Positions 1-64,000 of a stretch of 64,000 nucleotides of DNA are shown piece after piece. Position numbers and translations under genes: made by a program. Below the pieces are notes generated by a model. That model was not told the origin of the DNA and ran no database searches. It saw nothing but the letters and a program-made list of their open reading frames with translations. Every line of letters starts with the position of its first letter. Position 1 is the first letter of the stretch. This stretch comes from Pyropia yezoensis (Eukaryota > Rhodophyta > Bangiophyceae > Bangiales > Bangiaceae): contig CM020619.1 of NCBI GenBank assembly GCA_009829735.1, positions 20,155,816-20,219,815 on the forward strand. Direction: 5' to 3'.

Positions 1-1643
1 TTTTCCTTACGCAGGACAAGCAAGGTCCCCTTGAACAAACAGGGTGTCCAGGCGGCTACCAGTTGAGCAGGTAACTGCCGTCATTTCTCCCTCCACGCTC
101 GGGGAAAACGGGTAGAAGTACCGTGCCGTCGGAGATTCGGCCAGATACTTGGGGAGAGCGCCTGCCCTACTCGTTCCCCGGGTCCGAGGATTCCTTGGAG
201 GTCTCGGTCTCCAAGTCAAAGGCCGTAGGAGCTTCCTTGGCCAGAGCCTCCGTGATGCTCTGCAAGGTTGCCATCCGGATTGCGTGTACCTGTGCCTTGT
301 CAATCTTGGAGGGTGCTCGCCTGTCAGCCCAGTTGAGTGCCTTCGCAAACACCAGTCCTTGTCGCTTGAGCTTCTTCTGGAGGTCCTTGGGAATGGTCGG
401 GCACTGATGGGACACGTGGTCCTCCTTCTGGCACAGGCAACAAGACTGGAACCTCTGGTTCTTGGCCTGCGTGGGGCGACCACGGAAGGTTGCTCCTTGG
501 AGACAAAGCCGCCCCACTTGTCTCCTGACACCACGGGTGAGGTCTCGCCAACTGCGAGTACCGGTACAGGGCTATCACCTCCCTTGTACTTGTCGGGTCC
601 GGGACAAACTCGCGACAACGGCTTGGAAGACGACAACATGGGAGCCTGGAGGGCCTTGGCTTGCCGGTACTTGCCCTGGGTGTAGGCCATCAGCTGCTGG
701 AAGGTATTTTCTTGGTGTTCCTGGTTGTAGTTATGAGCTTCTACTTGAAGGTATTGAGGAAGCCCTTCCGAGAAGATCGTCTTCAGCCTGTCCTCAGGGT
801 AAACGTTGCCACAGGCCTAGCTCATCTCCCGGACACGGCGGGCGAAGGTCTGTGGAGTCTCTTGTCGCTCCATGGTTGCCCAGTTGAACTTGCCCACTGC
901 CTTGCGCAGGGAGTCCGCGTCAGGGTACTTGGATAGGAGCCAGTTGAACGCTTCCGGGTAGCTCCCAACGGTACGCCCAACGATGTGTCCGGCTGAGTCT
1001 GGTAAAACCTGTGCGAACCGCTGTTCCGCGTCTCCGTTCATGAAGTTCACCTGGAGGTAGAGTGCCTTGCCCTCTGACACATCGTTGTCGTTGCATGCCT
1101 TGACAAATCAGCGCAGGAAGGCAAAGATAAGCGCCGGCTTCTTCCCGGAAAACTAAGGATGTCCCCCGAAGCTCGGCTGCATGCGCCGGTTCAGGGATGC
1201 CATTTTTTTGGCCATCTTCCGGGTGTAGCCTTGGTGTTGGTTCTCCAGCTGGTAGCTGCCCCAATACGTGACCTTGTTCAGGTTGGCATCCCCCACTTGG
1301 TGTGCAGGGAAGTAAAACGCGTCTAGCCTGCGCCGGGTGGGACCCGGGGATGCGTCCCAGTCGCATCCCTCCTCAGAGCTGGAGGAACTGGTCTCGCTGG
1401 TGCTAGAGGGACGACGACGCCGCCGCCGCCTCCGGCTGCTCCGGGTACCGGGTTGGAGCTCCCCGCCCCATAGGACGCAAGGGGAGAAAGCCCTTGGCCG
1501 GTCCCAGGACTCGAGGTCTCAGGGTGACCCGTAGAACCAGTCACATCGGTGCCTCTGGTACTGCTCACGCCTATTAAAAGAGGTGTATACAACCAGATGC
1601 CATGTGTAGGTCCAGGAGTAAGCACACCAGGGGCTATCCCTGG
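1..1643 (-). pseudogene. Gag remnant of retroelement C, downstream part
   Basis: A degraded retrotransposon Gag read leftwards on the minus strand. Pieces in different frames form one protein trail: a capsid-like segment around 817-1080, then a basic tail with a CCHC zinc knuckle (CCLCQKEDHVSHQCP, C-x2-C-x4-H-x4-C) at about 395-445. The reading frame changes several times and has stops, so it cannot make protein. The upstream part of the same gag lies at 11722-12003, on the other side of element A1, whose target duplication CCTGG marks the split. The left end runs out of the window. Zinc knuckles bind genomic RNA in Gag proteins; the family (Ty3/gypsy-like) is inferred from this layout and the shared primer-binding site, not from pol, which is not in the window. 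Confidence 0.7.
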
Positions 1644-2112
1644 TGTGGCAGTATTGACCCCCAAGTAGGGGGGCAGCACGTGCCATGCAAGGGGCGGCTG
1701 GCCACTAGCCTGACCCGTTCCTCCCCCTGCATTTGGGTCCATACTCCCTAAGTTTGGGAAAGTTAGCTTAGTAGTAAATCCAACTTGGATTTGAGGGTTT
1801 TCTGCATTTATCGTCTTGAATCTTTGTGTGGCCCGGTGGGCAGGTGCTGGGGTGGGAGATTCTGAGTGGCGAGATTCTGAGTGGACCCTGGGGGGATAAG
1901 GGGAGGGACAGCGGGGCCTGGCCCTGCTTCCCCGTCCCGACCAACAAAATGTTGGACCACACACCATCTTCTTGTTTGTCAGTGGGGGGATTGCCCCACA
2001 ACAGGGATAGAGAGTGTGTGACTTGCACTTCTTCTCGTTCCCCCGACACGGAAGGCAGCCCTTGTACACCGCCCCAACTTGGTTGTCGCGTGTGCGAGAG
2101 CTTTTTGCCACA
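1644..2112 (+). repeat. 5' LTR of A1 (469 bp)
   Basis: Starts TGTGGCAGTATTG and ends TTTTGCCACA, giving the inverted terminal repeat TGTGGCA/TGCCACA. It is the same length as the A1 3' LTR and matches the LTRs of A2 and A3. The primer-binding site follows two bases later. Confidence 0.95.
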
Positions 2113-2114
2113 TT

Positions 2115-2132
2115 TGGTGGAGCAGCATGGGA
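2115..2132 (+). promoter_or_regulatory. Primer-binding site of A1
   Basis: TGGTGGAGCAGCATGGGA begins two bases after the LTR. It matches the 3' end of a tRNA ending ...CTGCTGCTCCACCA (one mismatch here relative to the A2, A3 and C copies). It would prime minus-strand DNA synthesis. The tRNA identity cannot be set from this window. Confidence 0.85.
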
Positions 2133-2231
2133 CAGAGGTAAACTTTACCTCCGGGTGCACCCGGGTATAGGGGGCCCTCTGTCTCAGAGAAACGGTGGAC
2201 TTGGACCGTGTCATACGTATCGTTAGCCAAC

Positions 2232-4994
2232 ATGGCTAGTTCGGACCCCCCGTCGTCCGGGGAGTACACGGGTGACGCACGTACTTCAGTGCCTTTGAAT
2301 ACTGGTGAGACACAGGTGGGTTTACCTGGGGTCGCAGAGGGACTAGAGGTCCCTCAAGCCAGCAGGACTGGAAGTGTGGGCGGGCAACTGGCCACCCCGA
2401 CTCAGTCGGGAGTTCATTCGGGTGAGACTCCTGATGTGGGTAGGCCGAAGTCTGGCCACCGCGTGGTACACTCAACAGGAACGTCCCAAGGTGAGAGGAC
2501 TGTCCCCGCGGGTTTCACTCGGGTTGGAGCCAACTTTGGCTTGGAGCCGTCGCCAACTAGGCTTTCGGAGGACGGCGGACCTCCGTTGGTCGGCGATGGG
2601 CTCGCGCCCATGCCCCCGGTTGAGACCCCTGTACATCGTGGCATCCCCTCAGGTCACCTCCCGGAGACGGACCGAGACCCAACTGGAGTCGTCAATCCAC
2701 TCCTCGCGGAAACTGTCCGTCGGGAGGCGACCAATGTGTTGCGGCAGACTTTGCCGGACCTGGTGGTCACGATGACGAATACTATTCTGAATCAGATTGT
2801 GGCGAGTTTGCCAGATGGCCTCAATGTCCAGACCGGATCGGGGCTTTCGAGCCCGCAGGCGCAGGGAGAATCCCTCCTGACGCCTATCTCGGGCCGCTCC
2901 GAACAGGGGGCGACCCCTGTGCCTCCAAACGAGGGAGCCACACCACACACGGTGGGGCGTACGCCCTTCACTGGGGAGCTTCCCTCGGAAACGCCGGCGG
3001 CTACACCAAGCTCGCCGCGGCAGAGGACAGGCACTGCGGGTCAGCTTACCCCAGTGCCTCAGCGGGTGTTCCCTCAACGTGAGGTGCCTGTAGGGACCCT
3101 ATGGGCCCTCCACGTGGGGGGACCTCGTAGAGATCGCGTGGTACCCCTGTGTCCACCTTCCTAGTGAGGAGGACGGGGCCGATTTGGCCCTTCGGGATTT
3201 TACTGGCTTCCGATCGGTCCCCTCCTATGGAGGTGGGACCGGGTCGCCATTGGTTCTGGGGCCCATTTTGGGATTTCCAGTGTATGGGATTTTCCCCTGA
3301 CCGGAATTGGCCTCTGGTCAATAATCCGGGATGGGATGCATTTGGGGTTTGGATTGCGCGTGCGTATTTTGTGTGATTGTGAGATTGGGGAGATCATGAG
3401 TGTTGGCACTGATGTCCTGCGGGGCTCTTCTCCCCCGTGTCTTGGAGATTCCTGCCCCGCTGGCAGGGATGATCCGTGGGGGAGGGGGCCCTCTGGACAT
3501 GTTGGAGGATTTTGATTGGCCCACATGTGGCCCGGTGTGGAGGGTTGCTGGGTGCGTGTGAGAGAGGGTAAGAGTGTGCGTGGGGGGTGCGCGTTGCTTC
3601 CCCCTTCGAAAAAAAAAACAGACTTGCGTGTGCTTGAACACTGTCGTCCTGGTCGCGGATCCCCGCGTGAACAAGCCAGGCGGTCGGAGGTTCAGTATCT
3701 CTCCCGTCTCCCCGCGTTCTTCGTGGGTTGTTTCTCTGTGTGTTCTGGGTGCTAGGCGCCTAAGGTACGTAAAACCACTACAGTGCCGCCCAAGATCCAG
3801 GTAGCCAATTCGGTCTACCAGAGGATCTTTGAATGTGAGACCTACGCCCTCCACAACACGTCGGTGGCGTATGGTCCTGTTCAGGCCAGAGCCATGGGCC
3901 GTGCCAAGAAGAATGCCCTTCACTCTTTTGGGCACAAAGCGGAGTGGGATGGAACTCCCCCCCTCCGTGTCTTTGAGTTCCTACGTCGTTTCACAAAAGC
4001 CTGTGACGAAAAAGCCATAAGCGAAGGCATGGCTTTTTACATGCTACAGGAGTTTACGAAGGGAGACCTGCGGACAGAACTTATGTCCCTCATGCCCAGC
4101 TCCTCAAGTGGAGGCGCTGGGGAGGTGACGTCCTATTTGGAGCTCGTCAACTGGTTGTTGAGGACCATGGTTGGTGAAGCGGCGTTGGCTTCTCAAGTCG
4201 AGGAGTTTACGCAAGCCCATCAGGAGGAGGCTGAGGACGAGTTGTCCTTTGCGGAGCGGGCTCGTAAGCTCAACAATCTTTGTGGGTTTCTTCGTCCACA
4301 AGCTGTGGTGAAAAGTCGGTTTGTGGAGGGACTTCATTGGTCAGTCCGGATGGAGACCCGGGAGCATAACACTGCCCGGGCAACCCTGGCTGAGTTGGTT
4401 AGGTTCGCCTACCTCAGAGGCGAGGCCTACCGCAAGTTGCGGGAGGAACAACGCCAGGAGCGTCAGGCCGAGTTGGCTAAGGAACGAGAGGAGGCGCGCC
4501 AGGCCAGAGAGTTGAGAGAGGCACGCCGAATCCGCAAGGAAAGGGTGGTAGCTGCCGTGGGAGCTTCGCAGGGTATCTCTTCGTCTTCCCCAGTCGGGAA
4601 GACCCCTCCGGGAGCTGACAATCGGTGTTGGAACTGCAACTCCGATGGACACTGGGCATATGATTGCCCCAAGTTGAGTAAACGCATTCAACAACTTGTT
4701 AGGAATGCGAGTAAGAAGTCGGCTACGAACGAAGTACGTTCACGCCGCGAGGGCGGACCTCGACCGGTAGTGGCGGTCGCCACACCCTCGGCGGAGGGGG
4801 CGGACACGTCGTCCTCGGACTCGTCGTCTTCCCCTTCGCCCTCAGATTCCGACGCCAAGTCGGCAAGAAACGAAGGACCGTCGGAGCTGGCCGTCCTAAG
4901 CTCACAACGGCACCCTCGGCCAAGTGGGCCAAGAGGACGAACCAGCCCTGCCGGATACTTCGGCGACCTAAGAGAGTCCGCCCACCTCGGGTAG
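2232..4994 (+). pseudogene. gag of A1, split by a solo LTR
   Basis: Gag polyprotein of element A1. The first in-frame ATG is at 2232; an earlier GTG at 2208 is less likely. The N-terminal third is rich in Pro, Thr, Gly and Ser. The capsid-like region follows the LTR insertion (from 3783), with the AEWDGTPPLRVFEFLRRF stretch typical of retrotransposon gag. The C-terminal part is highly charged and has a zinc knuckle CWNCNSDGHWAYDC (C-x2-C-x4-H-x4-C) near 4625-4670. The solo LTR at 3089-3782 plus its 5-bp duplication adds 699 bases, keeping frame but adding stops. Unlike A2 and A3, A1 has no amber codon near 4490 (AAGGAACGAGAGG here). Pol overlaps the 3' end in the -1 frame. Confidence 0.88.
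3089..3782 (+). repeat. Solo LTR (family D) inside A1 gag
   Basis: A 694-bp insertion beginning TGTAGGGACC and ending CCACTACA, flanked by perfect GTGCC duplications (3084-3088 and 3783-3787). A2 and A3 have the uninterrupted gag at this point, which proves the insertion. It has no internal coding region, so it is a solo LTR left after LTR-LTR recombination. The terminal TGTAG/CTACA recalls family B, but the internal sequence differs. Confidence 0.9.
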
Positions 4995-7900
4995 GACTCC
5001 TCAAGAACGTAAACCCACGTCGGGTCATCGCGGTGCTGACGGGTGAGAGCTTCCAGGTGGCTGGACGGGTGCAACTTGCCCCCGGCCGTGCCTGTTGTGC
5101 CCGTATCGTACTTGATACCGGGTCAGGAGCCTCCTTGATACGCAAGTCGCTATTACCAAAGGAGATGAAGCTCCAACGCTGGAAGTCTAAAGCCGACCAT
5201 CTGATCGATATCAATGGTGGGGTACTTCCCATCGTTGGTGCCGTGACCCGACCAACTAGGTTTGGGACCCATGAGGTCGACGTGACCTATGGAGTAGTTG
5301 AGAATATATCGGTACCCCTGCTTCTTGGTACCCCTTATGTTGTAACACAAGTGCCTTTGATTTGTGGCCCTGAGTATTGGGTGAAGTTGATGAATGGGGA
5401 AACCATCCCCATCCTTGGTAAGGGAAAGTCTGTGGCTCCTGTGACAGTCTCACAGTCGAAGCCTGTTTGCTCGGTGAGAGAAAAGTTTACTGCTACCCTG
5501 CGTTTAGCCCGCAAAGTCACGTTGCCCCCCAACTCGGTGGCGCACGTTGACGTTGTAACTGATTATATGGGGAACGGGTTGGTGCATCCTCACCCCCGTC
5601 TTGCTCGCAAGCACCAAGTGCACGTTGCCCTTGGCACGACGGAATCCAAAGCCGGAGTCCCGTGGAGGATCCAGGTTATGAATTTGAGCTCGTCGCCCAA
5701 GTACTTCAAGTCGGGAGCCAAGTTCGGCTATATCGACCAACACGAGGGACCGGTTGTAGCGGTCACCCTCAACGCGGGCGCAAGTAGCGACCCGAAGTCC
5801 GGAAAGGAGAAGCATCAAGCCAAGTCGGCCGCCTCTCCTCGGCCCCATGTGAACATGGAGAGTGTTCCGCGCAGGTTGAGGGTTCAAGTTGAACGCCTCT
5901 TGGACCAATATCACAGGTTGTGGGATGGTCAATTGGGACGTATGAGAGCCACCCAACACCGGATCGAGTTGAAACCCGGTGCACCCCCTATACGCAACCG
6001 ACCGTATAGGGGAGGACCCCGTTTAAGGGCCCTCGTTAAGGAGCAAGTCGCTCGCATGGAGGCCCTCGATGTGACTGAGGCCAGCAACGCCGAGTGGGCG
6101 AGTCCGGTGGTTATTGTCCCCAAAGTTGATGGGACCCCCCGGTTCTGTATCGACTACCGTAAGCTCAAAGAGAGCACGGTGAAGAACATTTATCCCCTAC
6201 CTAGGATGGCCGACTGTCTGGACTCCCTAGGGGAGGCGAACGTGTTCTCTACCCTGGACTGTAACGCGGGGTACTGGCGAATTCCCATTGCCCCGGAAGA
6301 CAGGCATAAAACTACCTTTACCTGTCACTGTGGTACCTACCAGTGCAAGCGACTACCGTCTGGAATGTGCAACGCGCCGGCAACTTTCCAGGGCGCTATG
6401 GACATGATTCTGGCCGGAGTACGGTGGCAGATCTGTCTCGTGTACCTAGACGATATCATTGTGTTCTCCCGAAGTCCGGAGGAACACATTGGCCATCTTG
6501 GCCTGGTGTTCAAGCTACTTGCTGACGCCGGTGTGTCACTGAAGGCGAGAAAGTGCCACCTCTTCACTCAAGAGGTGGAATACTTGGGACATGTTGTCCG
6601 TCCGGGGCGTCTCAGTGTCAACGAGAAGAACTTGAGGGCCATCCGTAAGGCTCAGTACCCCCGGACCCAGACCCAGATGAGGAGCTTCCTCGGGATGTGT
6701 AACGTGTACCGACGTTTCACCAAGGGCTTCGCCAAGGTGGCGAAGCCATTGAATGAGCTAGTGAGCTCAACGCTACCGAAGAACCTGCCTCCCCCAAGTC
6801 GGGTGGAGCAGGAATCCTTTGAGACTCTTCGAGACCTTCTGCTGAAGCCCCAAATCTTGGCTATTCCCAGGTTGGGAGGCCACTGCATCCTGGATGTGGA
6901 CGCTAGCTACGACCAACTTGGTTGTGTGTTGCTTCAGCAGCAGCCGGACAAGGAGTACTTGCCGGTGGGATACTTCAGCAAGTGAATGAACTCGGCCGAG
7001 AAGAACTACGGAGTCACCGAGTTGGAAGGACTCGCAGTGGTGTGGGCGGTGACGTCACTTCGTCACTACCTAGAGGGTGAGAAGTTCCGCATCCGATGTG
7101 ACCACCGCGCGTTGCAGTTCATCTTCAAGACGGATTGTACGAACACTCGTCTCAACCGGTGGAGGGTGCGACTGGCACCCTTCAACTTTTATATTGAGTA
7201 CCGACCTGGCAGGCAACATGCCCTTGCCGACGGCCTTTCTCGGGTACCTACCGAGGGGCCGGACACTCACTCAGTCGATGAGGACATCCCCATCGTGGGG
7301 GTAGTCACGCGCTCGGGTCAGGCGTTGGACCCCGAGGCGCCAGGGAACAAGAAGTACTTGCCCCTGTCCCTGGACGAGGTGGTGAAGGCCCAGGCCGAGG
7401 ATCTCTTCTGCAAGTCGCAGAGGGATACGCTGGATACAGTGGCGGAGACGCGGTTCTTTATCGGAGACGATTACCTCCTCATGAGAAGGGGGGTTTTCCA
7501 GGGGACCGAACAACTTGTCGTCCCCGCATCTCTCAAGGACAGTATTCTTGAGAGGGGCATAACGCTCCCACAGGTGGACACCTGCGGTCTAGTAAACTGT
7601 ACCGGACCCTGAGGACCAGGTACTACTGGCCTTTCATGGTGGTGGACATCTACAGTTGGGTGGCTGCCTGCACAAGTTGTGCGCAGAACCGTCTGGTGGA
7701 ACGGCGGCCTACTACGGCTATGCTATTGTTCCCGGCCAAGGAGCCCTTTTCCGCGTTGGCAATGGACATCCTTGGACCACTGCCAGTGACCGAGGAGGGC
7801 CCCCAGTACCTCCTGGTCATCTGCGATCACTTCACGAAACTTACGCGAGCGATCCCACTGGCAGAGATCACGGCCATGTCGGTCGTGTCAGCCTTCCTAG

Positions 7901-8856
7901 ATCACTGGGTTGCCGCGTATGGCATCCCGGACAGTACACTATCGGACAATGGACCGCAATTTGCGTCTGTACTGTTTCAGGGAGTGCTGGATATGTTGGG
8001 GGTTAAGGCAAACTATGCCACCCCCCACCACCCACAAACTAATGGGCAGGTGGAGCGCTTCAACAAAACTATTGTTCGGCAGCTGCGCCACTATGTGAGT
8101 GAGCACGTGAAAACGTGGGACCAATACATTTCTATTCTTACCACTGCCTACAATTCGCAGGTTCACTCATCTACCGGGGAAGTACCCCTCGCTTTTGTGA
8201 CCCCCCGTCGCGTGCGGTCTATCGCCGTGCGGCGGCCGCTCCCAACTAGGGAGGATGGTGGCAGTGCGCCTACTCCTACTGAGAGTAAGGCGGAGTTGGC
8301 TGCTAGGCTTGAAAACCTCATCCCTAAAGTCAGGGCTGAGATGGACAAAGCACAAAAGCGCTACAAGCGTACCTTTGACAAAAAGGTGCGCAACGCCAAG
8401 CATGTCCCCGAACAGGGTGACTGGGTATTTGTCCACTCACACACCCCAACTGGGGGTAAGTTGGTATTCCAGACGAAGAGGCCGTACCAGGTCCTTCGCA
8501 CTGCTGGGCGGCGCTTCACCATCGAAAGTGACGATGGGGTCCGCACAGTAAACGGACAGGATGTGGTCAAAGTTGCACCACCGCCAGCAGGCGATCCAGT
8601 TTGGGCGCGTGCGCTGGAAGCGTGGCGCCTGCCCTCGCTGCCTGCGGCCAAACATGGCCCGCAGGAGTACGTGTTCGATACGTTCATCGACCACGGATGG
8701 GATGAGGACACTAACCGCCTCATGTTGAGGGTGCGTCGGTTTGGCTACAAAGCCAAAGACGATACGTGGAAATATGTGGAGGACCTTCCCGCTGAGAAGG
8801 TCCGGGCATACTGTGCCCGGAATGAGATAGACCCTAAGAGCCCCCCCTCAACATGA
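4715..8856 (+). pseudogene. pol of A1 (PR-RT-RH-IN-chromodomain), two lesions
   Basis: Gypsy-order Pol in the -1 frame relative to gag; the frame opens after TAA at 4712-4714 and overlaps gag by about 280 bases. Seen in order: aspartic protease (LDTGSGASLI, about 5118), reverse transcriptase (FCIDYRKL; catalytic YLDD at about 6445), RNase H, integrase with zinc-binding and DDE parts (AMDILG, LSDNGPQF, QTNGQVERFN), and a C-terminal chromodomain-like segment (VRRFGYKAKDDTWKYVEDL). Two lesions: TGA at 6983-6985 where A2 has GGG, and a one-base loss near 7555 in the integrase finger. The RT also has FGLY changed to SGMC near 6358. Chromodomains steer chromovirus integration to marked chromatin. 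Confidence 0.92.
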
Positions 8857-8967
8857 GGGAAGGCCGGGTGGTAGTGCCAAGAGAGTGCTCCAAGTCGAAG
8901 TGATACGCAGAGTGGCTCTTAACTACAGCCCTAACCCTCACACTCTCACAACAAAGGCAGCTTCCAT

Positions 8968-10911
8968 CTAGGCGTGCATGCTAGACTCTCCAACCCCACG
9001 GCCCTCGCCCTCACGTGGAGGCGAGCGGCGAGACCCACTTCGATAACGCTCCCCACCAGTCGGGGGGGCCGGCGGCTCCAAGTCGGAACCGTCGCGCCCC
9101 TCACGGTCGCGCAAGTGGCGACGACCGCGGCTGCTCTTCTGCTTAGTCTTGCGCGCAAGTTGGCGGCGCAGACGGCGGACCGACTCCGACTATGACGGAG
9201 TCGAGGGCTCCGAGACGGAATAAGACAACTCGTCTTCCGACACGGAGGGAGAGCGCCGCGAGTGACGGCGACGACGGCGAGGAGGCGAGTATGCCCGGCT
9301 CGCCCGACGTTTGCGACGCCGAAGTGGGGCTGGCTGGGGCACAATAGCCCCGATGCGAGCCAACTCGGCCGTCAAAAACTCCGCCACCGACTCGCAACTC
9401 GCGGTCGCCACTGCAGTACGAACGCGCTCCTCAAGTTGAGGAGTCTCGGACGTTTGAAGGGTTGCGGTCGACGCGGCCAACCAGGACATGGTGCGCACCA
9501 ACGTGGTGATCATCATCTCTGAGGTTAGAGGCGTGGGCAATAACACCAACTTGGGGTATACCGTCAGGAGGGTGGCCCCCAAGTTGGGGGACACCGGGGT
9601 GGACGACTCAACGGGCACGCTTATCGGGATGTCCCCGTGCGGCTGGTAGGGGACAGGAGGAAGTGGAGGGGCACGCCGAGGTGGCGGTGCCCGAGTGTAA
9701 CTGCGACCCCTACTCGGGGCTTCCGCAGTGGGTTCAGCCATATGGTCATCGTGAGAGGGCACGGCCATCACTATGGCCTTGTCCGGGGGCGGCGCAGTGT
9801 AACGATCCACCCCCGGGGCATACGGGTAGTCCCCGATGCCCAACCCCTCTCGTAGCACCACACGGCCGTCGTGAAGTTCACGAGCGACCCATACGAACTG
9901 GCGAAGTGCGCCATCGTCCTTGGGCCCGTGGGTGGGGCGGCGCAACTTGTGCTCGATGCTCTCCCACTCGATAAACTTGTGGAGGCGGAGCATCTCCTCA
10001 AGTAGAGTGAGTTGTCCTGATGAGCACCCCTTAGCAGCTAGCTGAGGGGTGAGCTGTTCCAAACCTTGGATAAGCCGGAGGGGGAGATGCCAGAGCATCC
10101 GCCGCCGCTGAACACAAGACACCCAGGTCGACATGACCTCGAGGAGCCACTGGGTGGCCAACATGGCCCACACCAGGTGATCAGGGCCAGCCGTCAACAT
10201 GACGGAGCCGCAGTGGTCGAGCAACCAGGGTAGTAACGCAGGGAACCCGTAGGGGACCTCAACTTGAGGCCACCACTCGGGCTTTTTCGGGTAGTACTGC
10301 TCCTTACTGGCAGCTGACTGCTGCGGAAACTCAAGTTGAGCCGAGGTCACCAAGTAGGGACCTCGCCGGAAGTCCTTCTCCATCCGCACATCAAAGTGAT
10401 GAGTGTGCGGGTCAGCCTCGTGAAGGTACGGGGGGCGAGTTGCCACCGCGTTCCAGGTAAAGGTCGGCAGGTCGCCGGGACCCGGGATAGTTCCCCCGCG
10501 GTCCATCATGGCCTTGGCCCGCTGGACGTCTTCGATTTCCTCATCTTCCTGGAAGGCAAACTGGTCCGTCCTGAAGCCGGCAAGGAACGCGACCCTACGA
10601 AGATACTTCTCCCGTAGGCGGACCCATACCCGACCCATCGCTGGGCCAAGTCGGCCACAGCGAAGAACAGTCAACCCCTCCTCATACAGAGGCCAAGCGG
10701 GGTAGAACCACCGCCCCAAGGCCTCACGTGGGACGAATTGGCCCGCTTCCGGGTGAGATCCCGCCGTCAACCCAAAGCCGGGTGACGCGGGAGTCCCATC
10801 CCCCGGAGCGATCGCGGAGCCCCCGCCGGAAGTCCCGGCGGGCGCTGCACCGTAAGAGGTGTCCTCCATACGTTCGTCAAGAGAGTCGGTCTCCACCCCC
10901 GCGGTCGCCAT
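8968..10911 (-). pseudogene. Antisense ORF of A1 (aORF-A), nonsense-mutated
   Basis: A long ORF opposite in strand to gag-pol, lying between integrase and the 3' LTR. The ATG at 10911 (MATAGVETD...) is the likely start; the frame is open farther upstream but has no ATG there. Full length would be 647 aa, as in A2. A TAG at 9190-9192 (GAG in A2) removes the last 74 residues, which are Arg/Ser-rich. The product has no family I recognise: an acidic N-terminus, a central Trp/Leu-rich globular region, a Pro-rich linker, then an RS-like tail. Its stop faces the pol stop across 111 bp. The same ORF in the same place occurs in A2, A3 (remnant) and A4. Confidence 0.85.
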
Positions 10912-11234
10912 GGCTCTCCCCAAGTTAGGGAGAGACCCCCTGGTTGCAGCGGCACGAGACCCACGTCGAGTTGAGGGCGGCTCGGATCGTGGGTAAATGG
11001 GTGGCCTCCCCTGCGTCGGGCGGCCAAGGGGAAGGTGAAGGGGATGTGTTGGTGATGGTGAAGAAAGAAGCGGGGAGAGCAAGCTGCCGAGTGGGCAAGC
11101 TTGAGGAGAGGGGCGGTCAACGTGACCGCCTCCACGTCCACGTTACGTACGCTGAGGGACAGCAAGTCGCGCCCCCAACGCCGAGACGTGCGTTTACGCA
11201 CCGCCTCACAGGGCCGACCGGGTCGGTCGGAACT

Positions 11235-11247
11235 GAGGAGAGGGGAG
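11235..11247 (+). promoter_or_regulatory. Polypurine tract of A1
   Basis: GAGGAGAGGGGAG immediately precedes the 3' LTR and would prime plus-strand DNA synthesis. The same tract occurs at 46924-46936 in A3 and, on the minus strand, at 26800-26812 in A2. Confidence 0.85.
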
Positions 11248-11716
11248 TGTGGCAGTATTGACCCCCAAGTAGGGGGGCAGCACGTGCCATGCAAGGGGCG
11301 GCTGGCCACTAGCCTGACCCGTTCCTCCCCCTGCATTTGGGTCCGTATTCCCTAAGTTTGGGATAGTTAGCTTAGTAGTAAATCCAACTTGGATTTGAGG
11401 GTTTTCTGCATTTATCGTCTTGAATCTTTGTGTGGCCCGGTGGGCAGGTGCTGGGGTGGGAGATTCTGAGTGGCGAGATTCTGAGTGGTTCCTGGGGGGA
11501 TAAGGGAAGGGACAGCGGGGCTTGGCCCTGCGTCCCCGTCCCGACCAAGAAACTGTTGGACCACACACCATCTTCTTGTTTGTCAGTGGGGGGATTGCCC
11601 CACAACAGGGATAGAGTGCGTGCGACTTGCACTTCTTCCGGCTCCCCCGGCACGGGAATCAGCCCTTGTACACCGCCACAACTTGGGTGTCGCGTGTGCG
11701 AGAGCTTTTTGCCACA
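11248..11716 (+). repeat. 3' LTR of A1 (469 bp)
   Basis: Same ends and length as the 5' LTR, followed by the target duplication CCTGG at 11717-11721. Confidence 0.95.
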
Positions 11717-11721
11717 CCTGG

Positions 11722-12003
11722 AGGTTGAGGAGTAGAACCCACAGGAGGGAGACGTCTGCTGCGAGCGGACGCAAACGCTGTTGACCCCGGGGTGGCTCTT
11801 ACAGGAGAAACAGCCGGAGAAACGGGAGCAGGAAGTACTTGGCCGCCTGTAGACTCCAGTCCGCTACCGGGTGTCTCACCCAGGTCTGCTTCGCCCGTGG
11901 GGAGAACGCCGGGATCGGCACCGTCCCCCGCGGTGACCAGGGTTGCGTCAAGGGACGCGGGGTCTACCCCTTAGGGCACCGTCGTGTCAGGGAGGGTAGC
12001 CAT
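11722..12003 (-). pseudogene. Gag remnant of retroelement C, N-terminal part
   Basis: Start of the element C gag, reading left from ATG at 12003, about 190 bases after the primer-binding site. The frame stops after ten codons (TAA) and resumes in another frame with a Pro/Gly/Ser-rich N-terminus like those of the A-family gags. It continues at 1643 on the far side of A1. It is not functional. Confidence 0.6.
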
Positions 12004-12187
12004 ATTGGTCTCTTGACAGCCACAGTCCAGTTGCCTGCGTGTCCAAAGATCGCAAGACCACAAGAGAGGGGGTGAGAAGCCAGGAATGGGATTCTTGTGA
12101 ACGGGTGCAAATTCCCAAACCACAGAAGAAGACAGAACAGGAACAACCCAGCCGCTGCTCCCAAATGTCTCTTCTCAAGCACTCCAG

Positions 12188-12205
12188 TCCCCTGCTGCTC
12201 CACCA
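12188..12205 (-). promoter_or_regulatory. Primer-binding site of element C
   Basis: Minus-strand TGGTGGAGCAGCAGGGGA, four bases from the LTR end at 12210. It is the same site used by families A and B. Confidence 0.75.
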
Positions 12206-12209
12206 AATA

Positions 12210-12533
12210 TGTGGTATAAAACTCGATCCTCTCAGACACGTGTCAATAGCTCTCGAAAGAAAGGGACAGGTAACACAGAAAGGGGAACTGCGAGAGTGGT
12301 ATGCCTCTTGCCTCACGTGCCTGCTCGCAGAGCAAACAGATACGCACGGTAGTGCACACGGGGAAGCGGAAAGCAAACGCGCAGTTGTCTTTTTCCTGAG
12401 GGCGCGGGCCAAGGGCGCCTCGCTGTCCCTCTCAATGTGCATCTGGGGGAGCCTCGGCACGTTGGCCAGGTAGCCCCCCCATACCCCCGAGTGGCCCCGA
12501 CCCGAGTCTAACCTCGTCAGGTCGGGGGCCACA
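12210..12533 (-). repeat. 5' LTR of element C
   Basis: On the minus strand it begins TGTGGCCCCCG and ends TATACCACA, giving the TGTGG/CCACA inverted ends also seen in family A. It is 324 bp long. The primer-binding site and gag follow on the minus strand, so this is the 5' LTR; its partner lies left of the window. It interrupts the gag of element E. Confidence 0.7.
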
Positions 12534-14102
12534 ATCACTGCGAATTATATTCCCACTTACTAATCTCACACTCAAATTCTCGCAAATCAAGTCCCTCACA
12601 AATACGCAGCAACCCATCAGAAATCCCTCTCTCTCGTGTGGGTAGCGTAGTCCACCGCATCCCAGTGCCGGGCACGGGCCACGTCCGCCAACCATCACCA
12701 CACGGCGGGCGTGTTCTGGCACCTGGTGCCCTCTGGTCGCAATCCCGGGTCGGCGCCAAGTCGGGGCCAGGGATGCTACACTTGGGCCCGGTCTACGATA
12801 GCTGCTGAGGGGGCGGGCGGTGGTGCGGTCCACGCGGTATGGCTTGGAAGAGTTGGCCACTAACCCCTTGAGGACGTAGAATACACGGTTGGGCTCGTCG
12901 TGGTCCGTGTTCACGTTGACCATCATTGTGTCGGTGTCGGCGTGTGTCGTGTTGTCGGCCGTGTCGGTAACGTAGGTAGGGGTGGGCGTGGTAGTGACGG
13001 CCGACGCGGGGGGGATAGTTGTGACCGCGCTTTTCGGTGGACGCGTTGAAGGCGGGCCGGTCGTGAGAATCAGCTTGACACGTGCCGCCAAGATGTGGAG
13101 GTCGCCAGCCGAGTCCGGGATGACGGTGGCTGCAAACCATTGACCGCGAATGGCGTCCATGATTTTGTCCGTCAGCATGTCGGCGGTGTGGTAACGTGCG
13201 GGCAGCTGCGTCTGAAGCGTGACGAGTCTGCCGATCGTACGCTTGAACCGGACGACCTCGGTCTCGCCTGCCAGAAGTGGCTCGGAGGCAAGGGTGGCGG
13301 TCTGCCACAGGGTGCGGTTGCGCAGGTTGCGGGCAGTTGAAGATACGGGGTTTTCAATTGCGTCCCATATGGCGTCGGCAAAGGACCCGTCCAGGTCGTG
13401 GATGAGCGCCGGGAGGTTGTGCTTCGTTTGCTTGACGGAAAACTGGATGCAGTTGGCACGCTGGTTGTGCGGCACGCCAAAAGCGTTGCACGTCTTGAAG
13501 AAGGTGGTGCGTGCGCGAGTAACGAACACATCGTCGCGTCCGCCGTATTGGTGGACGGGGGTGTAAAACTGCGCCATGTAGCGCACGGAGCTTCATACGC
13601 TGGGCCGGTACGTTCCTTGGTTGGGCTCCTCGGCGGCCAGCGACTCAAAGATGGAAGCGGTGGGTGGCGGTGAAGCCGCGAGGCTTGGCGGTGAAGCCGC
13701 GAAGCTTGGCGGTGGCGCCGGCGGGGCGGAGTTGTCTGCTGGGGTAGTGGAGGCGCTGGTGGCGAGCGTCGGATCGTGTCCACACAAGGCGGCTACGTCC
13801 AGGTAGTGGCCCTCGAGGTAGCTGTTGAGGACAGACTTGCGGGTTGCGCCGTGGATGGATCTTGACAGATGGACCGGGTAGGGCGCCCAGAAACTGTTAA
13901 TCAAGACGGAGATGCGCAGCGTCTGGTTGTTCGTGAGGTTTTTGAGGTCGTAGTCGCCAATGATGATCCCGACCGCGGAGCAGATGCCGTCGTCTGTCCA
14001 CGATTGGGCGCCAGCGACGTGGGCGGCGGCGAGGCGGTGGGTGATGTCGGTGAAGTTGGTGGGGTCGGTCGTGATGGTGTCGATGAATGAGGACGGGTCC
14101 AT
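12534..14102 (-). pseudogene. Gag-like protein of retroelement E, truncated
   Basis: A retroelement Gag-like ORF starting at ATG 14102 (MDPSSFIDTITTDP). The first 169 residues end with a Pro/Ala/Ser-rich stretch, then one in-frame TGA at 13593-13595, after which the same frame continues (VRYMAQFYTPVHQYGG...). The second part is mostly helical-looking and ends where element C is inserted at 12533. No zinc knuckle or pol is visible because the rest lies beyond the insertion. The sequence is unlike the A, B and C gags. I suspect a Ty1/copia-type or divergent element from the overall style only. The stop could be a mutation or a read-through site. Confidence 0.5.
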
Positions 14103-14426
14103 GGCGGGGCGAGGTGGTGGACGCGCGAAGTGTGCAGTGGTCCGTGGCGTGGAGGTCCTTGCGCGCAGCGGGTGATGTTGCGTGGGAGGCAGGCCGGGCT
14201 CCGGGGGTGGGGAGCGTGAACCCTCAGCGTCGGTGACCCAAAACTACCATGTGGATAGTCGTGTCTTGAAAGGTTGCCGCCCGAGATCGGCCGACGTGCG
14301 GCCGCGGGCGGGTCTCCTTTTAATGCAGGCAGATATTTGATGCGGGTAAATATCATGTACGATGCGGCTGTAGTTATCTGTCACACTGTGCGCTGCTCGG
14401 TCGGAGCGAGCTCGTACGCACACAGC

Positions 14427-14500
14427 AGCGCAGTGGTGCTAAAACCGGGAACCACCAAGCCTGTTTCCCTCCGGAGAAGCTTGTGCGCGGCTTGTCAAGT
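14427..14500 (+). repeat. Short dispersed repeat with CGCAGTG terminus (copy 1)
   Basis: Begins CAG then CGCAGTGGTGCTAAAACC and runs to the GCTTGTGCGCGGCTTGT block. It matches the inverse of 17736-17806. Only one end is recognisable, so it may be a fragment. Confidence 0.55.
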
Positions 14501-14582
14501 GGTCCCCTGAGCCCCCCTCCACACCCCCATACAGGCCGATTTTTTATTGTCATTTTCTTTGTGGCTTGCAATGCCCCTAGAC

Positions 14583-14998
14583 GTCGCACCCACACGACTA
14601 TGATGGTATGACAAGACGCGCAGCGACGGTGCGTACCAGAAGATGTAAAAACGAGTGTGTTCTTACGTCTTTCAGGACCATCCAACAACACTTGACAAGC
14701 ATCGCACAAGCACTTGGCCGTGGCAGCATCGGTCGCAGGCCACGATTAGGCGTGTTCGGCCCGAACTAAGAATAAGTACCCCGAGAATAATGTCGCACCC
14801 ACACGACTATGATGGTATGACAAGACGCGCAGCGACGGTGCGTACCAGAAGATGTAAAAACGAGTGTGTTCTTACGTCTTTCAGGACCATCCAACAACAC
14901 TTGACAAGCATCGCACAAGCACTTGGCCGTGGCAGCATCGGTCGCAGGCCGCGATTAGGCGTGTTCGGCCCGAACTAAGAACAAGTACCCCGGGAATA
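14583..14998. repeat. Tandem duplication, 209-bp unit x2
   Basis: Units 14583-14791 and 14792-14998 are almost identical, starting GTCGCACCCACACGACTATG. Only a few substitutions separate them (for example CACGATTAGG versus CGCGATTAGG). It lies in the probable LTR of element E, where it may be a duplicated enhancer-like block. Confidence 0.9.
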
Positions 14999-15379
14999 GG
15001 CGGCCGCACTGGCATCTGACCTGGTGTTGTTGGAACTGGAGAGCACACTTTGTAGTCTGATGAGACTTGCGAAGCCCCTTGTTAGCCGACCTACAGCTTC
15101 CGACAAGGAGTCGGGGTGGATTGCCAGGGGCAATTGACTGAGACATTGCGAAGAAATAAACAGACCCACCACAGGTGAGTGCTCGCGTTCGTGCTCCCTT
15201 CACTGCATTCGTCTCGTGGCTACGAAGTGCTAAGCACATGGGGACCACGCTGATCAGGCGTTGGAGTCCCCCCATGACAAGCTGTACGACGCATCGTTCC
15301 CCCGCCATGCTCCTCGTCCCCAACCCCTTCGCCACCCCCCCCCCCTCCATTCCCTCCCCTCCCCCCCCTCGCCGCCGCG

Positions 15380-16050
15380 ACCGACGAGGTGGCCGGGGTG
15401 GCCTGCGGCGGTGGCCGGCGGGGGGAGCCGACGGGGTTGGCCAGCGACAATGGTATGACGCTGGGGGCTGCGGCGATGGCCTGCAGGGTTTGCCGGGGGC
15501 TACGGCGTTTTTTGGCGTGATTGGCTGGCGGGGTTGGGTGCCTGTCAGCGGTGACCCGCGAGGGTGCACCGGTGGGGGTGGCCGGCGGCGGTGGCCGGCG
15601 GCGATGGCCGGCGGCGATGGCTGGCGGCAGTGACCTGCGGGGGTGGCTTGCGTAAGTGGCCGGCAGCAGTGTTTCCGGCTTGAGGTCGGCGGGGCTGGCC
15701 GGCGGGGCTGGCGGGCAGTAGGATCTTGCGGCGGTGGCTGGCTGGGGTGGCCGGCGGGAGTTGCCACCTGTCCCCGAGGTGGTGCATGTCGACCGCCGCC
15801 TTGGGGGTCTGCCAGATGGACGTACCGGACAGCGGCGGCCTGCGAGGGTGGTCTGCTGCGGTGGCTGGCGGGGGTGGCTGGCGGGGTTGGCCGGCGGCGG
15901 TGGCCGGCGGCGGTGGCCGGCGGCGGTGGCCGGCGGCGGTGGCCGGCGACGGTGGCCTGCAGCTGTTGCCGTCAGCAATGGCCGACAGCAGTGACATGCG
16001 GCTGAGGTCGGCGGGGTTGACGGCGGGGGTGGCCGGCAGCTGTACCTGTT
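15380..16050. repeat. GC-rich minisatellite, about 15-bp period
   Basis: Repeats of GGTGGCCGGCGGCGG and close variants, most regular at 15890-15950. All frames are open across it and give Ala/Pro/His/Arg repeats, so the ORFs here are shadows. The run of C at 15335-15370 may be an assembly-sensitive spot. Confidence 0.85.
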
Positions 16051-16429
16051 GTGTCCACGGGCAGTGCGCTCTTCACGGCGACTGGTGTTTCCCGTTGGAG
16101 TTTCAGGCCCTCAATCGATTCTATTTATCCATCTATTAGCGATGCGTTAGCTTAACCGGACGCACTGTGTCGAACTTACTCCTGGTTTAAGTCGGCTACG
16201 CCGCCAAGATTCATGGTCGTTTCACACATCGTTTCAGCCAGCAGTAGGCTTGGGTATCACGCCCCGCACGTGATGTAAGAGCACGTATTTTGCGTGATCT
16301 CATGCCTGACTTAGCACGTGATCACACGTCACGCCCCGGCCGCAAAGGGCGCGCTTAGGGGCGCGATCTGACAGTAAGTGGCATAGTCTAGCAGTACATG
16401 AATTACATGACCGCAGGAGGGGGTTACAA

Positions 16430-17566
16430 GCGCCACGGGTTGACGTGCATGACAGTCCCAGGACGCCCCGTTGATGAGGGAACTTGTCCCCGTGTCGAGC
16501 ATCGCGCGCGCTCACCTGCGCTCGTGCAGGTGAGTTTGGCCTGCGCCGAGAGCGCCCACGAGTGGGTACCGCAGCCGCCAGCCTCGGTGGTCTCCCCGGC
16601 AGCCGCGGCGGCCACGAAGAGGAGCGCCGCGGCGTCAGCCCAGGTGGCGCCGCCAACGCCGCAGCCGCCGACGCTGATGCTGCCACCGTCAGAACACACT
16701 AAAAAAAAAGGAGACTGGGCCACGTCTCGGCCCCCTTCCGTCCCTAACCCTTCCGCTGGCATGCCTCCGCTGGCCGCCTTGGCAGCCCCCTCGACTACTT
16801 TCACAAAGACAGCCACGACTGCCACTCCTGTGCCACATGTGGCACTTGAATAGGCCTTCCTAGCGCGGAAGAAGGGGCAAAGAGGGGGGGGGGGTTGAGA
16901 GCCGCACGTGCGCCCCTCGCCAATCACTGGCTGCGCATGCAGTTCGTTGAGCGCCAGAGAGCAGCGGAGAGTGCTTGGCGAGGGGGTGAGTGTGTGTGCC
17001 TTTTAAGGTAGGCCTCGTAGTCGCTATGGCGCCGGTAAGCGCTTGAGGAGTCCCGCCTTGCCACAATCACCGCCGGGGCGTGCACAGCCCCAGCTCATCT
17101 AGCCCCGCTTGAGCTGATGAGAACACTACTACTGACTGTAACAGCTTTGGCTGCCGTCGCCTCCACCCGCACTGACCATCACCGCCGCCGCGGCGACCGG
17201 CCCCGCATAAGAATGGCTGCGGCTCGTCGGGGAGGGACTGCCTGAGGGGACAGAGGCCACAGCAGGCCTCCGCCGCCCGCTGAACGTTTCTGGTAGCCTT
17301 GTGGTTCGTCTTTCTGATGACCTACGACGAGGAGAGAAGGACATTGGCAGAGGTGGGGCGGAGGGCATCGGTGGGGGTCGAATGAGGCTGCGAGTATTCT
17401 TGCTTTGGTACCGCATTGACTCCGCAATGCTATGTACTTAGGACATTCATAAGAAATAAATTGGTAGGCTACTTTACACGTGACACGGGGACAAAAGGGC
17501 GTGATTTCGACGTGATCGGGCGTGATTGTGTGTGATTTCACGTCACGCCCCGGAATTGGGGGCGTC
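16430..17566 (+). repeat. Left arm of a large inverted repeat
   Basis: This stretch is the reverse complement of 21052-22200, with mismatches and small indels. Easy landmarks are the TTTATTTCTTATGAATG block (here inverted near 17450) and the repeated CGTGATTGTGTGTGATT block near 17520. The two arms enclose the ACBP-ankyrin and MED18 genes. Neither arm has a convincing coding region. They may be two copies of one non-autonomous transposon in opposite orientations rather than a true palindrome. Confidence 0.8.
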
Positions 17567-17584
17567 GTAAAAAAAAAAAAAAAA

Positions 17585-17716
17585 AAAAAGCCTATAGTGC
17601 GTCCCGCAACAAGTAGACGTGCACGTGTCGTGATCATGTCAAATATCGGCCACTGGACCAATCAAACCCACACTGCACGACCTGTGCACGTCCACTTTTT
17701 ACGGGACGCACAATAG
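17585..17716. mobile_element. MITE with 33-bp terminal inverted repeats
   Basis: A 132-bp element: the left end CTATAGTGCGTCCCGCAACA matches the inverted right end ACGGGACGCACAATAG in 29 of 33 positions. TA dinucleotides lie at both tips, which fits Tc1/mariner-type insertion. A poly-A run abuts the left end. It has no coding capacity. Confidence 0.65.
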
Positions 17717-17735
17717 CCAGCAGGGCCTGTTGCAC

Positions 17736-17806
17736 AAGCCGCGCACAAGCTTTTCCGGCGAGAAACAGGCTTGTGGTGGATCCCGGTTTTAGCACCACTG
17801 CGCAGG
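17736..17806 (-). repeat. Short dispersed repeat with CGCAGTG terminus (copy 2)
   Basis: About 70 bp, the inverted copy of 14427-14500. It ends ...TTTTAGCACCACTGCG followed by CAG; copy 1 is likewise preceded by CAG. The terminus CGCAGTGG with a neighbouring CAG/CTG also marks the MITE at 35690 and the element at 38830. Confidence 0.6.
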
Positions 17807-18010
17807 CGGCTGCTGCTGCTGCAGGGAGGCCGACCCCTTCGCCCAGCTGGCCGGACTGACGTCGGACTCTCCAATGACGCGTGGCCCCAGGCGAGGCTTG
17901 TGCGCGCAGACAGTGTCCAAGTGTGACCATGCCACCCATTTGTGGACGTAGTATGCATTTTACTTAGAAAGTGACAGTTTTGGGCATTTTCTGTGGGAAT
18001 AGCGTGCGGT

Positions 18011-18018
18011 TATATATG
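18011..18018 (+). promoter_or_regulatory. Possible TATA element of the ACBP-ankyrin gene
   Basis: TATATATG stands out in otherwise GC-rich DNA, about 140 bases upstream of the start codon at 18160. Nothing else here confirms a promoter. Confidence 0.3.
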
Positions 18019-18159
18019 GACAAACAGCAGTTCGCTTGGTCTCTGTCGACCATGCGAATCGTGCCACTACAGTACGCCCCCGCGTCGTCGCCAACCTCGC
18101 TTCACCACCCCCGCCCCCCCCCTTAATCCCCCCCTTGCCCCGCCGGCCGGCCGCCCACC

Positions 18160-19211
18160 ATGACGCAGCCGCCGGCCGAGGAGTTCGATGAGGCCACTGC
18201 CCTCGTCACCCGTGGGGCCGTCACTCCCCCCCAGCCCACGCTGCTGCGCCTCTACGGCCTATACGCATTTGCGACCCGCGGCCCGTGTGGCGCCCCCCCA
18301 CCGCCCCTGTGGGACGTGCGGGCGCGCGCCAAACATGGCGCCTACGCGGCTGCTTCCGCCGAGGGTCTTTCGGCAGACGCCGCGCGTGCCGCGTATGTGG
18401 CGTTGGTTGCCGCCCTACCCCGAAGCGGGGGCGGCGGGGGGGGGGCGGCCGGGGGGGAGCCGCCGCCGCCACCGCCCACGGGCTTCGGCGCCAAGGGCTC
18501 CACGGGCTTTGTGGTGGGCGCCACCGAGGCGCCCACACCTGGCGCGTCCCCCGTGGGCGCGGCGGCTGAGGAGCCCCCCCCCCCCTCGGGCGTGACGGTG
18601 GGCGGGGGGGCCCGCCCCCCCCCCCCCAGCGGCCGTCGTCCCCCCCCATCGACCTGGGCCACTGGGCGGCACTGGGCGACACCGCGTCGGCGCGCTACGT
18701 CCTAGAGGGCCACCCCACCGCTGCCGCGGCGGCCGCGGCGGTCAACACTGCGGACGAGGAAGGGCTCACCCCGCTGATGCGCGCGGCGGACCGGGGCCAC
18801 GCCGAAACGTTGGCGCTGCTGCTCGCCGCGGGCGCCGACCCCGCCGCTACCGACGGGGAGGGCTGGACGGCGCTCACCTACGCCGCTGACTGTGGGTGGC
18901 CCGACGTGGCGGCGGCGCTCGTCACCGCCGGCGCGACCGTCGCCGACGCCGGGGGGGGGGCGGGGTGGGACGAGCCGGTCCGCGCCGCCGTCGCGGCGGC
19001 GGAGCGACGGGAGTGGCCCCCAGCGGGGGGGGGCGGCGCGGTCGCCCCCGTCCCACGCCTGCGGTATGGCCGGCGGGAGGGTGGGGGGGGGGGGTGGAGG
19101 GGACGGCCGGGGCGCCTCCTCCGCCGGCTCCTGTGGTCGCGCCAAGCGATGGCGCACGCGCTGGTGGTGGGCGTGTTTGTAGCGCTCTCGCGGCGACGGC
19201 GGCGGGACTGA
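18160..19211 (+). CDS. Acyl-CoA-binding protein with ankyrin repeats (ACBD6-like), one frameshift
   Basis: The N-terminal frame starts at CCACCATGACG (18160) and holds an ACBP domain at about residues 8-88: LLRLYGLYAFATRG, RARAKHGAYAAA, then DAARAAYVALVAAL, matching the four-helix ACBP pattern with its YG-Y and K ligand residues. A Gly/Pro-rich linker follows. From about 18645 a different frame encodes ankyrin repeats (EEGLTPLMRAADRGHAETLA, then EGWTALTYAADCGWPDVAAA) up to the stop at 19211. The order ACBP then ankyrin is that of animal ACBD6 and plant ACBP1/2, which bind and shuttle long-chain acyl-CoA. The switch of frame falls in long C runs at 18570-18650. This is either a sequencing or assembly indel or a real lesion; a tiny intron is less likely. 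The gene converges on MED18. Confidence 0.75.
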
Positions 19212-19474
19212 TCGACGCGGGGCGGCGTGTTGGGCTTTGGTAGGTACAGTGCTGCGAGCAGCTGGCTCTGTGGGGACAAAGACCCCACAAAGATGCTACA
19301 GACCCTTGAGAGTGGCCGCCGCCAGTTCTTGTCCCCTTGACTTGCTCTATGGTCGTACCTCCTCATGCCCCCTCCTGGGGAGCCGCACTGTCCCATCTTT
19401 CCCCTGTCCCTCTCCGACACACCCATGCAGTCAGTCGCCGTCACCCTGTGGTCGGCTGCCCCCCCTCTGTATCG

Positions 19475-20699
19475 TCATCGCCGGCCAGTCCCCCCTCCTC
19501 CCCCCCCCCCCTTGAGCGTTACGTACGGACTCAGGTGGGCCATAAACGCCAGCAGCTCCTCAGCCGGCACGTTCTTGTCCGTCACCACCTCGACGAGGAA
19601 GACAAGGCTGCCCCCCGACGGTGGCGGTGGCGCGCCAGCCGCCACGGCCGCCGCCGCCGTCGCTGCTCCCGCGCCGCCCGTATAGCGCTCGGTGAGGGGC
19701 ACGGGGTCTGCGGAGGTGCCCGGCGGGGTTGGCGGCGGGGGCGCACCTTCCGGCCCCCCCCCCACGTAGCCCGCGGCGCCCCCCCCGCGGCGGCGTTCCA
19801 CAATGTACAGGTCCACCGTCAGCCCCGAGCGGGTGCGGAAGCGCACGCCCGCCCTAAAGTACTCGTACGCGAGCGTCACGCCCAGGGTGGCGAGCAGCCC
19901 GGGCGTGCCGTCGCCGGCGGTGGAGCGGACGGCGGGGCGGCGCTCCACGGGGGAAGGGGCCCGCCGGTCGGGGGCGCCCACGTAGGTGAGCCGGTACAGC
20001 GGTGGCGGACCCGCGGAGGGGGCGGGCGGCGGCGGAAGGGGGGGCAAGGGGGGAGGCGCCGCCGCCGCCGCCGCCGCACCGCCCCCATTCCCTGTGTCAG
20101 AGCCCGACGGGGCGGCCGCGGAAGCGGCGGCGGCGGCGGCAGCAGCCGCGGCGGCCGCAGTGGCGGCGGCGGCGGCGGCGTTGCGGGCGCCCGCGCCGCC
20201 GGAAGGGACGCTCGGCAGGGACCGCCTCAGGCGAAGGCACAGGGACGGCGCCTTGGCGGCGGGCGGGGGGGTGTAGACGCGCTCCCACTCGCGGAAGCGG
20301 CCAAAGTGACCCTCATCGGGGCACAGGGACCTGAGGGAGCGGTGCGTGATGTGTGCCGCGGATGAGAGGGGGGGTAGCCGTCAGAGTACGGAGAAGAGAC
20401 CACCACCACGTGACATGTGCATAACGGCAGCAGTGCGCAGGGGGAGTGTGGCGGGAGACGACGTGGTGCGGGTGGGTGGGTGCACGGGCAGAAGTGAACA
20501 AAGATGGACCAGCCGGGTGCAACCGGGAGCGTCAGTCAGTCCGGCCCCCAGCACTTCCCCCTCCCCTCCCTTCCCTCTCCCATCTCCATCCCTTCCCGAA
20601 TCTCCCTCCCCACTTCCCCATTCCCGGCACGTACTGGATGAGGCTGAGGACGGCCATGAAGTCCCCATCTCGCACAGTCCCGCGGACGAGCGTCTCCAT
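19475..20699 (-). CDS. MED18: Mediator complex subunit 18 (MED18), two exons
   Basis: Mediator head-module subunit, which helps link transcription factors to RNA polymerase II in the nucleus. Exon 1 is 20699-20635 (METLVRGTVRDGDF...), exon 2 is 20330-19475. The intron 20634-20331 (304 bp) starts GTACGT, ends CTCCCTCAG, and splices in frame through a split CAG codon. The predicted 306-aa protein follows MED18: an N-terminal strand and helix (METLVRG..., FREWERVYTP), an RLRRSLPS block, LYRLTYVG, a LGVTLAYEYFRAGVRFR block like human MGFRMDHEFVAKGHLFR, then TVDLYIVERR, LVFLVEVV and LLAFMAHLSPYVTL at the end. It is longer than human MED18 (208 aa) because of an Ala/Gly/Pro-rich insertion after exon 2 begins (about 20220-20000) and a second one near 19750. 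No lesion is visible. Confidence 0.88.
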
Positions 20700-21051
20700 C
20701 GCGACCACCGCTGCAGCGGTAAGGGGGGTGGTTGGGGTGAGGAGATTTCAGAGGCAGTAGGAGGTTGGAGGCGGACGTCGAGGGGATAGATACAACAGAC
20801 AGAGAACAAGAAAAATGAAAAACCGGGGTCAAACAGACGGGCGGAACAGGGATGTGGAGAAAAAAGGCAGTGGATGGCCGACAGAGGGAGGCGAGATGGA
20901 CAAGTGGGGCAAGCGGAGGGGAGGGAGTGCGAACGGCCGAGCACGAAGCGCGTCGTAACCAGAGGGGCTTGCCCGTTTTGGCGGTCGAGCCGCGGCACTT
21001 GTATGCCACGTGTTCACTCAATGGCGGGCTCGATGTAGGCTTGGGTACATA

Positions 21052-22200
21052 TCACGCCCCCAAAGCCCGAGCGTGACGGGCGATCACACACAATCACGCC
21101 CGATCACGTCGAAATCACGCCCTTTTGTCCCCGTGTCACGTGTAAAGTAGCCTACCAATTTATTTCTTATGAATGTCCTAAGTACATGGCATTGCGGAGT
21201 CAATGCCGTACCAAAGCAAGAATACTCGCAGCCTCATTCGACTCCCACCGATGCCCTCCGCCCCACCTCTGCCAATGTCCTTCTCTCCTCGTCGTAGGTC
21301 ATCAGGGAGACAAACCACAACGCTGCCAGAAAACTTCAGCGGGCGGCGGAGGCCCGCTGCGGCTTACGCCACCGCATGCAGTCCCTCCCCGACGAGACGC
21401 AGCCGTCCACATGTGGGGCCGGTCGCCGCGGCGGCGGTGATGGTTAGAGCGGGTGGAGGCGACGGCAGCCAAAGCTGTTGGAGTCAGCAGTAGAATAAGC
21501 TTCAGCAGAGAGCTGGGCTAGATGAGCGGGGGCTGTGCACACCGCAGCGGTGATAGTGGCAAGGCTAGACTTTCTTAGCGCTTACCGGCGCCATAGCGAC
21601 TACGAGGCCTACCTAAAGAGGCCTACACACTCACCCCCTCACCTCGTATTCTCCTCTGCCCTCTGGCGCTCAAAGAACAGCATGAGCAGCCATTTATTGG
21701 CGGGGGGGGTACAGGCAAGGCCTGGAACCCTCGTAAGGAGGTGGAGGTAGCTTCCATCTCTGCTTTCTCTCCACGCGGCACGACCAGTATGGCACTTTCG
21801 CACTGCGCACCTGAGACTCTGAACCCCCCCCCCCCCCTCTCCTCTTCTTCCGCGCTAGGAAGGCCTATGCAAGTGCCACATGTGGCACCGGAGTGGCGGT
21901 CGTGGCCGTCTGTGTGAGTAGTCGACGGGGCTGCCAGGGCGACCAGCGGAGTACTGCCAGCGGAAGGGGCAGGGACGGAAGATAGCGGGCCGAGACGTGG
22001 CCCATTTTCCGTCACTTTCCGGTGTGTGCTGACGGTGGTGGCGTCTGCGTCGGCGTCAGTGGCGTTGGCGGCGCCACCTGGGCTGACGTCGCCGCTTTCG
22101 CGGCGCGCGTGCGACCTGCGCGATGCTTGATACGGGGACCAGTTCCCTCGTCACGGAGGTGTCCTGGGACTGTGGACTCGGTCATGCAGGCTCGGGTACC
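21052..22200 (-). repeat. Right arm of the large inverted repeat
   Basis: Reverse-complement match of 16430-17566, covering almost the same length. Divergence is highest at about 21690-21840. Small frames here are not conserved between the arms. Confidence 0.8.
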
Positions 22201-23250
22201 ACGCACACAGGAGTTTTTTGTTTCGATTAGAAATGCTTTTGATTATTGATTAGCGCATTGCAGGCTACATGAAAACTTTGAAATATTTGAATGTTCTTGC
22301 GCGCGGCCGTGGAGCGAGAGGCGTCCTCTCGCATGACTGCGGTCGTAGAATCTCCAGGAGCTGCACTGTTGGCGCTATTGATAAGGATGTATAATGGTGA
22401 AGAGGGACTGCCGGGGCAGGTATAGAGATTGAACTGAATGGGGCTTGAGCGAGGCGGCGTGGTGAGGCGTCCTTGCGCAGGTCTCTCACGTGAGCGGGGA
22501 AGAGCGACGCGAGAGAAGAGAACGTGTGCGGAGGTGGGAAGGTCCCTTAAACTCGTAGAAATGGGCGAGTTTTCGAGAGGAGCGGGGGCGCGGGGTGCGT
22601 CGGAGAGAATCGCGGCCGTCCAGCAACCTACGCCCTCCACTGCACGCGATGCGACCAAAGGGAAGGGGGGGCAAAGGGCTGCCGAAAGCGTCGACGGGGC
22701 GCCCTCCGCCACTTCAACCGCGCCCGCGCGACGGAGGCCGATTGCGACTCCTGCCGCTGCCGAGGGGCCTGCGACGCAGGGTGCGGCAGGGGCCGGGGCG
22801 AGAGCGCCGGTGTCCGTCACCGGCAGGAGGTGAAGGCCTCGACGCGGCCGGCGGGGCGACAGCGGCGCTCGCGAACGCGCTAAAATGCAGGAGGGGGCGG
22901 CGGCGGCGCCATGGGCGGTGACTCGTCCCCGTCCGAGGCAGTAACTCCTCCCGGTCCGCGGCGGTGACTGCGGCTGGAAGCCTGTCGGCCGGTGCTGCTG
23001 CCAGTTCCCCTGCCTTCACGCGCGCCGCCGCAGGTGCGGGCGGCGCGGACCAGGTGGAGGCTTACGTCGACGCGGGGGCTGCGGCAGTGGTGGTCGCCTT
23101 CGCCGTGGTGGGGACTGGCGGAGTTCGCGGCGACGGTAGCGGCGGCGTCATCCGCGGCTGTTTCGGCGACGACGGCTGTCGGCAGCGGTGGCCACGCTGA
23201 GGGGGGGGGGGGGGGGGTTCCCGGCATGATGCGGGGGACGACTGGTGATG
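22201..23250. other. No supported gene; Ala-rich GC sequence
   Basis: Stop-poor GC-rich sequence with Ala-, Gly- and Arg-rich frames on both strands and a run of about 18 G at 23202. I recognise no domain and cannot choose a frame. It may contain exons of an unrecognised host gene. Confidence 0.4.
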
Positions 23251-23612
23251 TGTAGCAATATGGACGACCGTATTGTGACCCTAATTTAGGGGGACTACTT
23301 TTAATCCTCAACTGTCAAGTTGGGAGTTCGTATTGGTCATGGTATCTACGAGTTACGTATGACCAGAGGGACTTGCCTCTTGGGGTGGAGGGTAGTTAGT
23401 GGTGACTCCGAGGGTTTATAACGAGGGGGCCGGCGGCGAATCCACCGCCGGCCATGGTAGAACAACAAACCCCTCCCATTTGGGCTCCCATCTTGGTCCC
23501 GTGGCTTGCGCTCCAAGGACAGCAACCTTGGCCTCCCGGTGACGTTGGTGCCGATCCCCCCTGAAGAGTGTTCCCTGAGAGCGGACGAGCAACGGTTTCC
23601 CATTGTGCTACA
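23251..23612 (+). repeat. Solo LTR of family B
   Basis: A 362-bp sequence beginning TGTAGCAATATGG and ending ATTGTGCTACA, closely matching the 5' LTR of element B at 53748-54111. It is flanked by TGATG (23246-23250) and CGATG (23613-23617), a target duplication with one change. No primer-binding site or coding region follows, so it is a solo LTR. Confidence 0.9.
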
Positions 23613-24861
23613 CGATGGCGGTGAATGTGGAGGGGGAGCCTGGACATCCGACGGACGAGATATGGGGGCAGCCCCGGGAACGGAAGGGGGGCGCGGCGAC
23701 CACCAGAAAGCTGCCCCTGGGCAAAAGATTATTTCAAAGTCGAGGCGCTGTGGATCTTTCAAATTGATATTCGCATACTCATTGAAATATGTGACTGATG
23801 TATCCAGAGGGATCTATGGTACGTTGCAGAAAAAAATTACAAGGGGCTCTCCTTTGTCGGTTCTCGGACAACCTTCGGGCCACGCGCCTCGGCCAACGAG
23901 GTGCTCGTGCCATATTGCCCGCCCTGTCTCGATCCGCACGCAGCACAATCAGGCAGCGTTCTTGCCCACGAAGCGGCGTCGTGCCATGGTGCCACAAGCC
24001 TGCCGAGGCACCCCCCGCTGGAGGGCGACAGCGGCGGGCGGAGTTGGGCGGAGACGGCCGTCTTGGGTGGGGGAGGCCCCTGTGCCTTGCTGCTAGCCGC
24101 CCTCATCGCTTCTCTCGGCCGCCCCGACAAGTATTCACTCGCGGTAGGCAGGGGCGAGGTCTTGTCCTGCCCCAGACATCGACTGGCCACCCTCGAGGTG
24201 CTGCGCGGCACAGCCGAGACCAGGCCGCACGCCGAGCGTGGAGGGGGGAGAGGGTGAGGGGATGTGTTACCATGAATGCGTAGCATCAGAACTGCAGCCC
24301 GATTCACGGGCTCGAAAAGCAGGAGGGTCGGGTGAGGGAGCTGGCCCTATAACACAGGCGGCGGCGGCTGCGGCGGTCACCGCCGCCGTTGTGCAGGCAC
24401 GTGCCGGAGAGTGGAACCGCATCAGACCACGCAGGTCGGACACGCACAGCGGCATCCTCCGAGGGGACACCCCCAGGCGGACAGTATGCAAGGGGGGGGT
24501 TCTTGTCCGACGTCTTTTCCTGTCAACTCACCGACTCCCCGTGCTTTTCCCCCATTGCGTACCTTCTTCGCGTTGACGCTGGCCCCGTTCCCCGCACCGT
24601 GCCCCCCTTACCCCGCCCCCCGCACCCTCGTTTGCTGCGGAGGTCAGCGCAACCCGCCCCTGTTGGTGCGCTGGGAGGACTCTGCCCCGATCCTCGCTGA
24701 CGTCGGGGTGTCAACGGAGGATGACCCCGACCTAGAGGGGATGCCTGACTGTGGGGACGGGGTGGCGTCGGCGGGGGGCGCCCCGTCGGGCGGTGCGGCG
24801 ACGCCAGTCTATGGGGTGCGCTACGCCGGGGGCGGTTGACAGTGCTGTCAGGCGATTGACG
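23613..24861. other. No confident gene; possible Ala-rich exon near 24350-24839
   Basis: An open plus frame ends at 24839 with an acidic segment (LVRWEDSAPILADVGV...) after a T/C-rich stretch that could be a 3' splice site (near 24640). An Ala-rich run lies just before it (24355-24400). No domain is recognised and no start can be chosen. Confidence 0.25.
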
Positions 24862-24988
24862 GACCAACGGTCGTCGAGCTTGTCTCTGTCGCCCTCTGAG
24901 GTTTGACCAGTGGGCGTCGAGCTTGTCTCTCTCACCCTCTGGGATTTGACCAACGGGCATCGATCTTGTCTCTCTCACTCTGTGATCC
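24862..24988. repeat. Tandem repeat, 43-bp unit x3
   Basis: Units start at 24862, 24905 and 24948, each GACCAACGG-like followed by CGTCGAGCTTGTCTCT. The last unit is two bases short. Confidence 0.85.
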
Positions 24989-25084
24989 GACCAACCATCG
25001 GACGGCACTGAGGGCACGGAACGAGCGGAGCGGATGAACTCGACGGGCACCATCGACGAGTCGGGTGCTCTTTTTGACGGCGGG

Positions 25085-25300
25085 GGCACCGTCGTGGCGC
25101 GCCGGCAAGGCGGCTACGCAGAGCGGACGCGAGGACGCCTGCGCCGGGGCGAGCGCGAGGACGGACGGGCGCGCCGGGTGAACGCGCGGACGGGCGCGCC
25201 GGGCGGGCGCGTGGACGACTGCGCCGGGGTGAGCGCGAGGACGGACGGGCGCGCCGGGTGGGCGCGCGTCGACGGGCGCGCCGGGCGGGCGCGCGGACGG
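25085..25300. repeat. GC minisatellite (GCGCGCCGGG type)
   Basis: Irregular repeats of GACGGGCGCGCCGGGCGGGC and variants. Long reading frames across it are low-complexity Arg/Gly/Ala shadows. Confidence 0.7.
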
Positions 25301-26331
25301 TAGACCTGAGGCTGCAGCGTGGGTCCGCCCTGCGCGCGGGGGCACGGAGGGGGGGGGTGGGTGCACGCGGGCGGGGGGGGGCCGAAAAGAGGGCTGGTGC
25401 GAGCAGCGCTGTATACGAGCGTAGTGCTCGGCAGAGGGGCAGGCCAACATGCTCGGTAGAGACTTTTGCCGCAGCGGTGTCGCTGGGCGGCGGCGCCGTG
25501 ACGAATGCCCAGCGGACGCCGGCGGCCGCGCAGCCGCCGCCGCCGCCACCGTCACCGCAATTGACCAGCGGCCGCCGCGGCGGTGGCGGCGGCCGCGTCG
25601 GCGGCGGCGACGCGCTCGGCGATTGCCGCGGGCCGGCCGCTGGCAGTGGTGTATGCGGCGGCGGCGGCGGTGGGGGCGCTGCGACGGCCGCCGTCGGTGC
25701 GAAAGCCGCGGCAGCTGCCCGTGGTGGCCGCCCCGGTCGCCGCGGGGGTGTCGCCAGGGGTGGGGGGCATCGCGGGGGGGGCCCTGCGCTCGTCGGTGCC
25801 CCCGCGGGCCCGGCCGCCGGAACGACGAGTGCGGCCGCCCACCCCAAGCGCACGGCCGCATGTGCTTTCTACGTGCCGTCGGTAGCGGCGGTTGGGGCGG
25901 CGCCCGTGGCGCCGCCGCCTGCCAGGGCGACGGCAGCGGCCGGGCAGTGGATTCCGGCAGCGGCGGACGCGGCGGCGGCGGCGGCCGCCGCCGCCCATCG
26001 GGTGGAAGGCCCCGCGCACACCGACTTCGGCCAAGCGAGTGCGGCCGCCTCCGCCGGCGCGCGTCGGGCGCCGCCGTTCCCCACCGGGGGCCGGGGCGAG
26101 GGCGGGGTGGAAGTGGCGCCGGCAGCTGCCCTCGCCGCCGCGGGTGACTCCCGCCGTCCACGGCCAGCGGCGGGCGCAGCGGCGCCGCGGCCGCGACTGC
26201 CGTCCGTCTTGTCCTGGCGGCCACTTCCACCCTTTCCGACGCCGCGGCCGTCGCCGCCGCCGTCGCCACTTTGGACGTCCTCGCCGTCGCCGCCGCCGTC
26301 GATAATGCAGCTGCCGCCGCGGTCTCAGCCG
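25301..26331. other. GC-rich Ala/Pro-coding sequence left of A2
   Basis: Stop-poor sequence with open frames on both strands. Removing A2 and one AGCCG copy joins this to 35865 onwards, and the plus frame near the junction (VDNAAAAAVSA then AGATSAAADV) reads straight across. This may be an interrupted Ala-rich exon, but composition alone gives such frames. Confidence 0.35.
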
Positions 26332-26799
26332 TGTGGCAAAAACCACTTATACACACGGCACCCAAGTTGGGGCGGTGTACAAGGGCTGCCTCCCGTGTCG
26401 GGGGAACGGGAAGAAGTGCAAGTCGCACACACTCTGTCCCTGTTGTGGGGCAAACCCCCCACTGACAAACAAGAGGATGGTGTGTGGTCCAACAGTTTCT
26501 TGGTCGGGACGGGGACGCAGGGCCAAGCCCCGCTGTCCCTCCCCTTATCCCCCCAGGGTCCCCTCAGAATCTCGCCACTCAGAATCTCCCACCCCAGCAC
26601 CTGCCCACCGGGCCACACAAAATTCAAGACGATAAATGCAGAAAACCCTCAAGTCCAAGTTGGATTTACTACTAAGCTAACTATCCCAAACTTAGGGAAT
26701 ACGGACCCAAATGCAGGGGGAGGAACGGGTCAGGCTAGTGGCCTGCCGCCCCTTGTATGGCACGTGTTGCCCCCGTATCTGGGGGTCAATACTGCCACA
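26332..26799 (-). repeat. 3' LTR of A2 (468 bp)
   Basis: Plus-strand ends TGTGGCAAAAACC and TCAATACTGCCACA, the inverse of the A1 LTR. The polypurine tract (minus-strand GAGGAGAGGAGAG) lies at 26800-26812. Confidence 0.95.
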
Positions 26800-27137
26800 C
26801 TCTCCTCTCCTCAGTTCCGACCGACCCGGTCGGCCCTGTGAGGGGGTGCGTAAACGCACGTCTCGGCGTTGGGGGCGCGACTTGCTGTCCCCCATTGAGT
26901 ACGTAACGCGGATGTGGAGGCGGTCACGTTGACCACCACTTTTCTCTAGCTTGCCCACTCGGCAGCTTGCTCTCCCCGGTTCTCGCTTCACCATCACCAC
27001 CACCTCCCCTTCACCTTCCACTGGGCCGCCCCACGCTGAGGAGGCCACCCGTCTACCCACGATCCGAGTCCCCCTCAACTCGAGGCGGGTCTCGTGCCGC
27101 TGTAGCCAGGGCGTCTCTCCCCAACTTGGGGAGAGCC

Positions 27138-29081
27138 ATGGCGACCGCGGGGGTGGAGACCGACTCTCTTGACGAACGTATGGAGGACACCCCCTACGGT
27201 GCAGCGCCCGCCGGGACTTCCGGCGGGGGCTCCGCGATCGCTCCGGGGGATGGGACTCCCGCGTCACCCGGCTTTGGGTTGACGGCGGGATCTCACCCGG
27301 AAGCGGGCCAATTCGTCCCACGTGAGGCCTTGGGGCGGTGGTTCTACCCCGCTTGGCCTCTGTATGAGGAGGGGTTGACTGTTCTTCGCTGTGGCCGACT
27401 TGGCCCAGCGATGGGTCGGGTATGGGACCGCCTACGGGAGAAGTATCTTCGTAGGGTCGCGTTCCTTGCCGGCTTCAGGACGGACCAGTTTGCCTTCCAG
27501 GAAGATGAGGAAATCGAAGACGTCCAGCGGGCCAAGGCCATGATGGACCGCGGGGGAACTATCCCGGGTCCCGGCGACCTGCCGACCTTTACCTGGAACG
27601 CGGTGGCAACTCGCCCCCCGTACCTTCACGAGGCTGACCCGCACACTCATCACTTTGATGTGCGGATGGAGAAGGACTTCCGGCGAGGTCCCTACTTGGT
27701 GACCTCGGCTCAACTTGAGTTTCCGCAGCAGTCAGCTGCCAGTAAGGAGCAGTACTACCCGAAAAAGCCCGAGTGGTGGCCTCAAGTTGAGGTCCCCTAC
27801 GGGTTCCCTGCGTTGCTACCCTGGTTGCTCGACCACTGCGGCTCCGTCATGTTGACGGCTGGCCCTGATCACCTGGTGTGGGCCATGTTGGCCACCCAGT
27901 GGCTCCTCGAGGTCATGTCGACCTGGGTGTCTTGTGTTCAGCGGCGGCGGATGTTTTGGCATCTGTCCCTCCGGCTTATACAAGGTTTGGAACAGCTCAC
28001 CCCTCAGCTAGTTGCTGAGGGGTGCTCATCAGGACAACTCACTCTACTTGAGGAGATGCTCCGCCTCCACAAGTTTATCGAGTGGGAGAGCATCGAGCAC
28101 AAGTTGCGCCGCCCCACCCACGGGCCCAAGGACGATGGCGCACTTCGCCAGTTCGTATGGGTCGCTCGTGAACTTCACGACGGCCGTGTGGTGCTACGAG
28201 AGGGGTTGGGCATCGGGGACTACCCGTCTGCCCCGGGAAGGGATCGCCACACTGCGCCACCCCCGGACAAGCCCATAGTTATGGCCGTGCCCTCATACGA
28301 TGACCACATGACTCAACCTACTGCGGAAGCCCCGAGTAGGGGTCGCAGTTACACTCGGGCACCGCCACCTCGGCGTGCCCCTCCACTTCCTCCTGTCCCC
28401 TACCAGCCGCACGGGGACATCCCGATAAGCGTGGCCGTTGCGTCGTCCACTCCGGTGTCCCCCAACTTGGGGGCCACCCTCCTGACGGTATACCCCAAGT
28501 TGGTGTTATTGCCCACGCCTCTAACCTCAGAGATGATGATCACCACGTTGGTGCGCACCATGTCCTGGTTGGCCGCGTCGACCGCAACCCTTCAAACGTC
28601 CGAGACTCCTCAACTTGAGGAGCGCGTTCGTACTGCAGTGGCGACCGCGAGCTGCGAGTCGGTGGCGGAGTTTATGACGGCCGAGTTGGCTCGCATTGGG
28701 GCTATTATGCCCCATCCAGCCCCACTCGGGCATGGCAAACGTCGTGCGAGCCGGGCATACTCGCCTCCTCGCCGTCGTCGCCGACGCTCGCGGCGCTCTC
28801 CCTCCGTGTCGGAAGACGAGTTGTCTTACTCCGTCTCGGAGTCCTCGACTCCGTCAGAGTCGGAGTCGGTCCGGCGTCTGCGTCGCGAACTTGCGCGCAA
28901 GACTAAGCAGAAGAGCAGCCGCGGTCGTCGCCACTGGCGCGACCGTGAGGGGCGCGACGGTTCCGACTTGGAGCCGCCGGCCCCCCCGACTGGTGGGGAG
29001 CGTTATCGGGGTGGGTCTCGCCGCTCGCCTCCACGTGAGGGCGAGGGCCGTGGGGTTGGAGAGTCTAGCATGCATGCCTAG
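27138..29081 (+). CDS. Antisense accessory protein aORF-A, intact (647 aa)
   Basis: The intact copy of the ORF carried opposite to gag-pol in all A elements. The ATG at 27138 is the first in frame; earlier codons back to 26967 lack ATG. Regions: acidic Gly/Ser-rich N-terminus (1-60); a segment with PREALGRWFYPAWPLYEEG (about 60-80); a Trp-, Leu- and His-rich core with PPYL (about 159), YYPKKPEWW (about 206-214) and RRRMFWHLSLRL (about 269-280); a Pro-rich linker with many PP pairs (about 395-440); a Leu/Thr/Ala-rich segment; and an Arg/Ser tail (about 535-647) with RRSPS and SESESVRR. The tail looks like the RS regions of splicing-related proteins and would favour nuclear location. No known domain is recognised. 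It ends 111 bp from the pol stop, in convergent orientation. It needs an antisense promoter, perhaps in the LTR or in 26813-27137. Confidence 0.85.
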   Translation: MATAGVETDSLDERMEDTPYGAAPAGTSGGGSAIAPGDGTPASPGFGLTAGSHPEAGQFVPREALGRWFYPAWPLYEEGLTVLRCGRLGPAMGRVWDRLREKYLRRVAFLAGFRTDQFAFQEDEEIEDVQRAKAMMDRGGTIPGPGDLPTFTWNAVATRPPYLHEADPHTHHFDVRMEKDFRRGPYLVTSAQLEFPQQSAASKEQYYPKKPEWWPQVEVPYGFPALLPWLLDHCGSVMLTAGPDHLVWAMLATQWLLEVMSTWVSCVQRRRMFWHLSLRLIQGLEQLTPQLVAEGCSSGQLTLLEEMLRLHKFIEWESIEHKLRRPTHGPKDDGALRQFVWVARELHDGRVVLREGLGIGDYPSAPGRDRHTAPPPDKPIVMAVPSYDDHMTQPTAEAPSRGRSYTRAPPPRRAPPLPPVPYQPHGDIPISVAVASSTPVSPNLGATLLTVYPKLVLLPTPLTSEMMITTLVRTMSWLAASTATLQTSETPQLEERVRTAVATASCESVAEFMTAELARIGAIMPHPAPLGHGKRRASRAYSPPRRRRRRSRRSPSVSEDELSYSVSESSTPSESESVRRLRRELARKTKQKSSRGRRHWRDREGRDGSDLEPPAPPTGGERYRGGSRRSPPREGEGRGVGESSMHA

Positions 29082-29192
29082 TTGGCAGCTGCCTTTGTTG
29101 TGAGAGTGTGAGGGTTAGGGCTGTAGTTAAGAGCCACGCTGCGTACCACTTCGACTTGAAGCACTCTCTTGGCACTGTTGCTCGGCCTTCCC

Positions 29193-32100
29193 TCACGTTG
29201 AGGGAGGGCTGTTAGGGTCTTTCTCATTCTGGGCACAGTAGGCCCAGACCTTCTCAGCGGGAAGGTCCTCCACATACTCCCACGTATCATCCTTGGCTTT
29301 GTAGCCGAACCAACGCACCCTCAACATGAGGCGGTCAGTGTCCTCATCCCAGCCGTGGTCGATGAACTTATCGAACACGTACTCCTGCGGGCCCTGTTTG
29401 GCCGCAGGCAGTGAGGGGAGGCGCCACGCTTCCAACGCACGCGTCCAAGCTGGGTCGCCTGCAGGCGGTGGTGCAACTTTGACCACGTCCTGTCCGTTTA
29501 CTGTGAGGACCCCATCGTCACTTTCGATGGTGAAGCACCGCCCATCAGTACGAAGGACCTGGTACGGCCTCTTCGTCTGGAATACCAACTGACCCCCAGT
29601 TGGGGTGTGTGAGTGGACTAATACCCAGTCACCTTGTTCGGGGACATGCTTGGCGTTGCGCACCTTTTTGTCAAAGGTACGCTTGTAGCGCTTTTGTGCT
29701 TTGTCCATCTCAGCCCTGACTTTAGGGATGAGGTTTTCAAGCCTAGCAGCCAACTCCGCCTTACTCTCAGTAGGAGTAGGCGTCCTGCCACCATCCTCCC
29801 TAGTTGGGAGCGGCCGCCGCACGGCAATAGACCGCACGCGACGGGGGGTCACAAAAGCGAGGGGTACTTCCCCGGTAAATGAGTGAACCTGCGAATTGTA
29901 GGCAGTGGTAAGAATAGAAATGTATTGGTCCCACGTTTTCACGTGCTCACTCACATAGTGGCGCAGCTGCCTAACAATGGCTTTGTTGAAGCGCTCCACC
30001 TGCCCATTAGTTTGTGGGTGGTAGGGGGTGGCATAGTTTGCCCGCACCCCCAACATATCCAGCACTCCCTGAAACAGTACAGACGCAAATTGCGGTCCAT
30101 TGTCCGATAGTGTACTATCCGGAATGCCATACGCGGCAACCCAGTGATCTAGGAAGGCTGACACGACCGACATGGCCGTGATCTCTGCCAGTGGGATCGC
30201 TCGCGTAAGTTTCGTGAAGCGATCGCAAATGACCAGGAGGTACTGGTTGCCCTCCTCGGTCACTGGCAGTGGCCCAAGGATGTCCATCGCCAACGCGGCA
30301 AGGGGCTCCTTGGCCGGGAACAATAGCATAGACGTAGTAAGCCGCCGTTCCATCAGACGGTTCTGTGCACAACTTGTGCAGGCAGCCACCCAACTGTAGA
30401 TGTCCACCACCATGGACGGCAAGTAGTACCTGGTCCTCAGGGTCCGGTACAGTTTACTAGACCCCAGGTGTCCACCTGTGGGAGCGTTATGCTTCCTCTC
30501 AAGGATACTGTCCTTGAGGGATGCTGGCACGACAAGTTGTTCGGTCCCCTGGAATACCCCCCTCCTCAAGAGGAGGCCATCGTCTCCGATGAAGAACCGC
30601 GTCTCCGCCACCGTATCTAGAGTATCCCTCTGCGACTTGCAGAAGGGATCCTCGGCCTGGGCCTTCACCACCTCGTCCAGGGACAGGGGCAAGTTCTTCT
30701 TGTTCCCTCGCGCCTCGGGGTCCAACGCCTGACCCGAGCGCGTTACTACCCCCACGATGGGGATGTCCTCATCGACTGGGTTAGTGTCCAGCCCCTCGGT
30801 AGGTACCCGAGAGAGGCCGTCGGCAAGGGCATGTTGCCGGCCAGGTCGGTACTCAATATCAAAGTTGAAGGGTGCCAGTCGCACCCTCCACCGGTTGAGA
30901 CGAGTGTTCGTAAAGTCCGTCTTGAAGATGAACTGCAACGCGCGGTGGTCACAGCGGATGAGAAACGTCTCACCCTCTAGGTAGTGACGAAGTGACGTCA
31001 CCGCCCACACCACTGCGAGTCCTTCCAACTCGGTGACTCCGTAGTTCTTCTCAGCCGAGTTCAGCCCCTCGCTGAAGTATCCCACCGGCAAGTACTCGTT
31101 GTCCTGCTGCTGCTGAAGCAACACACAACCAAATTGGTCGTAGCTAGCGTCCACATCCAGGATGTAGTGGACTCCCAACCTGGGAATAGCCAGGATAGGG
31201 GGCTTCAGCAGAAGGTCCCGAAGAGTCTCAAAGGATTCCTGCTCCATTCGACTTGGAGGAGGCAGGTTCTTCGGTAGCGTTGAGCTCACTAACTCACACA
31301 ACGGTTTCGCCACCTTGGCGAAGCCCTTGGTGAAACGTCGGTACACGTTACACATCCCGAGGAAGCTCCTCATCTGGGTCTGCGTCCGGGGGTACTGAGC
31401 CTTACGGATGGCCCTCAAGTTCTTCTCGTTGACACTGAGGCGCCCCGGACGGACAACCTGTCCCAAGTATTCCACCTCTTGAGTGAAGAGGTGGCACTTT
31501 CTCGCCTTCAGTGACACACCGGCGTCAGCAAGTAGCTTGAACACCTGGCCAAGATGGCCAATGTGTTCCTCCGGACTTCGGGAGAACACAATGATATCGT
31601 CTAGGTACACGAGACAGATCTGCCACCGTACTCCGGCCAGAATCATGTCCAAAGCGCGCTGGAAAGTTGCCGGCGCGTTGTACAGTCCAAACGGTAGGCG
31701 CTTGCACTGGTAGGTACCATAGTGACAGGTAAAGGTAGGTTTATGCCTGTCCTCCGGGGCAATGGGAATTTGCCAGTACCCCGCGTTACAGTCCAGGGTA
31801 GAGAACACGTTCGCCTCCCCCAGAGAGTCCAGACAGTCGTCCATCCTAGGTAGGGGATAACTGTCCTTCACCGTGCTCTTGTTGAGCTTACGGTAGTCGA
31901 TACAGATCCGTGGGGTCCCATCAACTTTGGGGACGATAACCACCGGACTCGCCCACTCGGCGTTACTGGCCTCGATCACATCGAGGGCCTCCATGCGAGC
32001 AACTTGCTCCTTGACGAGGGCCCTTGAACTGGGTCCTCCCCTATACGGTTGTTGGCGTATAGGGGGTGCACCGGGCTTCAACTCGACCCGGTGTTGGGTG

Positions 32101-33335
32101 GCTCTCATGAGTCCCAATTTACCATCCCGCAACTTGTGATATTGGTCCAAGAGGCGTTCAACTTGAACCCTCAACCTGGGTGGGACACCCTTCATGCTCA
32201 CATGGGGCCGAGGAGAGGCGGCCGACTTGGCTTGATGCTTCTCCTTTCCGGACTTCGGGTCGCTACTTGCGCCCGCGTTGAGGGTGACCGCTACTACCGG
32301 TCCCTCGTGTTGGTCGATATAGCCGAACTTGGCTCCCGACTTGAAGTACTTGGGCGACGAGCTCAGGTTCATCACCTGGATCCTCCACGGGACTCCGGCT
32401 TTGGAGTCCATCGCGCCAAGGGCAACATGCACTTGGTGCTTGCGAGCAAGACGGGGGTGAGGGTGCACCAACCCGTTCCCCTTATAATCAGTTACAACGT
32501 CAACGTGCGCCACAGAGTTGAGGGGCAACGTGACCTTACGGGCTAAACGCATGGTAGCAGTAAACGCTTCTCTCACGGAGCAAAAAGGCTTCGACTGTGA
32601 GACTGTCACAGGAGCCACAGACTTTCCCTTACCAAGGATGGGGATGGTTTCCCCATTCATCAACTTCACCCAATACTCAGGGCCACAAATCAAAGGCACT
32701 TGTGTTACAACATAAGGGGTACCAAGAAGCAGGGGTACCGATATATTTTCGACTACTCCACAGGTCACGTCGACCTCATGGGTCCCCAACCTAGTTGGTA
32801 GGGTCACGGCACCAACGATGGGAAGTACCCCACCATTGATATCGATCAGATGGTCGGCTTTAGACTTCCAGCGTTGGAGCTTCATCTCCTTTGGTAATAG
32901 CGACTTGCGTATCAAGGAGGCTCCTGACCCGGTATCAAGTACGATACGGGCACAACGGGCACGGCCGGGGGCAGGTTGCACCCGTCCAGCCACCTGGAAG
33001 CTCTCACCCGTCAGCACCGCGATGACCCGACGTGGGTTTACGTTCTTGGGGAGTCCTACCCGAGGTGGGCGGACTCCCTTAGGTCGCCGCAGTATCCGGC
33101 ACGGTTGGTTCGTCATCTTGACCCACTTGGCCGAGGCTGCCGTTGTGAGCTTCGGACGGCCAGCTCCAACGGTCATTCGTTTCCCGCCGACTTGGCGTCT
33201 GAATCTGAGTGCGAAGGGGAAGACGACGAGTCCGAGGACGACGTGTCCGCCTCCTCCGCAGAGGGTGTGGCGACTGCGACAACCGGTCGAGGTCCACCCT
33301 CGCGGCATGAACGTACTTCGTTCGTAGCCGACTTC
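29193..33335 (-). CDS. Pol polyprotein of A2, open throughout
   Basis: The only uninterrupted A-family pol here: 1371 codons from ATG 33308, with the frame open from 33335, overlapping gag by about 160 bases in the -1 frame. Domains with positions from that ATG: retropepsin-type protease LDTGSGASLI (about 125), RT with YLDD (about 567), RNase H, integrase finger (HNAPTGGH...CTSCAQNR, about 940-985), catalytic D (AMDILG, about 1008), D (LSDNGPQF, about 1066) and E (GQVERFN, about 1103), and a chromodomain-like end (LRVRWFGYKAKDDTWEYVEDL). It copies element RNA and inserts the DNA. A ribosomal frameshift from gag is the expected route; I see no clear slippery heptamer. Confidence 0.93.
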   Translation of the reverse strand, partial: EVGYERSTFMPRGWTSTGCRSRHTLCGGGGHVVLGLVVFPFALRFRRQVGGKRMTVGAGRPKLTTAASAKWVKMTNQPCRILRRPKGVRPPRVGLPKNVNPRRVIAVLTGESFQVAGRVQPAPGRARCARIVLDTGSGASLIRKSLLPKEMKLQRWKSKADHLIDINGGVLPIVGAVTLPTRLGTHEVDVTCGVVENISVPLLLGTPYVVTQVPLICGPEYWVKLMNGETIPILGKGKSVAPVTVSQSKPFCSVREAFTATMRLARKVTLPLNSVAHVDVVTDYKGNGLVHPHPRLARKHQVHVALGAMDSKAGVPWRIQVMNLSSSPKYFKSGAKFGYIDQHEGPVVAVTLNAGASSDPKSGKEKHQAKSAASPRPHVSMKGVPPRLRVQVERLLDQYHKLRDGKLGLMRATQHRVELKPGAPPIRQQPYRGGPSSRALVKEQVARMEALDVIEASNAEWASPVVIVPKVDGTPRICIDYRKLNKSTVKDSYPLPRMDDCLDSLGEANVFSTLDCNAGYWQIPIAPEDRHKPTFTCHYGTYQCKRLPFGLYNAPATFQRALDMILAGVRWQICLVYLDDIIVFSRSPEEHIGHLGQVFKLLADAGVSLKARKCHLFTQEVEYLGQVVRPGRLSVNEKNLRAIRKAQYPRTQTQMRSFLGMCNVYRRFTKGFAKVAKPLCELVSSTLPKNLPPPSRMEQESFETLRDLLLKPPILAIPRLGVHYILDVDASYDQFGCVLLQQQQDNEYLPVGYFSEGLNSAEKNYGVTELEGLAVVWAVTSLRHYLEGETFLIRCDHRALQFIFKTDFTNTRLNRWRVRLAPFNFDIEYRPGRQHALADGLSRVPTEGLDTNPVDEDIPIVGVVTRSGQALDPEARGNKKNLPLSLDEVVKAQAEDPFCKSQRDTLDTVAETRFFIGDDGLLLRRGVFQGTEQLVVPASLKDSILERKHNAPTGGHLGSSKLYRTLRTRYYLPSMVVDIYSWVAACTSCAQNRLMERRLTTSMLLFPAKEPLAALAMDILGPLPVTEEGNQYLLVICDRFTKLTRAIPLAEITAMSVVSAFLDHWVAAYGIPDSTLSDNGPQFASVLFQGVLDMLGVRANYATPYHPQTNGQVERFNKAIVRQLRHYVSEHVKTWDQYISILTTAYNSQVHSFTGEVPLAFVTPRRVRSIAVRRPLPTREDGGRTPTPTESKAELAARLENLIPKVRAEMDKAQKRYKRTFDKKVRNAKHVPEQGDWVLVHSHTPTGGQLVFQTKRPYQVLRTDGRCFTIESDDGVLTVNGQDVVKVAPPPAGDPAWTRALEAWRLPSLPAAKQGPQEYVFDKFIDHGWDEDTDRLMLRVRWFGYKAKDDTWEYVEDLPAEKVWAYCAQNEKDPNSPPST

Positions 33336-35119
33336 TTACTCGCATTCCTAACAAGTTGTTGAATGCGTTTACTCAACTTGGCGCAATCATATGCCCAGTG
33401 TCCATCGGAGTTGCAGTTCCAACACCGATTATCAGTTCCCGGAGGGGTCTTCCCAACTGGGGAAGCCGAAGAGATACCCTGGGAAGTTCCCACGGCAGCT
33501 ACCACCCTTTCCTTGCGGATTCGGCGTGCCTCTCTCAACTCTCTGGCCTGGCGCGCCTCCTACCATTCCTTGGCCAACTCGGCTTGACGGTCTTGGCGTT
33601 GTTCCTCCCGAAACTTGCGGTAGGCCTCACCTCTGCGGTAGGCGAACCTAGCCAACTCAGCCAGGGTCGCCCGGGCAGTGTTATGCTCCCGGGTCTCCAT
33701 CCGGACTGACCAATGGAGTCCCTCCACAAACCGACTCTTCACCACAGCTTGTGGATGAAGAAACCCACAAAGATTGTTGAGCTTACGAGCCCGCTCCGCA
33801 AAGGACCACTCGTCCTCAGCCTCTTCCTGATGGGCTTGCGTAAACTCCTCGACTTGAGAAGCCAACGGTGCTTCACCAACCATGGCTCTCAACAACCAGT
33901 TGACGAGCTCAAAATAGGACGTCACCTCACCAGCGCCTCCACTTGAGGAACTGGGCATGACGGACATAACTTCTTTCCGCAGGTCGCCCTTCGTGAACTC
34001 CTGTAGCATATAGAGAGCCATGCCTTCACTTATGGCATTGTCGTCACAGGCTTTTGTGAAACGACGTAGGAACTCAAAGACACGGAGGGGGGGAGTTCCA
34101 TCCCACTCCGCTTTGTGCCCAAAAGAGTGAAGTGCATTCTTCTTGGCACGGCCCATGGCTCGGGCCTGGACAGGACCGTACGCCACCGACTTGTTGTGGA
34201 GGGCGTAGGTCTCACAATCAGAGATCCTCTGGTAGACTGGGTTGGCTACCTGGATCTTGGGCGGCACCTCACGTTGAGGGAACAGCCGCTGTGGCACTGG
34301 GGTAAGTTGACCCTCAGTGCCCATTGTCTGGCGCGGCGCGCTTGGTGTAGCCGCCGGCGTTTCCGGGGGAATCTCCCCCGTGAGGGGCGTACGCCCCACC
34401 GAGAATGGTGTGGCTCCCTCGTTGGGAGCCACAGGTGTCGCCCCCTGTTCGAGGCGACCCGAGATAGGCGTGAGGAGGGATTCCCCCTGCGCCTGCGGGC
34501 TCGAAAGCCCCGATCCGGTCTGGACATTAAGGCCATCTGGCAAACTCGCCACAATCTGATTCAGAATAGTATTCGTCATCGTGACGACCAGGTCCGGCAA
34601 AGTCTGCCGCAACACATTGGTCGCCTCCCGACGGACAGTTTCCGCGAGGAGTGGATTGTCGACTCCAGTTGAGTTTCGGTCCGCCTCCGGGAGTCCACCT
34701 GAGGGGTAACCACGATCCTCAGGGGTCTCAACCGGGGGCATGGGCGCGAGCCCATCGCCGACCAACAGAGGTCCGCCGTCCTCCGAAAGCCTAGTTGGCG
34801 ACGGCTCCAAGCCAAAGTTGGCTCCAACCCGAGTGGAACCCGCGGGGACAGTCCTCACCCCTTGGGACGTTCCCGTTGAGTGTACCACACGGTGGCCAGA
34901 CTTCGGCCCACCCACATCAGAAGTGTCACCCGAGTGATCTCCCGACTGAGTCGGGGTGGCCTGTTTCCCGCCCGCACTTCCAGTCCTGCTGGCTTGAGGG
35001 ACCTCTAGTCCCTCTGCGACCACAGGTAAGCCCACCTGTGTCTCACCAGTATTCAAAGGCACTAAAGTACGTGCGTCACCCGTGTACTCCCCGGACGACG
35101 GGGGGTCCGAACTAGCTAT
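33173..35119 (-). pseudogene. gag of A2 (start lost, amber codon)
   Basis: Same Gag as in A1: Pro/Thr/Gly/Ser-rich N-terminus, capsid-like EFLRRFTKACDDNAISEG region, charged helix, zinc knuckle CWNCNSDGHWAYDC, and a Ser/Asp-rich end. At the position of the A1 start codon A2 has ATA, and only a GTG lies upstream (35143). An amber TAG at 33560-33562 follows KEW; A3 has the same amber. The frame continues afterwards to 33173. Function would need suppression or help from another copy. Confidence 0.88.
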
Positions 35120-35218
35120 GTTGGCTGACGATCCGTATGACACGGTCCAAGTCCACCGTTCCTCTGAGACAGAGGGCCCCCTACACCCGGGTGCACCCGG
35201 AGGTAAAGTTTAACTCTG

Positions 35219-35236
35219 TCCCCTGCTGCTCCACCA
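35219..35236 (-). promoter_or_regulatory. Primer-binding site of A2
   Basis: Minus-strand TGGTGGAGCAGCAGGGGA, two bases inside the 5' LTR end at 35239. Confidence 0.88.
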
Positions 35237-35238
35237 AA

Positions 35239-35859
35239 TGTGGCAAAAACCACTCGCACACGCGGCACCCAAGTTGGGGCGGTGTACAAGGGCTGCCTCC
35301 CGTGTCGGGGGAACCGGAAGAAGTGCAAGTCGCACACACTCTGTCCCTGTTGTGGGGCAAACCCCCCACTGACAAACAAGAGGATGGTGCGTGGTCCAAC
35401 AGTTTCTTGGTCGGGACGGGGACGCAGGGCCAAGCCCCGCTGTCCCTCCCCTTATCCCCCCAGGGTCCCCTCAGAATCTCGCCACTCAGAATCTCTCACC
35501 CCAGCATTTGCCCACCGGGCCACACAAAGATTCAAGACGATAAATGCAGAAAACCCTCAAATCCAAGTTGGATTTACTACTAAGCTAACTATCCCAAACT
35601 TAGGGAATACGGACTCAAATGCAGGGGGAGGAACGGATCAGGCTAGTGGCCTGCCGCCCCTTGCATGGCACGTGTTGCCCCCGTACCTGCGCAGTGGGTC
35701 AGACCGAGTACCTACATTTCCGTGCAAGATGGCCTTTACGGCCTCTGTGGGAGGGTCGGCTTCTGTAAGCAGGCCCTCACGACCCCCTGAGGGCCGTCTT
35801 GCACGGAAATGTAGGTACTCGGTTTTAGACCCACTGCGCTGGGGGTCAATGCTGCCACA
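35239..35859 (-). repeat. 5' LTR of A2, interrupted by a MITE
   Basis: 621 bp in place of 469: removing the 149-bp MITE and its 3-bp duplication leaves exactly 469 bp, the A1 LTR length. Confidence 0.95.
35690..35838. mobile_element. Palindromic MITE, CGCAGTG type
   Basis: A 149-bp insertion with near-perfect inverted arms of about 47 bp: CGCAGTGGGTC...ACCTACATTTCCGTGCAAG on the left and its complement on the right. The 3-bp target duplication is CTG (35687-35689 and 35839-35841). It has no coding capacity. Its terminus and its CTG/CAG duplication match the larger element at 38830-40470, suggesting a common mobilising transposase. Confidence 0.92.
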
Positions 35860-35864
35860 AGCCG

Positions 35865-38808
35865 CAGGCGCCACCTCAGCTGCCGCTGATGTCGCCGCCG
35901 CCGACGCCTCCGCGGTCGGCGTCCCGGTCGCCGTTCCGGTCGCCGTCCCGGTCGCCTTCCCAGTCGCCGCCCGCACAGCCGCGCCTCGTGGCGGGCGGTG
36001 GCGTCGCCGCCGCTGCCGCCGCCCCTTCCCCGTGCCCCCCCCCCCGGCGTTCCCCGCCCACTCCTCGTTGACCTCCGCTGCTTGTGCGGCCGTGCATGGC
36101 TCCCCGCCGCCACACGGCGCGACTGTATACGGCTCCCCGCCCCCGCCGTGCGACCCGCTGCTGCCGCGCACGTGCGCGCTGCCGCCGACGGGGTGGCGGC
36201 GGCTGGCGCAGCCGTGGCCGCCAGCGGCAGCGGCCACCACCCCGGCGGTGGCGCCAGCGCCAGTGCCGCCGCCGCCGTCGCCGCCGGCATCGGTGACAGC
36301 AGAGGCGGCGGCGGCCGCGGAGGCGGCGGTGGCGGCACGGCGTCACCAGTCCCCGCCGTGGTGGTCTGCGCCGCCGCCGACACCCGCGCCGAGGGCGGCG
36401 GAGCGGAGGGGCGGAAGTCCCCCGACGACCCCTCCCGCGGCAGCGGCCGGCCGGCCGGCAGCTGCTAATGCGGCAGGGGACGGCCGCGGCGCGGCCGCGC
36501 ACGCGCCCGCGGCGGGCGGCGACTCCAACGCTGCTCGTCGCCTTCCTCGCCGGCTTGTGTGCGCTGGAGCGGGAAGCGCTCGTCGCCGCCGTGGCCGCTG
36601 CGAGGGAGTCGCCCCGGGAGGGGGGCGGCGGCTGGCCGGCCGATGCCGCCGCCACGGCGGCTCCGTCCCGTGTTCGTGAGCCCACGGACTGACACGCCAG
36701 CCGCCCCCCTTTCCCCAGTTGCCACCTCCCGCTTCCACTTCCCAGTTCGCGTACGGTCACCCCTCAATGACCGACGTGTTTATCCCCGATGGAGGCGGTG
36801 GGAGCGTCGGCGGCCTCGACCGCGGCGCGGCGCTCGGACCGCTCCGTGGCGCTGCTAGTAATGTCGGTCGGCATCGCTCGCCGTCGACGGTGCTGATGGA
36901 TGTGGATCCGCGGGAGTCCGCAGTGGTTGGGACGGTGGGGATTGACGTTCCGTTCCGCGGTGCCTTTGAGGGGAAAGTGGGTGCTGGTGGGTGATCGGGT
37001 GGGTGGGTGGCTGGGTGGGTGAGTTGGTGGTTTGACAGGTGGGAGGGGGGCTGCCGAGCGGGGGCGGGGGCAGGCGGAGAGAGTGGCCATGAGGAACGAG
37101 TGGATGGAACAGCGAGGCGTCCCGTGCCCGTCCGCCCGCCCGCGCAGCCGGCGGTCGCGGCGCCGGGGACTGGTGGTGGCGCATGCCCCTCTGCGCGCCC
37201 CCCGCGCACTACTGCACACAGAGCGACCGACGCTACCACACTCAACCGTCTATTAGTGTCAAGGGGAGGGACGGGGTACTGGAGGGGGAAAGGCGCGGGG
37301 CGTGGCCTCTGCATTTCTACCTTACCGGGTGGTCGCTGCGCTTCTACCGTCCCCTCTGCTCATAGCAACACTCCCTATTCCCCGTCCCCTCACAAGGCCT
37401 GTGCTTCTCCTTCGGAGACGTCTGCCTGGCCCCGTATTTCGACACTAAGAACATGGACATAAAATGCAGGCAAGGGCAGCCAGCTGCCGACGGCCGCGGC
37501 CCCCCCAATGAACCCCAACTTTCTCTGCAATCCACTATTCCCACAGCTGCCGCGGCCGTCGCGGCCGCAGCGCGGTCCTGCCCGCTCGGCGCTCCCGCCT
37601 CACTCATCCTTGCTACATGCCCCCCCCTCATTCCCTCCTCCAGTCCACCACCTGCCGCCCCCTCTGCCCCGTGTCCCGTCATGGGGTTGATTCCTTTCGC
37701 CCCCAGTAAGCCGCTCTTCAGAACTTCCGCCATTGGCGACCGCCGTGGTGAGGGTGGCGGAGGCGGCGGCACTTGGCGCGGCGGCTGACGCGGGTAAGTG
37801 TAGCCCACCGCCTGTGGAGGCTACAGTACCGCCCCGTTGTACGGCTCAACAGCGCGGCGTGGCCCCGCGGCCCTCCGCCCCCCTTGAAGGCAGGGGACCC
37901 ACCCCCAGCATCCCCCCCCGCCCCCCCCCCCACGATCACCCTGGCCGCCGCTATCGCGCAAGTCCCCGTCTGTCGCGACCATACGCCACAGCATCCGCAA
38001 GGGCGCCGCACCCCGCAACCCCCCCCTGCTCCCCCCCACCGCAGCGGCGGAGCTCTCCTCCCGTCCCACTCCGGTGCCGCCGCGGCTACCAGGTAATGGC
38101 GAGCTTGGCGAGGAGCTACGGCAGGTCCACCTCCCCCCCCCGCCCCACCGCCGTCGCTCCCTCGAACGCCACGTCTGGGGCCGGCTGTAGCGCCGCAAGC
38201 GCCGTGCGTGTCGCCTGCGCGAGGGCAGCGTTCATGTCGGCGCCGGCGCGCGGCCACCACCCGCTCTGTTATCCGCGGCGGCGCCCCTCATCTCGCTGGT
38301 GGCACCGGCGCCTACCATCACCACCACCGCCGGAGAGGCTGGCGCAGTCGGCGCTGCTGCCCGCGACGGCCTGAACCCCCCTCGTCCGGAGAGGTGGAGG
38401 GGACGGGGGTGTTGGCTTAGGTCGGAGGTGGGGACTGCCGCTGGCTGCCGCTGCCGATGTCACTGTAGCTGACGCTGCCGGTGTCGCTGCTCCTGCTGCT
38501 GTTGCTGTCGCGGCGGTGGCGGCGGCGGTGGCGGCTTCTCGGGGACGCCCGTGTCTGCCAGCACCGGCCTGCCTTCTCTGGCCCTCCTTCCTGTTGCAAT
38601 TTCCGAAATATCTCCCCCCCCCGGCTGACCTCTGTCGCTCTCCGGGTCCTCTCACCCCGTTTCCCTCGCACCTCCGCCCACCGACCTGACTCGCCCGGCA
38701 ACCCCGCCCAACGTGCTCTTTTTCTACTCTCTGGCCGGATTTTCGGCCTTTGCCCCGACGGCAAGCGTGGTGTGTCCTCGTCGGCGCGGTTGGCGAGTAA
38801 ATGATCAC
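35865..38808. other. GC-rich sequence right of A2, no confident gene
   Basis: Long Ala/Pro/Arg frames on both strands without recognisable domains. Possible splice-like sites occur (CGGGTAAGT at about 37790, CCAGGTAATG at about 38090). A plus frame at 36767-36994 (MTDVFIPDGGGG...VPFRGAFEGKV) looks less repetitive than its surroundings. One or more exons of an unrecognised gene may be here; I cannot call them. Confidence 0.35.
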
Positions 38809-38829
38809 TGTGGCAGCATTGACCCCTAG

Positions 38830-40470
38830 CGCAGTGCGGCTTAAAGCGGAGTCACGGAAACGGCCCGATTTCTTGCTCAGATCTGTTGACCATTTCTTGC
38901 AACCCCTCCGTATGGTATGCTAGAGGCCTACAAATCAGCTTTTTTTTTTGTATGACTTGTTCGGACAGGTTCCGCACGGAGGCCACGTGCTCACGATACA
39001 CGACGTGAAGCGCCATCATCAGACCTCTCTGGCGATGTGCTTTGAGCTCATGGCCGTCGTGCAACTATACCGCTCGCCAAATTTAGCAAGTAGACAAAAA
39101 GGGAGCTTGCACAAACGCGCAAATTAAGTGCAAAACCATGCAGCTTCGCGTAACAATATTAAGGTAGTGCTTGTTGAAGGCTTAGGAGTGCTTGCTGACT
39201 CGCTGGCGAAGAAGAATGCCGCGTTCTCATGTCTGCAGCGGCCGTGGCCGGTCAAGCGGTTTCTGATTGCGTAGACTCATTGTCTCCAACTGTGACCTAG
39301 CATATACAAATCTTTTTCCATTTCCAGAGTCTTACTTTGAATGAGATGCGTACTTGCGCGTCAGCACCTGCGACCTGCAGCTAGCTGCAGCCGCCTACTT
39401 GAGCTGCTTAATGGCTGCTGCATCCGCTTGGTTTGTGAGTGACCAAGGTTCAGCTGCACGTCTGTGTGGGCCTCAGCGATGGCTGCTCAACCATTCTGCT
39501 TCTCCCTACAGGTACTGCCGCCGTCCCCGCCAGGCAAGGGGCGGCCTCCTGGGAACTGGAGGGCAAGGCAATGACGCCTAGCCCGCTCGGCGTGGACCAC
39601 GGCGACAGTACCACGACTGCCGCGACACCAGGAAGCACATGTGCCACGGGGCGACATGAAAATCGGCAGGAGAGCTGGGCCGTCGGGACTAGTGCACAGA
39701 TCACGAACGGATAGGCGGACAAGAGTGTCCAGACGGGCAGCATGATTTTTTTTGTAGACGAGGGAGAGGGACGACCGGGATGAGGTCCGGTAGCAACAAG
39801 ACCACTCTGTCTCACACCTCGTACAACTCAAGCTATGGATAGTGGGCGCAAGTGACTCGAACTCGAGGGAGGGTGCAGCCGACTACTCTTGTGGGCGGGT
39901 CCCTAGTTCAAGAGACGGGTGGAGTGCAGTGAGAAACGGGGGGGGCTGTGCAAAGGGACCTGTGGATGGTGGGTGCTTAGGACAGGAGGGTGCCCTTTTG
40001 CCCTTGAGGCGACGCGTCGCCATAGTTGTTCTTCGTGGAGAGTGCACAGTGTGAAGCACAATTTGGTCACATGGGTCGTGTTCCTCCAGCAAACTATTTT
40101 TTCGGGGCTCACTGAAGCCGACAGAGACCAAGGAAGCAGCCTAACTACGCCGATCATTCCATAACTCGTCCAAAGACGATAGGCACTTTCTCAGTTAATC
40201 TGTTGTCTTTGGATTTGTGTGACGTCCATAGCGGTACGTAGTTGTTTTGTGCAAGGACCTCTCATGGCTTCATTGGGTGACAAGCCGTCGGAGATTTGCA
40301 CTCTCGTGCGGGGACAACAGCTTTTCTTGCGCGTTTGAGCAAGAATTCTGTTTGTTTTTACAGATTGACTTTCTTGTTCTTACAACTGTGCCGAGTCGAC
40401 TGAGCAAGTCTGAGCAAAGAAAAACAGGCCCGAGCAAAGATTCCGAGACACTGCTTTAAGCCGCACCGCG
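38830..40470. mobile_element. Non-autonomous DNA transposon, CGCAGTG type (1641 bp)
   Basis: Terminal inverted repeats CGCAGTGCGGCTTAAAGC and GCTTTAAGCCGCACCGCG, with weaker similarity continuing about 50 bp inward (GCTCAGA motifs). Flanks are TAG and CAG, a 3-bp duplication with one transition. The interior is AT-richer than the surroundings, with T and A runs, and has no long or recognisable ORF. It shares terminus and duplication type with the MITE at 35690. Confidence 0.82.
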
Positions 40471-40476
40471 CAGGTA

Positions 40477-42570
40477 GCTTGTCTGGCCCAATAAACGGCC
40501 ACTGCCCCTAAACCCATGCCGCTTACCCGTGCTGGAACCAGCAACGATGCTGGATCTACCGATGGACCTGATGCGGCGACGCAGCAGGCCGCTTCTTCTC
40601 GTGGCGGGACCGCGCTTGCGTCTGTACCTGGGCCGTCTGCTCCCTCCGCGGACCCGGTGGTGCGCGCCTGCGAGCTGTTTACTACTTTACCTGGTAAAAA
40701 CCTAGTTTCCGAGCTGATGTCTCTTGTCCCTGGCCTATCGCGGAAGAGTGCCCGTACTATTGTGGTCAGCGGAGGAGCCCTCCGCACTCGCGGGCGCCCT
40801 CCGTTCTTCACTTCCGTGGAGGAGGACGCCATCGTGGATGCCATGGGTGTTTGGGTGGCGCAGGGTCTACAGCTGACCGCGGACACCCTGCGACTGCTGC
40901 TGAAGGACTACATTACGGGCGCGGACGCCGCGCGCGTTGAGAATGCCAAGTCGTACTTTGGGCCAGATGCCAGCCCTGGCAGGCGCTGGCTCGACCTGTT
41001 TGTGCGGCGCCACCCAACCCTTAAGCCTGTCAAGCCCTCTTCCCTCGAGGCGTCGCGCTCCAAGGCGTCATCGCCAGAGGCAGTCGCCAAAACATTTGCT
41101 GCCCTCTCTTTCCTCGCCGAAAAGCTGCACATTAACCATACCCGACAGGTCTACAACTTGGATGAGTCAATGTTCGACGCTAAGGAGCTGCTGGAAGGAG
41201 CCGGTCGCAGAGTTTTTGTGCCTGGTGGTGTAGAGCTCTTGGACTTTGTTCTTCCTCCGGGCAAGGACAATGGCGCTAAGGCCACGTCGTTGCTTGCGTT
41301 CGCGCCGATGGGTCGGCGCTCCCGCCATTTGTCGCCGTGCCAGGGGCACCAAAAGGGTCCCATTTATGTACACCACACGTGAGGATGGTACCAAGAAGTA
41401 CGTCCCGCTGGCGGACCTTCTGGAGGATTCTGATGCGGAGTTGCGACGGCGGGAGCCCCCTGGGTTTGTCCAGGAGCTCTGGGGGGAGCGGGCTCACTTC
41501 GTGGCGCGCCTCCTCGGCAAGGTGCGCCCAGAGGAGCCCAAGCATCTGTTGCTCGATGGCTGCAAGGTCCACTATGACTTGGATGGCCTGCTGGTGCTCC
41601 GGGCTGCCAACTTGTACGCCCTGATGTACCCTTCACACCTCTCGCACATCCTGAAGCCCTGCGACCACCGCGTTCTCCTGGCTCTCAAGGCGAATGGACG
41701 CACCCACATGCGGGCTCAGCTGGCATCTATCCCGGAGGGCGCCGTTTTTGATGTCCGCTGCCTTCTCCTGGCGATTGCGGCGAGCTGGACGGCGACGATG
41801 CCTCCTCAACGCATTAAGTCCTGCTTTAAGACCTGTGGCATGTGGCCCATTGACGTCAACCGGATTGACGTCAATCGGCTGCGGACCGGTAAGGGGACGG
41901 CGGCCGCCCATATGGCCATCCATATGCCTACGCTGGTGGCCCGGCTGAAGCCAGAAGCCGTGCGCCAGCTGGAGGAGGTGACGTGGGCGCATGGCTCAAT
42001 TTCAAATAGTGGCAAAGCGGTGCTGGCCAACTCCGAGGCTGTGACCAAGGCCATCAATGAAAAGCTACGGGCAGATGCTGACAAGGCGAAAGCAGCGGCA
42101 AGAAAGGCAGCCGACAAGCAGCAGAGCTCGGAGAATCGCACGCGAGAGGCTCTTATCACGATGGAACAGCGGGCCCGCGGCCCCATTGAAACGGTCCATA
42201 AAAAACGCATGCTGACTGGCGCGCAGCGCCAGCGCATGTGTGTGGGCTTGGCAGAATTTCCGTAGGGCAGGCAGGGGAGAGAGGAGGCGCTGAGCGAAGA
42301 GTAAATGTGGACTGGTGATCTCTGTTGACACCTGTCAACCTCGTGATGTGCCCTGGATGCCTATTGCAGAGCTGGTCGGTTTAGGGGCAGTGCACGTGGC
42401 GGCCTGATTTTAAGGGCGGCGCTACGAGATACTCGCTCACACAAGAAGAAAATAAAAAGCACCATGAGAACAAGTTCACTCTCCTCTCTCCAAAGATGTC
42501 TTTTTTTTCTGACGGAGACAAAGAGAACGGCCTCGGCTGACCAGGTGGCCGGTTATTGAGCCAGACAGGC
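40477..42570 (+). mobile_element. pogo-like (Tc1/mariner superfamily) DNA transposon
   Basis: 2094 bp with imperfect inverted ends GCTTGTCTGGCCCAATAA and (inverted right end) GCCTGTCTGGCTCAATAA. TA precedes the left end (40475-40476) and CA follows the right (42571-42572), fitting a TA duplication with one change. The inner part of the right repeat (GGTTTAGGGGCAGTG, 42379-42393) is separated from the outer part by about 150 bp, suggesting a small insertion in that end. It encodes a broken transposase at 40516-42265. Confidence 0.82.
40516..42265 (+). pseudogene. pogo/Tigger-type DDE transposase, two frameshifts
   Basis: The first frame (from ATG 40516) has a CENP-B/Tc5-like DNA-binding segment (RGRPPFFTSVEEDAIV..., then RRWLDLFVRRHPTLKP) and the first catalytic Asp in VYNLDESMFDAKE. 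The frame then changes near 41312 and again near 41355; after that VPFMYTTRE begins the rest of the DDE_1 domain, with LLLDGCKVHY (second Asp) and SHILKPCDHRVLLALK (third Asp). The C-terminus is Lys/Ala-rich and ends at 42265. A DDD triad with these motifs is typical of pogo-like transposases, which cut and paste at TA. The two shifts disable it. Confidence 0.85.
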
Positions 42571-43019
42571 CAGGGGGGCAGCACGTGCCAATCAAAGGGC
42601 GGCAGGCCACTAGCCTGACCCGTTCCTCCCCCTGCACTTGGGTCCATATTGCCTAAGTTTGGGATAGTTAGCTTAGTAGTAAATCCAACTTGGATTTGAG
42701 GGTTTTCTGCATTTATCGTCTTGAATCTTTGTGTGGCCCGGTGGGCAAATGCTGGGGTGAGAGATTCTGAGTGGCGAGATTCTGAGGGGACCCTGGGGGG
42801 ATAAGGGGAGGGACAGCGGGGCTTGGCCCTGCGTCCCCGTCCCGACCAAGAAACTGTTGGACCACACACCATCTTCTTGTTTGTCAGTGGGGGGATTGCC
42901 TAACAACAGGGACAGAGTGTGTGCGACTTGCACTTCTTCCGGTTCCCCCGACACGGGAGGCAGCCCTTGTACACCGCCCCAACTTGGGTGCCGCGTGTGC
43001 GAGTGGTTTTTGCCACATT

Positions 43020-43037
43020 TGGTGGAGCAGCAGGGGA
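43020..43037 (+). promoter_or_regulatory. Primer-binding site of A3
   Basis: TGGTGGAGCAGCAGGGGA, two bases after the LTR end. Confidence 0.88.
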
Positions 43038-43136
43038 CAGAGGTAAACTTTACCTCCGGGTGCACCCGGGTGTAGGGGGCCCTTTGTCTCAGAGGAACGG
43101 TGGACTTGGACCGTGTCATACGGATCGTGAGCCAAC

Positions 43137-45083
43137 ATGGCTTGTTCGGACCCCCCGTCGTCTGGGGAGTACACGGGTGACGCACGTACTTTAGTGCCTT
43201 TGAATACTGGTGAGACACAGGTGGGCTTACCTGGGGTCGCAGAGGGACTAGAGGTCCCTCAAGCCAGCAGGACTGGGAGTACGGGCGGGCAACAGGCCAC
43301 CGCGACTCAGTCGGGAGTTCATTCGGGTGACACTTCTGATGTGGGTGGGCCGAAGTCTGGCCACCGTGTGGTACACTCAACGGGAACGTCCCAAGGGGTG
43401 AGGACTGTCCCCGCGGGTTCCACTCGGGTTGGAGCCAACTTTGGCTTGGAGCCGTCGCCAACTAGGCTTTCGGAGGACGGCGGACCTCTGTTGGTCGGCG
43501 ATGGGCTCGCGCCCATGCCCCCGGTTGAGACCCCTGAGGATCGTGGTTACCCCTCAGGTGGACTCCCGGAGGCGGACCGAAACTCAACTGGAGTCGACAA
43601 TCCACTCCTCGCGGAAACTGTCCGTCGGGAGGCGACCAATGTGTTGCGGCAGACTTTGCCGGACCTGGTCGTCACGATGACGAATACTATTCTGAATCAG
43701 ATTGTGGCGAGTTTGCCAGATGGCCTTAATGTCCAGACCGGATCGGGGCTTTCGAGCCCGCAGGCGCAGGGAGAATCCCTCCTGACGACTATCTTGGGTC
43801 GCCTCGAACAGGGGGCGACACCTGTGACTCCCAACGAGGGAGCCGCATCCTTCTCGGTGGGGCGTACGCCCCTCACGGGGGAGATTCCCCCGGAAACGCC
43901 GGCGGCTACACCAAGCTCGCCGCGCCAGACAATGGGCACTGAGGGTCAACTTACCCCAGTGCCACAGCGGCTGTTCCCTCAACGTGAGGCGCCGCCCAAG
44001 ATCCACGTAGCCAACCCGGTCTACCAGAGGATCTTTGATTGTGAGACCTACGCCCTCAACAACAAGTCGGTGGCAATCGGTCCTGTCCAGGCCCGAGCCA
44101 TGGGCCCTGCCAAGAAGAATGCACTTCACTCTTTTGGCCACAAAGCGGAGTGGGATGGAACTCCCCCCCTCCGTGTCTTTGAGTTCCTACGTCGTTTCAC
44201 AAAAGCCTGTGACGACAATGCCATAAGTGAAGGCATGGCTCTCTATATGCTACAGGAGTTCACGAAGGGCGACCTGCGGACAGAAGTTATGTCCGTCATG
44301 CCCAGTTCCTCAAGTGGAGGCGCTGGTGAGGTGACGTCCTATTTGGAGCTCGTCAACTGGTTGTTGAGAGCCATGGTTGATGAAGCAGCGTTGGCTTCTC
44401 AAGTCGAGGAGCTTACGCAAGCCCATCAGGAAGAGGCTGAGGACGAGTGGTCCTTTGCGGAGCGGGCTCGTAAGCTCAACAATCTTTGTGGGTTTCTTCA
44501 TCCACAAGCTGTGGTGAAGAGTCGGTTTGTGGAGGGACTCCATTGGTCAGTCCGGATGGAGACCCGGGAGCATAACACTGCCCGGGCGACCCTGGCTGAG
44601 TTGGCTAGGTTCGCCTACCGCAGAGGTGAGGCCTACCGCAAGTTGCGGGAGGATCAACGCCAAGACCGTCAAGCCGAGTTGGCCAAGGAATGGTAGGAGG
44701 CGCGCCAGGCCAGAGAGTTGAGAGAGGCACGCCGAATCCGCAAGGAAAGGGTGGTAGCTGCCGTGGGAACTTCCCAGGGTATCTCTTCGGCTTCCCCAGT
44801 TGGGAAGACCCCTCCGGGAACTGATAATCGGTGTTGGAACTGCAACTCCGATGGACACTGGGCACATGATTGCCTCAAGTTGAGTAAACGCATTCAACAA
44901 CTTGTTAGGAATGCGAGTAAGAAGTCGGCTACGAACGAAGTACGTTCATGCCGCGAGGGTGGACCTCGACCGGTCGTCGCGGTCGCCACACCCTCTGCGG
45001 AGGAGGCGGACACGTCGTCCTCGGACTCGTCGTCTTCCCCTTCGCCCTCGGATTCAGACGCCAAGTCGGCGGGAGACGAATGA
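43137..45083 (+). pseudogene. gag of A3 with amber codon
   Basis: Full-length A-family Gag from ATG 43137 (MACSDPPSSGEY). TAG at 44694-44696 follows KEW, exactly as in A2, and the same frame continues through the charged helix and the zinc knuckle CWNCNSDGHWAHDC to TGA at 45081-45083. Pol overlaps the end in the -1 frame. Confidence 0.88.
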
Positions 45084-46376
45084 CCGTTGGAGCTGGCCGT
45101 CCGAAGCTCACAACGGCAGCCTCGGCCAAGTGGGTCAAGAGGACGAACCAACTGTACCGGATACTGCGGCGACCTAAGGGAGTCCGCCCACCTCGGGTAG
45201 GACTTCCCAAGAACGTGAACCAACGTCGGGTCATCGCAGTGCTGACGGGTGAGAGCTTCCAGGTGGCTGGACGGGTGCAACTAGCCCCCGGCCGTGCCTG
45301 TTGTGCCCGTATCGTACTTGATACCGGGTCAGGAGCCTCCTTGATACGCAAGTCGCTATTACCAAAGGAGATGAAGCTCCAACGCTGGAAGTCTAAAGCC
45401 GACCATCTGATCGATATCAATGGTGGGGTACTTCCCATCGTTGGTGCCGTGACCCTACCAACTAGGTTGGGAACCCATGAGGTCGACGTGACCTATGGAG
45501 TAGTCGAAAATATATCGGTACCCCTGCTTCTTGGTACCCCTTATGTTGTAACACAAGTGCCTTTGATTTGTGGCCCTGAGTATTGGGTGAAGTTGATGAA
45601 TGGGGAGACCATCCCCATCCTTGGTAAGGGAAAGTCTGTGGCTCCTGTGACAGTCTCACAGTCGAAGCCTCTTTGCTCCGTGAGAGAAGCGGTTACTGCT
45701 ACCCTGCGTTTAGCCCGTCAAGTGACGTTGCCCCCCCAACTCGGTGGCGCTCGTTGACGTTGTAACTGATTATAAGGGGAACGGGTTGGTGCACCGTCAC
45801 CCCCGTCTTGCTCGCAAGCACGAAGTGTATGTTGCCCTTGGCACGATGGACTCCAAAGCCGGGGTCCCGGAGAGGATCCAGGTTATGAACTTGAGTTCGT
45901 CGCCCAAGTACTTCAAGTCGGTAGCCAAGTTCGGCTATATCGACCAACACGAGGGACCGGTAGTAGCGGTCACCCTCAATGCGGGCGCGAGTCGCGGCCC
46001 GAAGGCCGGAAAGGAGAAGCACCAAGCCAAGTCGGCCGCCTCTCCTCGACCCCATGTGAGCATGGAGAGTGTTCCACCCAGGTTGAGGGTTCAAGTTGAA
46101 CGCCTCTTGGGCCAATATCACAAGTTGCGGGATGGTAAATTGGGACTCATGAGAGCCACCGAGCACCGGATCGAGTTGAAACCCGGCGCACCCCCTATAC
46201 GCCAACAACCGTATAGGGGAGTGCCCCGTTCAAGGGCCCTCCTTAAGGAGCAAGTCGCTCGCATGGAGGCCCTCGGTGTGATCGAGGCCAGCAACGCCGA
46301 GTGGGCGAGTCCGGTGGTTATTGTCCCCAAAGTTGATGGGACCCCACGGTTCTGTATCGACTACCGTAAGCTCAAC
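44921..46376 (+). pseudogene. pol fragment of A3 (protease to start of RT)
   Basis: The frame opens at 44921; the first ATG is at 44948. Protease LDTGSGASLI is present. An extra C in the run at 45728-45734 (seven C, six in A1) shifts the frame. The shifted frame runs through the linker to the RT motif RFCIDYRKLN, then breaks at about 46377. The YLDD motif, RNase H, integrase and chromodomain are deleted. Confidence 0.88.
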
Positions 46377-46606
46377 ATATATAGAGGCCAAGCGGGGTAA
46401 AACCACCGCCCCAAGGCCTCACGTGGGATGACGCGGCCCGCCTCCGGGGGAGATCCCGCCGTCAACCCAAAGCCGGGCGAAGCGGGAGTCCCAGCCCCCG
46501 GAGCAGCCGCGGAGCCCCCGCAGGATGTCCCGGCGGGCGCTACACCGTAGAAGGTGTCCTCAATACGTTCATCCAGAGAGTCAGTCTCGACCCCCGGGGT
46601 CACCAT
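46377..46606 (-). pseudogene. N-terminal stub of the antisense ORF in A3
   Basis: ATG at 46606 (MVTPGVETDSLDERIED) begins the same N-terminus as the A2 aORF, and about 75 codons remain before the junction with RT sequence. It shows that A3 once had the full antisense ORF in the standard place. Confidence 0.85.
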
Positions 46607-46936
46607 GGCTCTCCCCAAGTTAGGCAGAGATGACCTGGCTGCATTTGCACGAGACCGGCCTCGAGTTGAGGGTGGCTCGGATCGCGGGTAGATGGGTGTC
46701 ATCCCCTGCGTGGGGCGGCCCAGGGGAAGGTGAAGGGGATGTGTTGGTGTTGGGGAGGGGAGAACCGACGGGAGCAAGCTGCCGAGTGGGCAAGCTTGAG
46801 GAGAGGGGCGGTCAACGCGACCGCCTCCGCGTTACGTACCCTGGGGGACAGCAAGTCGCGCCCCCAACGCCGAGACGTGCGTTTACACGCCCCCTCGCAG
46901 GGCCGACCGGGTCGGTCGGAACTGAGGAGAGGGGAG

Positions 46937-47407
46937 TGTGGCAGTATTGACCCCCAGGTAGGGGGCCAACACGTGCCATGCAAGGGGCGGCAGGCCACTA
47001 GCCTGACCCCTTCCTCCCCCTGCATTTGGGTTCATATTCCCTCAGCTTGGCATAGTTAGCTTAGTAGTAAATCCAACTTGGATTTGAGGGTTTTCTGCAT
47101 TTATCGTCTTGAATTTTTTCGTGTGGCCGAGTGGGCAGGTGCTGGGGTGGGAGATTCTGAGTGGCGAGATTCTGAGGGGACCCTGGGGGGATAAGGGGAG
47201 GGACAGCGGGGCTTGGCCTCGCTTCCCCGTCCCGACCAAGCAACTGTTGGACCACACACCATCTTCTTGTTTGTCAGTGGGAAGATTGCCCCACAACAGT
47301 GATAGAGTGTGTGCGACTTGCACTTCTTCCGGTTCCCCCGACACGGGAGGCAGCCCTTGTGCACCGCCCCAACTTGGGTGTCGCGTGGGTAAGAAGTTCT
47401 GGCCACA
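46937..47407 (+). repeat. 3' LTR of A3 (471 bp)
   Basis: Begins TGTGGCAGTATTGACCCCC after the polypurine tract GAGGAGAGGGGAG (46924-46936) and ends TCTGGCCACA. The last 25 bases diverge from the other A LTRs. Confidence 0.9.
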
Positions 47408-48190
47408 AGCTTGTCGTGCGCGGGTCATGTCTGAGACCACAGGGACGGGCTGGTTGCGGGTGTTCTGCTGCCTCAGGCGCCTCTGCGAAGGCGCTGGTAC
47501 AACTGGAGAAGATCCTTGTGGATGGTACGTGACCTGCGAAGGCGAGGAGGTGGTGGGGAGTGGCCGGAGGGGAAGTTGGAGCAGGTCTGGGAAGCTAGTG
47601 CGCCGAGGAAAGGCTGGGATGTGAGGCATAGGGGCGGGCAGCGCAAGAATGCGACCGTGTCGTAGCTTGGCAGTCGTCCCGTCAGTCGCAATCGAGGCCC
47701 GAGCCCGTGAACAGGCCAGCTTGTGGTGGAGTGAGGAGGGCGCCCAGCAGTGGTGACTGGAGACGCAGCGCAACTAATCTCCAGCCGTTCACGTCATGTA
47801 CATACAGAGACTGGTCGCTCGCCCGATTTCAAAGTCACCGGACAACAGGTCTTTGAAAACAGTAAACAAATGTTTTTTAGTATCTTCGAATCACATATCC
47901 GCAATTCATACTCAAGCACTCGGCCACTCCGGCACGTCCCCCAGTTCCTCGCGACGTTTTGCGACTTTTGACCGCGTCGTCCGTACGCACGTCGCCGCCC
48001 CACCGGCTTCCTTTCCTCTTGACGTGCCTAGTCCGGAGCTTCCGTTCGCGTACGCGAGCCACCTGCCTATCGCACTCGCGGATGACGAGACGGAGACCTA
48101 TTGCCCTCTCAGGCTTGCCTTCAGCTGCACGCCTGCTGCTGCCTTGCGAAAGCCACCTTATGGGCACTCCTCAACGAGTCAAATTCCAGA
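47408..48190. other. No supported gene
   Basis: Mixed-composition sequence. A short palindrome-free stretch precedes the unrecognised ORF at 48191. I see no repeat, domain or RNA gene here. Confidence 0.4.
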
Positions 48191-49492
48191 ATGCCACGTC
48201 TTGTGGGGATTGCGACGTCGAACTCTGGTGCTCCGCCACTGAAGAGGGCGAGACGAAGGACAACCACTCCTGCATCTGCCTGGCCGACAGCCCTTCCAGG
48301 TGCTGGAGAGGCCCATCTACGAACCTGGTTGGAAGTCGTCGGGAGCGGTGGCGATGGTAGCGATGAGGCGTCAGGCTTTTCCGGGTCGATGGAGGATGTG
48401 GCGGGCCCTATACAAGGTGACATTTCTTCCGCAGGCGTTGAATACCGTGCACAGGTCGGAACTGAAGCAGACTTGGGCGAAGCGCTCAGCGGTGGTGCGG
48501 AGGGAATCGCAGTGCTACCAACTGCGCCTGTAGAAACTGCGGATGGCACCCTGCCACCGGTGCCGCATGTTCCAGTGGAGTTGAATAAAGCTGTGTATTG
48601 CGCCTCAGACGCTGCTGACAGCGACGACACGGACGACCTATTTCTCATTGGTTGGTCAGACGAGAAGCACCCCGACAGCGTCCCACATGACGTCAGCTTT
48701 GGCTACGAACCTCGTCCAATTGCGGTGGCACCCCTTGTACACGATGACGACGGTGACAGTGCTTTGTACGGCGAAGGTGCCGCAGGTGCCAACAGGACGG
48801 CCAACGAAACTGCTGCGGGCAGCTGGCAGCTTCTCTCTCCTGCAGACGATGACAATTCCAACGACTCCGAAGCTGTGCCCCAAGTACTTTGCAGCTCTTG
48901 TGCTTTCGCTGTTCCTGTGTGGGCTTCCGCCGTTCCATTGGTAGCTTCTTCTTCAGCGGCATTGAGAGGTCTTTATGGATGGGCTGTGGCGACAGTCGGT
49001 GAGCTCTATTCCTACTTTCCCGTCTATGGTCAAGCCTCTGTCGGCGACATGGGGTATGACATCACGCGGACAATGCACAACGCTTGCACACGCATTGACA
49101 ACCTCATAAATGTACCAAGGCGCAACGGGGGCTTCCTGGAATTGCCCTGTGTGCTACCCAGCACACGCGTTGCGCGGGATATGGCTTTTAAAGACATCTT
49201 CGTCCACTTTTTATTCCTGGACGACCGGCCCATCACTGCCGAGGGGCTTGAGCCTGGGTTCCGCGACAACCCGATCTGGGCGGACCGCATCGCGGCAATG
49301 GCAGGCTCACCAACGTTGACGCAGTTCCCACTTCAACGGCAACTGTTCCTCGCTGGCGACCGCGTGGACGTTCTTCTCTCCAATTCGTCAATCCCGCAAG
49401 ACCTGACCATTGGAAGTGGCCTCTTCGCGGATCAGTTGGCTGGGGTAGCACCTGATGACGGAGTGCACGCGGGAGACTTTCTCTGTGACTGA
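48191..49492 (+). CDS. Unrecognised protein, probably part of a decaying gene (433 aa frame)
   Basis: The ATG at 48191 is the first in frame; the open frame begins earlier (48101) without ATG. The early part has a basic cluster LKRARRR that could be a nuclear signal. The middle is acidic and Asp/Ser-rich, followed by a hydrophobic Ala/Val/Leu segment (VPVWASAVPLVASSSAALRG region, about 48910-48990). The rest looks globular (TRMHNACTRIDNLINVP-like segment, DIFVHFLFLDD, FPLQRQLFLAGD). The base composition is less extreme than in the retroelements and codon use is less biased, which supports real coding. I do not recognise a family. Related coding continues downstream in broken frames (see 49493-50332). 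Confidence 0.45.
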   Translation: MPRLVGIATSNSGAPPLKRARRRTTTPASAWPTALPGAGEAHLRTWLEVVGSGGDGSDEASGFSGSMEDVAGPIQGDISSAGVEYRAQVGTEADLGEALSGGAEGIAVLPTAPVETADGTLPPVPHVPVELNKAVYCASDAADSDDTDDLFLIGWSDEKHPDSVPHDVSFGYEPRPIAVAPLVHDDDGDSALYGEGAAGANRTANETAAGSWQLLSPADDDNSNDSEAVPQVLCSSCAFAVPVWASAVPLVASSSAALRGLYGWAVATVGELYSYFPVYGQASVGDMGYDITRTMHNACTRIDNLINVPRRNGGFLELPCVLPSTRVARDMAFKDIFVHFLFLDDRPITAEGLEPGFRDNPIWADRIAAMAGSPTLTQFPLQRQLFLAGDRVDVLLSNSSIPQDLTIGSGLFADQLAGVAPDDGVHAGDFLCD

Positions 49493-50332
49493 CGCATGCA
49501 AGGTGCAGTTGAGGGGGTTCTTCAAGTGCATTTTTGGCGTGTGCAGGACCACCCAGTTCTGTGCTGATGTGTGCACGGGCACCCGCCGCAGGGCGTGACA
49601 CGTTTGATTATACGTGCTCGACGGGCAGCTGGGGTACCGGCACGCACTGCACAGAGGACATCTCTCCGTTGGGGTGGCTCCGACGGCGTCCCCATCATTC
49701 GGGTGTGCCTGGCGTTCTACACAGATGAATTCGCGGGGCGGTAGATGCGGTCCGCGTCGCTTGGCGGGGCCTACATTTGCTATGCGTCGTGGCCTTTCGC
49801 CAGGCCGACCAGCCGGCATGCAGCGCGGACAATTGCTGTCGTGCCTCCCGACATAGACTCTGATGAAGTCTTACGCGCAATCAAAGCGGACCTTGTCGCT
49901 GGTGCAACCAATGGATGGCTGGTCTCAGACCCGGAAGGGAACGTCATCCATGCGCTGGCTGACGTGTCCTTCTTTGTTCGGGACTATGTTCAAGAGGCGA
50001 AGAGCTGCCACCTCATGGGACACGCAGCACAGGCCCCCTGCATGCTCTGAACATACAACACCCCGGATGTACCTGGTAGCCGCTTTGCGAAGGCGGGGTC
50101 GTCGGCAGATGTCCCTTTGATGCGCACAGCGGCTCGGCCACTAGCCGTGGCGCAGGCAGCGCGTGCCGCTCTGAGTGGAGAATGTGGGCCGGGCTCCTTT
50201 TACGATACAAAGATGGAGTGTACCAATTGTCCCGACCCTCTCGACCTTGGCCTTCGCTCCATTAGCCAACAGCCTCGCTTGACTGGCGGGGGCCTGCATG
50301 GACGGGGGCGATGCAGGGGTGAGATGGTTTGA
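49493..50332 (+). pseudogene. Broken downstream continuation with Cys-rich segments
   Basis: Coding-like pieces continue in shifting frames: FFKCIFGVCRTTQFCADVC at about 49520-49580, YTCSTGSWGTGTHCTED at about 49605-49660, an in-frame TAG at about 49742, then AIKADLVAGATNGWLVSDPE (about 49875-49935), a TGA at 50048-50050, and GECGPGSFYDTKMECTNCP near 50175-50230, which resembles Cys-rich extracellular repeats. Either this is a pseudogene or small introns or sequence errors break it. The function is unknown. Confidence 0.4.
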
Positions 50333-50760
50333 AAGGGACTGATGCAGAGGTGAGGGGATGTGGTGTGTCGCCTGGGGTTGGGAAGAAAAATGTGCCTTAT
50401 GGATTCAGAGAGGATGGTTTTCGTCCTCGACTCGAAGTCGCTTTTGTTTCGTTGGTTGTATGCAGGAGGATCTTCTCTGTGATGGCGCTACAGCGCGAAG
50501 TGCCAACGAGCGGCAGGAGAAAAAAAAATGGGTATAAGTATGTGTACAAGCTGGACAGTGTAACTCAGCCCACTGGTAATAAGCTACAGGTGGGTTGAAT
50601 GCCACCATCGTTACCGAGGGGTCATATGTTCGTAGCACGTCGGTGGAGTACCAAGAAAGATCTGCTCCGAAATACATGTCCCGGATTACAAGATCTGCAA
50701 AAGGTTCAAACAGAATTGAGAGGTGCGAGGTCGACAGTTGTGCGTAACATTTTCAGCGAT
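50333..50760. other. No supported gene
   Basis: Lower-GC stretch with an A run at 50520. Nothing recognised. Confidence 0.4.
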
Positions 50761-52069
50761 GTGGTGGCCTCAAGTCGAGGTCTTCTACGGGTTTCCGGCG
50801 CTACTACCCCGGTTGCTCGACCACTTCGGCTCCGCCATGTTGACGGCCAGCCCGGACCACCTGGTGTTGGCCATGTTGGCAACCCAGTGGCTCCTCGAGG
50901 TCATGTCGACCTGGGTGTCTTGTGTCCAGCGGCGGGGGATGTTTTGGCATCTGTCCCCCCGGCTTATACAAGGTTTGGAACAGCTCACCCCTCAGCTAGT
51001 TGCTGAGGGGTGCTCATCGGGACAGCTCACTCTATTTGAGGAGATGCTGCGTCTTCATAAGCTCATCGACTGGGAGAGCATCGAGCACAAGTTGCGCCGC
51101 TCCACCCGCGGGCCCAAGGACGATGGCGCATTTCGCCAGTTCGTCTGGGTCGGTCGTGAGCTTCACGACGGCCGTGTGGTACTACGAGAGGGGTTGGGCA
51201 TCGGGGACTACCCGTATGCCTCGGGGGTGGATCGCCACACTGCGTCACCCCCGGACAAGGCCATAGTGATGGCCGTGCCCTCTCATGATGACTACCTGCC
51301 TCAACCCACTGCGGGAGCCCCGAGTAGGGGTCGCAGTTACACTCGGGCACCGCCACCTCGGCGTGCCCCTCCGCTTCCTCCTGTCCCATTCCAGCCGCAC
51401 GGGGACATCCCGATAGGCGTTGCCGTTGAGCCGTCCACTCCGGTGTCCCCCAACTTGGGGGCCACTCTCCTCACGGTCTACCCCAAGTTTGTACTGCCGG
51501 CCACGCTCTTGACCGCCGAGATGATGATCACCACGCTGGTTCGCACCATTTTTTGGTTGGCCGTGTCGACCGCAACCCTTCAAGTTTCCAAGATTCTTCA
51601 ACTTGAGGAGCGCGTTCGTACTGTTGTGGCGACCGCGAGTTGCGAGTCGGTAGCGGGGTTCATGACGACCGAGTTGGCTCGTATTGGAACGATTGAGCCC
51701 CAGCTGGCCCCACTTGCGCTTGGCAAGCGTCGGGAAAGCCGGGCACACTCGCCTCCTCGCCGTCGTCGCCGTCACTTGCGGCGGTCTCCCTCCGTGTCAG
51801 AAGAAGAGTTGTCTTATTCCGTCTCGGAGTCCTCTACCCCGTCGGAGTCGGAGTCGGTCCGGCGTCTGCGTCGCCAACTTGCGCGCAAGACCAAGGAAAA
51901 GGGTAGCCGCGGTCGTCGCCACTTGCGCGACCGTGAGGGGCGCGACGGTTCCGACTTGGAGCCGCCGCCCCAGCCGACTGGTGGGGAACGTTATCGGCGT
52001 GGGTCTCGCCGCTCGCCTCCACGTGAGGGCGAGGGCCGTGGTGTTGGAGAGTCTAGCATGCGTGCCTAG
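50761..52069 (+). pseudogene. Antisense ORF of A4, 5'-truncated but open
   Basis: About 435 codons from WWPQVEVFYGFPALLP to the stop at 52069, the same end as in A2. The frame is uninterrupted from residue 213 of the reference through the RS tail (GSRRSPPREG near the end). It has drifted from A2 at scattered residues but keeps RRRG-FWHLS, the Pro-rich linker and the Arg/Ser tail. With no N-terminus it is presumably not expressed normally. Confidence 0.85.
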
Positions 52070-52158
52070 TTGGCAGCCGCCTTCGTTGTGAGAGTGTATG
52101 GGTTAGGGCTGTAGTTAAAAGCCACTCTGCGTACCACTTCGATTTGAAGCACTCTCTT

Positions 52159-53128
52159 TGTAAGGATTTGCCCAATAAATCCGCACCCGGAACCCAGGGG
52201 ATATGGACTGGGACCCCTCTTTACATGTCCGGCCCCGATAACTCCCCCCCAGAGACATGAATTCCCCACTACCCTGGGCGACACCACGCTCAATTCCTGA
52301 CGTTTTGCGAAGGTCGGCCGACCGCGCGAAAGCCGCCGTCAGCGCACTGTCGGAACCCTGTCATGGACGTCGAAACTCGACAACGAGGCGCGAGTGACAT
52401 CGTCGACCAACCACGGGCGGACATCCCCGTCTGTGCTGCCTGAATTTTATTCTCTGCGCTGCTTGAAAGCTGGCATCAAAGGCCAGTCACATGATTCGCC
52501 GACACTGAGGACACCACACATCCTCGCTGGCGGCTGAGTGCGAAATGACTGGCTCACCGGCTTTTGGATTGATTGAATTCGGCCAGCTGGTGGGTGACTG
52601 CCTGGCCGGTCAAGGGATTGACTGAATTTGGCCTTGCTGGTCCTTACCGCCGGTCGGACCTTCTGGCCAACCGGCTCTTGGAGCCGGCTGGTGGGGCGCC
52701 CTGGGCGCCATCCATGGAACCCCCTTCGTTTCGGGCAAACTGGGGCTGCACTCCTGTGGAGCGCACGCCCGCCCATGCTTTGTTCTGAGAGACAATCTTT
52801 GTTCTTGAACCGTTCTGTGCCTACCGGCGGTGCGATGGGGAAACGCATGCTGTGGGGCACCTCGGGTGCCCCGACGCGAGCATTTAGTGTGTGGGTGTCG
52901 GCGCCACCCGGGGAAACGAGAGGGGCAACCACAGACACAGACCAAAGACTCTGTTTACCTTTTGTAACTTCGATCCCCACCGACGTCGCGCCCATCTTCT
53001 TTCCCAGACCCACCCCTGTCGAGACCACCGTCCTCTTCCCCGTGCCCCGCTGCCCTATTGGCTGGCAGGGCGCGCTGACACCCCCTCGAGTACGTTGAGG
53101 GCTCCCCGGTTTTGGGTGGGTCCCCACG
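52159..53128. mobile_element. 970-bp insertion F in A4, probably a solo LTR
   Basis: It splits the convergent gap of A4 and is flanked by CTCTT (52154-52158 and 53129-53133). It begins TGTAAGGATTTGCCC and ends GGGTCCCCACG, so the right end is not a canonical CA. AATAAAT occurs at 52172. No coding region is seen. It is unrelated by eye to the LTRs of A to E. Confidence 0.6.
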
Positions 53129-53133
53129 CTCTT

Positions 53134-53747
53134 GGCACAGTCACTTGGCCTTTCCTGACGTTGAGGGAGGGCAGTTAGGGTCCATGTCATTCCGGGTGCA
53201 GTATGCCCGGACCTTCTCAGCTGGAAGCTCCTCCACGTACTCTTACGTATCATCCTTGGCCTTATAGCCGAACCAACGCACCCTCAACATGAGGCGGTTA
53301 GTGTCCTCATCCCACCCGTGGTCGATGACCTTATCGAACACGTACTCATGCGGGCCCTGTTTGGTCGCAGGCAGCGAGGGCAGGCGCCACGCTTTCAGCG
53401 CCCGCGCCCAAGCTGGGTCGCCTGCAGGCTGTGGTGCAACTTTGCCCACATCCTGTCCGTTTACTGTGCGGACCCCATCGTCACTTTCGATGGTGAAGCA
53501 CCGCCCATCAGTACGAAGGACCTGGTACGGCCCCTTCGTCTGGAATACCAACTTACCCCCAGTTGGGATGTGTGAGTGAACCAGTACCCAGTCACCCTGC
53601 TCGGGGACATGCTTAGCATTGCGCACCTTCTTGTCACAGCTACGATTGTAGCGCTTTTGCGCTTTGTCCATATCCAGCACTCCCTGAAACAATACAGACG
53701 CAAATTGCGGTCCATTGTCCGATAGTGTACTGTCCGGGATGCCATAC
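53134..53747 (-). pseudogene. Pol remnant of A4 (integrase core piece to chromodomain)
   Basis: The minus frame has the integrase motif LSDNGPQFASVLFQGVLDM joined directly to DKAQKRYNRS. In A2 these are about 120 residues apart, so the catalytic Glu segment (GQVERFN) is deleted. The C-terminal RVRWFGYKAKDDT chromodomain-like part follows, and its conserved TGG is a TAA stop. Confidence 0.88.
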
Positions 53748-54111
53748 TGTAGCAATATGGTTGGCCGTATTGTAACCCTAATACTAGGGGGGCTACTTCT
53801 AACCCTTAACTTTCAATTTGATAGTTCGTACTGGTCCCGGTATCTATAAGTTACGTATGACCAGAGGGACTTGCATCTTGGGGTGGAGGGTAGTTAGTAG
53901 TGTCTCCGAGGGTTTGTAACGAGGGGGCCGGCGGCGAATCCACCGCCAGCCAAGGTAGAACAACAAACCCCTCCCATTTGGGCTCCCATCTTGGTCCCGT
54001 GGCTTGCGCTTTAAGGACAGCAACCTTGGCCTCCCGGTGACGTTGGTGCCGATACCCCCTTGGTGAGTGTTCCCTGAGAGTGGACGTGCGACGGATTCCT
54101 ATTGTGCTACA
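53748..54111 (+). repeat. 5' LTR of element B (364 bp)
   Basis: TGTAGCAATATGG...TTGTGCTACA. It matches the solo LTR at 23251-23612. Confidence 0.93.
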
Positions 54112-54112
54112 T

Positions 54113-54130
54113 TGGTGGAGCAGCAGAGGA
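54113..54130 (+). promoter_or_regulatory. Primer-binding site of element B
   Basis: TGGTGGAGCAGCAGAGGA, one base after the LTR. It is the same site as in families A and C. Confidence 0.87.
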
Positions 54131-54336
54131 CGGGTTTCCGTCACCCTTGTGGTGACGCGGTTTTCGGCCCTGGCATACGGATAGGGATCCGGTCCTTTTC
54201 TTGTACTCGTGGTGTTGCGACCTGATCGATTGTGTTGAGCTTTTACCTGTGACTGTGATCTACTGTTACTCCCCCCAATCGACCCCCTCGCTCTCTTATT
54301 TGTGGTGATTGTTACGTCAGTTGACTGATTGTGACT

Positions 54337-56521
54337 ATGTCTACCCAAGAGACGGGGAACGTTCAAGATGACGGATCGGCGTCGACGCCGACCCCGGAGG
54401 TGACTACGGGAACCGGGATCGGGCACCCGATCGACAAAATTGAGACGCCAATGCTTTCCGGTGCCGGATCGACGTTTGGCACGGCTCGGACGGCAGGAGG
54501 CGGGGGCCCGCCTCAACTGTCACCGACCGACCTCACTCCGCCGCCTCCTTCACCAGGGGATTCCCTGATGGCATCATTGGCCCGCATCGAGGCCCGGTTT
54601 TCCGGGCTCGACGCCCGTCAAGATCGGACGGAGGACGCAATGGCAGTGTTGATGTCAACACGCCATACGACGGGACCCCGTCGTGTTCCTCCCACACCGG
54701 TACGGTTTGAACCAGCCGGACTACTTTCGGAGTCCACCAGGGTCAACCCCGGTGTTGCTACTCCTGGACAACCCCCGGACACAATGGGGTATGGATCCGA
54801 CTCGTCGGCAGAGTTGGAACGGAGCCACACGGAGCGATACGCTCGGAGCACCCGAAGCGGACTCCGCGGACACGACCCGGCGGATACTTACGCCGGGGGA
54901 GAGTCGGTTATTGGGGGAGGGGGTACCCACTCACAGTATCCCCACGACGAAGGAGGCCAGGCAACTCGGGCTCCCGAGGCGCCGACGCCTGAAGTACCAT
55001 CTTCAGTGGTGGAAGCTATGACCGCGCAGGTAACTGCGAGCCTACTGAAGCGGATGGAGTCCGATGAGCTCGCTCATCAACTGGCTAAGCGACTGGATAT
55101 CCAGGACGCTGACACGGAGATCGTAAACGAGGTCTTCCGGTCGGTTCTTACTCCGGAACGTTATCGTTTGGAGGACCGCTCTACCACCGTATCGGAATCG
55201 ATGCGTAATACGTCGCATCGAGCGATTCGCTCTATGCAGACCCTTATGAAGGGAGTCCCGATGTTCGGGGGCCCCAACGGACGTCCGTTGGCAGTCATTG
55301 GCTTCTTGACTAGCTTCAAGGGAGCCGCGGAGAAGGCGCTCGTCAACGAGGGGCTGGCCCTGGAGATCCTCCCGTTCTTTGTTGATGAACGGGTGCGAGG
55401 CATTCTTCGCCAGGCATCCCCGATGCCGGGAATGAGGGTCGCGGCCACCCCCATGGATTACCGTGGGATATTGAAGGAGCTGCTGAGCAGTTACCTCAGT
55501 GAGGACAAGTGTGAGGACCACTATCGGGCCCTTCGCACTGCCACCGCCCAGTCCTGAGAGGATGAGGAGATGTTTGGACGCCGGATCCAAGAGCTCGACT
55601 ACGAGCTGGGGAAGCTCCTCGGTGAAGGGGAGCTACGGGCCATCCTGTTCGCAGGAGTACCCAACTACGTGCGGATATCCGCACGGGGCGCCAACACGGC
55701 ACGGACGAACTTCAGTCGACTGATGCATATGTGCAAGTCCCTAGGGGACGCCTACCGGGTTCTACACCCGGAGTGTGCCTTGGCCTCGAAGCCCAAGGGT
55801 GAGGGAGGCAAGCCCAGTCTTACCCCGGTACCGAGGCAAGAGGAGGTGGAACGTAAGGCCGCATTAGTACTGGTGGCGACCGAACATACCCCTTCGGGTG
55901 AGGATGAGCCTCTAGTCGACCAACAGGGCCACCTGTTGCTACCGGCGACGCCGGTGATTGATGAACATGGTACGGTAGCGTACATCGCCCCGGCTGGAAC
56001 CCAGTTCCAGGTCAACGAAGGAGCGGGACGTCGCGTCCCGTACGTACGGACTACGGGGTACTCCCCGGTGACGGGTAACCCTCACCAACCCTTGCCAACA
56101 TGGGCGGTGCGCACGGAGGCACCTCCGCAGATTGCGGGCCGACCCAACCGGTTGGGGGGAGCCCATGTTCCGGTTGACCCAAGGACCCAAGGCCTACCAG
56201 GGAGCAGGCACTCGGGCTCCCGAGTGAGGCAACCGCAGCTACGGGGCTACCCCGATGCGAACTCAGGGGGGGACCGGCACGTCCGGATGTATGTTGTGTG
56301 GGGATTCCCAACACTGGGTGTCTTCCTGCCCACTCATCCCCGAGGAGTCTCGGCGGGCAGCGGCGCAACGCAAGGCATCCACAGGGGGGCATCCCGCCAG
56401 AGCACCCGGACCCGCACCGGGTAGGCAGCCAGCCCCAGGCGGAGTACTGGCCGTCGAGGAGGCACCTCCTCAGCCGGATGTCCCGGCGGACAGCACTCTA
56501 CCAAGGGCGGGAAACGAGTAG
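54337..56521 (+). pseudogene. gag of element B, nonsense and frameshift
   Basis: ATG at 54337 (MSTQETGNVQDDG). The N-terminus is Thr/Pro/Gly-rich; the middle is capsid-like (LAHQLAKRLDIQDADTE, then AVIGFLTSFKGAAEKAL and LLSSYLSEDKCEDHY). A TGA at 55555-55557 follows ATAQS, after which the same frame continues (MFGRRIQELDYEL...). Near 56265 a one-base change in a run of G shifts the frame, and the next frame has the zinc knuckle CMLCGDSQHWVSSC (C-x2-C-x4-H-x4-C), ending at 56521. Pol overlaps the end by 97 bases in the -1 frame. Confidence 0.85.
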
Positions 56522-59500
56522 GAGGAAGGATGACCGGGGGGCGCTGGGGTAACCCAAGCAAGCCACCCCGGAGTACCGCGGGGAAGGCCCCACGGAGAGC
56601 GCGGTTGAGCCGACGCCGCATCAACCCCCGGGTACACCTTCCGGCCCCGACGACACGGCGTCAGGGGATTGATGACCAACCTCCAAGGTTGGGGGGAGAG
56701 GACGGGATGCCCCGTCACGTTGAACCAGACAAGGGCCCTGTTCAGGATGCCCGAGCTACACCGGATATCGGTGTAGGCCACGTACTGTGCACCTTGGAGA
56801 ACTTCAAGGTATCAGCTACACTGGGGGTTGACCCCCAGTCGACACGATCGTACTACCCGGTACTGGATACAGGGGCTGGACCCAACCTTATCCGGAAGGA
56901 CACCCTCCTGGACAAGTGGCTTCCGCGAGTCAGAGTGACTCGGGGACCCACCACTATGGACGCGAATGGTCGCCTCATTCGTACGACCGCAGCGATGTCT
57001 CTGCGGGTTACCATCGGGGAACTGACTACGGAAGTTGACTTCCTGGTATGTGAGACCCTATCGGTGCCCTGCATACTGGGATGCACCTTCATCAACGTTC
57101 ACGTTGATGCAATCCGGCCAGGCCGGAGGACCGTCGAGCTTCAAGAAGCCGACGGGACGAAGCGAGGACATACGGCTATCGTCAGGGACCTGACGCTACA
57201 AGGGAGCCACGTTAACGTGGCTGAGGTGTACGCAAGCGTCGAGCCGAAGACACTTCGGTTGGCCAAGCGAACCCGCTTTGAGCCGGTGTCGGAGACAGTC
57301 CTCCCAGTTAACTGTGACCTCGCAGGCATCTGCAGAGTCCAGTCCAACCTGCGGACGTACAAGCGCCATGGGTTGACCATGGCCAACGGTCTCATAGACC
57401 TCCCAGCAGGAGGGTCGTCCCTCCTAGTGATGGCGAACTATCGCCGTAAGGCAGTCACCCTCCCGAAGGGAACTATCCTCGGGATTGCTGAGCTCTACGA
57501 AGGAGATATCCATACCCCTGACAAGGAAGGTCAAGTGGAACCACTTGAGGTGCTGGCGGTTGCCGAGACCACCGAGCGACAGCAACCCAATGACGGGAAG
57601 CCTAGTCGACCATCACTACCGGCGGATATTCCGCCGAAGGACCAAGAAGCATTGAAGGCCCTGGCCGAGGCTGACCTCGACCACCTTCCCCCTTCGGTAG
57701 CCGAAGGGGTACGACGGATGCTAAGAAAGCATGACGTCATGTGGACAGGCGGGGCCTTGGGTACCATTGGGGCAACCCAACATCGTATTGACCTGGTACC
57801 AGGCGCACGCCCCGCCCGGTCACAACCGCACCGAGCGGGACCTATGCAACGAGAGATCGTTGATGGAGAAGTGAAGAGGATGAGCGAAGCGAAGGTGATA
57901 CGACCTTCGATGTCGGAATGGGGTGCCCCAGTCGTTATCGTACCAAAGAAGGATCAAACCCCCCGGTTTTGCATCGACTATCGACGGCTCAACTTGGTTA
58001 CCAAGAAGAACTCATACCCTTTACCAAGGATGGATGAATGCATCGACTCCCTGGGGGAAGCTACGGTGTTTACCACCATCGACTGCAATGCCGGATACTG
58101 GCAGATCCCGGTGGCGGACGAGGATATCCCCAAGACGGCATTCGTCCGTCACAGTGGAGTGTACGAGTTCCTAAAGATGCCCTTCGGATTGTCCAACGCC
58201 CCCGCTACATTCCAGCGGGCTATCGACATTATACTGTCGGGGGTGAAGTGGCGTAACTGCCTAGTGTACCTCGATGACGTCATCGTCTTCTCGCGTAACA
58301 TGGATGACCATGTGCAACATGTTGACGAGGTACTCACCCTCTTGAGGAACGCCGGGGTAACCCTGCGTCTGAAGAAGTGCGCCTTCTTCCAACAGACGGT
58401 CGAGTATCTGGGCCACCAGATAACCCCTGGTAAACTAGGGGTACTAGAAGCCAATACCCGGGCACTCCGGGATGCCCGGTTCCCTAACACCCAGACGCAG
58501 CTCAAGAGCTTCCTGGGAATGTGCAATGTATACCGACGGTTCGTCAAGGACTTCGCTCGGATAGCTAAACCGTTAACGGTTCTTACGAGCAGTACCTTAC
58601 CCAAGGTACTCCAACCCCCTTCGCCTAGCGAAGAGGAGGCATTCGAGTCGCTGAAGCGAGCCCTACTATCCCCACCCGTCCTTGCGTTACCGCATAGACG
58701 GGGGACCTTCGTCATCGATGTCGATGCGTGTGATACACAAGTGGGATGCACCCTGTTACAGGGAGAGACGTTGATCGGTACCGATAACGTTATCCCGGAC
58801 CTACGTCCGGTAGGGTACTTCAGCCGGACACTCAACCCGGCTGAACGTAACTATAGTGCCACCGAGCGTGAATGCCTCGGAGTTATATGGGCAGTGCAAC
58901 TGCTCCGTCCATACCTGGAGGGCTCCAGGTTCATCGTGAGGTCCGACCACGAACCCCTACGATGGCTCCTCAACCTTGGTGACAAGGACTCCGATAGCCA
59001 CGGGAGGCTAGCCCGATGGAGGCTGAAGATGGCCGAGCACGACTACCGTACCGTGTATAAGGCTGGGTCAACCCACCATCTCGGAGACGCATTGTCTCGA
59101 CTCGACACCCCGAGCGGGGATACCCGCCCGGTGGACGAGGACATCCCGGTGGTACCGGTCTGCATGGTCGGTTACGCTACCCAAGGTATGGTTGACCATA
59201 CCATGGCGCACCGAGCATGCCCACTGACCCTCGCGGACTTCCGCGAGGCACAAGCCAATGACGACGACTGTAGACGCCATCGCGCTAACCTCCTGACCGG
59301 TACGGCCGGCATCTTCTCCGAGAATGAAGACGGACCCATATACCGGCGGGCACCCGCCGATGGACGACATCAAGTCGTGGTTCCCGTGTCCTTACGGCAA
59401 GCCATCATGGAACGAGAACACGAGAACCCCACAGCCGGACACCCGGGGGGTTCACGTATGTTCGCAGCAATGCGAAGGTTCTTCTACTGGCCAGCAATGG

Positions 59501-60696
59501 CCGTCGACGTGGTCGACCACGTAAGGGGATGCCACCCCTGTGCACGTAACCGCATGAGTCTACATAGGCAGGCGTCTGCCATGAAGCTATTCCCACCTGA
59601 TGGACCCAACGAGCAAGTCGCTATCGACGTACTCGGGCCACTTCCGGTAACGGAAGAAGGGAACAGGTACATCCTGGTCATGTCGGACCGCTTCACCAAG
59701 CTGTCACGAGCGGCAGCCATCCCGAATGATACGGCATACACGATCATGAACGCAGTGGTTGACCACTGGATCAGTGCATACGGAGTCATGAAGCAACTCC
59801 TCTCCGACAACGGAGCAAACCTTACGTAGGCATTCTGCACTAAGGTCCTGGGCATGTTCGGCATCGAACCACGTCGGGCATCCGACTACCACCCGCAAAC
59901 CAACGGACAGGTGGAGCGGTTCAACCGCACCATCGTGAAGATGCTACAGTGCTACGTGGCCGAGCACACGAACACTTGGGACAGGCTTCTGTCCGTACTC
60001 ACCCTGGCATATAATGCCAGGCCACATCGGAGCAGAAACATCGCTCCGCTGGAGTGGGTCATGCCCTTAGGCGTCGGTAACCTGACGCTGCCGCCAGGAA
60101 GGTGCACTCGGTATGATACACCGAAAGGCCGACCGGCCGAACGCATCCACCTAGCTTGGTTGGCCAAGCTATCGTGGATGATTCCTAAGCTCAAGGGTGC
60201 CCTTGACAGGACACAACTTCGATACAAGAAGAACTTCGACGCCCGACTACAGGTGCGCAACGCAACCCTGGTAACAGGGGACTGGGTCTATATCAGACAC
60301 CAGAAGTTCCGAGGGAACAAGCTTATGCAACCGGTCAAGGGACCGTACCAGATCTTACACAGAGATGATCACTCTGTCATCCTGCACTCCGATACGGAGA
60401 TACAACGCATCAACCTCAATGATGTGACACCTGCTCCGAAGCCGGAACAGCCTCAGCCGGTACCGGCTGGGTTGCTACATGAAGCTCTTACAACCCACCG
60501 GTCAGATGACCCGGTGGGACCGGATGGGATTCCATACCAAGTAGAGAGCGTGGTCGGACACACCGACCCGGACCTACCAGGACCCTGGTACGTCAAGGTT
60601 ATGTGGGTCGGATACGACGCACCCACCTGGGAACAGGCGGCGAATATACCCCGCCAACTCCTCATGCCTTACATGAGGCGACGACGCCTACTGTAA
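56425..60696 (+). pseudogene. pol of element B (PR-RT-RH-IN-chromodomain), one nonsense codon
   Basis: The frame opens at 56425; the first ATG is at 56530. Positions from that ATG: protease LDTGAGPNLI (about 113), RT with RFCIDYRRLN and YLDDVIVFS (about 579), RNase H (DALSRLDT end), integrase finger (GHPGGSRMF...CHPCARNR, about 975-1010), catalytic D (AIDVLG, about 1029) and D (LLSDNGAN, about 1091). A TAG at 59827-59829 then interrupts; the same frame resumes with the Glu motif GQVERFNRT and a chromodomain-like end (VKVMWVGYDAPTWEQAANIP) to TAA at 60696. One codon disables an otherwise complete Pol. Confidence 0.93.
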
Positions 60697-60772
60697 CAAC
60701 CCAACCGACACCGACTTCGGCTGTTGGGGGGTGAGGCTTATACCTACTAAGTAGGGTGTCACATGGTTACGG

Positions 60773-60892
60773 CAGACTTAGGTTTCTAAGTCAAGTCAGA
60801 CTTAGGTTTCTAAGTCAAGTCAGACTTAGGTTTCTAAGTCGAACCAAGCTTAGGTAACTAAGTAGAGTCAAGCTTAGGAAACTAAGTAAACC
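60773..60892. repeat. Five 24-bp hairpin-forming repeats between convergent ORFs
   Basis: Units start at 60773, 60797, 60821, 60845 and 60869. Each holds an inverted CTTAG/CTAAG pair around a 4-base loop (GTTT three times, then GTAA and GAAA). Stems are kept while loops vary. They lie in the 644-bp gap between pol (+) and the antisense ORF (-) of element B, with a further inverted pair CCTAC/GTAGG at about 60752. No gene is seen in the rest of the gap. Confidence 0.85.
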
Positions 60893-61340
60893 AGAACCTT
60901 AATAAGTTGACTTAAAGGTAAAGGCTAACTCCGATAATATCGAAGTAACTAGGGGGCCTACACGGGAGGAGGACCTCCCCAAGCCAAGGCACAAAGTGAG
61001 GGAGGATGACCTCCCCAAGCAGGAACCAACCGGAAGAAGTTGGACGGGAGGCAAGGCACCACTGAGCCGGAAGGGGTACTCCCCAGGGCAGCAAACAGCG
61101 GCAAGCAATGCCCCCGTAGGGGATGAGTTTATACTCACTACGACCCGGCTACCAGAAGGGTCACCGGGTCCCTCTCCCTCACAAACAATAGCACTCCTCA
61201 GTGGGTAGACCCACTGCCCGAGGGAGGCCACTCACGCGTAAGCGCGTCGACCTCCGTGCTCCACCGGTCGGCAATATCACGACGGTCTATCACCCGAGTT
61301 ACCTCGGTGCATAGCTGGACGAGGGTGCTGCGGCCAGCCT

Positions 61341-63659
61341 TCACGTCCTCCAGAGCTTCTGGACGCGGTCAAGCACGCCACCAAAGCAACGCGCTGACCC
61401 AACCAGCGCAGCACCTGGGGGGATATCCCCCCAGCTAACAGAGAGACCCCCCCGCATTGCGCGGGTAACAAGGGCGTCAACGCCCTCATACCAGAGACGG
61501 GGACCCCCGGCAGGCATGACAGGGGCGGGAGGTGACACTGGCGCAGCCAGAGGAGCCACAGGAGCCGACACGGCTACCACCGGAGCCGGTGGCACCTGAT
61601 ACGAGGCCCGGTAGGACCCTACCGAAGGGGCTCCACCGTAACCACGGCGGTACTCCGCCCGACGACGGGACACCTCACGCTCCCCACCCGCAGAGCCCCA
61701 CTCTCGGGGACGACGGCCAACCGCCGCCGGTATCGGGTTACCGAACCACGGGGCAAGGACCTGAAGAGGGTCATGGATAACCATGGGAATACCCAGGTCA
61801 GCAACAGCCTCGGTGGACGCCCATCCATGGCAACTGGGCTCACCCGGCTGAGTACGCCGGATACGCAACGAGTGACGAGGCAAGGGGGTAGCCCCAGCCT
61901 GCGGGTCCCGGTACGGGGGAAGGGCCAACACCCCAGCCCAGTTCACGGCATCGTGAACAGCCAGCAGGGCCTCGAACTCCCGGGCCAACCCGGTCTTGGC
62001 GGCTATCAGGTCCACGCCCAACTGCGCGATGTGCCGACGGACACCCGTCGGAAGATGAAACAGACGACCCTGCCGGCGGACGGACAGCAAGAAGGAGGAA
62101 GCCTGCCCGAGGGTAACCTCAAGGGTGAAGGTACCCTGCAACGGGTGGACCGGTCGGGAGGCCAACACACTCCCGAAGTATCGGAGACAGGAACCGGTGT
62201 CAAACCGGAAAGCAGGGGCGGGTTCCCACCCCTCCTGCCATAGCGGCGGGCGCACGGGAGTGTATACCGGCGCACGACCGTTGCCGGTCTGCAACGCACA
62301 CGTTATATCCGTGCGCAACGCATCCGCCATGACACCATGGTTACGTCGCCAGCTTGACGCCGACTTCAACCCCGCCATAGGCGGGTAGGAAGCCGTCAAC
62401 GACAGATACGGGGCTACCCCCGGGTGATAGTCAAAGTCGGGATACCGACCGGTACTGCCCACCGTCTCCCCAAACGCAACCGGCTCCGCCGCCGACGCAA
62501 TCCCCCGAGCACTAGCCGGGTAGTCAATCTCCCGCGGCAACGCGGGGGCAATCAGGTCGCATACCCCGAAGTTGGGGTCGAGGTAGACCTCACCCCGACC
62601 CACCCGAGTGCGCCAGAGCTGCGCATGCCGGTCGTCCGGCTGACTCAGGATCCAATGGTGTTCCACTCGCACCGCGTTCGGCTGGTTGACCAGCCGCACC
62701 AACTCCCGCTCCCAACTCGGGTCCACCTTGACACGCCGGGAGGACTCTCCACGGGGCTGGGGCAGGTGGAAGTCCACCCGCATCCGCCCATCGGATTCCA
62801 TTGCCTCTTGCACAGACAGGCCTCGAACCCGAGCCACCAAGTCGGACATAGACATGGCGGGTTGACCCGCCGCCACGGCGACGCCGCCACCCAACGGGGC
62901 AACCCGGGCAGGACCAGGAAGAATCGGGGGCGCCGGGGGACGCACCACCGGCAGAGGGGCCGGCGCCGGAGGCGCGCGCGGCCGAGGAGGAAGAAGAAGG
63001 GCGGGCGCCCGCCCGGAGTAGCTCCCGGTGTCAATGGCCATGGGGGAAGGAGCGTCTTGACCGTTCGACGCCCGCGGCACCGCAGGTAGGGTACCGGCGC
63101 CTCCCCCACCCGTCGACGTCGCCCCCGCCTCGGAAGGGGGAGGCATTTGGACAGCCTCAGAAGCCTGAGCACCAGCCGTGCGGGCACCCGCACCGTCTTG
63201 ACCGGCCACCCCGGGGGTCGCGCCACCACCACCACCACCCGCGTCAACATCGGGGTCGCGTTGAGGATGCACCGTCCGGACCCCCGGACCACCTTGCCCA
63301 GCCGGAGTCGGCTGCGGATCGCCACTTCCGCCGCACGGCGGACCATCTTGGGGTAGCTGCGGCGAGCCGGCACCGGCACCAGGCTCCATCCGGGCAGCCG
63401 GCAGAGAGGGGGTAGAAGCCGCCACGCGCGGTTGACCGCCGGGTTGACCGCCGGGTTGACCTCCGACCGACGGCACCGTCGTGCCGCTGCACACGGACGA
63501 CGGTCCTCCGGCCGACAGACGGACGGACACCGCAGGCTCGTCGTCTTCAGACGAGCTCGCCCCATAACGCGCAGCGTCAGGACCGACAGGCGCGTCGTCC
63601 TCCATCTCCTCCACGGTCAGGAGGTCCTCCTCCTCCCCAAGCACCTGGGGATAGGACAT
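61341..63659 (-). CDS. Antisense accessory protein aORF-B (772 aa)
   Basis: An intact ORF opposite to gag-pol of element B, in the same position as aORF-A. The ATG at 63659 (MSYPQVLGEEED) is chosen because the next part, EEMEDDAPVG...YGASSS, resembles the ERMEDTSYGAAPAG start of aORF-A; the open frame continues upstream to 63914 with a low-complexity look. Regions: acidic N-terminus; a Gly/Pro/Ala-rich linker of about 250 residues; a globular part with PYL, WRR, YTPVRPPLW, RRQGRLFHLPTG (about 528-539), LLAVHDAVNW; and a Pro/Ala-rich end with RRPREW and SRRRAEYRR. It lacks the long RS tail of aORF-A. No known domain is recognised. It would need an antisense promoter near or in the 3' LTR, outside the window. 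Confidence 0.82.
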   Translation of the reverse strand: MSYPQVLGEEEDLLTVEEMEDDAPVGPDAARYGASSSEDDEPAVSVRLSAGGPSSVCSGTTVPSVGGQPGGQPGGQPRVAASTPSLPAARMEPGAGAGSPQLPQDGPPCGGSGDPQPTPAGQGGPGVRTVHPQRDPDVDAGGGGGGATPGVAGQDGAGARTAGAQASEAVQMPPPSEAGATSTGGGGAGTLPAVPRASNGQDAPSPMAIDTGSYSGRAPALLLPPRPRAPPAPAPLPVVRPPAPPILPGPARVAPLGGGVAVAAGQPAMSMSDLVARVRGLSVQEAMESDGRMRVDFHLPQPRGESSRRVKVDPSWERELVRLVNQPNAVRVEHHWILSQPDDRHAQLWRTRVGRGEVYLDPNFGVCDLIAPALPREIDYPASARGIASAAEPVAFGETVGSTGRYPDFDYHPGVAPYLSLTASYPPMAGLKSASSWRRNHGVMADALRTDITCALQTGNGRAPVYTPVRPPLWQEGWEPAPAFRFDTGSCLRYFGSVLASRPVHPLQGTFTLEVTLGQASSFLLSVRRQGRLFHLPTGVRRHIAQLGVDLIAAKTGLAREFEALLAVHDAVNWAGVLALPPYRDPQAGATPLPRHSLRIRRTQPGEPSCHGWASTEAVADLGIPMVIHDPLQVLAPWFGNPIPAAVGRRPREWGSAGGEREVSRRRAEYRRGYGGAPSVGSYRASYQVPPAPVVAVSAPVAPLAAPVSPPAPVMPAGGPRLWYEGVDALVTRAMRGGLSVSWGDIPPGAALVGSARCFGGVLDRVQKLWRT

Positions 63660-64000
63660 GATAACGGGTGGCACCTCCCCCGCGCCCACAAGCCGTCGAC
63701 GGCTACGACCCGGTACGGTGGGACAACCGGGACGAGCCAGGGAAGCGCGGGCACCCGCGCTTATGACCACAAACGGCCACGAGAAGCGCCGCAGGCACGC
63801 GGGTCGACCCGCGCCCCACGGGGCTACGAACGCGCTCCACCCAGGCACCTGGGCGGGACGGGGCCACACCCACACACGGGGTAAGCAAGGGGGGTCACCC
63901 CCAACCGCCCCCACTCAACGCGGGCAGCCCCCGCCCCTACTCACTCGTCCACACGAGAGGGGCCCCCCCACCACCAGGCACCTGGTGGCGGATCCGCTTG

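Follow-up and report, generated by a model that had tools for sequence, protein, structure and literature searches.

The 64-kb window of Pyropia yezoensis DNA considered here, that is, the whole stretch that was analysed, lies in a genome for which a GC content of 65% and a repeat content of 48% are given (PMC7423979). One phycobilisome-type match in it scores above the family cut-off. It contains elements A1 to A4 of one LTR retrotransposon family, A, and among these the complete element A2 carries a long intact open reading frame (ORF) on the strand opposite to pol (Table 1). The order of Pfam domains in A2 pol is that of Ty3/gypsy elements, and in a comparison with PDB sequences its closest solved relative is Ty3 Gag-Pol (E 7.8e-112). 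At the end of the integrase, the chromodomain family PF00385, by which the chromovirus branch is recognised, scores 16.9 bits in A, 12.9 in B and 22.7 in C (the latter two being families described below), all under the cut-off of 25.1. A1, A2 and B are each bounded by an LTR pair and a short target duplication, the two LTRs of A2 being 96.7% identical over 451 aligned bases. The antisense ORF of A2 is enclosed by the two LTRs and converges on pol tail to tail, at a distance of 111 bases (pol stop at 29193). A sequence-only reading of the window had reported it as an intact frame of 647 aa, belonging to the element and not to a later insert; the same ORF was recovered, and its position inside an LTR pair with AGCCG on both flanks bears out the second point as well. 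From stop to stop, the open run around this ORF extends over 724 codons. Order-2 Markov sequences were simulated at the length of 26801-29192, and none of 2000 reached a stop-free stretch of 647 codons, the largest being 565.

Table 1. Elements of families A and B in the window, with their antisense ORFs
Feature	Position	Strand	Remarks
Element A1	1644..11717	+	target duplication CCTGG
A1 antisense ORF, same 647-codon frame	8968..10911	-	one stop, codon 574
Element A2, complete Ty3/gypsy	26332..35859	-	target duplication AGCCG on both sides
A2 3' LTR	26332..26799	-	
A2 purine-rich tract on the element strand, next to 3' LTR	~26800-26812		
A2 antisense ORF, intact, 647 codons	27138..29081	+	ATG 27138, stop at 29081
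A2 pol	29193..33308	-	protease, RT, RNase H, integrase
A2 ORF in gag position, 527 codons	33560..35143	-	no Pfam match in the A2 copy
A2 5' LTR	35239..35859	-	short insertion with inverted ends near 35690-35842
Element A3, internally deleted	42572..47407	+	
A3 antisense ORF stub	46379..46606	-	matches first 76 codons
Element A4, left part	50761..53747	-	broken at 52159 by apparent solo LTR
A4 antisense ORF fragment, 435 codons open	50762..52066	+	
Element B, nested in A4	53748..64606 (window part to 64000)	+	target duplication CATAC; LTRs 99.2% identical
B antisense ORF, between pol and 3' LTR	61344-63914, from ATG 61344..63659	-	

In A1, the full-length frame is retained apart from one nonsense codon and has no indel relative to A2, and in A3 an N-terminal stub is left, both as had been read from the letters beforehand. 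As for A4, the open stretch of about 435 codons stands, whereas the description of the element as truncated is incomplete: two insertions break it up, the first (52159 to ~53130) having the look of a solo LTR from a different family and the second being element B, after which A4 picks up again at 64607 and runs to at least 70134, outside the window. Between A1 and A2, 31 of 336 sites differ in the leader and 51 of 1944 in the ORF. Element B is a second carrier of an antisense ORF in the window, one absent from the sequence-only reading.

A search of the alga's own genome (107,475,971 bases in 11 contigs) yielded at least 40 copies of the A antisense ORF, the best 40 of 1519 candidates matching over approximately the whole length at 94-100% identity. 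The 20 best-scoring copies were read, a choice that favours copies near A2; 14 of them are open over 647 codons, the remaining six having a stop or a frame break. Pairwise dN/dS was computed on 19 copies, the one with a one-base deletion being dropped, and the pooled value amounts to 0.33 in the antisense frame, to 1.13-1.57 in four other frames and to 0.45 in frame -2. The low value of frame -2 is read as a shadow of the antisense frame, because the third positions of the two coincide and frame -2 is broken by 22-26 stops in the 19 copies; all five other frames have at least 11 stops in each of these full-length copies. Both the dN/dS check on the antisense frame and the check for conservation outside the window had been set beforehand: the former gave a value far below 1, and the latter found, in addition to the full-length A copies, the families B and C.

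Synonymous changes are in excess when compared with permutations that preserved base and CpG status, with 68 against 38.1 expected between A2 and A4 and 70 against 40.2 between A1 and A4 (0 of 1000 permutations as high in either case), and 23 against 14.0 between A1 and A2 (p 0.004); frame -2 likewise has a synonymous excess in this test. No constraint was detected in gag in the 37 changes between A2 and A3, and single-pair tests are therefore weak in power. The sharpest test of selection among those run is the split of variants by age. Over 20 loci, N/S in the antisense ORF is 0.62 for shared variants and 1.76 for singletons; at the same loci, the pol end together with the 111 intergenic bases gives 0.75 and 2.33, and the leader, taken as 325 bases in the antisense frame, gives 4.20 and 2.51, respectively. 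By codon position, the shared variants in the ORF are distributed 26/19/78, an excess at third positions. Constraint on the A gene was in force as the elements multiplied and is comparable in strength to that on the pol end; the codon signal starts at the ATG. What tells against this is pairwise divergence, whose medians (ORF 0.0255, leader 0.0247, 3' LTR 0.0271) do not put the ORF below its surroundings.

The pol of family B is 41% identical to that of A. In five of ten fetched loci, the B antisense ORF stays open, counted from its ATG, for 815-819 residues in its longest segment; the end of the window copy is frame-shifted, the last ~50 residues of the other copies lying in another frame. 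With a query that takes in 85 codons upstream of the ATG, 37 of 53 scored copies (the best 53 of 36442 candidates) are stop-free across the query. The dN/dS of antisense pairs ranges from 0.25 to 0.45 in 15 pairs among six copies, namely the five long-ORF loci and the window copy, the four other fetched loci being excluded.

Family C was reached via a pol fragment left of the window, with at least 150 matches at 89% identity or more (best 150 of 3810 candidates), the integrase part of C being 46% identical to that of A. Copies of C were fetched from the integrase onward, and the antisense ORF is open in both of the two fetched, with 705 and 748 codons, 145 bases behind pol and with a dN/dS of 0.18 for this one pair. 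The family was read from these two other copies, since the continuation of the left-edge element, in L024, gave no pol or antisense match at a useful E. The element at the left edge of the window has a gag match at 646-1368, and its pol lies in L023. Family D is more distant, its pol being 33% identical to that of A. In the one copy of D, a stretch matching the apparent solo LTR (52159-53132) begins ~350 bases behind pol, which leaves no room for an antisense ORF; the stretch is probably D's own LTR, and D, in this single copy, seems to be without the antisense gene.

The antisense proteins of the three families were compared with one another. The local scores are 87 for both A-B and A-C, with shuffle means near 35 and 0 of 1000 shuffles as high; the B-C score is weak and was reached by 14 of 1000 shuffles. 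Reversed controls gave 53 (A-B), 32 (A-C) and 34 (B-C), the A-B control lying above the shuffle mean of 35.5. Profile comparison returned E values of 7.2e-4 (A-B), 3.5e-4 (A-C) and 0.015 (B-C), the corresponding probabilities being 26%, 37.5% and 3%. By raw six-frame scores, other frame pairs outrank the antisense-antisense pair in A-C and B-C; after normalisation by shuffling, antisense-antisense comes first of 36 frame pairs, with z of 11.8 (A-B), 10.5 (A-C) and 3.9 (B-C). The common core corresponds to about residues 125-320 of A. The C-terminal parts are without similarity in A-B and A-C, and the similarity in B-C is weak (reached by 20 of 500 shuffles). As far as sequence similarity can tell, a core of the A protein is shown to be common to the B protein and to the C protein, and the three families have very likely inherited one gene, B and C being connected mainly through A as link.

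No Pfam relative was found for the antisense proteins of A (scan to E 1) or of B and C (to E 10); in particular, the Pfam scans, up to E 10, gave no match to PF04195 (TRP28) in any of the three, nor was a chromodomain matched in any of them. Among PDB sequences the A protein had no match, and its profile had only two, at chance level (E 0.47 and 0.84), such that the earlier remark of a protein resembling nothing known is true for Pfam and PDB sequences. Six stretches in viral contigs and 42 in prokaryote genomes matched the pattern of the A antisense protein, none of which was confirmed, and the single stretch in viral contigs obtained for A pol was not confirmed either. Two structure models, with mean pLDDT of 33.3 and 47.9, are too poor for a fold search; they suggest, unreliably, a helical core. 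No transmembrane segment was predicted in A, B or C, the highest 19-residue mean hydropathy being 1.26-1.37 (threshold 1.4). The tail of A has six arginines in a row, but a run of at least four K/R is missing from the other two proteins, which is a point against a nuclear role.

It is highly probable that the A frame was under purifying selection, like the pol end, during the multiplication of the elements, that B and C have open antisense ORFs in the same place, and that the A core is common with B and with C. To regard the antisense ORF as an accessory gene of a Ty3/gypsy lineage is well supported, and the sequence-only reading, which had proposed an accessory protein of the element, agrees with a dN/dS far below 1 and with a gene conserved beyond the window. 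A selected antisense accessory gene, common to three element families of one genome, is real. On the best reading, the space from pol to the 3' LTR in a Ty3/gypsy lineage holds an accessory protein gene that is encoded on the other strand. Its promoter would lie within the 3' LTR or next to it, as has been described for Grande gene23. By analogy, its product might act in the nucleus to regulate how the element is expressed or how it is shielded from host silencing, a tentative assignment that falls short of being likely; particle or RNA-export helpers and other roles would take most of the remaining probability.

Instead of a nuclear regulator, the product could be envelope-like or else help with particles or RNA export, a reading that is unlikely, albeit deserving serious attention. 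Envelope-like ORFs are described as sitting between pol and the 3' LTR (PMC7264820), and a helical core, taken from the unreliable models, would be in its favour; the envelope-like version is disfavoured by the antisense orientation and by hydropathy, for no 19-residue stretch in A, B or C exceeds a mean of 1.4. Much less probable is that the antisense transcript itself does the work, through pairing with genomic RNA or as a source or decoy of siRNA, whether a protein is made or not. LTR elements are known to give antisense RNAs and, according to the same source, RNA and protein roles can coexist (PMC7264820), but RNA alone would not yield codon constraint setting in at the ATG, where the shared-variant N/S passes from the leader value to the far lower one of the ORF. 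It is just as improbable that the elements picked up a host gene and carry it along as a passenger: host gene capture by LTR elements is on record (PMC7264820), yet a capture of recent date is at odds with the kinship of the proteins across families that share 41-46% identity in pol, and a passenger with the measured constraint, while an old capture that later became useful may fit. Lastly, that high G+C, or selection acting on a different frame, left the frame open as a side effect, with no protein made, is hardly credible and was rejected, for although the composition favours long ORFs (95 of at least 150 codons in the window) and frame -2 has a low dN/dS too, the simulations, the stops in every other frame, the synonymous excess, the third-position excess of shared variants and the dN/dS of the antisense frame all stand against it.

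An accessory gene so placed has counterparts in plants, where antisense accessory ORFs (aORF-3R) are described in Grande (gene23), RIRE2, Retand and PvRetro13 (PMC7264820, PMC11963269). For Grande gene23, a nuclear location and a promoter of its own have been described, and such ORFs, named chiefly from flowering plants, are stated to have no known function (PMC7264820). The antisense ORFs of A, B and C resemble them in lying at the same place and in being open in most copies (14/20, 37/53 and 2/2, respectively), and differ from them in the red algal host and in proteins that match neither PF04195 nor any other Pfam family. Accordingly, the label of Grande-type, used in the sequence-only reading, remains apt for the layout but does not extend to the domain known from antisense ORFs of Retand, PF04195, for which no match was obtained up to E 10.

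Another algal Ty3/gypsy element with a reverse-frame ORF is REM1 of Chlamydomonas, whose reverse frame reportedly includes a PHD finger. The elements reported here differ from REM1 in encoding their integrase in the sense frame and an antisense protein with neither a Pfam match nor a chromodomain; the reverse frame of REM1 is described as a truncated integrase with a GPY/F module and a chromodomain (PMC2774666). Outside plants, the fungal element Boty of Botrytis cinerea is listed with an antisense ORF in the interval from pol to the 3' LTR (PMC7264820), a likeness in position. No report of antisense ORFs in red algal elements was found among the matches listed from the openly licensed literature (titles and abstract openings); antisense ORFs of such layout are known elsewhere, and the A/B/C protein and the red algal host look new. 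The presence of a Pfam-less protein, encoded at the same place in high-copy elements and kept by selection, points to repeated recruitment of antisense genes. Furthermore, a compact genome with many open copies makes selection on the antisense gene directly measurable.

Element A2 also contains 18 CAACTTG or CAAGTTG sites, mostly in coding regions; 14 of them lie outside the LTRs, and among these the first flanking position is symmetric in 11 and the second likewise in 11. These palindromes would fit a candidate binding motif. VANC proteins counter silencing and are encoded by VANDAL transposons; VANDALs are DNA transposons. An LTR-element counterpart of VANC may be imagined as a working model, in which three or more gypsy families would encode, in antisense, the members of one red algal regulator family, each having diverged so as to recognise the palindromes of its own element and lift silencing there; such a scheme is improbable. 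The likeness to VANC consists in an element-encoded, fast-diverging protein and in short family-specific motifs repeated in the element; the motifs of VANC21 are described from non-coding regions and tandem repeats (PMC5735166), whereas the A palindromes are mostly in coding regions. Inverted repeats are in excess in B, with 77 of spacer 2 against 12.7 expected and 117 of spacer 4 against 12.6, and in A2, with 47 of spacer 5 against 10.7; no such excess was found in C, in part of D or in other window DNA (z at most 2.5). Since C carries the gene yet lacks the palindromes, a necessary link between the two is disfavoured. In the hairpins of B compared with a second B-type copy, three compensatory double changes were counted in 455 pairs, and the lower rate of change in the arms carries no claim because the hairpins were chosen as perfect in one copy. 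With longer arms, C has no excess, and z is 4.2 in the host locus L021, 5.0 in other window DNA and 21.4 in B pol.

Short perfect inverted repeats occur in strong excess in A2, a Ty3/gypsy element of the window, and in B, the window copy of the second family with an antisense ORF, and their spacers are family-specific, being odd in A2 and even in B. The same kind of count gave no such excess in C, the third family with an antisense ORF, and comparing the repeats of B with those of another B-type copy for covariation gave no informative signal. In A2 the motif CAACTTG or CAAGTTG is found 18 times, frequently embedded in longer odd palindromes, as against a single site in 13 kb elsewhere in the window (12001-25000) and one in 9.9 kb of B.

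An identical sequence, likely the primer-binding one, adjoins the 5' LTR in both A and B, and the right LTR of A2 holds a short, MITE-like insertion with inverted terminal repeats. Two further stretches, matching the LTR of B and the likely LTR of C, are probably solo LTRs. Judged by its DDE_1 endonuclease match, another ORF is assigned to a further transposon; at L024, a locus of the same genome, an ORF adjoining a B-type copy may resemble a KDZ transposase. Finally, a 207-base unit of the window is duplicated in tandem with 99% identity.

Coordinates of the features (window numbering, except L024, which has its own)
Feature	Position	E-value
Inverted-repeat excess, A2	26814-35238	
Inverted-repeat excess, B	54112-64000	
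CAACTTG/CAAGTTG, A2	26363, 27122, 27711, 27783, 28463, 28611, 30370, 32000, 32159 and nine more	
Putative primer-binding sequence, A	35223-35236	
Putative primer-binding sequence, B	directly after 54111	
Insertion in A2 right LTR	35690-35842	
Match to B LTR	23251-23612	
Match to likely C LTR	12209-12780	
ORF with DDE_1 match	41246-42262	4.9e-7
ORF beside B-type copy	L024 2717-3280	
Tandem duplication	14583-14998
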